Below, piece after piece: positions 1-64,000 of a DNA stretch of 64,000 bases (positions are counted from its first letter, which is position 1; every line of letters begins with the position of its first letter). The DNA lies in the NCBI GenBank assembly GCA_008330645.1, contig VLTN01000049.1, positions 217,290-281,289 of the forward strand, read 5' to 3'. The position numbers and the translations under genes were made by a program. The notes under the pieces were generated by a model, which searched no databases, was not told the DNA's origin, and worked only from the letters and a program-made list of their open reading frames with translations. The stretch is from Cafeteria roenbergensis (Eukaryota; Sar; Bigyra; Bicosoecida; Cafeteriaceae).

Positions 1-137
1 CTGCCCTGCCGCGCTTGCTTCGCGGAGACGACCTTGTCGCCGGGCGGGAACTGAAGTGGCGAACTGCAGCCCTTGCCCTCGCCCTGCGAACCGCAAGCCC
101 TGCGCTCCCGCAAGCTTGCGCCATGCGCGACCCGCAG

Positions 138-959
138 GATGCCGACACCCCTCTCACCATCGCATCGCGATATGGGCATGTGGCGGTCATCGACCTGCTC
201 CTGGACAATGGAGCGGACCTCGAGGCCCACGACAAGGTGAGCCGCCGCGCTGGGCCCGTTGCTTGCCGCGCCACAGCCTGACGGCACGGCCTGTGGGCCC
301 TGCGCCGCAGTTGCAGCTTGCAAGTTGTCCTGGTGGCGCGCATCCGGGCTTCAACCTGCCTCGGCGACAATCTAGCTTCCATGAATCTGCATCGGGTCTG
401 GCTGTGCAGAATGGCGTGACGTCTGTCACCGTCGCGGCGCTCCGCGGCGAGATCCAGGCAGTGGAGGCGCTCATCATGCGCGGCGCAGACCTGGAGGCCC
501 CCAACCGCGTAAGTCTGTGGCCGCTGTACTGGACGTGGCGAGCGGGTGGCAGCTGCCGCCGCCGCACCGGCGGCCCGGGCGCTGACAAGCTGGCGTTGCC
601 CCAACTGCGCTCGCGGGCGATGCTGCTCGTTTCTTTCATCGCAGCTGGGCCGCACGGCGTCGGACGTCCTGCGCGAGAAGCTGGGCGAGGATGCTGTGAA
701 CATCGTGGCAGATGCCCGGGAAAGAGCGTCCAAGCCCGAGTTCATCGCCCTGCAGACGGTGCGCGCCTCCGCAGCAGTTCGCATCACCCAGGTGGAGCAG
801 CAGCTCCTCCGCGAGTCCAGGGCCCGCTCCGCCACCGAGAAGACGCTCGCTTCCGTTCTGGCCCGTCTTGCGCGGCTTGAGGCCGCAGCAGGCGTCGAGG
901 GCACGCCTTCGGGGGCAGGCGCCGCGGGCGCAGGCTGCGACGACAACAACAACGCTTGA
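138..959 (+). CDS. Ankyrin-repeat protein, 3' part (5' end outside or unresolved)
   Basis: Seen: exons 138-236, 410-508 and 645-959. The first two are exactly 99 nt and phase 0, each encoding one 33-residue ankyrin repeat (TPLTIASRYGHVAVIDLLL; then VAALRGEIQAVEALIM, both ending GADLEA). Introns 237-409 and 509-644 start GTGAGC and GTAAGT and end CAG. The last exon opens with LGRTASDV, then runs into a charged helical, probably coiled-coil stretch (residues rich in R, E, A, Q), an Ala/Gly-rich tail and DDNNNA before the stop at 957-959. The exon at 138 is preceded by CCGCAG, so more repeats probably lie upstream and the true start is not in view. Known: ankyrin repeats bind proteins; nothing here identifies the partner. 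Function is unassigned. Confidence 0.75.
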
Positions 960-1288
960 GGCGCTGCAGGTGTCGAGCTCCAAGTAGGTGCGCTTTAGGC
1001 TCGTTTGAGGCGCGTGACGCTCGAGCGCGGCGGAACACTTTGCCGGGCATTCCACGCTTTGGCAGCAGCAAACCACACTGCACACGACGATGCTCACCGT
1101 CATGGCCGGCCAGCAGCGATGCGTAGCACCTCGCCGCAGCAGCAAGCACAACCCACGCAGCGCTGGGAGCATGCAGCCCCCGCAAGCGCAAAGCACCACC
1201 GCCGGAGGACCACGGCCGCGGAGCTGCGCCTCCAACAGTGTGACTCCCCGACCGCGCAATGGCCCGCCGCGAGCCGTCACCAAGCCGG
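960..1288. other. Intergenic region between convergent genes
   Basis: Shared 3' flank of the ankyrin gene and the ABCA transporter. No convincing coding sequence, RNA gene or repeat was seen. Confidence 0.5.
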
Positions 1289-4200
1289 TCAGCTGCTGGC
1301 TGCTGATGTCACGACTGCCATGAAGACGTCATCAAGCGTCGGCTCTGTGACTGAGAAGAGGCGCAGGCCATCGTCGCCGGACTTGAGCGTGTCCATCGCG
1401 CGGAAGACTCGCGCAATCTCGACAGCGCGGCTGCGGCCAGCCCGGGCACGGAACGGCACGCGGAGCTTCACGACCGCGCCAACTTGGTCCCGCACCACTG
1501 TTCCCGGCAGTGGGCCGTCTGGCCGAGCGAGGGCATCCACGACGCGTGCGGACGCGGCCGGGCCGGAGGTCTCCACGTCGACCAGGATCCCGCTCCCGAA
1601 GGCATCCTTGAGCTCCTCTGCTGTTCCCACTGCGCGCAAGCGGCCCTCCGCCATGATTGCCACTCGGTCGCCGATGCGTGCGGCCTCGTCCATGGAGTGG
1701 GTGGACACGAGTTGCGCAGCTCCTGCCCGCGCTGCATCGACCACAGCCCAGATGGAGCGGCGCGCGCCAGCGTCGACTCCAGTCGACGGCTCGTCGCTGA
1801 TGATGGCCCCCGGGAGGCCAAGCACTGCTGTTGCCAGGCCAAGCTTGCGCTTGTTGCCGCCCGAGAGCTGCTTCACGGCCTTGGTCCGGTGCCTGGTCAG
1901 GTCCAGCGAGTCGCAAAGGGCCGCGAACAGCGGCTCGCGCTCCGCTGCAGGCACGCCGCGGAGGCCCGCGAACAAGTGCAAGTGCGCGTCCACGCTGAGA
2001 TCCGGCCACAGCGAGTCTTGCTGGGGGCAGTAGCCAGTGAATCCGGGCCGCGCCTCGCGGACGATGCCGTCCAGGAAGACGCGGCCGGAGAGGCCGTCTG
2101 GATCCGAGGCATTGGATGCAAGCGACTCGCCGGTGAGCACGCGCATCGCGGTGGTCTTGCCGGCGCCCGCCGGGCCCAACAGGGCGACCACCTCGCCGCG
2201 ACGAACGCCCAGCGACCAGTCTTCCAGAATGCGCGTCGTCCCCCCCCCCGCTGCGCCGCTGGGCACGTCGCGTGTGAGCGACACCGCCGCCATGGCGCCT
2301 GGCGTCTTGGACAGCTCCACGGCTCGGATTCGCTCAGACTGGATGTCTGAGAGCGATCGCTCCTCTTCGTCCCGATCAGCCGCTCGCACGGCCGCACCGG
2401 AGGCCGCCGCGGCCCTGGGCTGAGAGGAGGCGCCTGCCAGCTCCCCCTCCAGAGCGGGCGCCGGGGCCGCGACCACCTTGGCGGCCCCGCTCGCGGGGCT
2501 TGCGCCGGCTGCGCTGCGGGAGCCCTCGTGCCGCCGGCACAAGGTGGCGCCCACCCACTCCCAGTTCTCAAGGAGCCACAGCGCCGAGGCCTCCAGCACG
2601 ATTTGGCCCGCTGCCCACGCGAGGTGGTAGCCAACTCCGTTCTCCATCCCAAAGACCGCCTCTTGAGAAAAGGGCTGTCCCTCCCCCGGCGGGTCCGTGA
2701 ATGTCAGCAGAGCCAGGCTGTTGAGGCCGCTGTAGTAGTTGAACGTCGGGATGAACGCGAGACCGCGGCGAAGGCTGCGGCCAGCGTCCAGGCTGGACGT
2801 CGTCTCGAGGCTCTGGGCGACCAAGTGGGGAAGCAGGCCAGAAAAGGTCATGAACATGGGGATGATCGGCCCTGCCGTTTCCAAGGACCTCACAAAGAGA
2901 GTCGAGACAAGGTACGCCTGCATCGCGCCCGCCGGGACGAACAGCAGCGTGGCGCACACGAAGCCGCCAGCACGGGAGTCCCCGAGCACCGGCGTTCCGA
3001 GCGCCAGGGCGACGATGGTCGCGACCATGAGCGGCGTGAGGGCGTAGACCATGTCGAAGGAGAAGAGCGCCAGGAAGTAGTGCTTGAGCCCGCTCACGCG
3101 CATCTTCACGCGAGTCCCGATCTCGCGGTCGTTGGCCATCTCGAAGGCGCCGGTCATGACGAAGTTGGTGGCGCTGACGCCCAGGAACATGGAGGCGAGG
3201 AAGCCGATGAGAAGGTTGGGCGTGCGGTCCGGCAGCGGCGCGAGCGTGGCTGACACCCCGGCGGCGGGGTCAGCCAGGCCGAGCCGGAGTGCGGCGGTCG
3301 ATAGGGCGCTCGCAAGCGCCGCCTTGGCCGTCGGGACGGAGCTGTTGAATGCCACAGTCGCGTTGGACTGCGGCGCCGCAGCGAGGGGCAAGCATGCCGC
3401 AGAGGCGGGCCAGCTGGGCCACTGCGGGCAGGATCCAGCCGACGCGGGGGCGAGGCTGCCTCCAAGCGCGGGCGCCAGGGCCGTGCCGCCGGCCGGGACG
3501 AGCGCTCCTGCCATCTGCCCGGTGCCCGTGAAACCGCTTGGCAGAGCTGCCGGCGCGCCCGACCCCGCTGCCCACCACGCTGCCTCGCTCGCGGCCGCCG
3601 CCTCCAGGTCCGCGAGGGAGTCGAAGCGGCGGACGAGCAGCGACCCGCCCACCACCATGCTGGACGTTGCGCCGTCCTCCGAAGTCGCCACCTGCCCGCA
3701 GCCTGCAAGCGGCGGGAACGACTGATTCGCGTTCGCCAGGACCGCGAGGGAGGCCGCCCCACCCGCCGCGATGGCTGGCGGCGAATGGCCCAGCAATGCG
3801 CAGGCCGCCTGCTCCGCCAGAAGCACTGCCGCAGAGCCCGCGGGGCCCACCACTCCGATACCGTGGCCGCCGCGCACGACCTCGCCGCTGAGCGGGAGAG
3901 GCGGCACGGCCGTCGTCCCGTCGCCAGAGAGCTGGCTGATGACGATGAGAGCGGCGACGATGTACCCGAGCGGGAAGATCATGGCCCAGAACACGGCCGC
4001 CGGCTCTCGAACGGCGGACTGCAGCTGCCGCCACATGATGGAGCGCGTCTGCATGCACACGTGCAGCTCCGCGGCGCGCAGCGGGACAACGGCCTTGGCC
4101 CGGGCGGGGGTCGCGGCGGCGGTCGGCAATGACCTGCCTGCTGTCCGGGACGCCAGCGGGCTGGCAGTGGTCGGGACCGCGGCTGCCGATGCGTGCGCGG

Positions 4201-7200
4201 CGCCCCCCGCAGCGGCGCCTGCCTTCGTTGGCGTGCGCGCCTTGCCCTTTGCTGCCTCCGCGTTGGCCTCTGCCTCTGCCGCGGCGCGCTCTTCCACTTG
4301 GGCCCGCGTCAGCCCGTCGGCAGGCTCCTCTGCCTTGTTGGTGATGGCGAGGAAGACTGACTCGAGCGTCGCCTGCTGCACTGTGGCATGGCGGCCACCG
4401 GCTGCGTCCAGCGCCTCCAGGCAGGAGGCAACGGCTCCCTGCGCTGCCCACGGCAGCGACGCTGTGCATTGCACCTCGGCGCGGCCGCTTTCAGCCGCAG
4501 CCCCAGGGCCTTCCCCCCCTTCCGCGTCCTCCTCCCCCTCCTCCTTCCAGGCCACGTGCGCCCCCCCAGCAGCCGCTTCGAGGGCTTTGCGGCCCGCAGC
4601 CGCCTGCTCTGGCCCGGAAAAGGTCGCCCCCAGCTCATAGCCTTCGGTGAAGCGCTGCTTGAGGAAGAGCTTGCCGCCGCCCGCGACCAGGCGGCCGCGC
4701 TTGATCACCAGCACGCGGTCGGCAAGGAACTCCGCCTCGCTGAGTTCGTGCGTGGTGAAGACGACGCACGCACCGCGCTCGCGCTCCGCCAGGATCAGGT
4801 CCCACATGTGCCGCCGCGTGAGCGGGTCGCAGCCCGACGTCGGCTCGTCGAGCAGCAGAACGGGCGGGCTCCCTAGCATGGCTGCAGCCAGCGCGAGCTT
4901 GCGCCGCATGCCGCCAGAGAACGCAGCCACGGGGCGGTCAGCGTCATCGCCGAGGAGCTCGACCTGCTCGAGCCGGCGACGCACTTCTTCCGACAGAGAG
5001 CGGCCCTGCCGCTCAAGAGCGGGCCCGAGGCCGCGCAGCGTCCCGAATAAGGTGAGATGCTCGCGCGCAGACAGCTCAGGCCAGTTGACGTTGTGTTGCG
5101 GGCACACTCCCGTGCTGGCGCGCACGCGGTGCACAGTGTCTGGCGAAAGGTCCTCGCCGAAGAAGCGCGCGCCGCCTCGGGTTGCAGCGAGCGTGCCGGT
5201 GATCATGTTGATGGTGGTGCTCTTTCCCCCGCCATTGGCGCCCAGCAGGCAGACCACTTGCCCCGGCGCGAGGGTGAAGCTGACCCCCGCCACGGCAAGC
5301 AGGTCCTTCCTGGGGTCGAAGGCGCCCTTGGAGGTGCCCCGCTCTGGTGCGCCACCTGCCGCGGCGCCGTGCGCCGCATCGCCGTCCGGAGCCGCAGCCA
5401 GGCCCAGCCGCCGCGCTTCGATGATGTCGTTGTGAGCTTCCACACAGTCCCTGGAGGTGTTGGCCACTCCGGGAAAGACCTTGGTCAGGCCGGTCACGTG
5501 CACGCACTTGCTCTCGTGCACGCCCAGTACTGCCTCCGGGTCGAACGCCTCGACGGTGTCACTGGCCACCGGCTCAGAACCGGAGGCAGGCGCGGCGCTC
5601 CCGTGCAGGCGCGCGACCGAGGGCGAGAAGCGCCGGCTGTCCACGCAGACGGCCAGCGCCCCCCATAGCAGGCCGGACAGCGCCATGAGCCCGACGACGG
5701 CGAGAACCGACACGTCGCCACCGCCCTCGAGCATGGTCGAAGGCACAAGTCCGCGTCTGTCGTTCTCCAGGACCAAGACCCTGCCGAAGCTCGCCATAAG
5801 CCCGAAGTGGGGAAGGAGCGCAGCAAGGACAAGCTTGAGGGCCACAATCGAGTCTGCGAAGAGGCTCACCGGCGCCCAGATGATGATGGTCGCGATGGGA
5901 ACCATGCCGACCACGGTTGCAGCGCGGTCAGGCGCGCCCAGCGACGACGAGAGCGCTGCCGTGAAGGCCATGCCGGCCAGCAGGTAGACCAGCTCCACGC
6001 AGAAGACGAGTCCGGCGTTGCTGTGCTCGAGCGTGCGGTTGGCCACCTGGGCAGCCACCACAAGCGCCACCGCGGCCGCGCACTGCAGGGAAGTCCACCC
6101 AAACGTTGACGTCCAGTAGGCTGACCCGCGCATGCCCATGAGCGCGAGCGACTGGCGCATGCCTTGCGAGCGCTCCTTCACCAGCCGCGTGGCGAAGGTT
6201 CCAAGGAAGATGGAGAGAGCTGCAATGGTGTGAGTGTGGGGAGGGGGGAACGCGGGGCAAGGGCGGCTCGCTCCTGCCTTGCAAGCTCGCATTCCGGGCT
6301 GGCAGCAAGCCCGGCGACGGGTCGCAGGGGGGGGGCGGAGGGCAGGCGGCCCAAGCAAGCAGGCAGACCCGACTCACCGAAGAGCGGCATGAGCGGCGAG
6401 AAGAGCTTCTCGATACTGCTGGTTGGCTCGGCGTTGTCCTTGGGGAGGGGCAGACGCAGAGCACGGGCGGGAGCTGGCGGCCCGCCCGCACCTGCAGTGG
6501 CAGGGGCAGCCACCGCTGGCACGCCGTGGAGCCGCAGCACCGCGCTGTCAACCCAGGCCTGGACGGCAAGCACCCCGGACGTCTCCCAAGTACGGAAGTC
6601 GTCTCTGCCCGCGTGGTCCGCCTGGGACCCGGCTGGGTCGCCTTGCGACACTCGCAGCGACTTTGGGTCGGTCAGCGGCGCAAAGGAGCCGTTCACGTGA
6701 ATCGCGTAGTCCCAGCGAGATCCCAGAGAGCCCGGACTCCCCGGCGACGGAAGCTGGTCGCAGCTAGACGCGGTGCTGGCCGACGCAGGCGACGACGTCA
6801 GCGTGACGCCGGCAAAGTAGACCCCGGGGGACGCAGACATTGCCGCCGATGCGTTGCCTGCAAGCTCCGCGATCCGGGGCCAACTTGCCGCGCCGGCCGC
6901 GTACGCCGGCAAGCTGCTCGTGTCGTTGTTCAGGACATTTACCAGCCTATTCGCGCAGGGGTCGGAGGCAGGGCCGACGACAAGGCGCGGCGGCGCGTTC
7001 TGGCCCCACGCCAGCGGAGGCCGCGAGATGTCGCGCGCAGGGGGGTACACCGGAGCAAACAGGAAGCTGAGCAGCCCGGGGTCTGCCGCCTGCGGTTGGC
7101 GCGGGCGGAAAGGGGGGCAACGGATCGGAGACCCGGCAGTTCAGGGACATTTCGCCGGCCTCAAACCACCTCGACTGACCCCCTTCTCCTTCATAGCTGC

Positions 7201-7223
7201 GACGGCCGCGCTTGCAAGGACAG

Positions 7224-7258
<35 letters not shown>

Positions 7259-7631
7259 CCTCCTCACGCAGAATGCCAACTGGGGGCGGGGGTCTGGCGC
7301 GCTCGGGGCGCATTGCTCGGAAAAGGGGCCGCGACGCAGCGCATGGCGGCGCAATCTGCTCGCAGCAACCGGCCCTCACCGCCGCCGCGAAGCTCGTTGC
7401 CTGCGCCGGGGGGGTTGCATCGTCCTGGATCAGGCCGGTTATGCCCATGAGGAACACGAGCAGGGCTGGGGCCAGCGTTGACGCGATGCAGGCGACCGGC
7501 GACCTGAGCGCGGTCCGGACATCCTTGGCTACCAAGGCGGCAGCCTGAGTGCAAGTCCCGGGCGGCTCGGCCCGAGGACCAATGGACACCTTGGCAACGG
7601 GAACGGGGTCCCCGCCCTCGGTGGCTGCCAT
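1289..7631 (-). CDS. ABCA-subfamily full transporter (two TMD-NBD halves)
   Basis: Three exons on the minus strand: 7631-7380, 7089-6378, 6219-1289. Spliced length is 5895 nt (1964 residues), divisible by three. Introns are 290 and 158 nt, with GTGAGG and GTGAGT donors. Exon 1 has the first membrane span (ALLVFLMGITGLI); exon 2 is a large loop with Asn-Gly-Ser/Asn-Asp-Thr sites, the ABCA-type extracellular domain; exon 3 brings the remaining spans. NBD1: Walker A GANGGGKS (about residue 648), signature FSGGM, Walker B LLLDEPTSG. A second span plus loop follows, then NBD2: Walker A GPAGAGKT (about 1672), signature LSGGN, Walker B IISDEPSTG. Both ATP sites look intact, so an active transporter is likely; ABCA members mostly move lipids, substrate here unknown. 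Start uncertain: in-frame ATGs also exist at 7688 and 7814. Confidence 0.88.
7224..7255. repeat. C32 homopolymer inside ABCA intron 1
   Basis: Thirty-two consecutive C on the plus strand (poly-G in the transcript), within the 290-nt first intron of the ABCA gene. A G-run of this length can form quadruplex in the nascent RNA; length is also prone to sequencing error. Confidence 0.95.
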
Positions 7632-7881
7632 TGGCCGGCCGGCTGCAGCTCTGTGTTGAGAGTGGTCTGTTCGGGCAGTGCTCGGCATCGGAAGCGCTGC
7701 GACTGGTTCTGCTGCTGCCAACGTCGTAGCGCTCACGAATGCTGTGCCACGGGCTAGCCGAGCCGCGAGTCGCTCCTTAGCCAGGCCAGCTCGATCGCGG
7801 CACAAAAGGAACACAAAGCAACCCGGGCGCGCGCGCGCTTGGCTTGGAGCGGCACCGGCGCACGCGACGCCGCGCGGTCAA

Positions 7882-9710
7882 TCAGTCAGACTTTGCCGCT
7901 TTGGGGTTCGCGTACTTGGCCGGCACGGTCCAGAGCGGGATGCCGGTGGCGTCCACAAGGGACTCGGAGACCTCGGCCGCGAGCTGCACAACCTTGCTGC
8001 ACTGGATGAGGCCTGTGAGGAGCGTGATGGCCATCACGCCTCCGGGCGAGAGCCACTGCGGGCCGGTGACAGTGTTTTGCAGGCTCCACTCCAGCATGGC
8101 GGGGAGCATCACAAACGTTGAGTCGAGGAGGCCGCCCCAGAGCGACGGCTCGTTGGCGGCAACGTGCGCCACCATGATGCGGACTGTGAAGTCCGTAAAG
8201 GCAAATCCGAAGGCGACCATGACGAGAACGGCGCCTCGCTGCAGCATCGCGGGGGCGAACACGTGGGTGGCCCATGCGCCCAGGTAGAGGGCTGCGGCAG
8301 GGAGGAGGCGCATGAGCGCGGCACCAACACGCATGGCAGCAGCAACGGGGCCGCCGCGGGGGGCGCGGGGCCGGTCGCCGTCGACGGTCTGGTGGAGGCG
8401 GGTGTGAGCGTCAGAGCCGGCGGGCGACTCAACCGCTGCTTTCATGCCGTATCCGGCCTCGAACGCCACCACGGTGGCCACCTGGGCACCGATTGTGAGG
8501 AGGCTCATCAGCACCATGCCGAGGATGACGGCGTCCGAGACGGACAGCGACGCGGCGGCGGCGGCGAGGGGGCTGCCTCCCAGCCTTGCTGCTGCGGCGG
8601 CTAGGGCATCGGCCACGGCCTGGGGCAGCGGCTCCCTGAAGGACTGCGTGCCGAACACGCCGGCCGCAATGAATGCGCCGGAGATGAGGACGAGGCCGTC
8701 GGAGGGGCCGTTGACCACGGGGAGCACAAAGGTTCCAGTGTGGTAGGACTCCCACGAGTTTGTGAAGAAGGGGGCTGTCCCGCACCAGAACACCGCGGCC
8801 GTCTGCCAGGTGCCGGAGCCGGTGCCCAGCACTGCGGCAGCGGTGGCGGGGCCAAGGACCCCGGCGTGGATGGCATCGCAGCCGTGGTCGACGATCAGGC
8901 CGAGAGGCGAGCTCATGGCAAGCCGGCGAGCCTGCTTGCCGTCCATGTTGTCGAGCGTCTGGTAGACGAGGAGGCAAGCGGCGGCGGCAAAGGCGACCCA
9001 CGCGGGAGCTTCAAGCGCGGCCTCCTCGCTCAGGGAGGGGTTGTGGAGCAGCACAGCAATGGTGAAGGACAACACGGTGAAGCCAAGGGCGGCGACCGTG
9101 AGCTGCGGGCAACGGCGTGCCGGAGGGGGGGAGGGAAGCGCAATGAGTTGACGGGGCGGCCTTTCCTGAGAGCTGCGTTCGCTGCCGCTCGCGCGCGGGA
9201 GTCCAGCCCGCCCGCACACCGGCAGTGCCGGGACCACTGGCCAGCACTGGCCAGGGTGGCGCCTGCGAATGGCATGAGGTGCCGCTCGAGGGCGTCGGAC
9301 CAGAGACTCACGACGTTCGGCCTGCGAGCAGCAGCGCGCGCGGGGGCCGCGGGAGCGCGTGGTGGAGTGCGCGAGCAGAGAGCACCGGGCGAAAAGCTCA
9401 GTCGCAAGGGTCGCTGGCCATGGCCGCGGCCCACGCGGCAGGGGGCGAAGCGGGGCAGCCGAGGGGGCGCTCGCCCTGTTGTGCCGCCCTCAGCTGCGGG
9501 ACATGGAGTCAAACGTTGGCCCGGGGCGACACGCCCCGTGCCCCGGCGCCACAGTGCCCAACTGCCGCACCGGCGCTCTCACGCGATCCAACGGGGGGTG
9601 AGCTCCACGAGCGCGGCGGCAAGCGGCGACAGGACCGCGCTGTAGAGAAGCGAGCGGTCTTCGCCGCGGTACTTGAACGCCAGCGCGGCTTCCACATCGG
9701 CCGGGCCCAT
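7882..9710 (-). CDS. Choline/ethanolamine phosphotransferase (CDP-alcohol family)
   Basis: Makes phosphatidylcholine or phosphatidylethanolamine from diacylglycerol and CDP-choline/CDP-ethanolamine, the last Kennedy-pathway step, in ER/Golgi membranes. Exons 9710-9583, 9321-9312 and 9102-7882 add to 1359 nt (452 residues), in frame. Exon 1 encodes the family N-terminus (FKYRGEDRSLL, then ELTPRW). The 10-nt exon 2 supplies A-P-N-V, as in the W-x-A-P-N-(L/V)-(I/L)-T block of known CPT/EPT proteins, and exon 3 continues with LT. The signature DG-x2-AR-x8-G-x3-D-x3-D is complete (D100, G101, A104, R105, G114, D118, D122), followed by multiple membrane spans. Choline versus ethanolamine preference cannot be read from sequence. 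It lies co-directional upstream of the ABCA gene and divergent from the rhomboid gene. Confidence 0.9.
9312..9321 (-). other. 10-nt microexon of the phosphotransferase gene
   Basis: Ten coding bases between a CTCGCAG acceptor and a GTGAGT donor, flanked by introns of 261 and 209 nt. Joined to two bases from exon 1 it encodes Ala-Pro-Asn-Val, the conserved start of the first membrane span in CPT/EPT proteins. Without it exons 1 and 3 are out of frame. Confidence 0.8.
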
Positions 9711-10050
9711 TATGGGAAGGCGGGGCGGTGCATCCTCTGGCATGGCCGCGCCGAGCTCCGCGGCGGAGCCTCGCTGCGCGAGAGTGTGTTGCCAGCCTCG
9801 GGCTGGTTGCCGCCGGCCGGCTGCGGGAGAGCCTGCAGAGTCGCCGAGGCCACGACTGCCGTCGCACGGCGTGCAGAGCGACGATGCTAGTTCCGCGCGC
9901 CGTCGCGGAACGCCTGCTGCGCACCCGGAGCCTCGCCGGCAAGGCGGGTGCAGGCAGGCCCGAGCAGTCGCCCGACCCCCTGCTCCGCTCGGCCGCGCTC
10001 ATCGCCGCTGGCGGCAGCTGCTCACCGGGCGCGCGCGCTGGGCTGGGAGC
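9711..10050. promoter_or_regulatory. Divergent intergenic region, phosphotransferase / rhomboid
   Basis: 340 nt between the two opposed start codons, so it probably carries both promoters. No TATA box or other recognisable element was seen. Confidence 0.35.
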
Positions 10051-12420
10051 ATGGCTTCCTGCGGCCGCGCTTGCTGCGTCCTGGCGTGCGCCTGGCTCCT
10101 GGCCGCTTTCGCTGCAGTCAGCGAGTGGGTCATGTTTGCTGGGCTTGTCGTGTCGACGCCGACCGAGGCAATGGGCGTCTCGGGACTGTACTCGCTGGTT
10201 CAGTCTGGTGCCATTCCGGTGTATATGCGAGGCCTGTCGCCCGGCCTCGGGGCAGTGGACGCGTCCGCGCTAGGTTCTGCGTCCATTGCATTCCTCGGGG
10301 AGCGGCTGCGGGCCACGGGGAAGGAGTCGCCCTGGACCGTGTCCAAGGGCCGCTCGTCCAAGGGCTGGAGCATCGCGCGGCTGTCCGGCTCCCAGCTGGC
10401 GTTTGTGCAGACGGCAACTGCCGCCGCTTCGCCCGATAGCAAAGACGGCGCGTGGTGTTGCGGCGAGGAGCTGCCCACCGTCACGGTGTTCGGCCCAGCA
10501 GGCGCTGCGGCCAAGACCCGAGACGCGCCCGCCGCCGGCAACCAGGCCGCAGCGTTTGCCGCCTCGCTCTCGGCGCGCCCCGTCGATGCCGCCATCATGA
10601 TCCTCTGCGCGTGGCTGTATTTCCGCAAGGCGACGGGCAAGGTGGGCGACGACCACCTGGCCGTGTCGCTGGAGCTGGCGGCCGGACGGCAGGAGGGGTG
10701 GCGCGCGATCACCTCGTCGGTGGCGCACGGCGGGCTGCTGCACCTGGGCTTCAACCTGATGACGCTCTTCCAGCTAGGGTCCCTCGAGCCGTCGCTGGGC
10801 AGCGCGCGGTACGCCGGCCTGTCCGTGGCCCTCATGCTCCTCACAGCCGCGGCGGCCTGCGCGCTGCAGCTGTGCGCGGCCAAGGTGCTGCGCCGGCCAG
10901 GCTCCGTGGAGCAGCGGGCCGTCGGCTACAGCGCTGTGCTGTTTGCCTGGATCGTGGTGGAAGCCTCCCAGCGGGGCGAGTACTGCCCGTTGCCCGTTCC
11001 GGCCGGACTCTGCCTCCCCACCTGGAGGGTGCCCCTGCCCGGCCTGGACGCGAGCGTCCCGCTGAACCTTGCTCCCTTTCTGCTGCTGCTGGTGATGCAG
11101 GTGGTAGTCCCCAACGTGTCCTTCGCGGGGCACCTCGCCGGCATCGTTGTGGGGTACCCGCTCGCTTGGGGCGCCCTGGACTGGGTGCCCACGCCGGTGG
11201 GCATGGTGGCGCTGCTGGCGCTGGCGCTGGGGTGGGGCACAGCCTGCGCCGTGCGGCGCTGGGGGCCGCCCCGCCCTGTCCCCGCAGCTGAGGCCGGGGC
11301 CGGGGCCGGGGCCGGGGCCGGGGCCGGGGCCGGGGCCGGGGCCGGGGCCGCGCCGGACGAGGCGCTGCAGCCCCCGCCGCAGCAGGTGGACTCGACGGTG
11401 CTCCCGGTGGGATGGACCCCCCGCGCGCTGCTGTGGGCTGGCACAGGCCAGACAGCCACCTCGGCGCAGCGCTCCTCCAGCGCCGCGGCGGAGGCGCTCG
11501 AGCTGGCGGCGGTGGCCTTGCTGGTCGTGTCCGCGACGGGCCTCCTCTCCCGCCGGTGGTGGGTGGCTTCGTGGCAGGTCGCCGCTGCGGCGGCGGCGGT
11601 GCTGCTCGTGGCGCCGGCCTGGCGCCTCGCGCAGCCGCCTCTGCAAGCGGGCGACGGGCTGGCAGAGTTCGAAGCTGCCTCGCAGGCCGCAGCTGCGGCG
11701 GAGGGCGCGCCAGCTGCGGCCGGAGCCCGGCCCAGACCCGCCCCGCCCGCTCCGTCGGCCTCGCCGGTGCGCCTGGCTGCGTGGCGCGTGCCGTGCTGGC
11801 GCGGCTCTGCCGCGGCCGTGAGCGGGGAGCTCGCCGCCACCGCGCTCATGGGGCTGGGGGCGAGCGTCGTGGTCGCGGAGACCAGCACCCTGGTCGCCAC
11901 GGTGTACCTGTGGAACCCGCTCCTGCAACTGGCTGGCGGCCGCGTCCTCGCGCTGGCGGGGTCGGTGGCGACGGCAGCCGCCGGGTGTGCCGCAGCGGCG
12001 GCGGTGGTGGTCGCCGCCGGCCGGCTGCTCGGCGCATCCAACGCCAGCGGCCCTCTCCATATTTGGCGGTGGGTGTTCGCCGCCCTGGCTGGCGGCGGGG
12101 GGGTGGCAGTGTGCCCGGCAGCCGCCCCCACAACTGACGGCGCGGTGTGGCGCCAAGGCCTGCCCGAGGGCTGCCTTGCGCTCTCGTGCATCGGTGCTCC
12201 AGCGAGGGCCGTGTCGGGGCTCGTGATGGGTGCTGTGGTGCGGGCCGCGGCCTGCCTCCCTGCTCGAGGCTGCTGCTTCGGCTGCTGCGCTGGCCGCGCG
12301 CACGCGCGTGCCGCCGGCGGGGAGCAGGACCGCCTCGAGGAGCGGGCGGGCCTGACCGGCGGGGCCGCCTTTTCCGGCAGAGCGTTCACGCTGTCGGGGC
12401 GGGCAGCTGGGCAGGCATAG
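10051..12420 (+). CDS. Rhomboid-family intramembrane serine protease with Ala-Gly tract
   Basis: 789 residues from the ATG at 10051; an open frame continues upstream but runs antisense through the phosphotransferase first exon, so I took the first ATG followed by a hydrophobic N-terminus. Rhomboid marks in order: GWRAIT (residues 216-221), HGGLLHLGFN (226-235, with the oxyanion-type His and Asn), GYSAVLF with the catalytic Ser294, and GHLAG with the catalytic His361. These cut membrane proteins within the bilayer. After the core comes a nine-unit Ala-Gly tract encoded by GGGGCC repeats, then a proline-rich segment and several more hydrophobic stretches of unknown role. The last 100 residues (Cys/Ala/Gly-rich) look weak as protein and may hide an unrecognised intron or different 3' end. 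Confidence 0.8.
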   Translation: MASCGRACCVLACAWLLAAFAAVSEWVMFAGLVVSTPTEAMGVSGLYSLVQSGAIPVYMRGLSPGLGAVDASALGSASIAFLGERLRATGKESPWTVSKGRSSKGWSIARLSGSQLAFVQTATAAASPDSKDGAWCCGEELPTVTVFGPAGAAAKTRDAPAAGNQAAAFAASLSARPVDAAIMILCAWLYFRKATGKVGDDHLAVSLELAAGRQEGWRAITSSVAHGGLLHLGFNLMTLFQLGSLEPSLGSARYAGLSVALMLLTAAAACALQLCAAKVLRRPGSVEQRAVGYSAVLFAWIVVEASQRGEYCPLPVPAGLCLPTWRVPLPGLDASVPLNLAPFLLLLVMQVVVPNVSFAGHLAGIVVGYPLAWGALDWVPTPVGMVALLALALGWGTACAVRRWGPPRPVPAAEAGAGAGAGAGAGAGAGAGAAPDEALQPPPQQVDSTVLPVGWTPRALLWAGTGQTATSAQRSSSAAAEALELAAVALLVVSATGLLSRRWWVASWQVAAAAAAVLLVAPAWRLAQPPLQAGDGLAEFEAASQAAAAAEGAPAAAGARPRPAPPAPSASPVRLAAWRVPCWRGSAAAVSGELAATALMGLGASVVVAETSTLVATVYLWNPLLQLAGGRVLALAGSVATAAAGCAAAAAVVVAAGRLLGASNASGPLHIWRWVFAALAGGGGVAVCPAAAPTTDGAVWRQGLPEGCLALSCIGAPARAVSGLVMGAVVRAAACLPARGCCFGCCAGRAHARAAGGEQDRLEERAGLTGGAAFSGRAFTLSGRAAGQA
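11296..11349 (+). repeat. (GGGGCC)9 hexanucleotide repeat in coding sequence
   Basis: Nine perfect GGGGCC units, preceded by GGCC, translated as alternating Ala-Gly in the rhomboid gene. The unit is the one expanded in human C9orf72; here it is exonic and in frame. Confidence 0.97.
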
Positions 12421-12731
12421 CGGCTTCGACTTGCCGAGCGCCCGCGCTGCACCGGCGGCATCGGCCACGCTCAAGGTCGGTCGATGGGGTCACTTGTGAC
12501 TGCGCGCGTGTGTGGCTGGCGGGGCTGTGCTTGGTCGTGGCTTTCGCAACCCTGCGGCAGCGCTGCAAGCACTGCCGCCCTGCCAGCTTGCGTGTCCGTT
12601 GCGGCCGCCGTGCGTGTCGCAGCGCTGCTTCGCTAGCGCGGCCTTGGCACCTCCAGCACACGCAGGGTGAGGCCCGCAGAGGAGTCGTCACGAATCGCTG
12701 CTCCCGTGCCTCCGCCAGCACCAGGTGCCGC
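12421..12731. other. Intergenic region between convergent genes
   Basis: 311 nt separating the ends of the rhomboid and thioesterase genes. Nothing recognisable in it. Confidence 0.45.
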
Positions 12732-14021
12732 CTACAACCGAGACGCCCTGTCGTCGTCAGCGGCGCGGTCGCCTCGGGCGGACGCGGGGCCAGCCACGCG
12801 CCTGAGCAGCTTCGTGCGGATGAGTCCCTCTTGCGCCGTGCTGGCCACGAGCACGCCGTCCCTGCGCCACACGTGCCCAAAACAGAGCGCGCGGCCGGAC
12901 ACGAGGCGCGGCGCCGACGTCTGAAAGAGCAGCCACTCGTCCGCTCGGGCGGGCGCGTGCCACCACAGGGAGTGGTCGAGGCTGGCCATCATGCCGGTAT
13001 TCATGGGCGTGATGCGGTGGGGGAGCAGCGCGGTGGCCAGCAGGGGCTGGTCCGAGGCGTATGCGATGACGCACTGGTGGAGCACCGCGCCGTCGCACCC
13101 AGGCTCGGGGCCGGCCAGGTCCCCGCTGTCCGCCCCCGGGAGGGGCTGCGCTGCTCTGAACCAGGTGCGGCGCGTCGGAAGCATCGCCTCCGGGCTGAAC
13201 ACGTCCACCGGGTCGCAGTACCGAAAGTCTATTGGCGTCTGCTGCGCGCCCATGTGCTCCACGAGAGGCCGCAGGTGCTCCGGCAGCCGAGGGTCGGCCA
13301 GCACAGAGGCTAGCCGCTCGCTGGCCTGCGGCGAGGCAGCAGCGCGGGGCTAGCGCAAGCAGGCGTCAGAGGCGCGAAGCCGCGCGCGGAGCTGGCAGCG
13401 AGCGGAGCCGAGCGCGCCCCCACTGCGTGCTCGAGCTGGCCCACCCTCTCACGTTTGGAAGCGTGTCTGGGTCCGGCGCGTCGGGCATCGCGTCGGCGTG
13501 CTCGAGCGTGGTGGGCTCCCTGGTTGAGTGGAAGGAGACCATGCTCGAGAAGATGGGTCTGCCGCGCTGCGTGGTCGTCACCAGCCTGGTGGCGAACGAC
13601 CGCCCGTCCCGCACACGCCGCACCGTGTACAGTGCTGGCGACTCGGAACTGCCGGGCAGCAAGAAATAGCAGTGCAGGCTGTGCGGAGCCATGGCCTTTT
13701 CACTCTCTGTCCGCGTGCGGGCGGCGGCAAACAGGCTCTGGGCAATGATTTGCCCGCCGAACACGCCCCTCGCTCCGTCTGGCGTCCATAGCTGGCTCCC
13801 CCGGAACAGGTTCTTGTCGATCTCTGCGCAGGTCGCGCGGACTGGCACCGGGGACCGCATGCTGGCTCAAGAAACGCGCGCTCGAGGGACCTCGACGCCC
13901 ATGGCGCGGCGCGCACACCCTCGTGACCGCCGGGGCGTCGGGACAGGCACCGAGACCTACAGGGCGTCGCACCTTCGAGCCGGATGAGGCTCTCGACGAG
14001 CGCCTGCACGGCCTCGGCCAT
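12732..14021 (-). CDS. Acyl-CoA thioesterase II (ACOT8/TesB type), probably peroxisomal
   Basis: Hydrolyses acyl-CoA to free fatty acid and CoA. Exons 14021-13973 (49 nt), 13823-13453 and 13325-12732 total 1014 nt, giving 337 residues in frame; human ACOT8 is 319. The first splice joins SLIRLE to EIDKNLFRG, the family's opening motif, and the second joins PDTLPN to ASERLA. Two hot-dog domains follow in order: GVFGGQIIAQSL, HSLHCYFLLPG and FATRLV in the first; SLDHSLWWH with the likely catalytic Asp, then LFQTSAP and STAQEGLIR with the likely Thr/Ser and Gln of the TesB triad in the second. The protein ends Ser-Arg-Leu, a PTS1 variant, as expected for peroxisomal beta-oxidation. The first donor is GTGCGA, slightly off the GTGAG pattern. 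Confidence 0.9.
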
Positions 14022-14560
14022 GCTTCTGCGGTGCGTGCAAGTTAGCCCGAGTCCCGCTCGCTGGATGACGTCAGTTGAACCGTCGTTTGCCAGGCCCCCC
14101 AACCTGCAACCCCGACATGGCCCGCGAGCGCGACCGTCGCAGAAGCAGGCGGCTCACGATGCCAGGCCTTCCCGTTCGCCTTTTCGCCCGCCTCCCCCAC
14201 CACCAGGGCCGCAGTCCCAGAGGCCGGCCACCTCTTTTCGTGCCGCGAAACGACCGCCGCCGTCCTGCAACTACCCCAGACGCTGCACGAGTCGCGACGG
14301 CCGCCGAGCCGACCGCCACGGGCACAACGCGGCAACGACTCCCCACACAGGGCAAGAGGGCCGGCGAGCACAGGCCCGGGCAGGCGGGTGGCTGTCTGGC
14401 GCCGCGTGGATCGGCGTGAGCGGTGCATTGACCCGCCCCCATGGGCGCGCCTCGGTTGCCGTCGGCGGGCTCGCGGGAGCAGAGCAGAGCCCTGTGGGCG
14501 CTCGTCCGCCGGCGCTCTGCGCTCTCTTTGGGTCGCCCACCCGCCTCTCCCTGCGAATCG
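14022..14560. promoter_or_regulatory. Divergent intergenic region, thioesterase / WD40 gene
   Basis: 539 nt between opposed starts and therefore the likely promoter region for both. The WD40 frame remains open for 120 nt upstream of the chosen ATG, so part could be coding. No element recognised. Confidence 0.35.
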
Positions 14561-15589
14561 ATGGCAGCTGTTTGCGGCGCAGTCTCCCTTGGCCCTTCCG
14601 AGTCGGGCGATCTGAGGCTGGCGGCGGCCCGGTCCGACCTGGAGGGCAACGAATGGCTCGGCGAGGTGCAGCTTTGCACCGCAAGCGCGGCCGAGGGCTT
14701 GACGGTGGTGAACCGCAAGCGGATGCGCTCGGGCGTCACCTGCGTGGCAAGTGTGACCGGCGCTGTGGCTAGCGCGGGTTCGTCCTTCGTGGCTGTCGGC
14801 TGCGACTCGGGCGACGCGTTCTTGGTTCGGCTGCCGCACACCGCCGAGGCCGAGAGCGCGGCCGCCACGCACGAGGAGGACGACGTGGAGTTTGACTACG
14901 GCGCGGACGCGGCAGACGTCATGGGGTGCCACGACAACGTGGTGTCTTGCGTGGCCGCGATGGCCGGCGGTGAGGTGGTGACGGCAAGCTGGGACGGCAC
15001 GGCGGCGCTGTGGAGCCCGGGCCGCGCGGGTTCGGCAGGCGCAGGCGCTCAGCCGCCACTGTCGCGCTGCGGCAAGCCCACGTCGTCGATGAGGCTCTTT
15101 TGCTGCGCTGCCGGCCCGGCAGGCAGCGTGATTCTGGGCGGGGAGGCGGGCGCCAGCGCGTGGGACCCGCGCGCGGGACCCGACACCACAGGCCGGCTCT
15201 CGGCCGCCGTCGGCGTGACCGCGGCCGCCGCGTGCGGCGAGTGGGTGACCGCCCTCGGTTTCGCGCACGGCGCCGTGGGCGCCGTCGACGCCCGCGCCGT
15301 CGGCCGCGGGATGCTTCTCTGGGCCCCACACTCCCACCGGGGCGAGGTGCGCTCCCTCGCGTACGCGGCGACGGCTTCGCCTGGCAGCGCGGCCCTCGTG
15401 TCCGGTGGCGAGTGCGGCGTTGTCCGCGTCAGCACGTTCGAGAGCGACGCCACCGCAGGCGCCATCAGCGGCGCGACCGTCTCGGCACCCACTGCGCGGA
15501 AGGAGGCCGTCGCCGCTGTGGGCTTCAGCTCCGGCTCCACAGGCGCGTGGTCCGTCACGCAGGACGGCGCCTTTGCGCTGCTGGACTGA
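14561..15589 (+). CDS. WD40-repeat protein, possibly MEP50/WDR77-like
   Basis: 342 residues without introns, from the ATG at 14561 (an in-frame extension reaches 14441 but is compositionally unlike the rest). WD40 blades are visible: SSFVAVGCDSGDAFLVRL, HDNVVSCVAAMAGGEVVTAS followed by WDGTAALW, ASAWDPRAG, HGAVGAVDAR, and HRGEVRSLAYAA followed by ALVSGGECGVVRV. Known: MEP50/WDR77 is the WD40 partner of the arginine methyltransferase PRMT5 and is also about 342 residues; blade order and the acidic insert before the HDNVV blade resemble it, but WD40 proteins look alike and this assignment is tentative. A generic WD40 scaffold is the safe call. Confidence 0.7.
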   Translation: MAAVCGAVSLGPSESGDLRLAAARSDLEGNEWLGEVQLCTASAAEGLTVVNRKRMRSGVTCVASVTGAVASAGSSFVAVGCDSGDAFLVRLPHTAEAESAAATHEEDDVEFDYGADAADVMGCHDNVVSCVAAMAGGEVVTASWDGTAALWSPGRAGSAGAGAQPPLSRCGKPTSSMRLFCCAAGPAGSVILGGEAGASAWDPRAGPDTTGRLSAAVGVTAAAACGEWVTALGFAHGAVGAVDARAVGRGMLLWAPHSHRGEVRSLAYAATASPGSAALVSGGECGVVRVSTFESDATAGAISGATVSAPTARKEAVAAVGFSSGSTGAWSVTQDGAFALLD

Positions 15590-15958
15590 GGGCGGCGGGC
15601 CACCCACGCCGCGGCGGCCTCCGGCTCAGGCGGCCGGCTCTGCGGCCTGCGGCCGAGCGAGTGAGTGAGCAACGCGGATGGGGCGGAGGAGAAGGCAGGG
15701 CTGAGAGACTGAGGACTGCGAGCGACTGAGACGGATGGGATTGGGAGAGCGCGAGGGCGTGTGCGAGGCGGCGGGTCGCGAGTGCGCGAGTGTGCCGTTG
15801 CGCGCCGCAGGCCGTCACCAGCGATCCGCAAATGGCTCCGTTCCGGCCACGCCCGCGCCCATGCGCACGCCGAGAGACACGGGCACGCATCAAACCAGCA
15901 CCGCGGCCGCTCGCGAAGATCGCCGAGACGCCACGTCTGCGCGCTGCCAGCAGCGTGG
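15590..15958. other. Intergenic region between convergent genes
   Basis: 369 nt between the WD40 stop and the stop of the secreted-protein gene. Purine-rich GAG/GCGAG stretches, no gene seen. Confidence 0.4.
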
Positions 15959-17032
15959 CTACTGCCACAGCCGCACGTTGCAGGTCTGCGCGAAGGCGAA
16001 GCGGTAGAGGGTGCGCCCCGTGGCTCCCTCCATCTCGCACGCCTGCTGCAGCACCTTGAGCGCAAGGCGGAGGCGCGCGAGCACCGCCGGGTCCCGCGGA
16101 ACCCGGTAGGCCGCGCCGGGGTCCGGCACGCCCAGCACAGCGCCCTGGCGGACCACGCGGCCGCACAGGTACGCCCAGTGGGTCTTGAGCGCGGCGGCCT
16201 GGTCGGCCTCGTCGCCGTCCATCTCCAGCGACTCGGAGGGCGGCCGCAATCCGATCCTGGCCCGGATGGCCTGGATGAGGTCCGGCAGGTGAGTGTCCCA
16301 CTGCCCCACCACGTTCTGGTCCTGCGGGCTGACGGACACCCACACGTTCCTGCACTGGCCGGCGACCCCAAGCGGCTTGGCGGGCCCGAAGCCGTGGAGC
16401 AGGTCCTGGGCGGTGACGGAGTGGCGCTTGTAGAGGGCGGCGGTCCAGCGGCGGGAGCGGCGCGTCCACGTGTCCGGCGACAGCGGTGACATCCCGTCGT
16501 CCACCCTCGCGCCCCGCAGCGAGGCAGCCGCTCGCGCCTCCTGGCCGCCTGACACTCGCAGCACGGCGCGGGTCACGGCGTCGCGCCGCAGCGCGGGTGC
16601 CGGGCCGGGGGCCGGCCTGTCGCCGTCGTGGCCAGTGAGCGGCTCTACGGTGCTGCCGTTGACCGCTGTGCGCTCCTCGTCGGGCGAGGCGCTGCGGCCG
16701 GGCCCCTCGGTGCTCTCGAACAAGCGGCAGCCGCGCTGCCGCACCGCCTGCTTGAAGAACTCGGCGGCAGCGTGGCCGTCCTCAAAGTTTGGCCGCGCGC
16801 TCAGCAGCTTGCCAGCTTGTCCAAACGCCGCGGCGCAGGCAGCCCTGTCGCGGCCCTGCAGCAAGGAGGCCGCTTTGCGCAGGGGCGACCCCTCCCCGAG
16901 CGCGGCAACGAGCTCGTCGTTGTCGGGCGACAGGGTGCCCCCTCCGGTAGCGAACCGGCACTGGGCAGACGGGCCAAGAACCGCGAGCGCGAGCGCCAAG
17001 GCGGCCACTGCCCGACGGGCGAGGAGCGGCAT
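15959..17032 (-). CDS. Secreted or lumenal protein of unknown function
   Basis: 357 residues from the ATG at 17032, no intron evident. The N-terminus is a textbook signal peptide (RR then VAALALALAVLG, cleavage likely near AQC). Six or so cysteines are spread through the mature chain (DRAACAAAF, RGCRLF, GQCRNV, YLCGRV, QACEME, QTCNVR), consistent with disulfides. The central part has Asn-Gly-Ser, a possible glycosylation site, and a low-complexity Arg/Ala stretch; the C-terminal half (VWVSVSPQDQNVV, THLPDLIQAIRAR, LALKVLQQACEM) looks folded and helical. No family recognised. It is divergent from the LysM gene. Confidence 0.6.
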   Translation of the reverse strand: MPLLARRAVAALALALAVLGPSAQCRFATGGGTLSPDNDELVAALGEGSPLRKAASLLQGRDRAACAAAFGQAGKLLSARPNFEDGHAAAEFFKQAVRQRGCRLFESTEGPGRSASPDEERTAVNGSTVEPLTGHDGDRPAPGPAPALRRDAVTRAVLRVSGGQEARAAASLRGARVDDGMSPLSPDTWTRRSRRWTAALYKRHSVTAQDLLHGFGPAKPLGVAGQCRNVWVSVSPQDQNVVGQWDTHLPDLIQAIRARIGLRPPSESLEMDGDEADQAAALKTHWAYLCGRVVRQGAVLGVPDPGAAYRVPRDPAVLARLRLALKVLQQACEMEGATGRTLYRFAFAQTCNVRLWQ

Positions 17033-17398
17033 GGCGAGGCGACGGAGGGTCTCCCACGCCAGCGCAGGCCCGCTCGCCGGCTCGCAGCCTCAGAGCGCAG
17101 GCGGCGCCGCAGACGACTGTGAGGGAGGGAGGAGGCGCGCTCCTGCAGCTGATCGAGCGGCAGTGCGCCTCGGGAATGCCCGCCCGCCGGGCCGGGGGGC
17201 CGCTGCGGATGCTGCGGCTTTGCCGCCAGCAGAACCGCGGCAGGGCTCTGCCTCAAGTTGCCGACAAACGCCAGGAACGCGCGCCCGCGGCACGCCACGC
17301 GGCGCGCAGCACCGGCCTTGGACGCGCACATCAGCGAGTGATACACAGCGGCACGACTTGCACGGTTCCGTGACTGGCAACCTTTCCGCGTGCTGTCC
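17033..17398. promoter_or_regulatory. Divergent intergenic region, secreted protein / LysM gene
   Basis: 366 nt between opposed start codons; probable double promoter. No specific element recognised. Confidence 0.35.
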
Positions 17399-17965
17399 AT
17401 GGCCGCAAGCGAGGCGCCCTCCAAGGCCTCTGAGCAAGCTGCGCCGGACATTGTCCTGCACGAGGTGACTCGCGGCGACACGCTGACGAGCGTCTGTGCG
17501 CTGTACAATGCCGACATGGATGTTGTGCGGCGCGCCAACGGCATCCCCTCGACGTCGGACTACCTCGGCGGTGCGGGCCGCGTGATTCGGGTTCCGGAAG
17601 GTTGCCGGACGGTGCTCCCGCCGGTCCAGAGCGAGGAGGAGCGGCGAGCGGAGCTGCTTCACAGGTTTGCGCTGAACCACGGGCTGAGCCCCCAGGACGC
17701 AGGGGTGTACCTGCGCCTCGCGGAGTGGAACGAGGCGGACGCCGAGGACGAGTTCAGGGCGCTGGCCGAGTTCGAGGAAGCCGCAGCCCCGGCAGCGGCC
17801 GGCGGCGACCGCCACGCGCCGAGGGCGCCGGTCCCCACGTCCGTCGGCGCGGTGCAGGTGGCGCCCGTGCCCTCGGCTGCCGGCCGGCCCTCCGGCGAGA
17901 CCGTGGTCGGCTCCGAGCTTCGGAAGCGCCGCCCGCTGGAGCCTCGCTTTGGCGTGGGCGTGTGA
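17399..17965 (+). CDS. LysM-domain protein with C-terminal helical (CUE/UBA-like) segment
   Basis: 188 residues from the ATG at 17399 (context TCCATGG); the open frame starts at a GTG nine bases earlier. One LysM domain at about residues 22-70: HEVTRGDTLTSVCALYNADM, then VRRANGIP and a closing IRVPEG. A helical segment follows (RFALNHGLSPQDAGVYL, WNEADAEDEFRALAEFEE), resembling the shape of CUE/UBA or DUF-type ubiquitin-binding helices, then a Pro/Ala-rich tail ending RKRRPLEPRFGVGV. There is no signal peptide, so it is probably intracellular like animal LYSMD1/2 proteins rather than a chitin or peptidoglycan receptor. Role unknown. Confidence 0.8.
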   Translation: MAASEAPSKASEQAAPDIVLHEVTRGDTLTSVCALYNADMDVVRRANGIPSTSDYLGGAGRVIRVPEGCRTVLPPVQSEEERRAELLHRFALNHGLSPQDAGVYLRLAEWNEADAEDEFRALAEFEEAAAPAAAGGDRHAPRAPVPTSVGAVQVAPVPSAAGRPSGETVVGSELRKRRPLEPRFGVGV

Positions 17966-18262
17966 GCCGCGGGAGCGCCGCCGCGACACCGCCCCCGCCA
18001 GTGCCATTGTGGCAGCCTACATCTTGCTGTTGTGTGCCGTGGTGGCGGCGGCGGGGCGAGGAGCGGGGGAGGCCGCTGGGCTGGCTGGCTGGCCGTGCCG
18101 AAGGAGTGCCTCGCCTGGGCCGGGCTTTGGGTCTCACTGGCGCACGCTTGGGCCACTCTTGGCCCCAGGCCGCCCTGCTCGCCATGTTTGTCGTTGCAGC
18201 TGGCGCCCGCGCATCTCAACTCGCCTTGCCTGCGCAACCGCCCTTGAGAGGCGACGCAGCCC

Positions 18263-19570
18263 TCACGCAACTCGCTCGGAACCCGCCTCGTCGCGAGACG
18301 CCACCGACAGGCCCTCTGTCCTGCCCCCCGCCGCCACTGGCCCCGCGCTTGTGGCTGCAGGTGTGGCCGGGAGCCCGCTGTGGCGGCGGCGGGAAGCGTC
18401 CGCCTGCTCCGGCGACACCCGCCGCCCACGCAGCTGCCAGTGTTCGGCTGACACGGGCCTCCCAGCGGGGTTTCCCGGAAGGACCCGCTCCGCGAAACCG
18501 CGGCTTCTGGTCTCGTGCCTCGGCGGGGCGCCGACAGCGTTTGCCGCGGCCGGCGCCGCCGCTCGGCCAGCGAACGCTTCGTCGGCCGCGCGCTCTGCCG
18601 GGCCGAGCAGCTCAATGGGGTGCCGCCGCGCCGACCCGAACGCCGACCCAGTGTCCCCCGCGCGTCGAGCCGTGCTCCCGCCCGTAACCGCACCCGCACC
18701 CGCACCCGCACCCGCACCCGCACCCGCACCCGCACCCGCACCCGCACCCGCACCGGCTCGGGCAGCCGCACCCGCGGCACTTCCAGCAGCTGGCGACCGA
18801 TCAGCTGGGGCCGCGCCCGATCGCGCTGACCCCTCCGCCGCCTGCGGTCCCTGCGGCTCGCCGGCAGAGCCATGCTGCGTGGCAGAGCCCGGAAGCGCGT
18901 CGTCGCGCGCCCGCGACGCCTCGACCGAGCGGGCGGAGGCGGGGGTCACACCCCCCTCCTCTCGAATCGGGGAGGGCCGACCGGCGGCCGCACGCGCCGG
19001 CGGGAAGCCTGCCTCCGAGGCTGCAGAGCGAGCAGCTGCGGCTGACAGCGCCTCCTTGGTGGCGGGGGAGTCGATGTAGCGGCGCACCGTGGCGCCGGGA
19101 TCCACCGCAGCGAGGACGAAGCCTCCCTCGAACGCGCAGTTCGGGCAGGCGAGGCTGATGGCTGAGCGGGGCGCGGGCTCGGGCGGCTGGCCGGGGTGGC
19201 GGCTTTGCCACCAAAGGTCCGCGCACTCCCCACATATGTAGTTGCGACAGCAGCTCGTGGCGAGGATGCGGTCAAAGTGCCGGAAGCACAGAGGACAAGA
19301 GTACCGAAAGCGATCGGCCTCGGCCCCCATGGGCGTGTGCTCGATCACGGCGGCTGCGGGCAAGCTCGGCAGCGTTGGCGTCGAAACTGGCGGAACTCCT
19401 CGCGGCCGGGCGCGCCGCTCTTGAGCCGGCGTGCTCGGGGCGCCGCTGCTGGGCGGCTGGCGTCGGTCGCCCGGGGCCTCGCCCGCCGGCGTCTGAGGAG
19501 TCGTCCCCGGCTGTGGCGAGACGGCTCGCGGGGACAGCTGAGGGCCGTTGACGGAGCAGCAAACGCCCAT
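18263..19570 (-). CDS. Zinc-finger (RING-like) protein with acylation-type N-terminus and Gly-Ala tract
   Basis: 435 residues from the ATG at 19570, chosen because it gives MGVCCSVNG, a match to dual N-myristoylation (Gly2) and palmitoylation (Cys4, Cys5) sites; an in-frame extension to 19834 overlaps the divergent trpD start and is less likely. A Pro/Ser-rich linker leads to a Cys-rich module: YSCPLCFRHFDRILATSCC, YICGECADLWW, and LACPNC, arranged like a divergent RING or U-box-type finger, so E3 ligase activity is possible. The C-terminal half is low complexity with a roughly ten-unit Gly-Ala tract from a hexanucleotide repeat. If acylated it would sit on a membrane. Substrate unknown. Confidence 0.7.
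   Translation of the reverse strand: MGVCCSVNGPQLSPRAVSPQPGTTPQTPAGEAPGDRRQPPSSGAPSTPAQERRARPRGVPPVSTPTLPSLPAAAVIEHTPMGAEADRFRYSCPLCFRHFDRILATSCCRNYICGECADLWWQSRHPGQPPEPAPRSAISLACPNCAFEGGFVLAAVDPGATVRRYIDSPATKEALSAAAARSAASEAGFPPARAAAGRPSPIREEGGVTPASARSVEASRARDDALPGSATQHGSAGEPQGPQAAEGSARSGAAPADRSPAAGSAAGAAARAGAGAGAGAGAGAGAGAGAGAGAVTGGSTARRAGDTGSAFGSARRHPIELLGPAERAADEAFAGRAAAPAAANAVGAPPRHETRSRGFAERVLPGNPAGRPVSAEHWQLRGRRVSPEQADASRRRHSGLPATPAATSAGPVAAGGRTEGLSVASRDEAGSERVA
18691..18750. repeat. (CACCCG)10 hexanucleotide repeat in coding sequence
   Basis: Ten perfect units on the plus strand, read on the minus strand as GGT-GCG codons for Gly-Ala in the zinc-finger gene. It yields the same dipeptide as the GGGGCC repeat in the rhomboid gene from a different hexamer. 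Confidence 0.96.
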
Positions 19571-19793
19571 GCTGCGCGCCGTCCGTACTGCCCGACTCGG
19601 TGGGACGCGGCCGCTCGTCGGCACAAGCCACCTTTTGGGACCCGGCGGCGGCTGTGGCCCACAGACGCGCGCCGTGGGGCAGCGGGCCCGGGAACGCTGC
19701 GGGCTTGGCGGCAGGGCTCTGCACCTCGGCTTGCGACCGCCAGCGTGCGCAAGCTCTCGCCACGGCGCCCGCCTCGCACGCGCTGACCTCGGC

Positions 19794-21016
19794 ATGGCCG
19801 CCGCTGCCGCGCCCGCACCGGGCGTAAGCATCAAATCTCAGCTGGATGCGCTCATTGGTGGCGAGAGCTTGTCCGAAGCTCAGGCGCACGAAGCTTGCAG
19901 CAACATTGCAGATGGTGAGGCACCGTCACCAGCGCAGATGTGCTCCTCCTCGCAACGGTGCTTCCCCGGCCATCCGGAGCCTCACGCGCCGGTGGATCCA
20001 ACAGTCTGAGGCCGCTCAAGCGATTGACGCCGCTCGTCGCAGGCCTCGTAGCTTCGGAGCAAGTGGCCGCGCTGCTCGCCTTGCTGGCGCGCAAGGGAGC
20101 GGCATCGACCGAAATCGCAGGTTTTGCGCGAGCGATGCGGGAGCGGGCGACGCACATCGCAATTGCAGACGATGCGGTGGTGGCCGGCGAGGTCCCGTGT
20201 TCGGGCCCGATCGTGGACATCGTGGGAACTGGCGGCGACGGGCACGACACGCTCAACATCAGCACGACCGCTGCCATCTTGGCTGCGGCTTCGGGATGCC
20301 GAGTGGCGAAGCACGGGAGCGTGTCGTCGTCGTCGCTCTCCGGCAGCGCAGACGTCCTCCAAAGGCTCGGCGTGGCCATGTTGGCTCCCGAGGGGATTTC
20401 GCCGAGCATCGCCGCAGCTGGAATCGCCTTCATGTTCGCGCCGAACTTCCACCCTGCGATGCGGCACGTTGCCCCTGTGCGCCGAGCGCTGGGCGTGCGC
20501 ACTATTTTCAATGTACTTGGGCCGCTCCTGAACCCCGCAAACGCTCGGCGGCTTGTCCTGGGCGTGTGGTCTCCGAAGCTACTACAGCCGTACGCCGACG
20601 CGCTGCTGTCGCTGGGCAGTGTGGAGCATGCTCTGGTTGTCCACTGCTGCGGGCTCGACGAGCTTGCGCCGATCGGAGTGGCAGACGCCATCGAAATCGC
20701 TGACGGAAAGGCCGTGCAAACCTCCATCGACACCGTGGCCATTGCAGGGCCAGCTTGCGGCATTGCAGACTTGAAGGGCGGTGGCCCGCAACACAACGCA
20801 GACGCCATCACCGAGTTGCTTGAGGGGGGTGAGGCTGCAGCAAACAGTGCGGTGGGACGGACTGTCGCGCTGAATGCAGCGGCGGCGCTCTACGTGTGCG
20901 GCAAGTCCGCATCAATCCACGATGGCTTCAAGGTCGCACAAGCAGCGCTTGCCAGCGGAAAGGGAGCAGTCGTCCTCCGCCGGTGGGCAACGCACTGCAG
21001 GACGGCCACCGCTTGA
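19794..21016 (+). CDS. trpD: Anthranilate phosphoribosyltransferase
   Basis: Transfers phosphoribosyl from PRPP to anthranilate, the second committed step of tryptophan synthesis. Exons 19794-19914 and 20043-21016, 1095 nt, 364 residues; the 128-nt phase-1 intron starts GTGAGG. Exon 1 encodes the helical N-terminus (LDALIGGESLSEAQAHEA); the splice gives NIADG-LVASEQVAALLALLARK as in bacterial and plant TrpD. Substrate motifs are intact: VGTGGDGHDTLNIST (PRPP/anthranilate loop), VAKHGSVSSSSLSGSADVL, and NVLGPLLNPA. There is no fused TrpG, TrpC or TrpF domain. No clear plastid bipartite targeting peptide is visible in this start, so the location is unresolved; an upstream targeting exon is possible. 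It is divergent from the zinc-finger gene with 223 nt between starts. Confidence 0.93.
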
Positions 21017-21723
21017 CACAAAATCCGCCGTGTGTGGAAAGCTTGCCGCTTGGTGCAGTTTGGCGTGTGTGATTGCCGAGCACCTCCGAGGCTTTTGACC
21101 GAGCGAAGCTTTGCCACCTCCCGCCTCTCTCGCGAGTGCGAGTGTGGTGCGGGCATCCGCGTCACAGGCCGCGAGCCGGTCGGGCTCGTCGCCCGGGCCA
21201 CGGTGCGCTCGCCTCTCTGCTGTTGGGGAATCGGGGGACAAAACACGCACCGAGTCCCGAAATCCAGTGCCGCCCGAGCAAGGAGCTCAGCCCCAGCCCT
21301 AACCGACGATGTGTGGCCCTGGGAAGAACCCCAGGCAGGAGCTCCAGCCTTCGCGCCGTCCCCCCCGGGCATCCGAAGCCCAGAGTTCGGGGGCCGGCCG
21401 CGCTGCTCATGCAAGAGCAGTGGGCCCGAAAGCTGCCAGTCGCGCGCCCGCAGCGACGGCGAGGATCTCGAAACGAAAACGGCGATGTTGGCCGTCTTTG
21501 CCCGAGGGGGGAGGGGGGAGAGGGCTGCTCAGCCCTGCCGCCAAGAAGCAAGCGCCGCGGAACGAAAGGCGCCGGATACCCAGCGCATCATTGCCGGTGC
21601 ATGCCAACAAAAAGAGACCGCGCTAGCGAATTGGCTCGGCAACTGTGGAAGCGATTGCCATCGACTCCTTCCGGCTGGCAGGCTGCCTCTGCCCCAGTGG
21701 GGCTCCTGGCCGTGTAGCACGCA
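21017..21723. other. Intergenic region between convergent genes
   Basis: 707 nt between the trpD stop and the stop of the CHAT gene. Short open frames on both strands show no motif or domain; slightly lower GC than the genes. Nothing recognised. Confidence 0.4.
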
Positions 21724-24700
21724 CTAGGCAACGCGCTTGGGCACCAGCTTGAGGGCACCGTAGTGAAGCCGGATCAAGCCAAGCAAGTCCTCGCTGCAGA
21801 CAACTCCGCCTGTGGGATGCTTGAACCACCAGCAGCCATTTCGCCATGTCAGAGAGTGCTTGACAGCCTCGCCAGCACTCTTCTTGACGTGCAAAATGAC
21901 TACAGCGAACGTTGAAGGCTTGGGTGACAGCCGTAGCAACACGCCGCTTTTGTGGCCCTTCAGCAAATCCGCTGCCTGCGCCTGGCTGACGAAGCCGTGG
22001 GCCGGACGGACGATGGCGCCCTCCGGCGAGTGCATGGTCATCGGGTTGGCCTTCTGGTGCGCCCAGAGGGTCCCAAGATGCTGAATCGTGATTGCCAGTG
22101 CCCTGCAGGCTGTGCACCAGAGTTCGACGGTGCTGGGATGGGCCAGCCCGACTGCGCGAAGAGGGCGAGGGTCTCGCTCGCGGCGAGTCGCGTCGGGACT
22201 CGGGAAGACCACAACAGCTGGAAGATCGCGGCACGTGGGGTGGATGGGGTTGGAGTTGTCTGCACCCAGCGGGAGTTTCCACATGAGCTCAAGGTCGCTC
22301 TGGCTGAGGCCGTGGCCGCTGCCGCGCGGGTGCACCAACGAGGCGACGTGCTCGGCAACCAGCTCCCGCAAGATGCGAGGCGTCCAGACCACCCAGCCCT
22401 GCGTCGACAGGCGTGTCCCCGCTGCAACGCCATCCGACCCGGCTCCAAAGTAGACAAGAGCGCTCCTGTCGCAGTACTGGGCCACAGTGGTCAAAGGGGC
22501 GCAGCGTCCCAGCACGCCCAGGACTTCCTTCACAAAATCCGGGTCAGGGGTGATTCCGCGAAGGCGGGGCTCCATCAGCACCAGCGAGCTTACGTCTTTG
22601 CGGGAGGCTGCTTCTGGCAGGCGCGTGTACTCGGCGGAGGCGGGAGCAGCGCCCGCAGCGTGAGCTGCTCCTGTGGCTGCGCCTTGGGCTGCGCCGTGAG
22701 CTGCAACTGCGGCCGAGCCAGTTGCTGCGGCTGGCGAAAGGGAACCGCCCACGACAACGGACTGGAATTCGGCGAGGGGCCAACCTGGCGAGCTCGATAC
22801 CGCCGCAGCAGCCGCAACCCGCATGGGCTGCTCCGATGCAGCAGACCCGCCGGCGGTGTTGTACATCACCTTGACCGAGGCTGCTCTGCTTCCCGAGCGC
22901 GCGCGCTCATGCAGCGCAGCTGCCGGCAAGCTGCCATCGTTGACGTATCGCACGGCTTGCCTTGCGCCCTCAGCCTGTCCTGCCGCGTCGGACCACAACC
23001 GTTCGCCAACCCCCTCCAAGGTGGCAAGCTCTGCCTCAATGGAGGCAGCCTGGCGTGAGAGTGGAAGAGTTGGAGAGAGGCGGTCCGCGATGATGCGGGC
23101 AAAGAGCGGCCGTCCACGCGCCGCTTGCAAAACAGGGACACGCGCAAGCGCGGCTTCCAGCCGTCTTCGCTTCGACGCGTCGATGGCCCGCCCACAGTAG
23201 GCGCCTTCCGCCTCTGGCAGGTCAATGATGTCCGAAAGTCGACCGCTGTGCCGCTCGGACACGAGCGACACAACGATGCTGGCGCAGTAGTCGATGGAGA
23301 GGCCAGGAAGGACCAGCTCCGACACTGGAAGGGGGGTTGCGCCTTGTGTCACAGCTGGACTGCGGAACATGCTGGGCGGCACGAGGGACTCGAAGACGAA
23401 CTTGATGCTCCCCAGCCCAAGCGCATGGATGGCCGTCCGCATGTGGTCCACCAAGTCGGGGAGGGCGGCATGCGTGCCGCGAAAGCTGCGCTCGTCCGTC
23501 TCGACACAAACCAGCGTCTTGCCGCCAGGGCTGCTCGGCCTGCTGCCGGGCCGGATGAGCACCTCAGGACTTCCCACTGGCCCACCTTCCGCGCAGGCCG
23601 CCTCAACAGTTGCTGTGCTGCCCATGGGAACCAAGCCTAGCAAGCGCAGCAGCAGCGTGCTTCCGCCACTGGCAACCGCAATCGCGGCGCTTGCTCGAAC
23701 CACGACTACCCGGCCGAAGCCGTTGCCGCCGGCTCGAAAGGCCACTTCCCTGGCAAGCTGGTTCAGGAACATCGTCTTCCCAGTGCCAACCCCTGGGCCT
23801 GGCTTTGCCTTGGCGCCCACGATGGCGACGATGTTGAAGTCGGCGTCGTCCACAACCTTGCCGTAGAGTCCACTGGTCGGGCCCATCAGCGCCGTAGTGT
23901 GGAACCTGAAGCTTGCCGAAGACGCCGCGTCGAGCCGTGGAAGTGGCCCCTTCGGTACACGGCAAGGGTCCGACCGGGCATGCGAGCGGCTGACCAACGT
24001 CAGGTCGTCGGGGTTGCAGCCCGGCCCGGACTCGAGCTGCACTACTGATTCGGGAGAAACATCACGCATCTGCCCCGACCCACTTGCGTGCAGGCGCCTG
24101 ATCTCAGCTGCAGCCCACTCCGCTATAGCACGAAAACAGTCGCTGAACCGGCGGCCGGGCGTCAGGAGCAACCTATAGATCCTGACCGTGAGCTTCACCG
24201 CAAACGTGTCAACAACGGCCGTAGACTCGTCGATGCAAATGACATGCTTGACTGCGGTGAGCGAACAAATCATAGAGTGCCGCGCGACCGTCACTCGAAG
24301 GCGTGCGGCGCGGTAGGCCCGACGCCGGCAATGCGAGCGAGCGTGACAAATGCCCCCATTCTCACCGCCCGCGCCGATGAACACCTTGGCTAGCGCCTTG
24401 GAGTGACAGCAGTTGAGTACGCAGACTTCTGGCAACGTGCCGAGCTCGTGCTTCTGCTGTGCCAGCGCCAAAGAAAGCTGCTCGCTGGACAGGGGTATCC
24501 CGACGCCCCTGTCGTCCTCTAGAATCAACTGAATCGCCGCGTCCGTTGCACCCCGAATGCAATGCCCCGCGATGTGGAGGACTTGACAGCGGTCCAAAGG
24601 CGGCCGGGCCAAAAATTCTGGCTTGCCGGGCAAAAGCAATGCGTTCGCCACGCCACTCTCGCCCACCGCCTGCCAGATGGCCAAGGCCTCGTCCGCTACC

Positions 24701-24843
24701 GCCAGCGCGTCCAAGCGGGTAATGCCGCTCCCCTCCAAGCGCACGTGCCTTGGGGACGAGAATAAGGCAACAACCCCAACCAAAGGTGCGCCTGCACCAA
24801 CGCTTGCCCCCTTGGGGTCTGCACCGGCCGCTGCCGCGGCCAT
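21724..24843 (-). CDS. CHAT protease-like / P-loop NTPase / STAT-type SH2 protein
   Basis: About 1001 residues after removing an in-frame 114-nt intron (24365-24252). The start is the ATG at 24843. Order: (1) a caspase-like CHAT domain, residues about 20-230, with the dyad in place, His94 in HIAGHC and Cys146 in VLNCCHS, then VKHVICIDESTAVVD after the splice; (2) a P-loop NTPase about residues 295-560 (VAIVGAKAKPGPG, then VGTGKTMFLNQLA), where the first Gly of GxxxxGKT would be Pro; (3) a region with a winged-helix look (GWVVWTPRILRELVAEHV, HGLSQSDLELMW); (4) a C-terminal linker plus SH2 of STAT type: ELWCTACRALAITIQHLGTL, GFVSQAQAADLL, VLLRLS with the phosphotyrosine-binding Arg, KHSLTW, and LIRLHYGALKLVP. 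Inferred: a STAND-like sensor whose protease domain is controlled by nucleotide and phosphotyrosine. Biological role not shown. Confidence 0.8.
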   Translation of the reverse strand: MAAAAAGADPKGASVGAGAPLVGVVALFSSPRHVRLEGSGITRLDALAVADEALAIWQAVGESGVANALLLPGKPEFLARPPLDRCQVLHIAGHCIRGATDAAIQLILEDDRGVGIPLSSEQLSLALAQQKHELGTLPEVCVLNCCHSKALAKVFIGAGGENGGICHARSHCRRRAYRAARLRVTVARHSMICSLTAVKHVICIDESTAVVDTFAVKLTVRIYRLLLTPGRRFSDCFRAIAEWAAAEIRRLHASGSGQMRDVSPESVVQLESGPGCNPDDLTLVSRSHARSDPCRVPKGPLPRLDAASSASFRFHTTALMGPTSGLYGKVVDDADFNIVAIVGAKAKPGPGVGTGKTMFLNQLAREVAFRAGGNGFGRVVVVRASAAIAVASGGSTLLLRLLGLVPMGSTATVEAACAEGGPVGSPEVLIRPGSRPSSPGGKTLVCVETDERSFRGTHAALPDLVDHMRTAIHALGLGSIKFVFESLVPPSMFRSPAVTQGATPLPVSELVLPGLSIDYCASIVVSLVSERHSGRLSDIIDLPEAEGAYCGRAIDASKRRRLEAALARVPVLQAARGRPLFARIIADRLSPTLPLSRQAASIEAELATLEGVGERLWSDAAGQAEGARQAVRYVNDGSLPAAALHERARSGSRAASVKVMYNTAGGSAASEQPMRVAAAAAVSSSPGWPLAEFQSVVVGGSLSPAAATGSAAVAAHGAAQGAATGAAHAAGAAPASAEYTRLPEAASRKDVSSLVLMEPRLRGITPDPDFVKEVLGVLGRCAPLTTVAQYCDRSALVYFGAGSDGVAAGTRLSTQGWVVWTPRILRELVAEHVASLVHPRGSGHGLSQSDLELMWKLPLGADNSNPIHPTCRDLPAVVVFPSPDATRRERDPRPLRAVGLAHPSTVELWCTACRALAITIQHLGTLWAHQKANPMTMHSPEGAIVRPAHGFVSQAQAADLLKGHKSGVLLRLSPKPSTFAVVILHVKKSAGEAVKHSLTWRNGCWWFKHPTGGVVCSEDLLGLIRLHYGALKLVPKRVA
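24252..24365 (-). other. In-frame 114-nt intron within the CHAT domain
   Basis: Begins GTGAGA and ends ACCGCAG on the minus strand, phase 1, no stop inside. Removing it joins IGAG directly to VKHVICIDE, the expected CHAT sequence after the catalytic Cys; retaining it adds 38 basic residues unlike the family. Splicing could therefore switch the domain without breaking the frame. Confidence 0.75.
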
Positions 24844-25295
24844 CACTCAGACGCCACTGGGCCGGGGCAGGGTGGGGGTGGAGGAGTTGTCGTGCCGGCC
24901 GCGCTCCCGACCGTCGGCTGGAGGCACAGCAGAGAGAGTGCTCCATCGTTTCCGTCTGATGCTGGCAGAGCAAAACTTGCTAGGACATTCCGGCACAAGG
25001 CGGCGAGCGCTCGGAGCACAGGGACTGCCGGCTGCCACTGCGGCTGTGCTCTTCGTTGACGGTCGCATGCCACACGAATGCGCGACTGGGGCCCGCGGGC
25101 ATAGCAGGAGAGGCGCGTGCGCTTCGGGAGTGACGCGCCTCGGAACTTCTCACGAGGGCGCGCGAGTGAGCTTTCTGCCGACTAGCTCAGCCACACAGCG
25201 TGCGGCTGCATTGCCAGTGCTTGGGGACGCCCGCTCGCTGATGAGCACGCACGGCCTTTTGCCTTTGCACTGGGCGCTTTGGTGTCGCAGCTCGA
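24844..25295. promoter_or_regulatory. Spacer upstream of the CHAT gene
   Basis: 452 nt between the acylase stop and the CHAT start, both genes on the minus strand; presumably the CHAT promoter and the acylase 3' end. No element recognised. Confidence 0.35.
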
Positions 25296-28200
25296 TCACG
25301 GTGGGCTGATCACCCAAGCGAGGGGATCCGCGAGCCCTTGCGCTGTCCGCCACGGCGCGAAGTCCTCGGCCGTTCCTGGCGCCATCGGCTCATACAGAAA
25401 GTCCACAAGCAGCTTGATGTTCGAGCCGTAGCGCGGGGAGAAGGCATTCCCCGACTGCCCGGGGCCGACTGCGATGCGGCTCTCGCTGGGTGGCCTGCCC
25501 AGGTCAACCAGCGCTCGATAGGTCGGCCCGTGGACGAAGGGCATGGTTTCGTCTTCGTCGTAGCGCATCTGTCCCTTGGAGACGGTGTGGATCGAGCCTG
25601 ACCCGCTGGCTCGCTGCCCGGCAAGGCAGGACAGGAGGGACCCCGCCAGCAGCTGGTGAGCAAACACGCACTGATGAAGTCTGGATCCGCCTTGCCGGTC
25701 GCCCCAGGCAGGGAACCCGTCGTCGGAGCCTCCGTGGAGTCTACGAAGCGTTGACTCTGCGTTGGACATCGCCTTTGCGAGAAGATCCTCGCACGACGAA
25801 GCGCCCTGTGTCGCGCATGCTGCGTCTGAGCCGAACGAGCTCGGCGACGCATCCCCTTGCTCGCCGGCCGGGCCAAAGACGCGCGAAACCAGGTAGAATG
25901 GGCTGTAGAATGCAGTCTTGTCGCCCGGCACGGCGCCGCGCAGCAAGAGTGCCAGCTCCCGGACGAACCCAAACGCGGCGCTGGCGCCTTGAGAGCCGAT
26001 GGCCGCTTCCCCGTCCCAGCCCGCCAGAGTTGTCCGAAGCCGCCGAGCCCCGGCATCGAGCTTTGCGTCCGCCACGGCCAGCGCGGCCCGAACCGCGCGC
26101 TCCGCAAACGCGGAGCGAACGTTCTGCTGGATGGCAGCGGCCTCGGCCAGCGAAAGCTTGCCGTCGCCAGACGAGAAGGAGGCGTTGATCAGCTGAACGA
26201 TGCGCTCGGCTCGCCATCCGTCGGTTCCCCAGTCGTTGCCTTGGTATGCGCCACTGAAGCCTTCGTGAGGCACGAGCTTGTTGTTGGCTGTGGCGACGAA
26301 GCCCTCCGGCGGGTTGAAGGTCCGTGGCATGTCTGTGAAGGGAACAAACCGAACCCAGTCCGCGGTTCCGTTCCCCGGCGTTGGGTATCGCCCGTCCTGG
26401 CCAGCGGCACGCTGCGGGGTCAAACAGGGAGCTGTGAAGCCGATGTCCCCCGTGGCGAAGGCTGTGACAAACGACTGGCATGGCGCGGTGTAGTTTGCGA
26501 GGAGCGCTTGCACATGCCGCCAGGAGCTTGTTTGTCGCGGGTTTCCGAGCCCGAGCAGCGCTGGGAGCACGCCCTCGACCGCGCCAGCTTGCAGGGGCGA
26601 CCAGCCAAGGGCCAGCGGCTTGGAGAACCCGTTCTCCTTGTACAGGCGCTCGTCGGAGTTGAAGTAGGCCAGCCCGCCGTTCTCGTTGATCACTGGGCCG
26701 TACACCGAGGCGCGGGTCGTAATGACCACCGGGGATGCTCCGGCGATGCGGATGGTTTCCTGGCGCTCTGTGAACGCAAGAACGCTCCCGTTGTGCCGAT
26801 ACCCGGTGCGCCCTCCGGCGCCTGCGAGGGCAACCTCTTCCAGCACGAAGATGTCCTGTGCATCGTTCTGCGACGTCGTGACTCCCCATGCCAGCGCTGG
26901 CGTGCGGCCCAGAACGATGCCAGGAGCCCCTGCGAAGGAAGCCCCGACGGCGTTGTATCCGGAGTCCTTTGCTGTGAGCGACAGCGCCTGCCACACGCCG
27001 GGGCTTGCCATGGCCAGATGCGGGTCGTTTTCCAAAATGGCCCCTCCTGATTCCGTGAAATTACCGTGCACCACGAAGTTGTTTGACGCCAGCACCTGCT
27101 CGGGGGACAAGATTGCGGCTTCCAGCGAGCGACGGAGCGACGCCGTCGGGTTCACGTTGGCCGTCCAGGCAGCGCCTGCCCAGAGCGCCGATGAGACAGA
27201 GGCCCAGCCCGCCAAAGCCAGCGAGGCGAGGCTGGTCGAGGCAGCTGCCACCATCGGCTCATGGTCTCCAGCCAGCTGCCGGCTGCTGGACGTGGCGCGG
27301 CCGGAAGCAATTGCCTGTTGCACAGCGGCAGTGTACTCGGAAGCGTTCGACCGGTGTTGCCCTGTGAGGTCTCCAAAAGTTCCGAGCTGCTGGGACAGCG
27401 TCGAGAGCACCGTTGGGTAGTTCCTGGAGTCATACTCGGGGAAGAGCTGCTCAACTCGCTCCGGGGTCAGCCCATCAAGCTCCACCAGGGCCATACGCTG
27501 GAGCTCCATTCGCGCGTTTCCCGAGAGCTGCAGGCCGACAAGCAGCGCCAGGGCCAGGGTGTCGCTGCGCTCGAACGGCCTCACGGGCTTCCCCCCGAAC
27601 AGCCAGTGCTCGAGCGTAGGTGGCGGGGCCGTCGCCAGGTGTGCGTTGATCCCAGCTACGTAGGCGGAACACAATGACGCAGTGTGGGGGTCCTGGGTCG
27701 CGGTGAGGCGCTCCAGGGCGTGGTTGAACCCGAGCGTGCGGAACAGCTTGTCGAAGTCCAAGGTTGCCTCTCCGACGAGCTCAGAGAGCTGGCCTTTGAC
27801 AAGCCTTCGGTTGAAATCCATTTGCCAAAGCCGGGTCTGTGCCTGCACGAGCCCTTGCGCAAATGCCATGTCGACCTCCGAGTCCGCGTCGATCCGAATC
27901 AAGCCATGCCCAGCGCGCTCCCGGCTAATAACGACCGTACCCTCGAGACCTTGCACAGCCGAGGTTCCAACAGGGAACTCGGCCACGGCTGCGGCCGAAA
28001 GGACACGGATGAGGCCAAAGCCGGCCCATGCGACGACCACTCCAACGATGGTCGCTGCTGAGCACAGCCCCACCGGGAGGCATCGCCGACCACAGCCCGA
28101 GCCACGGCGAGAAAGGCAAAACGGGAAGCCACAGCAAAAGGCGCGACTGGTGGCCGAAGCGGCCGGGGAGCCAGCGGGTGCGCCTGAGTGCAGGTCTGTT

Positions 28201-28427
28201 GCCGCAGACTCGCCTGCTGCGCGCCCGGGGGACGTGGCAGTCCTGGGGCTGCCACAAGAACGAACCGACCCCTCCTTTGAGCACAGCTGCACGGTTCCGA
28301 GCACCGTGACTGGCAGCCCCGCAAACACGGCCAGCCCAGCGAGCGCCGCGACGAGCGCAACGAACCAGCAGTCTTCCAGCGCGTGGCCAGAGGTGTGCGC
28401 CACCTGGGCAAACGCTGCGAGCAGCAA
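25296..28427 (-). CDS. Penicillin-acylase family Ntn hydrolase, membrane-anchored (5' end uncertain)
   Basis: Peptidase S45 family: amidases cleaving N-acyl bonds (penicillins, acyl-homoserine lactones, N-acyl amino acids), made as a precursor that cuts itself so a Ser becomes the new N-terminus. Open frame of 1043 codons. Alpha-chain-like part: GTVVISRERAGHGLIRIDAD, AFAQGLVQAQTRLWQMDFNR and GQLSELVGEA. The nucleophile block is SNNFVVHG, Ser near codon 448 (27086-27084), preceded by a hydrophobic spacer. Beta-chain marks: GGAILENDPHLAMASPGVWQ, FAGAPGIVLGRTPALAWGVT, NNKLVPHEGF, WDGEA. A membrane span (IVGVVVAWAGFGLI) precedes the catalytic part. The open frame begins at TTG and has no in-frame ATG before the catalytic domain, so an upstream exon supplying the start is likely. 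Confidence 0.8.
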   Translation of the reverse strand: MLLAAFAQVAHTSGHALEDCWFVALVAALAGLAVFAGLPVTVLGTVQLCSKEGSVRSCGSPRTATSPGRAAGESAATDLHSGAPAGSPAASATSRAFCCGFPFCLSRRGSGCGRRCLPVGLCSAATIVGVVVAWAGFGLIRVLSAAAVAEFPVGTSAVQGLEGTVVISRERAGHGLIRIDADSEVDMAFAQGLVQAQTRLWQMDFNRRLVKGQLSELVGEATLDFDKLFRTLGFNHALERLTATQDPHTASLCSAYVAGINAHLATAPPPTLEHWLFGGKPVRPFERSDTLALALLVGLQLSGNARMELQRMALVELDGLTPERVEQLFPEYDSRNYPTVLSTLSQQLGTFGDLTGQHRSNASEYTAAVQQAIASGRATSSSRQLAGDHEPMVAAASTSLASLALAGWASVSSALWAGAAWTANVNPTASLRRSLEAAILSPEQVLASNNFVVHGNFTESGGAILENDPHLAMASPGVWQALSLTAKDSGYNAVGASFAGAPGIVLGRTPALAWGVTTSQNDAQDIFVLEEVALAGAGGRTGYRHNGSVLAFTERQETIRIAGASPVVITTRASVYGPVINENGGLAYFNSDERLYKENGFSKPLALGWSPLQAGAVEGVLPALLGLGNPRQTSSWRHVQALLANYTAPCQSFVTAFATGDIGFTAPCLTPQRAAGQDGRYPTPGNGTADWVRFVPFTDMPRTFNPPEGFVATANNKLVPHEGFSGAYQGNDWGTDGWRAERIVQLINASFSSGDGKLSLAEAAAIQQNVRSAFAERAVRAALAVADAKLDAGARRLRTTLAGWDGEAAIGSQGASAAFGFVRELALLLRGAVPGDKTAFYSPFYLVSRVFGPAGEQGDASPSSFGSDAACATQGASSCEDLLAKAMSNAESTLRRLHGGSDDGFPAWGDRQGGSRLHQCVFAHQLLAGSLLSCLAGQRASGSGSIHTVSKGQMRYDEDETMPFVHGPTYRALVDLGRPPSESRIAVGPGQSGNAFSPRYGSNIKLLVDFLYEPMAPGTAEDFAPWRTAQGLADPLAWVISPP

Positions 28428-29718
28428 ACCTCCATCATGGGGCGCGTCAATCTGGCAAAGAATCTAGCGGTGCGTGAAGCAAGCAGCTCGTCGTGATCGG
28501 GGCTTGGCTCGGTGGTGCGGACGTTGAATGATCCCGACGCCACAGACCCGGGCTGTGAGCCTGCGCCGTCCGCTCCGTCGCGCCCATCCGACTGTGAGCA
28601 GGATTTGCGGCACACGACGCAATGCCAACTCACCGATGAGAGTCAAGAGCTGCAGGAGCGCCAGGAGCGGGAGGCCAAACGCTCCGCAAGTCGCGCAGCA
28701 GCGGCTCGAGCAGCAGAAGCAGCAGGCCCAGCTGTCTTGCTCGGCCGCAGGCCCGCCTTGAAGCTTGGGCATGGTTGTGTGCAGCGCGGGCCGTCGCTGT
28801 CCGGACGGGAACTGTGATCAACGCGTTCCCTGTTGCGGCAACGGGAACTGTCGCGAGCGGCGCCAGCCTCTGCTTGTTGGAAGCCGCGCGGGGCTCAACT
28901 TGCGCGAGCCTGCTCCGAATCCTCGCGCCCGGAAGCAACGTGCCACGGTGGTCCTACCCGGAAAGCAGCGAACTGGCCGCTGGTTCGCGCTTGCCGGGCC
29001 TTGCGCCAACGAGCGAGCGCCAACGTTTTTGTGGAGAATCGCGGCCCGTTGGGCCGAGCTGCCAGGCCGCCGCAGCGCAGCGCGGCTCGCCGCTCAGCAA
29101 TTGGCCTTGGATCGCAACCAAAGACTTGGCAGCGGGGGAGTCCCGGGGATGCAATCGGCCAAAGCGCCGGTGCATGCCCCAGAGGCTCCCCTGAAATTTT
29201 CGCTGGCGTCAAAAACGCACAACGTGTTTCTGGCGGCGCCAAAGCTCCTTGCGTTGCGACAGGGCTCGGCGGATCCGCGCCCAACGGCAGCTTGCTGCTT
29301 GAGCTTGGCTCTTGGGGCCCTTTCCCCGATTGCGAATGCCATGCTTTTTGTTCTTCCCTTGTGTTCACCTCGCGATGCGGGGCGCAGAGCGCATTTCGCC
29401 AACGCCGCCGTTGCAGTTCAGCTGCCACCCACCCAGGCCGCTTGGTCAGCCACGCAGCAAACACGCTGTACATGGCCGGGCTATACACGGGGGCAACTTG
29501 CAGTGCAAAAGCAGTTTGCAGGGGGAAAGAGGAGGAGCCGGGACGACCAGATCGCGTCAGCTGCAATCTTTGGTTCAGGCCATCGCCGCGCAGTCAAGCC
29601 AGTGCCAACGTGTCGCTTGCTGCGCAGGCCGGGCACTCCTAGCAACGCTGCCGCTGCGCGACGGCGATACATTCGTCTGGGTCGTCTTGGTGGCTCTTTC
29701 CGTCACTGGTCCCTGGGC
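28428..29718. promoter_or_regulatory. 1.3-kb divergent spacer between acylase and giant surface-protein gene
   Basis: Probably holds the first exon or promoter of the acylase gene and the promoter of the giant gene. Open frames here have no recognisable motif; in-frame ATGs at 28438 and 28435 on the minus strand are in a different frame from the acylase and would need an intron. Nothing else seen. Confidence 0.35.
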
Positions 29719-32700
29719 ATGACGCTGCCCCAACCTTGGAAGCCCGCCCTGGGTCTCGCGGGAATCCTCTGCGCCGTTGCTGTCGCCGCGGGCACTGGCT
29801 GCGTGGTATTTGGAACGGAGGGGAACTGTGTCAACCCCAAGCGCTTCACGAGCAGTTCAGTACCAGCCGTGTACGGGGGCAGCTGTGTGGCAGGCGCCGC
29901 TTTGCTTGTCTCCGGCGACTCGTGCACACAGACGTGTCCTGAAGGCTTGACGAGACAATTCGGACAAGCTGAAGCCTTGACTTGTAGCTCGGGCGAGACA
30001 TCCGCCCTGCCACTGCAATGCAACCAAGGTACGCTCTTGAGCCGAGGCGATCCGGCCGGGGTGCGTCCGCGGACGCGCCCCTTGGGGGCAGGCGCGCGTG
30101 CGAGCTGATCAGGTGGCGAACAGACGTCGCGCGACACGTCTCCACACTTCGCCAAAAGCCCGCCTCTTGTCTCGCGAACTCAGAGTGCCCGCTCCAGAAG
30201 GCTCCGATCAACGCTGGCAATTGTACCCGGAGTAAGTCTCTGGCCCAAGGAAGCGGCGTTCGCCTCCATGGCTGTGGGCAAACTGCATGGGGAACTTGCA
30301 GTGCATTCCAGCCCTGACCTTTGGCGGTTGCGCGCTTGCTCGACTCTCGCCTTTTCGCAGGTCTCATGATGGACGACTTCGGCCGCACGCCAGGCAAGTC
30401 CAGCGAGGTCGTCGACACGGTCAAGCCTCTCCTGCTCCCGTCCATGGCCGCCGTGGCCAAGGGGAGTACGGCAGCGCGGTGGCGCACTTGAATGGACTCG
30501 CCATCGAAAGCGACCGGCACGCGCGCGCTCTTGCTATTGGGGCCGCAGCCGCAAGCGCGGTGGCCGTCCTCTTCGTGGATTCCAAACAGGCCGTACTGAG
30601 CTCGCACCTGCTGACGAGGGAGGCCATCAGCCTTGCCGGCGCCAACGCGACTGATGCAAGCGCGACACCCTTGCGGCTTGGGGCTTCTCTTGCATTCGCC
30701 AGCTTCTCGTCGGGCAGCCGCGTGCTGGCCGTGGGCGCGCCTGGCGCCATTTCCTCGGCTGGTGCCGTCGTGCTGCTGCGGCTCAATGCGTCCGGCGGGT
30801 TGGACAGCGCCAGCGACCTTTCGTTGTTGTCGCAAGGCTCTGCAGTGGCGCCGCCCGCCGTTGGCGATGAGTTTGGCGTGGCGCTGGCCTTTGTCCCAGC
30901 ACTCTCGGGAAGGCCGGGCCAGCATGATCTGCTCGTTGGCGCGCCCGGCTTCAACAGCGCATCGGGGGCGATTTACGTGTTCAGGCTGGATTCGCGCGCA
31001 CTCGAGGTCGACGGCCCAATTGTGCGCGTCGACTCGTCGGACCCTAAGATGATCGGGGCAATCGTTGGAGCTCCGCGGTTCGGGGCCTCGCTCGCCTCGC
31101 TCGAGGCGGCAGCTAGCGCCGGGTTCGAGGGCTGCGTTCGGCGCGTGGTTGCCGTCGGCAGTCCGTCGCAAAGCGCTGGCGGCAGCTCTGGCATCGGCGC
31201 CGGGCGCGTGTGGCTGCTCCGCCTGAATGCAACGGGCGTGCAGGACATCGCCGCCAGTTTGGACATGACTTCCGGCGCCCTCCAGAGCGCCGGCGCGGAG
31301 GCTGCTTGGGGGCTGGGTCAGGCGGTGGCGGTGGGCCGGCGACCGCACGGGCAACATGCTCCCCGAGTTGTTCGTGACGGCTGACAGGGGCGACGCCTAC
31401 CACTCCCGGGTGATCAACATTGCGCTGGACCTCGAAAAAGGCTCGACGTTGCAGAGCGAATCGGCGCGCTTCCAAGTGGGCAAGGCAAGCGAGGTGTTCG
31501 AAGCGCAGCGGGCGGAGCACATGGCGTGGCTGGAGCCTGACTCTGCGGCCGGCGCATCGCTGGGCGCCTCGGCGGACTTGAACGGAGACGGTCTGGCCGA
31601 ACTGCTCGTGGGCGTTCCGTCGTTTAGCTCCGCATTGGGTGCATCCACCGGCGCGCTGGTATCAATCTCATGGACGCCTCTTACCGAAAAAAGCATTGTT
31701 GAGCTTGGCGCGGACGGCTTCGTTCCAGACGCTGAGCTCCGGATGGTCAACACCGGGACCTCAATCGGCCCCGGGAACGGTGGCCTTCCGACGACTGCGT
31801 TTGACAGCGCGCGCTCCCACAAGGAGCTCTTCGGCTCGACGACGCACGTGACCTGCGACCTCGACAAGGACGGCGTGCGCGACATGTTTGTTACGGCTCC
31901 GGGGTTCGACTACCTGCCGACCGACCCGAGCACGAATGTGGACGAGGGGGCGGTGTTCGTGCTGCTCATGCACGCAAACAACACGGTCAAGGCCTGGAAC
32001 ACCATCCGCATCGCCAACGACGGTCCGAATGGCGAAGATGGCGTAAATCTTGAGTGCTCGAGTGCCTTTGGCTTCTGTGCGTCCGCCAAGCTTGGGTCTC
32101 GGTCCGTCAAGACGATTGGCGACTTGGACCGCGACGGCAACTGCGAAGTTGCGGTATCGATGTCCTACCGCCCTGACACCTTGCAAGGGCAGCGCAGTGG
32201 CGTGATAGTGCTATTCATGAACCAGCTCATGGCGGATGCTTCGGGCAAGGCAGTTGCTGCTCGGGCAGGTGGAAAGCTCGTCAGGCAGGTCACTGAGATA
32301 GTCTCACAAGAGTCTGCGTCCCTGGGTCATGCAATCGCTGCCCCAGGCGACGTCGACGGCGACGGTATCGAAGACTTGGTGGTCGGTGCTCCGTGAGTTG
32401 TGCTTGCTGTGGGGCTCGCTTGCTGCGACGGTTGCTTGCGGGCGCCATCCTGCTTGGCAGGGCCCGTGTCCCACCAAAGGGAAGCAGACGATAGCTGGCG
32501 ACGTGGGAGGCGCAAAAAAAGCTCGTCTGTGTTCCTGTCACTCGCGCCGCAGCCAGGAAGAAGACCCCGAGTCAGGTGGTGTTTTCATTTGGGCGCTTCG
32601 TTCAGATGCGAGCATTAAAACGCTCGGTCACTTCACGAGCCGCACAGGTGGATTCACGGAGCTCCTCATGCCTGGCGGGCACTTCGGCTTCGACATGCAC

Positions 32701-33875
32701 GAGATGGAGCCGCTTTGCCATACCACAGAAGGCAGTCTCCATCCATCTTTGATCGTCGGATCGCCGTTCGACCAACGCTATGGGACCAACATGGGCCGGG
32801 CACACACGGTGAAGCTTGCTGCCGACTTGCAGGTGAAGGAGTTCCACGTCGTTGACCGCATAGCCTGCGGTGTCACAGACTTCACGAGCCACGCGCTGTG
32901 GGGCTACGCCTTTGCACCTCTCGCCGATGTAAACGGCGATGGCGCACAGGACATCGCTATTCTAGCGAGAGACGTGGACTCGATTTTCGTGTTGCTGCTG
33001 AACCGGTTCGGGGCCTGCATTTCCAGCAACGCGCTCGCGTTCAAGGCCTTCTCGCGCGCCGCCGACGCGGCTCACAGCTTCCCTGGCTGGGCAAGCCTCT
33101 CGTCGAGCAAGCTGGAGGGCATCTCTCCAGCGCCGAGCCTGGTGCTGGGCGATGTGACGAAGCCGCTGTGGGGAAAGTCCAGCAACGCGCTGTGGGTTGC
33201 CGACGTGGACTGGCAGGACCCGATCCGAAACAACTGGGCCACGGGAATGACGCACATGCTGGGAGTCGTGTCCACGAGGCTGAATCGTATTGTGAAGAAA
33301 GTTGGAGCGACGACGGCGATGGTGACATTCTCCAACACAGCAGTGGACTTCATTGGCTACGACACTCAAACTGTGTTTCCTTCGACCTCGAGACACCTGG
33401 TTCAAGGTGTAAAGTATATGGGAGACTGGGATGGCGACGGGAACGCCGACATCGTGTTTGGAGCCTCGTTCGCGAGCCACTACTTTGACAAGTCGGGTGC
33501 GGCCTTTGTCGTGCTTCTGGACGACAACGGTGAGTGGGGAGAGTTTGGCGCCGGGCAACATGGGGCTGCATTCAAGACCGCAGTCCTTGCCAACAATCAG
33601 GGTGGATTCGGCACCGACTGGCCAGAGTGGTCCAGAGGCGGGTATTCGTTTGCCACGCAGCTTGACCTGAACGGTGATGGCACGGACGACTTGGTGTCGT
33701 CGATGCCAGGCTACGCACAGGTGAGGCTTGAGGACCCGGTGTATAGACCACTGCCCCGTCTCTGAACTGTGGCGATTGTGCGCAGCGCGACAAGTGCAAG
33801 GTGGCTTCGAACTGAGCCTCCCTGCAATCCCGATGACAAAGAACTTGCCCCCTTGCCAAACTCTCTCTCTCTCTG

Positions 33876-33969
<94 letters not shown>

Positions 33970-34825
33970 CTGCGCCCTCAGGTGCATCCATTTTCCGGTG
34001 GACTCATGTTCATCACCCTCAGCAAGAACGGCCACATCCCGTGGCGCCGAAGTCACGTCGTGGTGACGCCGCACACCATGGGGGCAATGACAGGCAAGTC
34101 GTACCCATCCTGCTACAGAGCCTATGGCTCGCTTGGCTACGGGATTGAGAACGCAGGAGATTTAGACAACGATGGCATGCCGGACATCATCGCCACGGCG
34201 GGTGATTCACACATAAGCCAAGGGGCGCTTTTTGTGTTCTTCTTGCAACGATCAACAAGCGACTTTTTCGTCAAAGACTGGGTGGAGTTGGCTTCGGCAG
34301 ATACGGACATCAATGGCGTCACTGCGCCTTCAGGCATCGGAAACCCATACTCCCGAATCGCGCGGTTCTCCGCGTCCTCTGACGTGTTCGGCGACGGCAA
34401 TCCTGACTTCGCCATTGGAGCCGCCTACTTTGACATGGCTGGGCTTACAAACACTGGCGCGGTTTGGGTTATCTCGGTGGGCGACAAGGGAACGGCTGTG
34501 AAACATAGCAAATTGATTTCGAAGGGCATGAACGGCGGTCCAACAACGCTCAAATCTTCAGGCAGGTTTGGCAGCGGCGTTGCTACAATTCCCGACCAGG
34601 ACGGCGATGGGCTCGAGGATTTGCTGGTCGGGGAGATTGGCTTCGATGCAGTTGCCAACAAGTACACCTACACCGGCGCGATCTACCAGATTTACATGAA
34701 CCAGGACGGCTCCGCAAAGCCGGACTTTCAGGTTGTCTCGCCCAGCACGGACGCAGGCAAAGGAAAGCTTGGCCTTCTCGCGGACAGCAGCCTTTGCGGT
34801 GCTGGAGTGGCTGCCTTCCCGTTGC
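29719..34825 (+). CDS. Giant surface protein, N-terminal part: signal peptide and FG-GAP repeats
   Basis: First section of what looks like one 20-kb gene. Exons: 29719-30028, 30361-32392, 32553-33720, 33982-34825 (last boundary tentative). The ATG at 29719 begins a signal peptide or anchor (LGLAGILCAVAVAAGTGCVV). Then about ten FG-GAP / integrin-type blades with calcium loops: DLNGDGLAELLVGVP, DLDKDGVRDMFVTAPG, DVDGDGIEDLVVGAP, DVNGDGAQDIAILA, DWDGDGNADIVFGAS, DLNGDGTDDLV, DLDNDGMPDIIATAG, DQDGDGLEDLLVG. Such blades fold as a beta-propeller for adhesion. Two single-base frame breaks are needed: near 30461-30464 (GGGG, one G short) and 31336-31337 (extra C). The 34825 donor (GTGAGT, phase 1) matches the 35041 acceptor phase, although the sequence after it to 35040 also reads partly like protein. 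Confidence 0.7.
33861..33967. repeat. (CT)n microsatellite forming an intron's pyrimidine tract
   Basis: 107 nt of CT dinucleotides with two GT interruptions, ending 14 nt before the CCCTCAG acceptor at 33975-33981 of intron 33721-33981. It is the polypyrimidine tract of that splice site. Confidence 0.95.
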
Positions 34826-35040
34826 GTGAGTCAGTCAGCACATACGAGATTGCGGTGTCCTGCCTCCACTCTGACGGACATCTTCAGCTCTATCGGCCAA
34901 AGCAGAGGCAAGCCATTGCTGAGATTCCATGGGCGCCCCGCTGGCGCCCCCTTGCGTCGCACGACTATGCTGCCACGTACAACAGCTGGCCAGTGACAGC
35001 CAAGCCGGACGGGTCGCACCAGCTAACATCCCACCCGCAG

Positions 35041-38000
35041 CGGCTGCGTCCTGCTTCTCCAACGTGCTGACTCTCAACCATCCGACGTGGGAGACGGACA
35101 CGCCAAAGCGTCAGACCATGTCAGTTCGCTTGATGCCGCGAAGAGGCTCTACTCTTGCAGCTGGGGGGCCCGCTTGGCGGATTCAGGACTCTCAGAACTA
35201 TGCGTACGCCTCGCTGAGCCTGGCCACGCCGCAGGCCCAAGTGGTGTGGGCGGTTGTCAATGGACAGCAGCGCAAGGTGGGCACGTTTGCCTGCGACCTT
35301 GCGTCGGTGGCGGCTGCGGAGCAGCAGCAGCTCGCGAAGATTCAGGTCACGACCTGGTCGAGCGGGCTGCACCAGGTGTTCTGCGGGCAGGCTGCCGTCA
35401 GCAGTGGCAAACCGACTGCAGAGTTCGAGGACAGCTCCTTGCAGCTCGGCAACGGCGTGGGCCTGTGGGCGTCGGAGCACGGCGGGAACGTGGACTTTGA
35501 CGACTTCTCGCTGGAGGACAGCTGCCCGTCTGACACGAGTTGCGGCAACTTGATGGCGGGGCAGACGTGCGCGTTTTCGTGCTCGTCCGGGTTTAGGCTC
35601 GTGCCCGGCACCGACAGCTTGCGGCAGTGCTCGACTGCCGGGAACTGGCAGGGCTCCGAGCTGGAGTGCGCTGCGTCCCCGCCCACGTTCGAAGCGGAGC
35701 AGCCGCCGTTCATTCGCGAGGTGCCTGAACGGTCTGCGCCTGGCTCGCCGATCGGCAAGGCCTTTGAAGCGAGCACGGGTGCGTCGCGAACGGCGGCGCT
35801 GTGGCGCATCGTGTCTGGCAACGGCCCCGACGACGACTGGTTTGTCATCGGCCGGTTCGACGGCCAGCTGAGAGTGAACCGGGTGGAGCTGAAGTTTGCG
35901 CAGCAGAATGAGTATGTGCTGAGGGTGGGCGTCTCCCCGGACGGGGACCTCAATGCTGAGGTGATCGCCGACGCCATCATTCGCGTGACAGACGTCAACG
36001 ACCCACCCGTGTGGGCGAGTGACGCCCCGGAGTTGGAGATGCCCGAGGACACCGGTGTAGGTTCGCTTGCTGGCGCGTCGCTGCTGTCGCTGGTCAGCGA
36101 TGCTGATGGAGACACCTCCACATTTGTTATCGTATCGGGCGACTCGAAAGGGCAGTTCGAGATCGATGCCGCAACGTCCCGGATTCGCGTCCGCAAATTG
36201 CTGGACTACGAGACGAGCGCATTTGCGCAGCTGCGCATCAGGGCGACAGACGAGCGCGACGAGGCGCTCTTCGCGGATGCGATTGTTCGGATCGCGGTTA
36301 AGGACGCGAACGAGCCGCCCCGGTTCGTCCAGACCAGCGGCGAGATTTCGGAGCTCGCGGAGGGCAGGGACCTGAGTTCGGTCAACAGTTCAGAACTCGT
36401 GCTGCGGACTCAGCCCTTGGCCACGGACGACGACGCGGGGCAGCACCTGAGCTACTCCCTGTTTGACGCGGACGGCTTCCAGTCCAACGTCTTTGCCGTC
36501 GGTGCAGACGAGTCTGGAGCGCTGCGGCTGACCGTGCGGCCCGAACATGCCGCCCTGCTGGACTTCGAGGCCACGCCGACGCTGCGGCTGAAGATCAGGG
36601 CTTCAGACGACGCCGACCCGCCGCTGCATGCCGACGCATCCGTGGTGGTGCGCGTGACGGACCTCAACGAGGCGCCCGTGGTGTCCTGGCCGATAGCACC
36701 GCTGCCTGTGCCCGAAAACGCCGCGGTGGGCACCGTGGTGCACACGTTCCAGGCGAGCGACCCAGACGCAGGGCAGCAGCTGTCCTGGTCGGTCGGAAGG
36801 CAGAGCGTTGCCGGAGCCTTTCGTGTCGTCTCGGGGGCGGTTGAGGTGGCGTCTGCGTCATCGTTGGACTTTGAGGGTGGCCTTTCCATGCCGCTCTGGG
36901 TGGAGGTCACGGTGGCAGACAACGGCGTGCCGCGAATCAGCGCGACTCGCAACGTGACGGTCGTGCTGGCGGACGTGAACGAGGCTCCCTCCGTGATTGC
37001 CGGGCAGAGCTTCAAAATCAGCGAGGACAGCCCGGTTGGCGCCATTGTGGGGACCATTGCGGTGTCGGACCCCGATGCCGGCGATGCGGGCAACCACACG
37101 CTTCTCGTGACGGGGGACCAGTCCACGTTCACCGACGTGGCAGGGAGTCTGCAGCTGGTCGTGGGGGAGCTCGGCGCCCTCGACTTTGAGACCAAGCCTT
37201 CCCATCGCGTGGACGTGAAGGTGATCGACAATGGAGGGCTTTGGGGGACTGGCTCTGTGGTCGTGTCGGTCACGGACGCGAACGAGCCGCCAGTGTTCGC
37301 CTGGGCAAGCGTGGCGGCTTCGCTGGGGCAGGACTCGGAGGCAGGCACGGAGGTGGTCCGGCTCCAGGTCAGCGACCCGGACGCCGGCGATGCCGTCTCG
37401 GTGTCCATCCAGTCGGGCGACGGCGACGGCGACTTTGCCGTCGATTCGAAGGGCACGCTGACAGTCAAGCATGTCGGCGGCGGAATGACGGCCGGACTGC
37501 GCCGGCTGAGAGTGCAGGCCGCGGACAAGGCGGGGCTGTCGTCCAGCTGCACGGTGCAGGTGACGGTCGTCGAGCAGAACGACCCGCCCACGGCAAGCGA
37601 CGCTGTCCGGTCCGTGCCTGAGAACGCCGCGGTGGGGACGCTCGTGGGGAATCCCATTTCTGCGACCGACGACAACGGCGATGCCGTCCGGTTCAGCTTC
37701 GATGTGGAGCAGCCGGCCTTTGCCATCGACTCCGTGACGGGCCAGATCAAGGTGGCGTCCAGCAAAGCCCTCGACTTTGAAGCCACTCCCTCGCTATCGC
37801 TCCGCGTGCGAGTCACGGACGACGCGCCGCAGCCGCTGTCCGTGACCATCACGGTCGTGGTGTCGCTTGTCGGCGTGAACGAGGCGCCCTCGCTGACCTC
37901 GGGTCAGCGCGCCTGAGTGTGAGCGAGCACGCGGCAGCAGGCACCGTGCTGGGCACCATCGCCGCCTCGGACCCCGACGCCAGCGACAAGCTGCGCTTTG

Positions 38001-40650
38001 CCATCACGGCCGGCGCGGAGGGCGGCATCTTTGTCATTGACGCAGCCACCGGCTCTGTCGCGCTTGGGCCCGCAGGCTCCGTCAACTTCGAACAGGCGGC
38101 CACCCACAGCCTGACGGTGCGCGTGACCGACGCAGCCGGCCTGACTGGCGAAGGCAGCGTGAGCATTGTGGTGGCCAACGCGAAACGACGCGCCGTCGCT
38201 GCCAGACACGCTGCTTCGCGTCCCGGAGAGCGCGGCGCCTGGCTCGCTGCTCTCCAGCGGCCTGCGCGCCACGGACGAGGATGCCGGGTCCGTGCTTGCG
38301 TTTTCGCTCGTCGCGACCGAACCGGCTGAGGCGTGCTGGGCCAGCAGCCCCGTGATTCGGAACTCGGTCGCGTGGTCGCCCTACCTTGTGGACGCCACTG
38401 CGGACGACGCGAATGTCCGCGTGGTGACGGCCTACGTCGACGCGACCGACGACGTGCAGCTCGTGCTGCGAGCGCAGGGCGCCACCGAGGCACCGGCCTC
38501 GCCGACAGGAGACCACTACGTCGTGCACATGCGCACGGCGGCGTCCGCGCAGGCCGGATCGCGCGTGAAGCGGTGCTCGGGAGTGCCAGCGCTGTGCACG
38601 GAGCTTGCCAGCAGCGAGGTTGGACTGGTCGGGCAGTCGCACAACGGCGCGCTGGGGATGGTGTGGGTGGCGGTGCAACGCACGGACCAGGGCACGGCCC
38701 GCATTCTCGTTGGCGCGGGGGCGTTTGACAGGACCTCGCTGACGGACGATTCGCACGCTCTCCTGGCGGTGGACGCGGACCCCATCACGGTGACCCGAGT
38801 GGGGGTGCTGACGACGGCTGACGGCACTCGCTTCACTGGAGTCTGCCACGCCTCGAGCTCCGCTTCGGCCACTGCGAGGTTCACGGTGGACGGCGACACC
38901 GGCTCGGTTCGCGTGAGGGAGGGCGCGCCTGCCCTGGACTTCGAGTCGGCGAGCACGTTCGGCATGCTGGTGCGCGTCACAGACAACGGGCAGCCTGAGA
39001 GGTCGAGCGTCGGCGTGCTCACGATCCAGCTGGAGGACGTGAACGAGAGTCCAGGTGGGTGGCGTCTGACCCGACGTGCGGCTTCGCCGGGCGGCAGTTC
39101 GACGCGTGCCTGTTCATTCCGGAGGGGTCTGTGGCAGGCACGGCGGCGACGGGAAGGCTTCTGCCGACGGATCCCGACGTCAAGCAGTCGCAGACGGTGT
39201 CGCTGAGCCTGCCGCTGGGAGATGCCGCCTCCATTGCCACTGGGGCCAAGTTCGCGCTGGAAGACCCCACGCTCAAGCTCAAGCCTGGGCGGTGCTCGAC
39301 CACGAGCCCGAGCCGCTGCTGGAGCTGCGTGTGCTGGCCACGGACTCCGGAGCCCCGCCTGCGTCCAGCAGCGGGCTGGTGGCCATCGTCGTAACAGATG
39401 TCAACGAGGCGCCCAGGTGGGACGCTGCGACACTGACGCGGTCTGTGGAAGAAAACTCGGCGGCTGGAGCCCGGGTGGGAGCGCCGCTCTTCGCCACGGA
39501 CCCCGACGTTGCCGACTCTCTGAGCTATGACATCGTCGCGGGCGGCGATGAGGCGACGTTCGTGCTCGACCCGGCCACGCCGGGGCAGCTGCTGGTCGCG
39601 CCGGGGGCGGTCCTTGACTTCGAAAGCCTGGCGATTTACACGGTCGTTGTCCGAGCCACGGATAAGGGGGGCCTGGCGAGCGCTGCCAGCATCACGGTGG
39701 TTCTGGTGGACTTGAACGAGCGCCCTCAGATCGCGGCGGCGACTCGCAGCGTGCCCGAGAACAGCCCCTCCAAGACCAACGTGGGGGTGGCGATCGCTGC
39801 TTCTGACCCGGACCGGGGCCAAGCGCTCTCCTTCGCCATCACGAGCGGGCCTGCGGGCCTCTTCACGATCGATCCCTGCTCAGGCCAGCTGCAGGTCCAG
39901 CAGGGGGCCTCGCTGGACCACGAGGGCACGCCGCAATGGACACTCACCGTCACCGTAACAGACGACGGCTCGCCCACGCCGCTGAGCGCGTCCGCACAGG
40001 TGGTCGTGAGCGTGACAGATGTGAACGAGCCCCCCGTGATGTCCGCAGTGACCATCGGCATCGACGAGTCAGCCGATGCGGGGCGAGCGTTGGCTCCCGC
40101 TCGTGGCAGCAGATCCGGACCATGGCGACGCGGTGACGCTCCGATTGACGGGAGGCAACGCGGCGGGTCTGTTCGCGCTCGATTCCGCCTCGGGGCAGCT
40201 CTCGCTCGTGAGGGCGGGGCTGGACTACGAGACGGCCGCCTTGCGCCGCTTTGACCTGGATGTGCAGGCCACCGACTCGAAGGGCTTGTCCGCGACCGCC
40301 AGGGTCGTGGTCATGGTGCGGGACGTGAACGAGGCGCCTGTCGTGCAGACACTCTCCATCGAGGCCAGCGAGCGGACGGACGCGAACGCCGCTCGAGGCC
40401 GGCGACGCTGTTGGTGCACCCATCGTGGCGACGGACCCGGAGGGCGGGCAGGTGCGGCTCGCTGTGACGTCGCTGAGCAGCAGCGGGGAGAACCTTTTCA
40501 CCATCGACGCCACGACGGGGCAGCTCCGGGTGACAGCGGCGGGAGCGGCAGCCATGGACTTTCGAGACTAGCCGACGCTGCAGGCCACCGTGACGGCGTC
40601 CGACAACGGCACCCCGCCCGCAGTCCGCGTCGCAGAGCATCGTTGTCAGG
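35041..40650 (+). CDS. Giant surface protein, middle part: CCP/sushi and cadherin repeats (frame-broken)
   Basis: Continues from the CAG acceptor at 35040. A jelly-roll-like segment with DFDDFSLEDSCP leads into a CCP/sushi module (CGNLMAGQTCAFSCSSGF, then CSTAGNWQGSELEC), then about 14 cadherin repeats, each ending in a calcium linker of the D-V-N-E/D-x-P type (VTDVNDPP, VKDANEPP, VTDLNEAP, ADVNEAP, VTDANEPP and so on) and containing LDFE or LDYE. Frame is intact to 37913, after which single-base indels occur at about 37908-37913, 38183-38185, 39053-39060, 39287-39289, 40080-40083, 40098-40100, 40387-40392, 40560-40575 (with an in-frame TAG at 40569) and 40617-40619. Cadherin coding resumes after each, so these are most likely consensus errors, or a young pseudogene. 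Confidence 0.65.
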
Positions 40651-43600
40651 GTGCGCGACGTGAACGAGGCCCCGACGTTCGGATTCGTGAGCCGCCGCGT
40701 GGAAGTTAGCGAGGGCGCCTCGCCAGGCGCGTCGGTGCTCTCGGGGGCCTCGCTTGGGGCCAGTGACCCCGAAACACCGGACGCCTCCGACCTCAAGTTC
40801 GCCATCTTGAGCGGCAACCAGCAGGGCCTCTGGTCGATGGACGCGGTCGGGGGCGACATTCGCTTCGCGCAGTCCAACCCCCGCGCCCTGGACTTTGAGA
40901 GCGCCCCGCGCCAGTCCACGCTGGTTGTGTCCGTGACGGACAACGGTGCACCGGACGGCCTGAAGCGCAGCGGTACGGCGACGTTGCAGATGATCGTTCT
41001 GGACGTGAACGAGCCGCCGGCTGTCGTGCTGCCGGTCGCAGGCCTCGAGGTCCGCGAAAACTCCGCTCCAGGCGCTTCGGCCGGGAGCGTGAGCTGCGCT
41101 GACGTGGACGCCAGCGACCAGAGCGGGCTGGCGCTGGCGCTGGTGGCGCAGGAGGCCATTCCGGGGACCAGCGGAGTGCTGCCCTTCGTGATCGATGCCG
41201 GCACTGGAGTGCTTCGCGTGAGCCCGGGCGCTGGTGGGGCGCTGCTGGATGCTGAGAGCAAGGCCACGTACGAACTCCAGCTCCAGTGCACGGACAATTT
41301 GGGGTTGGTATCAGAGACCAAGTCGGCAAGCGTCCGCATCGTGGACGTGAACGAGGCACCAGTTTGTGCTGGGCCCTTGAGCTTCTCCGCTGCGAAGGGT
41401 GTCAAAGCCATGGTGGGCACTCCGCTCGGGGCCGTGTGCTCCGATCCAGACTCTGGGGACACGCTCGTGTTCGCGATCCACCCGTCAAGCCAGGCAGCAG
41501 CTCCCGCCTTTGCGGTGGACGCAACCTCTGGGCAGCTGCGAGTGCACGACGTCTCGGGCACAGGCGCCGGCTCGGTCAACGATGCGAGCGCGCGCTTTGC
41601 GCTGAATGTGACGGTTGCGGACAAGCAGGGGCTTGCAACCGTGGTCCATGTGCTCGTGCAAATGACGGACACCAATGACCCCCCCGTGTTCGGCGCGTCC
41701 GTCCCAAGAATGCTGTCGGTGCCGGAGAGCTCCACTGACGGCTTCATCGTGGCACTGCTACAGGCCACGGACGAGGACTTCGCGTCTGACCAGTCTCATC
41801 GCTTGACGTACTCGCTTGCGCCAACGGGCCGCTCGGTCAACAGGCCCTTTCCCTTTGCGGTCACAACCACGCAGGGATCGTCGGCCCTGGGAGCTGGTCA
41901 GATTGTACTCAGGCTGCAGGGCTCCGGGCTGGCTGGCCTTGACTTTGAGGGGGCGCAGAGCGAGTTCGATGCAATCGTGACGGCGACGGACAACGGCACG
42001 CCGCAGCTGTCGGCCAGCGTTGTCGTGACCATTCGGGTGGCGGATGCTGCGGAACCGCCCACGTTTGACGCCCTGGTGGCCGAAAGCAGTCCGGATGTGG
42101 ACGCTGCGACCGGCCTCCCTGTGATTCGCGCTTTCGTGCCCGAGGGCCTCAGGAAAGGTGCAATCGCCTTCTCCGTGACGGCCACGGACCCGGATGCGGC
42201 CTCGCAGGGGCACCTCGAGTGGGCCATTGCGGCGCCTACCAGCCTATTCAGCGAGCACTTCACGCTCGACCCAGCTTCGGGGGCAGTTGCGGCGGCGTCA
42301 GATATCGATTTCGAGGCCATCGCGCCTCGGGCAGGCGTGGGCCTGGCGAGCGGACACGCGCTGTCGGTCACAGTCACGGTGGGCGACGTCAACGAGGCCG
42401 CCAGCATGAGGACGAGCGCGGTGCTCCGCGTCTCCGTCACAGACGTGAACGAGCCGCCGGTGGTGGCGGCAAGCACGGCGCTGGAGGTGGCCGAGGACGC
42501 CACGAGCGGGGCAGTCGTCGGCACCGTTCCTGCCACGGACCCCGACTCCGGTTCCAGGGGCCAGCTGAGGTTCCGGATCAACGGCTCCGCCGCTGGCGAT
42601 GGAGCGTCTTTCCGCATCGACCAGCTGTCGGGCGCCGTCTCGATCGCCTCGGCGGGCCTGGACTGGGAGGACCGGCCTGAGTACCGTTTCCAGGTGCTGA
42701 TCCAGGACGGCGACAGCGTGGAACCGCTGCAGGTGGCCACAATGGTCACCATCAGCGTCAGCAATGTGAACGACGTCCAAGTGACAGCCCTTCGCCTGGA
42801 CCCGACGGAGAACCCGTGCACCAGCAGCCCCTGCGCAGAGGGATCGCTGGCGGACATGGTGCCGCGGCCCAGTTTGGCGTCGCTGTCGTCAACAGGAATC
42901 TTCTTTTCGCCTCTGGGGGGCGCGGCAGTCCAGCTTGTGGGGACTGGCATCGGGTTCACCGCTTCGCGCTTGGAGCGCGAGGGCTTGACGATGGCGGACG
43001 TCAAGGTGGCCGTGACGTACGGCCCCACGGCCACAGAGTACGTGGCACAGGACTGCCGAGTGGTCGCTGCCGGGTCAGTGGTGCAGTGTCGGACCGTGGC
43101 GGCATGGGGTGGCAGTCACAAGTGGCGGCTGGAGGTCACGCAGGTGGGCTCAACGCCGCTGAACCATGCCTGCGAGGCCCCACTGACGACCTCGGCAATG
43201 CCCCCTGAGATCACAAGCGTGACCGTCTCGGAGCACTCCGGCCAGCTGCCGGCTGGCCAGCTGCCTACGTACGGCGGTGCCAGCTTCACCGTCGAGGGCT
43301 CGGGCTTTGGGCCCAAGGCTAGCGTCATCAGCCTATTGCTCGGAGGTGCGGACGGGCGGCGGTTCGTGGCAGAGAGCTGCGCAGTGACGGATGGCACACA
43401 GCAGCGAGCCATGTGCGCCACAGCGCCAGCTGGACACGGTCGCAACCTCGGCTTCACGGTCGTCGCGTCGGGCCTCCCGAGCGCGGTGTTCCAGTCAGCT
43501 GTGTCCTACGCGCCTCCCGTCATCACATCAGTGGCGGTGAAGGACCAAGTGACGTCGTCGGCTTCGCAATCGACGCTCCGCACCCGCGGCGGCCAGGTGC

Positions 43601-46600
43601 TGGTTGTTTCGGGCAGCCAACTGTCGGACGGGGCCTTCCCAGAGGAGCTTGAGCTGCGCTATGGCGACGGCAGTGGCGGCTCCCGCCGGTTTCAGGCGAC
43701 GCAGTGCCGCGTCACAAAGCCCCACACGGAGATGCAGTGCATGAGCGTGGCAGGAGTCGGCTTTGGGCTCGGCGTCCAGGTGCAAGTGGGCGGACAGTGG
43801 TCGGAGCCGTCAGCAGCGACGCTGGCCTACGCTTCGCCGATCGTCTCGTCGGTGAGCGGAGCGGGGGCGCTGGCATCCGTGACGGCGGGCGGTGAGACCC
43901 TCAGCGTCGTGGGCGACAACTTCGGGCCGGCTGACACCAGCCTCGCCTCAGTGGTGGTTCGCTACGGCCCCGCCGCCAACCCTGGCAAGTACACGGCTCA
44001 CAGCTGCCGGTACGGCGCCGCCAACACGGAGATCGTGTGTCTTACCGCCCCCGGAACCGGCCGTGCCCATGCCCTGTCCGTGACGGTGGCCTCGCAGACC
44101 TCGGCCCTGCTGGCAGGCGCGGTGAGCTACGAGCCGCCTGTTGTGGCCTTCTACGAGGGCGCGGGCTCCCTCGGTGCGGCCACCGATGGGATGCAGGAGG
44201 TGCTTGTGACGGGCCGCAACTTTGGCCCGCTCGGCCACGGCGCAATCGACGTGGTGGTGTACCGCCAGCCGTCCGGCGCGGCGGAAGGCCTCACTCCAAC
44301 GGACCTGACGACACTGGCTTCGACGAGCAGCCAGTGGAGCAACTGGACGGACGTGCCCTCGCTGGACACGGAGCAGTTCGTGTTCCGGGCTGCCTCCTGC
44401 CGAGTGTCTGTTGCGCACGTACAGTTGTCGTGCTTGACTGCGGAGGGAGCGGGCCGTGGCATGCAGTGGGCGACTGTGGTCGACGGACAGGCATCCACCG
44501 TGCCCTCGACGTCGTATGGCGCGCCGAGGCTGGTCTCAATCTCCGGCCTGGGCACAGACGGGGCGACGACTGATGGCGGCGAAGAAGTGGCGCTGCGCGG
44601 AGCCAACTTCGGGCCTTCTTTTGAGCTATTGGACGGGGGGGCAGCGGGCTTCCTGTCGTCCGTGACGTATGGGCCCTCGCGGCGGGAGTACGTGGCACAG
44701 GGCTGCAGGCTGGCGTCGCACTCCGAGATCCGCTGCCGGACGAGCGCGGGCGTTGGGCGCGGCCACCGCTGGCGGGTGGTGGTGGGCGGCCAGGAGACGG
44801 CGGACTACCGCGATACGGTCGAGGCCAGGGCCGCCGGGCTGGTGCTCGACTACGCAAGTCCAGTGCTGTCGTCCGTTTCGCCACTGACGGGGACCACAGA
44901 GGGCGGTTTCACCCTCCACCTGTCGGGCACGAACCTTGGCCTCTCCGATGCCCGCCGCGCCAGCTCGGGAGAGGCGGTGATGACTGTGCTGTTCGGTGAC
45001 CTCCAGGTGCCAGTTGTGGCGCAGTCGACCGACGGCCAGGGGCGGCATTCTGCGGACGTGTACGTTCCCGAGTCCGACGGCGGAGCTCGCGACGTTCAGG
45101 TGCGCTTGATCGACCCTGCTGGCCGGGAGACGCTGTCCAACGCGCTGGTCTTTGCCTTTGGGCCGCCCACGCTGAGCCAGGACTTGAACGTGGTGCAGGC
45201 GCTAGACGGCAAGTTCAACGTCACGGCCACAGGGACCAACTTTGGCCTTGCGCCGCGCATTCTGGCGAACGGCATCCCGACTGAGAATTGTGCGGTGATT
45301 GTTCCCCACAGGCAGGTGACGTGTCAATTCGTCGGCGGGTCGGGGGACTTCAGCATCATCACGAGGTCAGGCTTCGTGTCAAACAGCGTGTTCTTCGACT
45401 TCATCAGCCCCTCCTTCCTGGTGGGCGACGCGTCGAGCCGGCCGCTTCTGGATACCCAGGGAGGGACGGTGATTCGAGTGGAGGGGCTGAACTGGCAGAC
45501 AGACCCGTCCCGCATCAACGTGACGGTGGGCGGGGCCCCGTGCCCGATCATGCCCCTTGAAAGCCCAGTCATTGTGCTCGAAGACGAGACTGTGAGCCGG
45601 TTCAGCCTGGAATGCCGGGCGCCGCCAGGGCAGGGCCAGGGCGTCCCTGTCGTGATCACTCGCGGGGGCCAGGCCTCGCTCCCGGACTTCGCGTGGTCGT
45701 ACGCGCCGCCAAGCCTCGCCTCTGTGGACCCTGCAGCGTCGCTCCCGACCACCGGTGGCCGCATCACCATCCGCGGGTCCAACTTTGGGATATCCGGCGT
45801 GGTGCTGCTGCCAGGCATCTCGGTGCAGGTGGAGTCGTGGTCGCACGACACCATCGTAGCGCTGGTGGATGCCGGTGAGGGGGCCGCGCTGAGCCTCGAG
45901 GTGGACGTGGCCCAGCAGCGCAGCGCGCCCCTTCCCTTCAGCTTCGCCCCTCCCCTGATCACGCAGGCGCCGGCAACGGGCCCAACGGTGGGCCAAGCTG
46001 GGGCGCTGATCGTCGGCGCGAACTTCGGCGTGTCGATGCCGACCGTGTCACTCGTCCGGGACCTACCCGGCGCCGACGGGGCGCTGCAGTCGCTGCGGTG
46101 TCCAGTCGTGAGCTTCGACCACTCCCAGCTTGTCGTGAACCTGCCAGAGGGCACGGGGACAGGGTGGCGCCTCGTGGTGACGGCAGCCGGGCAGGAGCCC
46201 GTGGCTCCGCCCCCGTTCGACTTCGACCGGCCGGAGCTGGTGCGGATCGACCACGACCCGCTCATGGGGCTGCCCACCTCTGGTGGGGTGGAGATCACGG
46301 CCCTGGGCGCCAACCTGGGCCCGAGCGGCGCCGTCCTGTTTTTGCGCGCATTCGGGGACTCGAACCCGCTCAGCGGCTACCAGGCCACTTGGCTGCGACA
46401 GACGCACGCCAACGCCACCTTCGCCTTGCCGGAAGGCCAGGGCAGCACTCTCGAGGCAGTGTTGACCGTGGACGGGCAGCACTCGGACCCGCTGCCGTTC
46501 GCCTTCGACGCGCCTCGGATCGACTCGCTCCTTCTCCCAGACCAGGTTCCCACGGAAGGCACGTGGCGCTCGCGGGACCCGATTCGTCGCGACGTGGTCA

Positions 46601-49600
46601 CGATCATGGGCTCGTCCTTCGGCGTGCAGTCCACGCAGCGGACGGAGGTGCGAATCCTCCCGGCAGCAGCGAACGTCTCGGCCCCCTTCGCTGCCATCTC
46701 GCCGGACGACTTCCGCAAGGGCGTGGCCTGCACGCTCTCGGTGGAGCCCGACCCGCTCGCGCTGGGCCAGTACAAGGAGACTGAGTCGGGCGTGCGAAAC
46801 TACGGCCACGGCATGATCCGCGCTGGCATCCCGGAGGGCTACGGGCGCGACCTGCGGCTGGTGGTGTCCGTGGGCGGCCGCCTCTCCAACGCAGTGCTCT
46901 TCTCGTACGACCCCCCGATGGTGGCTGCTGTGCTGCCCAACGTCCCTACCGCCGCGACGTGTCCACAGACCAACGCGGCGCTCGGCACCTGCGCGGTCGC
47001 GCGTCCGCAGGGGCAGAGCATCCGCCTGACGGGCCGCAACTTTGGCGAAACGCCTCCTCTGGACGGCGAGCTGGGCATCCGCATCGGCGGCCTCCCGTGC
47101 TCGGTGCAGTCGTGGAACCGCGACGCCACGCTGGGCGGACGGCCGTACCTGACCTGCTCCATCCCCTGGGACACAGTGGGCGTCAAGAACCTCACCGTCG
47201 AAGTGGCGCTGCAGGAAATCGAGCCGTGGACCGCCGCAGAGGGCCTGCTGGCCACCGAGTGCGCGGCCGGGGCCTACGGCGTCGAGGGCGAGCACTGCCT
47301 GGAGTGCCCGGCAGGGGCGTCGTGCGAGGGAGGGTCGGCCGACCCGGTCTCGCTGCCCGGCTGGTTCGATGTGCGCCCCGGGCTGGGCGCAAACGGCACG
47401 GACAAGGTTGACGACGCTCTCTGCCCCGCGCAGCGGCGGGTGCTGTCGGCGCGCGACTTCTGCTTCCGCCCCATGCCGTGCGAGCCCAAGGAGGCCTGCA
47501 TCGGCGCCTCGCTTTGCGCCACGGGGTATTCGGGCGAGCGCTGCTCCCAGTGCGAGCCCGGCCGGTTTTACCGCATCAACGGCCTGTGCGAGCGCTGCCC
47601 CGACAGCCCCGGGCTCATCGTCGCCCTGTTCGTGGTGGTCGCGCTGGCGGCCTGCGTTGCCGGGTACGTGCTCAACCAGAAGAGCGTCAATGTCGGGTTG
47701 CTGGCCGTGGGCGTGGACTACTTCCAGGTGCTGGCCATCTTCGCCCGCACCCGGGTGCGCTGGCCGGCCTTCGTTCGGGACCTGTTCCGCTGGCTGTCGG
47801 CCTTCAACCTCAACCTGGAGCTCGCGGCCCCCGAGTGCGTGCTGCCCGAGATGACCTTCGCCCTCAAGTGGTTCATGACCATGCTCCTGCCGCTTGCGGC
47901 CGTCATCGTGCTGGGCCTGACCTTCGGAGCGCAGGTGCTGTACAAGCGCGTCGTCATGGGCCGGCGCGACTGGCGCGAGCTCACGTCCCACCTGGACCCG
48001 TTGGTGGCCGTCATGGTCGTGGTGGGCGTGTTCCTCTACCTGGTGCTCTCCCGCATGACGCTGGACGTGTTCAACTGCGCCCCCACGGACCCGCCGGACG
48101 GAGACAACCTGTACATGAGCGGCATGCTCGACGTCGTCTGCTTCCAGTCCGAGACGCACCTGCTGCTCTTCCCGTTTGCCGTCACGGCTGCGGTCCTGTA
48201 CGTGGCCGGTTTCCCTGCCTTTGTGTTCATGTTCGTGCGTCGCAACCTGTACAAGGTCAAGTACGACCAGATCCTGCGCGCCCGCGGCATCTCGCCGAGC
48301 TCCAAGCTGATGCCGCCCCAGATCAAGGCGTTCCGCGCTCGCTGGCATCGGCTCTACTACCTGTACCGCCCCGGCAAGGCCTACTGGCTGGTGGTCATCC
48401 TGGCGCGCAAGTTCCTCGTCGCCTTCACTGCGCTGGCGTTCCGGTCGACGCCCACGTACCAGCTTGCGGCCTCAATCGTCGTGCTCTTCGCCGCCTTCAC
48501 GCTCCAGGTGCGCCACTCGCCGTACATGTCGCTCAGCGACCACGACGCCGTGGCGAGCCAGTTCCGGGACTTCACCGACCCGGCCAACATCAAGGCGGAG
48601 GGGACGCTGCAGCTCGCGATCCGCTCCAACATGGACGACTTCGAGCAGTCGTTTGAAGCCGAGGGGAAGCGCGGCGCGGCGGGCAAGTGGCGCGCGGCCG
48701 CGTCCGAGATCGGCAAGGCCAGTTCGGCGCTCAAGGCCAGAGCGACCACCGCCATTGCGGAGCAGCTCGTCAACTACAACGCCGTGGAGATCGGGCTGCT
48801 GGGCTGCGGGATTCTGGTCAACCTCGCGGGCATCATGTTCTTGTCGGAGCGGTTCGCCGACTCGTACAACGGCTACTACCAGGCGGAGTACGACACGCTC
48901 GCAGTGGTCGTCGGCCTGGTGATCTTCTCGTCGCTGGTGTTCTTCGTCGGCACCCTGGCAGTTGAGGTGATGCATGTGGCAGCCCCTGCCACCGCAGCCC
49001 GCGTGTTTGGCGTCTGCGTCAGCACCAAGCGGCTGGACAAACGACTCGCCCGCGCGGGAAGCAAGCGCGACCCGATGGGCAGTGCTGGGACCGCATCCAT
49101 GGCTCCGCTGCAGCAGGAAGGGAGCCGCGAACCCAGCAGAGGTGGAACGTTCGAAATGGTCAACAACCCCGCTTCGAGCATAGAGGCGCTGCGTGTTGGC
49201 GGCTTGCTGGGCGTCAGGCTACCTACCAGAGCTCCCGACCAAGCAATGTGGGTTCGCATCAGGAAAGTCTACCAACACAATGAACAGCAGCTAAAGGACC
49301 TTCAGAGAGCTCTTGTGAAGCTCGAAGCAGACTCAAAGCGGTCGACAGGCGCTGTAAGCCTCTCACCGAACCCCCTCTCCCCGGAACATGCACAGGCCAG
49401 TCGCACGCGGAGCAGCTCTCCGGGAGCAGAAGCAGCCCTTCAAAAGCCAAGAGGTGCGACGAAGCATCGAGCTCGCACAGGATTTCGTTCGATGCAGCTC
49501 GGGCCCCGACAAGTGCCGAGGAGCAGACCGCATCCCATTCCGGCTGGAGCCCTGTCTCCTTTGATCCCACCAAGCCTTGAGCTGGAAACATCACCATCTA

Positions 49601-49653
49601 AAGTTGCAGCTGCAGTCCTGAAGCCTGCTGTTCCGGCAACCGACGACCCTTGA
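40651..49653 (+). CDS. Giant surface protein, C-terminal part: cadherin, IPT/TIG, Cys-rich and multi-span membrane region
   Basis: One uninterrupted 3000-codon frame, clearly continuing the cadherin array (it starts mid-linker, RDVNEAP; the ORF start codon is not a gene start). Six more cadherin linkers reach about 42780. Then about 14 IPT/TIG domains to about 47250, each with a P-x-(V/I)-xS opening, a GG(x)n(V/I/L)-x-GxNFG core and conserved Cys pairs. A Cys-rich, receptor-like module follows (HCLECPAGASC, CATGYSGERCSQC, LCERCPDSPG), then about nine membrane spans between 47610 and 48990 (for example ALFVVVALAACVAGYVL, VILARKFLVAFTALAF, FSSLVFFVGTLAVEVM), like the C-terminal region of other protist giant membrane proteins, and a 220-residue Ser/Arg-rich cytoplasmic tail. 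Likely adhesion or sensing at the cell surface. Confidence 0.85.
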   Translation: MRDVNEAPTFGFVSRRVEVSEGASPGASVLSGASLGASDPETPDASDLKFAILSGNQQGLWSMDAVGGDIRFAQSNPRALDFESAPRQSTLVVSVTDNGAPDGLKRSGTATLQMIVLDVNEPPAVVLPVAGLEVRENSAPGASAGSVSCADVDASDQSGLALALVAQEAIPGTSGVLPFVIDAGTGVLRVSPGAGGALLDAESKATYELQLQCTDNLGLVSETKSASVRIVDVNEAPVCAGPLSFSAAKGVKAMVGTPLGAVCSDPDSGDTLVFAIHPSSQAAAPAFAVDATSGQLRVHDVSGTGAGSVNDASARFALNVTVADKQGLATVVHVLVQMTDTNDPPVFGASVPRMLSVPESSTDGFIVALLQATDEDFASDQSHRLTYSLAPTGRSVNRPFPFAVTTTQGSSALGAGQIVLRLQGSGLAGLDFEGAQSEFDAIVTATDNGTPQLSASVVVTIRVADAAEPPTFDALVAESSPDVDAATGLPVIRAFVPEGLRKGAIAFSVTATDPDAASQGHLEWAIAAPTSLFSEHFTLDPASGAVAAASDIDFEAIAPRAGVGLASGHALSVTVTVGDVNEAASMRTSAVLRVSVTDVNEPPVVAASTALEVAEDATSGAVVGTVPATDPDSGSRGQLRFRINGSAAGDGASFRIDQLSGAVSIASAGLDWEDRPEYRFQVLIQDGDSVEPLQVATMVTISVSNVNDVQVTALRLDPTENPCTSSPCAEGSLADMVPRPSLASLSSTGIFFSPLGGAAVQLVGTGIGFTASRLEREGLTMADVKVAVTYGPTATEYVAQDCRVVAAGSVVQCRTVAAWGGSHKWRLEVTQVGSTPLNHACEAPLTTSAMPPEITSVTVSEHSGQLPAGQLPTYGGASFTVEGSGFGPKASVISLLLGGADGRRFVAESCAVTDGTQQRAMCATAPAGHGRNLGFTVVASGLPSAVFQSAVSYAPPVITSVAVKDQVTSSASQSTLRTRGGQVLVVSGSQLSDGAFPEELELRYGDGSGGSRRFQATQCRVTKPHTEMQCMSVAGVGFGLGVQVQVGGQWSEPSAATLAYASPIVSSVSGAGALASVTAGGETLSVVGDNFGPADTSLASVVVRYGPAANPGKYTAHSCRYGAANTEIVCLTAPGTGRAHALSVTVASQTSALLAGAVSYEPPVVAFYEGAGSLGAATDGMQEVLVTGRNFGPLGHGAIDVVVYRQPSGAAEGLTPTDLTTLASTSSQWSNWTDVPSLDTEQFVFRAASCRVSVAHVQLSCLTAEGAGRGMQWATVVDGQASTVPSTSYGAPRLVSISGLGTDGATTDGGEEVALRGANFGPSFELLDGGAAGFLSSVTYGPSRREYVAQGCRLASHSEIRCRTSAGVGRGHRWRVVVGGQETADYRDTVEARAAGLVLDYASPVLSSVSPLTGTTEGGFTLHLSGTNLGLSDARRASSGEAVMTVLFGDLQVPVVAQSTDGQGRHSADVYVPESDGGARDVQVRLIDPAGRETLSNALVFAFGPPTLSQDLNVVQALDGKFNVTATGTNFGLAPRILANGIPTENCAVIVPHRQVTCQFVGGSGDFSIITRSGFVSNSVFFDFISPSFLVGDASSRPLLDTQGGTVIRVEGLNWQTDPSRINVTVGGAPCPIMPLESPVIVLEDETVSRFSLECRAPPGQGQGVPVVITRGGQASLPDFAWSYAPPSLASVDPAASLPTTGGRITIRGSNFGISGVVLLPGISVQVESWSHDTIVALVDAGEGAALSLEVDVAQQRSAPLPFSFAPPLITQAPATGPTVGQAGALIVGANFGVSMPTVSLVRDLPGADGALQSLRCPVVSFDHSQLVVNLPEGTGTGWRLVVTAAGQEPVAPPPFDFDRPELVRIDHDPLMGLPTSGGVEITALGANLGPSGAVLFLRAFGDSNPLSGYQATWLRQTHANATFALPEGQGSTLEAVLTVDGQHSDPLPFAFDAPRIDSLLLPDQVPTEGTWRSRDPIRRDVVTIMGSSFGVQSTQRTEVRILPAAANVSAPFAAISPDDFRKGVACTLSVEPDPLALGQYKETESGVRNYGHGMIRAGIPEGYGRDLRLVVSVGGRLSNAVLFSYDPPMVAAVLPNVPTAATCPQTNAALGTCAVARPQGQSIRLTGRNFGETPPLDGELGIRIGGLPCSVQSWNRDATLGGRPYLTCSIPWDTVGVKNLTVEVALQEIEPWTAAEGLLATECAAGAYGVEGEHCLECPAGASCEGGSADPVSLPGWFDVRPGLGANGTDKVDDALCPAQRRVLSARDFCFRPMPCEPKEACIGASLCATGYSGERCSQCEPGRFYRINGLCERCPDSPGLIVALFVVVALAACVAGYVLNQKSVNVGLLAVGVDYFQVLAIFARTRVRWPAFVRDLFRWLSAFNLNLELAAPECVLPEMTFALKWFMTMLLPLAAVIVLGLTFGAQVLYKRVVMGRRDWRELTSHLDPLVAVMVVVGVFLYLVLSRMTLDVFNCAPTDPPDGDNLYMSGMLDVVCFQSETHLLLFPFAVTAAVLYVAGFPAFVFMFVRRNLYKVKYDQILRARGISPSSKLMPPQIKAFRARWHRLYYLYRPGKAYWLVVILARKFLVAFTALAFRSTPTYQLAASIVVLFAAFTLQVRHSPYMSLSDHDAVASQFRDFTDPANIKAEGTLQLAIRSNMDDFEQSFEAEGKRGAAGKWRAAASEIGKASSALKARATTAIAEQLVNYNAVEIGLLGCGILVNLAGIMFLSERFADSYNGYYQAEYDTLAVVVGLVIFSSLVFFVGTLAVEVMHVAAPATAARVFGVCVSTKRLDKRLARAGSKRDPMGSAGTASMAPLQQEGSREPSRGGTFEMVNNPASSIEALRVGGLLGVRLPTRAPDQAMWVRIRKVYQHNEQQLKDLQRALVKLEADSKRSTGAVSLSPNPLSPEHAQASRTRSSSPGAEAALQKPRGATKHRARTGFRSMQLGPRQVPRSRPHPIPAGALSPLIPPSLELETSPSKVAAAVLKPAVPATDDP

Positions 49654-50527
49654 CGTCAGGCAAGCGGTCTGTAAGTGCATGTGGCGATGCGCAGATCTGA
49701 TACTTCATGTCTCCAAGATACTGAAATGATCACTTGCAAGACCTGATGGGGCCCTGCTTGCTTGTGCCCACGAGCTTGGCAAGCTCAGGGCCAGCTTTTC
49801 CATCGGAGAAACAATACAACGAAACCGAGTTCTGAGACTGTTTGCGCGCGAATGCGTTCGTGTGGCAATGAACTGACAGATTGCGTGCGAAGTCAACAGA
49901 CAGAAGCGAAAACGGGCTTGCCAACCGCCAACAAAACATCATGATATTCAAGGTGACGAAGTCATACGCGTTCAGCTAATAGTCGCAGCGAGCCCCACAC
50001 AATTTCAGCTCGAGGGAAAGAATAGCAAGTGTCCGCCGTCAAGCAATGCCTCCCAACCAGCTACCGACAACTGCTGCATTCTTTCAGCACCGCTGCTGCT
50101 GAGCAGTGACGGCTAGGTGAATTGCGGCGTAGCTTTTGCAATGGCCTGTTCCAGTGTTGAACAGTCACATGGCGCATATGCGAATGCGGTGCAAACGTTT
50201 CATTGGATTATCCACTGCAGCTCCCAGACAATGCCAGGTTTGTGGAACCAAGGACTTGAGACAAAGTGCTAAATGTGGGACCAATCGAATGCAGCAAGCA
50301 TACAAAGTCGCCGCATTGTTCTTGTCATCCTGGCGAAAATGTTGACTGGACGTGTGCACTCAACGAAATGAAATGCAAGAACAAAAGGAAGGTGACCCCG
50401 AACATCGTGTTAACGATGGCATTGACAAGCTGCATACCAGGAGTTGATCTTGAATAGAGCAACATGACCATGCCTATAGTCCGACTGGGAATCTCCCCGC
50501 TAAGCTGCAATAAATGACGCAAAACGA
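49654..50527. other. AT-richer intergenic spacer
   Basis: 874 nt noticeably richer in A/T than anything to its left, without a recognisable gene. It marks the border between the gene-dense part and the retroelement-rich part. Confidence 0.5.
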
Positions 50528-51110
50528 ACCAATCCAGCAACTCCATCACCGATGAATCACAAACCGCGCAAAACCCACGATCCAAATTCCAAGCCCAATC
50601 CCAGATCACTCCCATCACACCGCCTCGAGTCGCCACTCAGCCGCCCCTGCTCACCGCATACGCTCCACCTGCTGCCGCAGGTACTGCGTCTGCCCAATCA
50701 GCTGGGTCGCCAGTCCCTTGGCGATGACCTCGTTCAGCCTCGACAGCCAGCGGAAGGCCCAGCGCGCACGCTCCCTCGGCCGGTCGCCGAAGGCCGTGTC
50801 CGCCACCTTCTTGAGGAAGGCGAAGGCCGCCGGTCCCATGCGTCCCGTGGTCGTGATGACGAAGGGCACAATGGAGCTCAAGTTGTCCTTTGTAGCTGAG
50901 CTCTTCTTGTACTCCCTCATCTTGTCATTCTCACGGCGCTCGAGAAAGGCGTCCATGTTCTGCAGGCCCTGCGTCACGTAGGACTTGCTCACCGCCGAGG
51001 TGATCTGCACGTCGACGAGACGGGTGGTCTCGAAGTCGACGTGCACCCGCAGGTCCGGTCGCTTGCGCGCGGCCTCGCTGGACCCCGGCTGGGATCCAAA
51101 GCGCGTCTGC
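50528..51110 (-). mobile_element. Retroelement fragment E (5'-truncated, also lacks the last ~100 nt)
   Basis: About 583 nt closely matching the 3' end of the retrotransposon in the array at 53.9-64 kb: similarity begins at ACCAATCCAGCAACT and ends after AAGCGCGTCTGC. It carries the final part of the endonuclease frame (stop at 50651, minus strand). The terminal ~100 nt including the GAACATCGTT-G8 end are missing on the left, unlike the array copies. Confidence 0.85.
50651..51110 (-). pseudogene. C-terminal fragment of retroelement protein
   Basis: About 150 codons of the C-terminal endonuclease region: RPDLRVHVDFETTRLVDVQI, then the tail ending QYLRQQVERMR. It lacks the reverse transcriptase and the zinc module, so it is a relic. 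Confidence 0.8.
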
Positions 51111-52071
51111 GCCTCCACTTGTTCGGAATGGAGTTGGGCTCATATTTGTCCGCAGACGTAGATTCTACCCCGACAAAATCAGACGAGCCATCTGGCATCG
51201 TCGCTTCACTCTCTTGGGCCACGCGGCTTCCCCACAGCGTGCGGGGAGTGTCTCCGGCGTTATTTAGAGTGCCCCGAGCTCTAGTGTGCCCGTTGTTGTG
51301 GGCTGCCAGGACAAGCAGCTCTCCGGCAAGGCGCGCGAAGCGTGGGCTTTGCTTTTGCTCGCCGTGCCGTGCAAAGGTTCGTACAGCACTCCAGGGCCCC
51401 TTGCGGTCGGTTTTGAGGTTGTGCGAGAGAGCAAAGCCGCATTCGTGACCCGCCTGCCCATCCCGCGGCAGGCTGGGAGGTGGCTTGCGAGGTTTCAGTG
51501 CCCCTGTGGGTGCAGCCCCCGAGCAAGGCACCGCCACTCCCAGCCTGCTGGCGCCAGACACCTAACAGGTGCCCATTTGGTCACTGCTGGATGCGTGATC
51601 GTCATTCCCTACGATCACACGCATCGGGACGAATCGGATGCATTGCCGGACATGACTGTGAAGCTAGGCACCACTGTCGGGAGTCTTCGGTCTCTTGCCG
51701 GGGGACTGTGCAAAGCCATTGTTAGACAATCTGAAGGCATGTAGAAGATGCAGCGGCTGCACGTGTGTTGTGCGTGCAGGTGCGGGCAGGGAAGAGCTCA
51801 TGAACGTCAGCTTGCATATGAAGCCAGGCCCATCCCGGAGGTACGGCATGGTAAATGGCTGCATGGTGCAGTCAGAAGCCGCCAGCGTTGCGGACACAAG
51901 GCCGGGGCCCGTCTGTGAGCCTTGTGTCGGCACCAGCGCCGTGGCCGTACAAAGCCACCGCCCTTTTCGCCCGTTCCAGGCACTTAACTGAAGCCACCAC
52001 ACAGGCAGCACGGGGGCACGAGCCCGTATGCCTCGCTCACACTCGGGGACGCACCGCTCCGCCGCCGGCGG
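51111..52071. other. Spacer between retroelement fragment and LRR-like gene
   Basis: 961 nt; open frames on both strands have no recognisable domain. Possibly the 3' untranslated region of the LRR-like gene plus unique spacer. Confidence 0.4.
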
Positions 52072-53391
52072 TCACCGGCGGCCTTCCATCGCCCGACGCC
52101 ACAGCACCACCTCGCGCCGTGCGCCCCACGACCCGTCCCACGACCGCTGCAGCGCCGTGCGGCGCGCGGCCGCCGACCGGAGCGGCTCGGGCATGTCTTT
52201 TGTGCCCTCGATCAAGCCTCCCAGGCGCAGGCCCCGGTGACCCGTGGACGAAAGGAGCTCAAGGAGCCGCTCTTGGCCAGCCGCGGACGTGACGCAGCCG
52301 CACACGCCCTTGAGCGCGACGGCCAGCCGCGCCTCGGGCAGGCCGAGCATCGCCTCGATCAGAGACACCGCGGCAGGCTCCGTCATCGGATCGTTGTCCA
52401 GGTTGAGCTGCCGGAGCCCGGGGCACCGAGGGAGCGCGGCCGCAATGGCCGTGATCGCTGCCGCCGAAAGGTCGCACTGGGCCATGCACACGCACTCCGC
52501 CTGTCCTGATGCCACGCTCTCAGCAATCATCGCGGCCATGTCGTCCGAGCACGAGCACACGCGGAAGAACTGGAATCGCCGCGGCCATCCCGTGTCCCGC
52601 AGCGCCTTCATGACGGAACGTGTCGACTCGCCGAGCCGTGACAGCGGAACCCTTAGGGACAGTCGAAGCTCCACAGGCCGGGCCTCCGGCTCGCGGATGA
52701 GGCGCGCGAGGTCCTCAGCTTGCCTGCTCTTCAGCTTGTCCACGTGAAGGCACACAAGCTCGGGCCCGACTGGGCTCCGCAAAAGCGACAACACCGCATC
52801 CCAGCCCTCCGCGTTGAGGGCTACGATGGCGGACAGATCTAAACCCTTGATCCGGGGGTTCGCAGCGACGTCCTGGCAAAGCGCCGCCACCTCGCGACCC
52901 TGGTGTGCGTCGACGAAAATCCATCGCACGCTCGTTGACCGTATGGCAGCTCGCACGTCTGGGCGCGCCCAGAACACCGAATTCCAGTAACAAACGGGGG
53001 CTCTGAGACGTGCCAGCCGAGGGCACTTGCCGAGGAAAGCCACGAGGGCAGCAGCCCACCCGGACACGTCATTATCGCAGTTTGTTGTGCTGAACGCCAG
53101 CGACACCAGTCCAGGGCAGCCCATCGCCGCCGAGACCAGGACAGGTGCAGACTCGTCGCTCAACTCATCCGTTTCCAGCGCCACAGGCGTCGCCCGACCG
53201 AGGATGCGAGGGATGACAGCTTCCAGCTCGCTCACGTGCGTTCCGTACCCGCCCGGCACCTCAACCAGCTCCACGAGCTCGAGGTTTGGCTCCCATTCGA
53301 GAATGGAAATCGGCGGCAGTGCCGTCACGGGACTCCACCCGGGCATAGACCGCTCCACCGCGGCGACGGCGCTGGCCCTGCCAGCGTCCAT
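52072..53391 (-). CDS. Leucine-rich-repeat-like protein
   Basis: 439 residues, ATG at 53391, no intron evident. Degenerate ribonuclease-inhibitor-type LRR units: CPGLVSLAFSTTNCDN, FLGKCPRLARLRAP, NPRIKGLDLSAIVALNAEGW, and the best one ALPRCPGLRQLNLDNDPMTE with following helix AAVSLIEAMLG. The N-terminal 70 residues (PISILEWEPNLELVELVEVP) also look LRR-like; the C-terminus (RSAAARRTALQRSWDGSW) is basic. There is no signal peptide or NTPase, so probably an intracellular binding protein. It is the last ordinary gene before the retroelement array and so is near-terminal if the right side is a chromosome end. Confidence 0.7.
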   Translation of the reverse strand: MDAGRASAVAAVERSMPGWSPVTALPPISILEWEPNLELVELVEVPGGYGTHVSELEAVIPRILGRATPVALETDELSDESAPVLVSAAMGCPGLVSLAFSTTNCDNDVSGWAAALVAFLGKCPRLARLRAPVCYWNSVFWARPDVRAAIRSTSVRWIFVDAHQGREVAALCQDVAANPRIKGLDLSAIVALNAEGWDAVLSLLRSPVGPELVCLHVDKLKSRQAEDLARLIREPEARPVELRLSLRVPLSRLGESTRSVMKALRDTGWPRRFQFFRVCSCSDDMAAMIAESVASGQAECVCMAQCDLSAAAITAIAAALPRCPGLRQLNLDNDPMTEPAAVSLIEAMLGLPEARLAVALKGVCGCVTSAAGQERLLELLSSTGHRGLRLGGLIEGTKDMPEPLRSAAARRTALQRSWDGSWGARREVVLWRRAMEGRR

Positions 53392-53883
53392 AGCAGGCCT
53401 GTTTCCTTTCGGCGGGGCGCTGTGCGGCTGCTCGAGCTGGGCAGCCGAGGGCGGTTTTTGCTGTGCAGAGCCGGCGAATCGAATTGTCTGCCCTGCCAGA
53501 TCAACGAAGCCACATCTCTTGCACTTACGGCGGAGCGCGATGGGCCTGCCGCAGACGGTCCTCTTCGTGGGCTTTGCGCTGGTGAGCGTCTTGCGGGGCA
53601 GGCATCACACGCATCCCGGCTCGGCGACGGGCGGGAGCGCGGCATGTGACAAATGTAGCCAGCACCGCCCCGACTGCGCTCGCTTCTGGCGCCCTGGCGG
53701 GCCGCAGACTTGCCTGGAATCTTCGATTGCACAGCCGCCAACGGATAAGCAAGAGCTACGGACGGTGGACGCAGCCACGGGGCCGAGCCGGGGCATATCG
53801 CCCGCTGAAGTTGGTGTTGCTCGTGCAACGGGGTCGATGCGCTTCCTTGTCGCGGCTCAAAAAGGTTGGCACCGGGAATGAAT
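53392..53883. promoter_or_regulatory. Upstream region of LRR-like gene, up to the retroelement array
   Basis: 492 nt between the LRR start and the first array copy; presumably contains the gene's promoter. Ends GGCACCGGGAATG just before the first retroelement 3' end. No element recognised. Confidence 0.4.
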
Positions 53884-54426
53884 GAACATCGTTGGGGGGG
53901 GGCGAAAACTCGAGTAACCATGCCACACACTCGATTCACAGACTCACCAAACACCAATCCAGCAAATCCATCACCGATGAATCACAAACCGCGCAAAACC
54001 CACGATCCCAAGCCCAATCCCAGATCACTCCCATCACACCGCCTCGAGTCGCCACTCAGCCGCCCCTGCTCACCGCATACGCTCCACCTGCTGTCGCAGG
54101 CACTGCGTCTGCCCGATCAGCTGGGTCGCCAGTCCCTTGGCGATGACCTCGTTCAGCCTCGACAGCCAGCGGAAGGCCCAGCGCGCACGCTCCCTCGGCC
54201 GGTCACCGAAGGCCGTGTCCGCCACCTTCTTGAGGAAGGCGAAGGCCGCCGGTCCCATGCGTCCCGTGGTCGTGACGACGAAGGGCACAATGGAGCTCAA
54301 GTTGTCCTTTGTAGCTGAGCTCTTCTTGTACTCCCTCATCTTGTCATTCTCACGGCGCTCGAGAAAGGCGTCCATGCTCTGCAGGCCCTGCGTCACGTAG
54401 GACTTGCTCACCGCCGAGGTGATCTG
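53884..54426 (-). mobile_element. Array copy A, 5'-truncated non-LTR retrotransposon
   Basis: About 543 nt. The 3' end (left) is the shared GAACATCGTT-G9 block attached to unique DNA; the element breaks off at GTGATCTG on the right, where copy B's 3' end starts. Contains only the last 114 codons of the protein (stop at 54070). Its QTQC in place of QTQY separates it from the other copies. Confidence 0.9.
54070..54426 (-). pseudogene. C-terminal remnant in copy A
   Basis: Frame matching the final residues of the retroelement protein (SKSYVTQGLQSMDAFLERR to the VERMR end). Lacks the RT and most of the endonuclease module, so cannot be functional. Confidence 0.8.
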
Positions 54427-56520
54427 AACATCGTTGGGGGGGGTCGAAAACTCGCGTCACCATACCACACACTCGATTCACAGACTCATCAATCACCAAT
54501 CCAGCAACTCCATCACCGATGAATCACAAACCACGCGAAACCCGCAATCCCAAATCCCAAGTCCCAGATCCCTGCCATCACGCTGCAACGAGTCGCCACT
54601 CAGCCGCCCCTGCTCACCGCATGCGTTCCACCTGCTGTCGCAGGTACTGCGTTTGCCCGATCAGCTGGGTCGCCAGTCCCCTGGCGATGACCTCGTTCAG
54701 CCTCGACAGCCAGCGAAAGGCCCAGCGCGCACGTTCCCTCGGCCGATCACCGAAGGCCGTGTCCGCCACCTTCTTGAGGAAGGCGAAGGCCGCCGGTCCC
54801 ATGCGTCCCGTGGTCGTGATGACGAAGGGCACAATGGAGCTCAAGTTGTCCTTTGTAGCTGAGCTCTTCTTGTACTCCCTCATCTTGTCATTCTCACGGC
54901 GCTCGAGAAAGGCGTCCATGTTCTGCAGGCCCTGCGTCACGTAGGACTTGCTCACCGCCGAGGTGATCTGCACGTCGACGAGACGGGTGGTCTCGAAGTC
55001 GACGTGCACCCGCAGGTCCGGTCGCTTGCGCGCGGCCTCGCTGGACCCCGGCTGGGACCCGAAGCGCGTCTGCCCGTCCTGCCAGCTGGAGGGCTCCACC
55101 ACCGACTGCAGCCCCGCCGAGCGCACCGCCGCGTGCAGGACGTCGCGAACGTCGTTGTGCGCCCGGATGGTGGAACCCTTGCCGCAGCGGCAGCGCGCCA
55201 GGTGGTGTGCCACACCGGAGACCCCGCCGATGTGGACGGTGCCTCTCGCGGTGGTGACTCGTTGCATGCACGCACAGTTGATCGACACGCCGTCCGGCAC
55301 CACGTGGTCGGCCTCGGAGGCTCCGATGCGGTAGCGGGTGACCACCGCGAACTCCTCGTCTGTGAGCCCGCGGGGTCCCATCATCGTGTTGCGGAGCCAG
55401 TAGTGCGTTCCCGGCACGCACGCCTCTCGGAACGCGACCAGGTCGCTCATGACGCGTAGCATGGCCGGGTCGTCGATGTTGGCGACACGCTTCTCCGGCG
55501 TGCCCTTGGCCAGCGCCTCGGCCCTGCAGCGCGCTGTGCAGGCCCTGCGCGCCTTGGCCAGACGGCGCAGGAAGACACACTCGTGCTTGATGCGCAGCAT
55601 GTCGTCATGATGCAGCATCATCTTGCGCTGCCAGGGCGCCTCGGTCTGCTCGTTCGCCCGCGCCGTCACCCCGTCGCCGTACAGGCACTTGCGGAGCTTG
55701 GCCTTCAGGTCATCCGACAGCACGCCCAAGGTGTCGGGCAAGAAGCCCTCGAACCCTGTCGCTGCGGCCAGGCAGCGGGCTCCCTTGCAGGCCCTGATGA
55801 ACTCCTCCACCAGGTTTGCAGTTGCCTCCATGTCATCCGACGACTCGTCGTCAGATCCGAGCTCCATCATCGCCTCCAGCGCCAGCTCCTCCATCTCGGC
55901 GCGCAGCTCTTCCAGGCCCTCGACAGCCCCCGCGATGTCCGACCTCCACACGTGCGCCAGCTGGTAGCGCTTCTTCACCCTGGCGGCATGAAGGTCGGCC
56001 TTCTCGCCTACGACGCAGTCCTTGTCCGGCCTGAAGTACCGTGCCTCGGTGCAGGCGTCCTTGTACTCCTTGCTGTCCCGCTCGTAGTCCCGGTAAGCTC
56101 CCTTGGCGACCTCCTCGCATCGCAGCAGGATGTCGCCCACCTCCTTGGTCGCATCGCTGCGGTCTGAGCGCTTCAGCGCCCGCTTCACGAGTTTCTTGAG
56201 CGAGATGCCCTTCCAGTTGGGGTCGTTGCCGTCCGCGTCCGCGTCGGGTCCGTCCCTGGCCAACCCGATCGCCGGCGTTCGCCTGACCGAGTAGACCTGT
56301 GCCGCATCCGCTCTCGGCTGTGCGGCATCAGATGTCTCTTGGCCGGTTGGAGCGCCAGCCGCACTAGCTGCCGCTGCGCCGCCGCCGCTCGTCGTCATCT
56401 CGGTCGCCGCTCCCGCCGCGCTGGCGGCAGCCGCACCTCCACCGCCCGTCTGGCCTCCGCTTGTCGGTGTTGGCTGTTGCTCCGGTTCAGCCGCTCCCCC
56501 CCGTACCGCTGACGAGCCTT
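54427..56520 (-). mobile_element. Array copy B, 5'-truncated non-LTR retrotransposon
   Basis: About 2.1 kb. The 3' end GAACATCGTT-G8 sits directly on the truncated 5' end of copy A; the right boundary is after GACGAGCC, two bases (TT) before copy C's 3' end. Contains the linker, Cys/His module and endonuclease-like C-terminus, without RT. Confidence 0.92.
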
Positions 56521-56563
56521 GAACATCGTTGGGGGGGGTCAAAAGCTCGCGTAACCATGCCAC
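54614..56563 (-). pseudogene. RT-less retroelement ORF of copy B, fused across the junction
   Basis: 649-codon open frame. Its first ~15 codons (MAWLRELLTPPNDVQ) come from the 3' end of copy C, the rest from copy B, so the junction created a new N-terminus. It keeps the Gly/Ala/Pro-rich linker, the helical region, the zinc-type module (INCACMQ, then HHLARCRCG, AHNDVRDVL) and the RPDLRVH...VDVQI endonuclease-like block, all in frame. It could make an endonuclease/nucleic-acid-binding protein without RT, but expression is unknown. Confidence 0.75.
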
Positions 56564-57915
56564 ACACTCGATTCACAGACTCACCAAACACCAATCCAGC
56601 AAATCCATCACCGATGAATCACAAACCCCGCCAAACCCGCAATCCCAAGTCTCAAGTCCCAGATCCCTGCCATCACACTGCCTCGAGTCGTCACTCAGCC
56701 GCCCCTGCTCACCGCAAACGCTCCACCTGCTGTCGCAGGTACTGCGTCTGCCCGATCAGCTGGGTCGCCAGTCCCTTGGCGATGACCTCGTTCAGCCTCG
56801 ACAGCCAGCGAAAGGCCCAGCGCGCACGCTCCCTCGGCCGGTCGCCGAAGGCCGTGTCCGCCACCTTCTTGAGGAAGGCGAAGGCCGCCGGTCCCATGCG
56901 TCCCGTGGTCGTGACGACGAAGGGCACAATGGAGCTCAAGTTGTCCTTTGTAGCTGAGCTCTTCTTGTACTCCCTCATCTTGTCATTCTCACGGCGCTCG
57001 AGAAAGGCGTCCATGCTCTGCAGGCCCTGCGTCACGTAGGACTTGCTCACCGCCGAGGTGATCTGCACGTCGACGAGACAGGTGGTCTCGAAGTCGACGT
57101 GCACCCGCAGGTCCGGTCGCTTGCGCGCGGCCTCGCTGGACCCCGGCTGGGACCCGAAGCGCGTCTGCCCGTCCTGCCAGCTGGAGGGCTCCACCACCGA
57201 CTGCAGCCCCGCCGAGCGCACCGCCGCGTGCAGGACGTCGCGGACGTCGTTGTGCGCCCGAATGGTGGAGCCCTTGCCGCAGCGGCAGCGCGCCAGGTGA
57301 TGTGCCACGCCCGAGATCCCGCCGATGTGGACGGTGCCTCTCGCGGTGGTATCTCGCTGCACGCACGCGCAGTTGATCGACACGCCGTCTGGCACCACGT
57401 GGTCGGCCTCGGAGGCTCCGATGCGGTAGCGGGTGACCACTGCGAACTCCTCGTCCGTGAGCCCGCGTGGCCCCATCATCGTGTTGCGGAGCCAGTAGTG
57501 CGTTCCCGGCACGCACGCCTCTCGGAACGCGACCAGGTCGCTCATGACGCGCAGCATGGCCGGGTCGTCGATGTTGGCGACACGCTTCTCCGGCGTGCCC
57601 TTGGCCAGCGCCTCGGCCCTGCAGCGTGCTGTGCAGGCCCTGCGCGCCTTGGCCAGCCGGCGCAGGAAGACACACTCGTGCTTGATGCGCAGCATGTCGT
57701 CGTGATGCAGCACCATCTTGCGCTGCCAGGGCGCCTCGGTCTGCTCGTTCGCCCGCGCCGTCACCCCGTCGCCGTACAGGCACTTGCGGAGCTTGGCCTT
57801 CAGCTCGCCCGGCAGCTTACCCAGGGTGTCGGGCAAGAAGCCCTCGAACCCTGTCGCTGCGGCCAGGCAGCGGGCTCCCTTGCATGCCCTGATGAACTCC
57901 TCCACCACGTTTGCA
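56521..57915 (-). mobile_element. Array copy C, 5'-truncated non-LTR retrotransposon
   Basis: About 1.4 kb with the same 3' end (GAACATCGTT-G8) at left. The right boundary falls after GTTTGCA, beyond which the sequence is CTTTAGGGTTTA instead of element sequence. Shares TCLVD and CVQRDT with copy D, unlike copies B and E (TRLVD, CMQRVT in B). Confidence 0.92.
56709..57908 (-). pseudogene. C-terminal retroelement ORF of copy C
   Basis: 399 codons of the post-RT region including the zinc-type and endonuclease-like modules, ending VERLR where other copies end VERMR. Starts inside the element, so no native N-terminus. Confidence 0.78.
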
Positions 57916-57940
57916 CTTTAGGGTTTAATGAACATCGTTT
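57916..57940 (+). other. Telomere-like junction sequence between copies C and D
   Basis: 25 nt that belong to neither copy's aligned body: CTTTAGGGTTTA, then ATGAACATCGTTT, a partial copy of the retroelement 3' tail. TTTAGGG is the plant/algal-type telomere unit, G-rich strand running rightward. One and a half units can arise by chance. Confidence 0.45.
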
Positions 57941-58132
57941 GAATGAACATCGTTGGGGGGGGTCGAAAACTCGCGTCACCATACCACACACTCGATTCAC
58001 AGACTCATCAAAAACCAATCCAGCCACTCCATCACCGATGAGTCACAAACCGCGCCAAACCCACAATCCCAAGTCTCAAATCCCAGATCCCTGCCATCAC
58101 ACTGCCTCGAGTCGCCACTCAGCCGCCCCTGC

Positions 58133-58864
58133 TCACCGCATACGCTCCACCTGCTGCCGCAGGTACTGCGTCTGCCCGATCAGCTGGGTCGCCAGTCCCT
58201 TGGCGATGACCTCGTTCAGCCTCGACAGCCAGCGGAAGGCCCAGCGCGCACGCTCCCTCGGCCGGTCGCCGAAGGCCGTGTCCGCCACCTTCTTGAGGAA
58301 GGCGAAGGCCGCCGGTCCCATGCGTCCCGTGGTCGTGATGACGAAGGGCACAATGGAGCTCAAGTTGTCCTTTGTAGCTGAGCTCTTCTTGTACTCCCTC
58401 ATCTTGTCATTCTCACGGCGCTCGAGAAAGGCGTCCATGTTCTGCAGGCCCTGCGTCACGTAGGACTTGCTCACCGCCGAGGTGATCTGCACGTCGACGA
58501 GACAGGTGGTCTCGAAGTCGACGTGCACCCGCAGGTCCGGTCGCTTGCGCGCGGCCTCGCTGGACCCCGGCTGGGATCCGAAGCGCGTCTGCCCGTCCTG
58601 CCAGCTGGAGGGCTCCACCACCGACTGTAGCCCCGCCGAGCGCACCGCCGCGTGCAGGACGTCGCGAACGTCGTTGTGCGCCCGGATGGTGGAGCCCTTG
58701 CCGCAGCGGCAGCGCGCCAGGTGATGTGCCACGCCCGAGACCCCGCCGATGTGGACGGTGCCTCTCGCGGTGGTATCTCGCTGCACGCACGCGCAGTTGA
58801 TCGACACGCCGTCTGGCACCACGTGGTCAGCCTCGGAGGCTCCGATGCGGTAGCGGGTGACCAC
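58133..58864 (-). pseudogene. Copy D, endonuclease-module part (downstream of frameshift)
   Basis: 243 codons continuing the retroelement protein after the frame break: zinc-type module (INCACVQRDTT, HHLARCRCG), AHNDVRDVL, RPDLRVHVDFETTCLVDVQI, and the VERMR end. In copies B and C the same region is in frame with the preceding part; here a deletion of one C and one G (GAGCCGCGGGTCCC versus GAGCCCGCGGGGTCCC) separates them. Confidence 0.85.
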
Positions 58865-61800
58865 CGCGAACTCCTCGTCTGTGAGCCGCGGGTCCCATCA
58901 TCGTGTTGCGGAGCCAGTAGTGCGTTCCCGGCACGCACGCCTCTCGGAACGCGACCAGGTCGCTCATGACGCGCAGCATGGCCGGGTCGTCGATGTTGGC
59001 GACACGCTTCTCCGGCGTGCCCTTGGCCAGCGCCTCGGCCCTGCAGCGTGCTGTGCAGGCCCTGCGCGCCTTGGCCAGACGGCGCAGGAAGACACACTCG
59101 TGCTTGATGCGCAGCATGTCGTCGTGGTGCAGCACCATCTTGCGCTGCCAGGGCGCCTCGGTCTGCTCGTTCGCCCGCGCTGTCACCCCGTCGCCGTACA
59201 GGCACTTGCGGAGCTTGGCCTTCAGCTCGCCCGGCAGCTTACCCAGGGTGTCGGGCAAGAAGCCCTCGAACCCTGTCGCTGCGGCCAGGCAGCGGGCTCC
59301 CTTGCATGCCCTGATGAACTCCTCCACCAGGTTTGCAGTTGCCTCCATGTCATCCGACGACTCGTCGTCAGATCTGAGCTCCATCATCGCCTCCAGCGCC
59401 AGCTCCTCGATCTCGGCGCGCAGCTCTTCCAGGCCCTCGACAGCCCCCGCGATGTCCGACCTCCACACATGCGCCAGCTGGTAGCGCTTCTTCACCCTGG
59501 CAGCATGAAGGTCGGCCTCCTTGCCCACGACGCAGTCCTTGTCCGGCCTGAAGTACCGTGCCTCGGTGCAGGCGTCCTTGTACTCCTTGCTGTCCCGCTC
59601 GTAGTCCCGGTAAGCTCCCTTGGCGACCTCCTCGCATCGCAGCAGGATGTCGCCCACCTCCTTGGTCGCATCGCTGCGGTCTGAGCGCCTCAGCGCCCGC
59701 ATCACGAGTTTCTTGAGCGAGATGCCCTTCCAGTTGGGGTCGTTGCCGTCCGCGTCCGCGTCGGGTCCGTCCCTGGCCAACCCGATCGCCGGCGTTCGCC
59801 TGACCGAGTAGACCTGTGCCGCATCCGCTCTCGGCTGTGCGGCATCAGATGTCTCTTGGCCGGTTGGAGCGCCAGCCGCACTAGCTGCCGCTGCGCCGCC
59901 GCCGCCCGTCGTCATCTCGGTCGCCGCTCCCGCCGCGCTGGCGGCAGCCGCACCTCCGCCGACCGTCTGGCCTCCGCTTGTCGGTGTTGGCTGATGCTCC
60001 GGTTCAGCCGCTCCCCCCGTACCGCTGACGAGCCAGCCGTCCAGCGTACCTGCAAGCTGCTGCCCGTGCGCCGGCCCCTCCTCGCAGTCCTCCTTGGACT
60101 CGCTCTCTCCGACCGCCGGGTGGTCCACCCACGGCGTGCCGCCCGCTGCAGCAGCCGCCGCACCCGACTCATCCTCCGCTTCCGCCTCGCCGATGCTGGC
60201 TGGTCCCGCTCCGGCACCACTCCCCGACGCCGCTTCGCCTCCGCCTCCACCAGTGCCGGGTCCGTCGAGGGCCTCCTCCGGCGGTGGTGCCATCTCGAAC
60301 CGCCCTTTCCGCATGTCCCGAACGGCCTCGATGAAGCCCGCTGTCGCCTCGAAGCGGAACTGCGCCACGCCAGGCAGGCCCATGCCGCCGGCTTTGCAGC
60401 CCTTGCTCAGCATCTTTGCCAGCCTCATCTGAGCGTAGCCTCCCTTCTTCAAGGCCGGGTTGGACGCTGCCGATGCGAGCCGAGTCACACCGTCGGCTTC
60501 CCGGCCCAGGAGCGCCCACCACGCCTCCCGCCTTGCGTGCTCGTCCGGCAGCCCCCGAACAAGCGCCTCGATGGCCTTGGACATGGCCTCACGGAAGCCG
60601 TCCTCGGTCACCGTGCACATCTCGTCCGAGAGCGCGTGGCCGATCGCATCCAGCTCCGTCTTGTGCGCCACTGCCGCCAGGTTGGCCAGCAGCGCCGCAT
60701 GGAACACCGCCAGCTCCTGGCCCGCCGCCGCACCCGCTGCTCTGTGCAGGTAGCTGAACTTCTGTCCGAGCACTGACAGCAGTAGGTGGTGCGCCCGCTT
60801 GAGCCCGCAGACCTCGATGCCCGCGAGCAGGCGTTCCGCCGCCGGCCCGAACTCCTTCTCTAGTCGCTTCATCGACTGCTCTAGGGCCACCTCCGGTGAG
60901 AGGTCCTCCCCCACAGGACACTGCAGCACCGCCACGCTCCGTTCGGTGAGGTGGCACCCCGCCAGCACCGAGGGTGGGGACCCTGGATCGTCCCTACTCC
61001 GCTTCATCACCCGCTGAATTCTTGCTTTGGTTTCCTCGCGCTGTCCACGTTTGCACAGCACCTGGGTCTTGTCGGCGTTCATCCGCAGCCCCACCGTGCT
61101 GAGCCGCTCGGCCAGCATCTGGGCTGCCTTGAAGGCGCTCCTCCTCGGGCCCACCAGCGTCGTGTCGTCGGCCATCTGCAAGATGAGCACATCTGGGAAG
61201 GCGCGCCTCACCTCGTCCACCAGGGGGTGCACTGCGATCGCAAACAGTGCGCCCGCTGCCGGGTCGCCTTGACGCACGCCCCTGTTGGACTTCAGCTCAA
61301 AGACCTCGCCCTCGTCCGTGGCAAAGAGGAGCGGGCTGGACGAGCCGTACAGCGCCAGCACCGCCGGCACGAGCTTCTCGTCCAACCGCCGCACCTCCTC
61401 GATCATCGCGCGTCTGGAGACGGAGTTGTAGGCGTTGGCCATGTCCAACGCTACCACCACCGTTTTGGCTCCTCCCTCCTCGAACGCGGTGCGGACAGCA
61501 TGGACCAGCCTGCACGACCCGTCTCGGCAGCCCAGGAACTGGAAGCGCAGCTGGTCCAGCAGTCCGTGCTTTCCCAGGATGGTGTTCACCACCTTGCCCA
61601 CCAGCTTGCCCAGGCCCGAGACCATGGCCACCGGCCTGATCTTGCCGTTGCCCTTGGGGATCGCCATCAGGGTTGACGACCCGAGGACCCTGCGCTCCTC
61701 GGCAGAGAGGTCGTTCCTCAACGCCCTTCGAACAAATGACACGAGCGCCTCTAGGTCCTTCTCGGCTATGTTCTCCAGCTGCTTCGCGACCATGCCGTCC

Positions 61801-63905
61801 GGGCCCACGGCCTTCTTGTGCGGCATCGACTGGATCGCCGCCGACACCATTTCCCGGAGCTCGGAGTCGGTGAGGTCCGGCGCTTCTCCCTCCACTGTGC
61901 CGTCGACCACCTCCTCCTCGCTCGGGTGCAGGTCCATCAATGCCTCCAGCGTCTCCCTGTCCTGTGCGACGGTGCCCGCCGACGCCATGCTCTTCGCCAG
62001 GTCCTTGGCGGAGGTGCCGTTTTGACGCCGCAGATACGCCTTCAGGGCCGCTACCGTGGTGAGCTGCACCCTTATTCCCGCCGCTTGCTCGACGGTCGGG
62101 TGGCCCTCCGCGTTGCCTCTGCGCCCAGCACCCGCCAGGGACGCCGCCGCTGCCATGGTGCCATGCTGTAAGGTGGGCTCGAGCGCCACCGGAACGTGAT
62201 CGCTCACCGCCTTGCGCTGCCGCAGTTTGTCCGCGGCAAAGGCCTCGCCGAAGGTGCACTGCCGGAGCAGCGCCTTGATGTACCACTGCACCCACTTCTT
62301 GGAGGGACATCCGTGTCGCAGGAAGGCTCCCTTGGCGAGGCTGTCCGGAGAGCTGGTGGAGCACCGCTTGCACCGCCCGTCCCCACACGCCGTCTCTCCG
62401 TCAGAGAGTGGCGTCTCGTTGCCTCCTGCTTCCGCCATCGCTCCCGTCGCGTCCTCCGCGTCATCCCCCTCCAATCCGTGGCTTGCATCCATGTCCCCCT
62501 CCTCGCCCGTCGGTGGCTCCGTTGTCCGGTTCGCTCCGGCCAACTGCCCTGTGACTCCTGCCGCCGCCGGCACCTCCACCTCGAGCTGCGGCATGGTGCT
62601 GTGAACCTGTCCTACACTCGGGTCCCCCGCCGCGTTTGCAGCCGATGGACCCAGCGCTCCGCCAGTTGCGCCAGCCTCCTCCGCCGACTCGTCCTCCTCC
62701 CTACTCGCCTCCTCATCATCCGCCGCCGGGTCATCCTCCACCTCCCCCGATTCACCATTGTCCACCGTCGACCCCTCTCGCTCCGCCCTGGCTGCGCTGT
62801 CGCCCGCCAGCGACCCGTCCTCCTCCTCGCCCGAGGCGCCATCATCCTCTGACGTCTCGCTCCTCGGACTCCATCCTCCGTCGTCCATTGTCTCCTCGAC
62901 TTGGTCCTGGTTGGCTGCGCTGTCGCCCGTCATCTGCCAGTCCTCCTCCTCACTCGCCTCGCCGTCGTCCTCCGACCCCTCGTCACTGGCCTCGTCCGTT
63001 GTGCCATAGTCCATGGAGCCTCTGGTCTGGCTCCCAGTAGCTTGGCATCCATCCACCAGCCGTTCGCCAGTGTTCCCATCCGCCGCGTCCTCACCTCCCG
63101 ACGCCTCGCTCTCCCCCTCGCTCCCTGCGTCCTCGTCCATCGACGTCATGTCGCCGTCTCCACCAACGACATCATCATCCTCCCCCGACCCGTCTTCGTC
63201 GTCACCCGACGCGTCCTGAGTCTCCGGTGGCTGGCTCTCCTCCTCCATGGCTGCTCCGCCATCCTCCGGCAGTGAATCCTCACGTGCGCCGGCACCTCCG
63301 ATCTGCCCACCGTTTCCCCGGTTGGGGCCTCCGACCGCGGCAGCCTCGTCGCCGTCCGAGTCATCGTCGTCCTGGTCCGAGTCCTGCTGCCTGCGCGGAA
63401 CCACTGGCTGCGGTCGCCTCTTGGTGACCTCCCGGGCAAGCATCTGCGCCACGTTTGACTTGTCTTGGCTAAGCGCCACTGTTAGGCCTGCGGCTCCGGC
63501 CAGCTGACGCAATTGGGCGTCGGAAAAGTTGTCCTGGAGCGCCACTGCTGTCAGGCCGCCTCTTTGGGCCAAGTCATGCAGCATCTGGGGTGCTGTCCTG
63601 CTGTTCACAGTCACTCGTGTTGTGTTCTCCAGTCTTGCTCTCCTGACCAGATAACCCCTGAGAATCGCTGAAGGATTGAGCTGGCTCACTGTTCCGCAGT
63701 TTGCGGCGCGGCTCTTGGCAGAGCCGGCAAGGAGACGCTGCGTGCCGGGACTGCAAGCGCTGACGAGCATCCGTCCGGGACCCACAGCTGTGCGCCTCTG
63801 GCTACGCGCGGTCATGCGCCCCTCGGTCCGCGCGTCCACACGCCTCTCAGAACGCCCGGCCGTGGTCCTCTGGGCGCCCACAGCCGCCCTCCCGCCAGTA
63901 CGCAT
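58827..63905 (-). CDS. Retrotransposon reverse transcriptase polyprotein (copy D, truncated by frameshift)
   Basis: 1692 codons from the ATG at 63905; the frame may be open further upstream. N-terminal ~100 residues are Arg-rich, then a long acidic Asp/Glu/Ser/Gly region, a CGDGRCKRC Cys cluster, and a reverse transcriptase with recognisable blocks: KKAVGPDGM, IPKGNGKIRPVAM, VVVALDMANAYNSVSR (first catalytic Asp), NRGVRQGDPAAG, and MADDTTLVG (the catalytic Asp pair, with Met where most RTs have Tyr or Phe), then NADKTQVL. A Gly/Ala-rich linker and helical region follow. The last ~20 residues after the 2-nt deletion are out of the native frame, so this copy lacks its endonuclease in cis. Confidence 0.9.
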   Translation of the reverse strand: MRTGGRAAVGAQRTTAGRSERRVDARTEGRMTARSQRRTAVGPGRMLVSACSPGTQRLLAGSAKSRAANCGTVSQLNPSAILRGYLVRRARLENTTRVTVNSRTAPQMLHDLAQRGGLTAVALQDNFSDAQLRQLAGAAGLTVALSQDKSNVAQMLAREVTKRRPQPVVPRRQQDSDQDDDDSDGDEAAAVGGPNRGNGGQIGGAGAREDSLPEDGGAAMEEESQPPETQDASGDDEDGSGEDDDVVGGDGDMTSMDEDAGSEGESEASGGEDAADGNTGERLVDGCQATGSQTRGSMDYGTTDEASDEGSEDDGEASEEEDWQMTGDSAANQDQVEETMDDGGWSPRSETSEDDGASGEEEDGSLAGDSAARAEREGSTVDNGESGEVEDDPAADDEEASREEDESAEEAGATGGALGPSAANAAGDPSVGQVHSTMPQLEVEVPAAAGVTGQLAGANRTTEPPTGEEGDMDASHGLEGDDAEDATGAMAEAGGNETPLSDGETACGDGRCKRCSTSSPDSLAKGAFLRHGCPSKKWVQWYIKALLRQCTFGEAFAADKLRQRKAVSDHVPVALEPTLQHGTMAAAASLAGAGRRGNAEGHPTVEQAAGIRVQLTTVAALKAYLRRQNGTSAKDLAKSMASAGTVAQDRETLEALMDLHPSEEEVVDGTVEGEAPDLTDSELREMVSAAIQSMPHKKAVGPDGMVAKQLENIAEKDLEALVSFVRRALRNDLSAEERRVLGSSTLMAIPKGNGKIRPVAMVSGLGKLVGKVVNTILGKHGLLDQLRFQFLGCRDGSCRLVHAVRTAFEEGGAKTVVVALDMANAYNSVSRRAMIEEVRRLDEKLVPAVLALYGSSSPLLFATDEGEVFELKSNRGVRQGDPAAGALFAIAVHPLVDEVRRAFPDVLILQMADDTTLVGPRRSAFKAAQMLAERLSTVGLRMNADKTQVLCKRGQREETKARIQRVMKRSRDDPGSPPSVLAGCHLTERSVAVLQCPVGEDLSPEVALEQSMKRLEKEFGPAAERLLAGIEVCGLKRAHHLLLSVLGQKFSYLHRAAGAAAGQELAVFHAALLANLAAVAHKTELDAIGHALSDEMCTVTEDGFREAMSKAIEALVRGLPDEHARREAWWALLGREADGVTRLASAASNPALKKGGYAQMRLAKMLSKGCKAGGMGLPGVAQFRFEATAGFIEAVRDMRKGRFEMAPPPEEALDGPGTGGGGGEAASGSGAGAGPASIGEAEAEDESGAAAAAAGGTPWVDHPAVGESESKEDCEEGPAHGQQLAGTLDGWLVSGTGGAAEPEHQPTPTSGGQTVGGGAAAASAAGAATEMTTGGGGAAAASAAGAPTGQETSDAAQPRADAAQVYSVRRTPAIGLARDGPDADADGNDPNWKGISLKKLVMRALRRSDRSDATKEVGDILLRCEEVAKGAYRDYERDSKEYKDACTEARYFRPDKDCVVGKEADLHAARVKKRYQLAHVWRSDIAGAVEGLEELRAEIEELALEAMMELRSDDESSDDMEATANLVEEFIRACKGARCLAAATGFEGFLPDTLGKLPGELKAKLRKCLYGDGVTARANEQTEAPWQRKMVLHHDDMLRIKHECVFLRRLAKARRACTARCRAEALAKGTPEKRVANIDDPAMLRVMSDLVAFREACVPGTHYWLRNTMMGPAAHRRGVRGGHPLPHRSLRG

Positions 63906-63907
63906 GG

Positions 63908-64000
63908 CCTCGCGCCCTCGGAAACGCGCGGCCGTGTGCCCGTTGGCAGCCTCGACCGCCCGCTCGCCGGAACGCGTTGCCTCGCGCCCTCGGAAACGCG
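63908..64000. repeat. 72-nt tandem repeat at the 5' side of copy D
   Basis: An identical 21-nt block beginning CCTCGCGCCCTCGG occurs at 63908-63928 and 63980-64000, and looser versions lie between 63780 and 63900. Likely the repeated 5' region of the element; the array runs off the window. Confidence 0.6.

What the first reader, a model, noticed from the sequence alone, without database searches (positions are those of the whole stretch)
21724..24843. A single protein joining a CHAT protease-like domain, a P-loop NTPase and a STAT-type SH2 domain
Seen: His94 and Cys146 in CHAT-typical contexts, a P-loop region, and a C-terminal linker-SH2 with GFVSQAQAADLL, the buried Arg in VLLRLS, and KHSLTW. 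Known: CHAT domains are caspase-like executioners in bacterial and fungal/algal NLR-type proteins; SH2 domains of STAT type read phosphotyrosine. I know of no described protein with both. Inference: an intracellular sensor where nucleotide state and tyrosine phosphorylation gate proteolysis, perhaps regulated cell death.
Basis: partly seen in the sequence, partly recalled or inferred. Interest (0 to 1): 0.92.

Follow-up and report, generated by a model that had tools for sequence, protein, structure and literature searches.

The report
Protease–switch–SH2 receptor in a protist
A single-celled marine flagellate appears to encode a protein that joins a caspase-like protease, a nucleotide-binding switch and an SH2 domain, and its genome holds three more proteins that end in an SH2-like domain behind a switch-like middle, which hints that phosphate-reading signalling is wired straight into immune-type or cell-death receptors.

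Summary
The frame 21724-24843(-) is real: 1039 codons, 1001 aa once an in-frame 114-nt GT-AG intron (24252-24365) is removed. Spliced, the N-terminus scores 33.8 bits against Pfam CHAT (cut-off 24); His94 and Cys146 align with other CHATs of the genome. The last 100 residues fold, from sequence alone, in SH2 order (best of five models pLDDT 64, the other four 42-47), and the 50 PDB rows listed, of 686, are SH2 proteins. Pfam does not score this SH2. Whether it is STAT-type is unsettled. The middle has a P-loop core, but strict Walker A is not met and Pfam support is weak. New: three further proteins of the same genome end in SH2 or SH2-like domains: a second CHAT protein, a TIR–NACHT-type protein, and a homolog of the latter. 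Only one of the four SH2s passes Pfam's cut-off. Assembly size points to Cafeteria burkhardae strain BVI, a heterotrophic flagellate and giant-virus host, not an alga. Best mechanism: NLR-like switch, CHAT effector, SH2 as input module. Phosphotyrosine input is unproven: no canonical tyrosine-kinase loop was found. The paper listings I saw show no STAND/NLR or CHAT protein with SH2. New variant of a known kind.

The parts
21724..24843 (-). Gene for the CHAT–P-loop–SH2 protein: ATG at 24843, stop TAG at 21724-21726; 1039 codons, 1001 aa if spliced
   Evidence: open frame with in-frame stop just upstream; only match of the full protein in its genome at E<=0.001
24367..24780 (-). CHAT domain, exon 1 part (aa 22-159); His94 at 24562-24564, Cys146 at 24406-24408
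   Evidence: Pfam CHAT 33.8 bits on the spliced N-terminus; His and Cys aligned with other CHATs of the genome
24252..24365 (-). Predicted in-frame 114-nt GT-AG intron
   Evidence: CHAT rises from 17.9 bits (exon 1 alone) to 33.8 (spliced); no transcript seen
24118..24251 (-). CHAT domain, exon 2 part (VKHVICIDESTAVVDTF...)
23254..23838 (-). P-loop region with core GPGVGTGKT; STAND/NB-ARC-like motif order read by eye
   Evidence: core in 17 of 5000 shuffles, strict Walker A not met; Pfam AAA_25 E 0.43, below cut-off
22906..23151 (-). Region with a weak EAD2 match; may be the helical part of the switch (inference)
   Evidence: Pfam EAD2 15.3-15.4 bits, cut-off 23.8
22624..22818 (-). Ala/Gly-rich low-complexity linker
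   Evidence: translation
22129..22623 (-). Unassigned region, winged-helix-like by eye
   Evidence: Pfam 0 families for 22084-22620
22054..22128 (-). Stretch before the SH2 that resembles the STAT linker by eye
   Evidence: alignment with recalled and PDB STAT letters
21736..22017 (-). SH2 domain (ORF aa 943-1036); ArgbetaB5 R971 at 21931-21933, HisbetaD4 H996 at 21856-21858
   Evidence: SH2 profile, AF2 model, Foldseek, residue positions

Best explanation
It is an NLR-like (STAND-type) receptor: an N-terminal CHAT cysteine protease as effector, a P-loop switch in the middle, and a C-terminal SH2 domain as input module in place of the usual repeats. Most likely mechanism: at rest the switch is closed and the protease idle; docking of the SH2 on a phosphorylated (probably phosphotyrosine) partner that appears during infection or stress opens or clusters the switch, brings CHAT domains together and starts proteolysis, leading to a defence response or cell death. 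Shown here: the frame, the CHAT match with its His and Cys, the P-loop core, the SH2 fold by prediction, and SH2 or SH2-like domains last in three more proteins of the genome. Inferred: the splice, nucleotide switching, phosphate reading, clustering, protease activity, immune role.
For: CHAT over the curated cut-off once spliced, catalytic residues aligned. SH2 by profile, model and fold search, with the phosphate-binding Arg and betaD His aligned. Recurrence: L011 (contig 19) CHAT 26.6 bits, over cut-off, NACHT E 0.098, SH2-like end E 0.039; L030 (contig 1) TIR_2 E 1.3e-4, AAA_16 7.1e-4, NACHT 8.9e-4, SH2 0.09 whole and 0.0022 on the segment, all below curated cut-offs; L010 (contig 36) SH2 23.6 bits, over cut-off 21, and BLASTP of L030 against L010 gives 8.8e-16 over the NTPase region and 2.9e-9 over the SH2. 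Effector–switch–sensor is the usual NLR layout (established knowledge). A fungal TPR-bearing CHAT protease activates a gasdermin, and some gasdermin-linked proteases are NLRs with an N-terminal protease (PMC12881547, passages). Protein-tyrosine-phosphatase family: 9 matches, 5 over cut-off.
Against: Only 1 of the 4 SH2s passes Pfam's cut-off and the target's own does not score. hhalign of target to SH2 is weak. A profile of L010+L030 alone does not find the target's SH2, and adding L010, L030 and L011 to the SH2 profile barely raises its score (9.9 to 10.2 bits). Four of five AF2 models are poor. Strict Walker A is not met and Pfam support for the NTPase is weak. Tyrosine-kinase loop pattern: 0 matches. 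No gasdermin match. No NCBIfam or PADLOC match. BLASTP between target and L011 finds only short weak matches (best CHAT piece E 0.66). No expression data, and no relative outside this genome was examined.
Confidence: 0.5

Rival explanations
1. The SH2 is an integrated bait: it mimics a host signalling SH2 that pathogens attack, and the receptor fires when the bait is bound or modified, as proposed for plant NLRs with integrated domains. No phosphotyrosine input is needed.
For: SH2 or SH2-like domains sit last in four proteins with different N-termini; no canonical tyrosine-kinase loop found; the likely host is attacked by a giant virus (PMC6972860; PMC10945749). Plant NLRs with integrated domains: abstracts in the listing and established knowledge.
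Against: The phosphate-binding Arg and betaD His are kept, which a bait need not keep; phosphatase-family matches exist.
Confidence: 0.2
2. The SH2 is an internal brake or dimerisation module: it docks on a phosphosite in the same protein or its twin, as in STATs and SHP2, so a kinase acting on the protein itself regulates it.
For: A four-STAT profile ranks the target first of 354 frames; stretch resembling the STAT linker by eye; SHP2 tops the PDB search with the three-protein alignment, a score probably driven by L010.
Against: No STAT among the 50 Foldseek rows listed of 686. A phosphorylatable tyrosine was not looked for.
Confidence: 0.15
3. A housekeeping protease with an SH2 targeting module, not an immune receptor; the P-loop is degenerate.
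For: Strict Walker A not met, NTPase profile support weak; neighbours are metabolic (penicillin amidase; glycosyl transferase family 3, anthranilate phosphoribosyltransferase as I recall the family); no close copy.
Against: CHAT and TIR-type proteins with NACHT or AAA_16 matches and an SH2-like end look like a receptor repertoire.
Confidence: 0.1
4. The C-terminus is not an SH2; the profile match and the single-sequence model are chance.
For: No Pfam hit; hhalign probability 2%; four of five models poor; longer fragment poor; no Foldseek match at E<=0.001.
Against: The 50 listed Foldseek rows are SH2 proteins; canonical element order; 0 of 1000 shuffles and rank 2 of 354 frames; other proteins of the genome with SH2 in the same place.
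Confidence: 0.05

Closest known systems
CHAT proteases linked to gasdermins in fungi, and NLRs with N-terminal proteases (PMC12881547, passages)
   Same: caspase-like CHAT protease in a sensor-type protein; some such sensors are NLRs with an N-terminal protease
   Different: sensors named there use WD40, ANK or TPR repeats; here an SH2. No gasdermin match in this genome.
NLRs / STAND NTPases of animals, plants and fungi (established knowledge)
   Same: effector – P-loop switch – C-terminal input layout; a TIR–NACHT-type protein with SH2 in the same genome
   Different: SH2 as the terminal module; the target's NTPase region does not score as NACHT or NB-ARC
Sponge (Amphimedon) TRADD-N proteins with variable C-termini that include SH2 (PMC8195603, section 10)
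   Same: an SH2 as one option for the variable C-terminus of apoptosis/immunity-type proteins
   Different: animal; Death-like plus TRADD-N at the N-terminus, no CHAT named with SH2 in the section read
STAT proteins (linker-SH2)
   Same: signature GFxS...A..LL...LLRxS, STAT-only profile ranks the target first of 354 frames, linker-like stretch by eye
   Different: no STAT among the 50 listed Foldseek rows; betaE/betaF in the model; CHAT and P-loop in place of the STAT body

Membership tests
CHAT protease (Pfam PF12770) | profile score over the curated cut-off | tested here: met
   33.8 bits vs 24 for the spliced N-terminus; 17.9 for exon 1 alone; none for the unspliced ORF
CHAT protease (Pfam PF12770) | catalytic His and Cys | tested here: met
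   H94 aligned in 4 of 6 sequences (two lack the region), C146 in 6 of 6; that these are the catalytic positions is recalled
CHAT protease (Pfam PF12770) | proteolytic activity | not testable with these tools
   needs an assay
SH2 domain | Pfam PF00017 over cut-off | tested here: not met
   0 families for the target C-terminus; L010 meets it, L030 and L011 fall below
SH2 domain | SH2 fold (betaA-alphaA-betaB-C-D-E-F-alphaB-betaG) | tested here: met
   best of five AF2 models, pLDDT 63.8; 50 of 50 listed Foldseek rows are SH2 proteins, best E 4.1e-3; by prediction, moderate confidence
SH2 domain | ArgbetaB5 and HisbetaD4 for phosphotyrosine | tested here: met
   R971 and H996 (ORF numbering) align with Src; the alignment also pairs both
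STAT-type SH2 | closer to STAT than to other SH2s | tested here: inconclusive
   STAT-only profile: first of 354 frames but 7.3 bits vs 9.8 with all SH2s; no STAT among 50 of 686 Foldseek rows
STAT-type SH2 | no betaE/betaF, split alphaB (recalled) | tested here: inconclusive
   model shows E65-69, E75-78 and one helix, against it, but confidence is low
STAT-type SH2 | STAT linker domain | tested here: inconclusive
   PF21354 rang nowhere, controls included; resemblance by eye
STAND/NLR NTPase | Walker A [AG]xxxxGK[ST] | tested here: not met
   first position is P; core GVGTGKT present
STAND/NLR NTPase | NB-ARC/NACHT profile match | tested here: not met
   target: AAA_25 E 0.43 only; in other proteins L011 NACHT 0.098, L030 NACHT 8.9e-4, both below cut-off
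STAND/NLR NTPase | nucleotide-dependent oligomerisation | not testable with these tools
   needs biochemistry

The most novel reading that the evidence does not exclude
This flagellate has a family of intracellular receptors in which an SH2 domain takes the place of the usual repeat sensor, so that a phosphorylation event directly switches on a caspase-like protease (CHAT members) or a TIR-type effector: a phosphotyrosine-gated inflammasome in a protist without recognisable canonical tyrosine kinases, possibly used against giant viruses.
Probability: 0.3. Interest if true: 0.92.

Novelty: new variant of a known kind. Interest (0 to 1): 0.76.

Why it matters
It would link two signalling worlds usually seen apart, phosphotyrosine reading and NLR-type switches, in a free-living protist; the defence systems of single-celled eukaryotes against viruses are called unknown in PMC10945749 (passage). 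If the host is Cafeteria burkhardae, it can be infected in culture with the giant virus CroV (same paper), so the idea is testable. It also bears on where SH2 domains were recruited outside animals and amoebae.

Tried and rejected
Rejected: EAD2 as a sure domain (15.4 bits, cut-off 23.8). Rejected by eye: extra SH2 candidates L018, L019, L024 and L035, whose matched frames look unrelated or non-coding. Rejected: L009/L013, an acyl-CoA oxidase, as an EAD2 protein. A gasdermin was sought and not found (of 14 control genomes one rang, none over cut-off). NCBIfam and PADLOC gave nothing. PDB sequence searches with the full ORF and with the CHAT part gave nothing. hhalign of the target to a five-sequence SH2 profile was weak. 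Searching the genome for SH2 is insensitive: PF00017 gave 1 candidate and 1 match, so four is a lower bound. Other CHAT loci: the genome search puts CHAT over cut-off in L003/L014, L004/L015, L005/L016, L006/L011 and L007/L012 (5 of 5), yet Pfam scans of the long L014 and L015 frames did not list CHAT; their alignment shows the motifs.

Literature: seven searches were aimed at this. Papers listed of papers found: 3 of 3, 0 of 0, 2 of 2, 15 of 240, 15 of 23, 12 of 46, 12 of 158. No title or abstract start in those listings describes CHAT with SH2 or a STAND/NLR with SH2; unlisted papers were not seen, and the library holds openly licensed PMC papers only. One search was for the organism, general SH2 papers, unspecific. 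PMC7916137 and PMC10907252 were listed and not opened. Seen: PMC6972860 outline and section 4 part 1 of 2; PMC8195603 passages and section 10; passages of PMC12881547, PMC4053784, PMC4758236, PMC2575513, PMC10945749; PMC12258605 term search without hits. Viral contigs, phage, plasmid and E. coli collections were not searched.

Full report
What is there. The minus-strand frame 21724-24843 is open for 1039 codons and begins TGA-GTG-ATG, so a stop lies just upstream in frame. The full protein matches only itself in its genome at E<=0.001. That genome has 36,303,456 bases in 167 contigs, close to the published assembly of Cafeteria roenbergensis strain BVI: 170 contigs, 36,327,047 bp, 70.1% GC; the four strains average 1.67-1.89 introns per gene (PMC6972860, section 4). 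PMC10945749 calls the same strains C. burkhardae. The match rests on size and contig number, so the identity is likely, not proven. That organism is a heterotrophic stramenopile without plastids, not an alga.

The intron. Between the CHAT halves lies a 114-nt GT-AG stretch, 24252-24365, whose removal keeps the frame. The unspliced ORF shows no CHAT at E<=10, exon 1 alone 17.9 bits, the spliced N-terminus 33.8 bits at E 3.1e-8 against a cut-off of 24.

CHAT. H94 in VLHIAGHC aligns with a His in the three other CHATs that cover the region (L014, L015, L016); C146 in LNCCHS aligns with a Cys in all five others. The genome search with the CHAT family gave 5 matches, 5 over cut-off; the target was not among them, probably because its intron splits the domain.

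The middle. GPGVGTGKT follows a hydrophobic stretch. G.G.GK[ST] appears in 17 of 5000 shuffles, G.GTGK[ST] in 0 of 5000, but the strict Walker A is not met. Pfam gives AAA_25 at E 0.43 and EAD2 at 0.022, both below cut-off. I read a STAND-type motif order by eye; that is inference.

The C-terminus. Pfam gives nothing for it. An SH2 profile made without any sequence of this genome, from five stretches printed by PDB searches and six recalled human ones, hits residues 949-1026 (i-E 5e-5 in the whole protein, 2.1e-6 for the C-terminal piece). None of 1000 shuffles reached it, and of 354 real frames from the window and loci the three best were L010, the target and L011. A profile of the four STATs alone ranks the target first of the 354 (7.3 bits, i-E 2.6e-4, 0 of 1000 shuffles). 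hhalign was weak: E 0.0089, probability 2%, 1 of 200 shuffles and 0 of 19 other segments as high. AlphaFold2 on residues 940-1039 alone gave a best model of pLDDT 63.8 and pTM 0.50 with elements E-H-E-E-E-E-E-H-E, the SH2 order; the other four models had 42-47. Foldseek against the PDB gave 686 matches at E<=10, none at E<=0.001; of the 50 listed, 32 name SH2 and 18 are proteins that I recall to hold one; best is STAP-1 (E 4.1e-3, probability 1.00, TM 0.58/0.59). A longer piece (881-1039) folded poorly, pLDDT 44, with nothing significant. R971 and H996 align with the phosphate-binding Arg and betaD His of Src. STAT-type is unsettled: the STAT profile and a linker-like stretch speak for it, the higher all-SH2 score, the absence of STATs from the 50 rows and the betaE/betaF strands of a low-confidence model against it.

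Not alone. Searching the same genome led to three more proteins. L011:939-5063(-), contig 19: CHAT 26.6 bits, over cut-off; NACHT E 0.098 and C-terminal SH2 E 0.039, below. L030:2243-5380(+), contig 1: TIR_2 E 1.3e-4, AAA_16 7.1e-4, NACHT 8.9e-4, SH2 0.09 (0.0022 on the segment), all below cut-off. L010:963-5165(+), contig 36: C-terminal SH2 23.6 bits, over cut-off; no TIR or NACHT by Pfam, but BLASTP of L030 against it gives 8.8e-16 over the NTPase region, 2.9e-9 over the SH2 and 3.9e-5 over an N-terminal stretch that overlaps L030's TIR match only in part. So four proteins put an SH2 or SH2-like domain last: two with CHAT first, one with TIR and NACHT matches, one its homolog. One of the four SH2s passes Pfam's cut-off. 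The target and L011 share layout rather than close sequence: BLASTP finds only short weak matches, while A1, an alignment of their ends with L010, shows 33% identity of L011 to the target. Other CHAT loci carry AAA_16, NACHT or LRR matches; the parts of their frames held in the 10-kb loci gave no SH2 match near these scores.

Can it read phosphotyrosine here? Phosphatase family PF00102 has 9 matches, 5 over cut-off. The DNA pattern for HRDLxAxN, a usual tyrosine-kinase catalytic loop (motif recalled; only some residues at x covered), has 0 matches. Introns or divergent loops could hide kinases, and a tyrosine-kinase-like enzyme of Dictyostelium phosphorylates such tyrosines (PMC4758236, passage). 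A writer is not shown.

Mechanism. Best guess: SH2 docking on a phosphorylated partner opens or clusters the switch, and the CHAT protease acts. Shown: the layout. Inferred: splicing, switching, reading, activation, role. In print, a TPR-bearing CHAT protease activates a fungal gasdermin and a small subset of such sensors are NLRs with an N-terminal protease (PMC12881547, passages), and sponge TRADD-N proteins carry SH2 among variable C-terminal modules (PMC8195603, section 10). No gasdermin was found with PF04598. CroV infection of strain BVI is reported as delayed and occasionally abortive (PMC10945749, passage); that paper is about virophages and nothing ties this to the present gene.

Novelty. 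Seven aimed searches of the paper library listed no CHAT-SH2 or STAND-SH2 protein by title or abstract start; four of them listed only part of what they found, and the library is limited to openly licensed papers. I rate it a new variant of a known kind.

Noticed in passing
L030:2243-5380 (+), contig 1: Protein with TIR_2, NACHT/AAA_16 and C-terminal SH2 matches, all below Pfam cut-offs; homolog of L010.
   Followed up: partly
L011:939-5063 (-), contig 19: Second CHAT protein with a NACHT-like middle and an SH2-like end, with long low-complexity inserts.
   Followed up: partly
L010:963-5165 (+), contig 36: 1401-aa frame with the one SH2 that passes Pfam's cut-off, at its C-terminus, and a region homologous to L030's NTPase.
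   Followed up: partly
L014, L015, L016: Very long frames (2375, 6890 and 3244 aa) with CHAT matches in the genome search and AAA_16, LRR or NACHT matches by Pfam; CHAT itself was listed by Pfam only for L016.
   Followed up: partly
L012:2346-5030 (-): CHAT domain over cut-off followed by a weak Kelch match (E 0.022).
   Followed up: no
window 25296-28427 (-): Penicillin amidase family protein (E 1.7e-144) with hydrophobic stretches before it by eye; a mostly bacterial family as I recall, so perhaps a transferred gene.
   Followed up: no
window 34929-37916 (+) and 40651-49653 (+): Cadherin-domain proteins in what is probably a unicellular flagellate, the second also with IPT/TIG domains in a 3000-aa frame.
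   Followed up: no
window 58827-63905 (-): Long frame with a reverse transcriptase domain, probably a retroelement.
   Followed up: no
genome G000: No match to the DNA pattern for the tyrosine-kinase loop HRDLxAxN although SH2 and PTP-family matches exist.
   Followed up: partly
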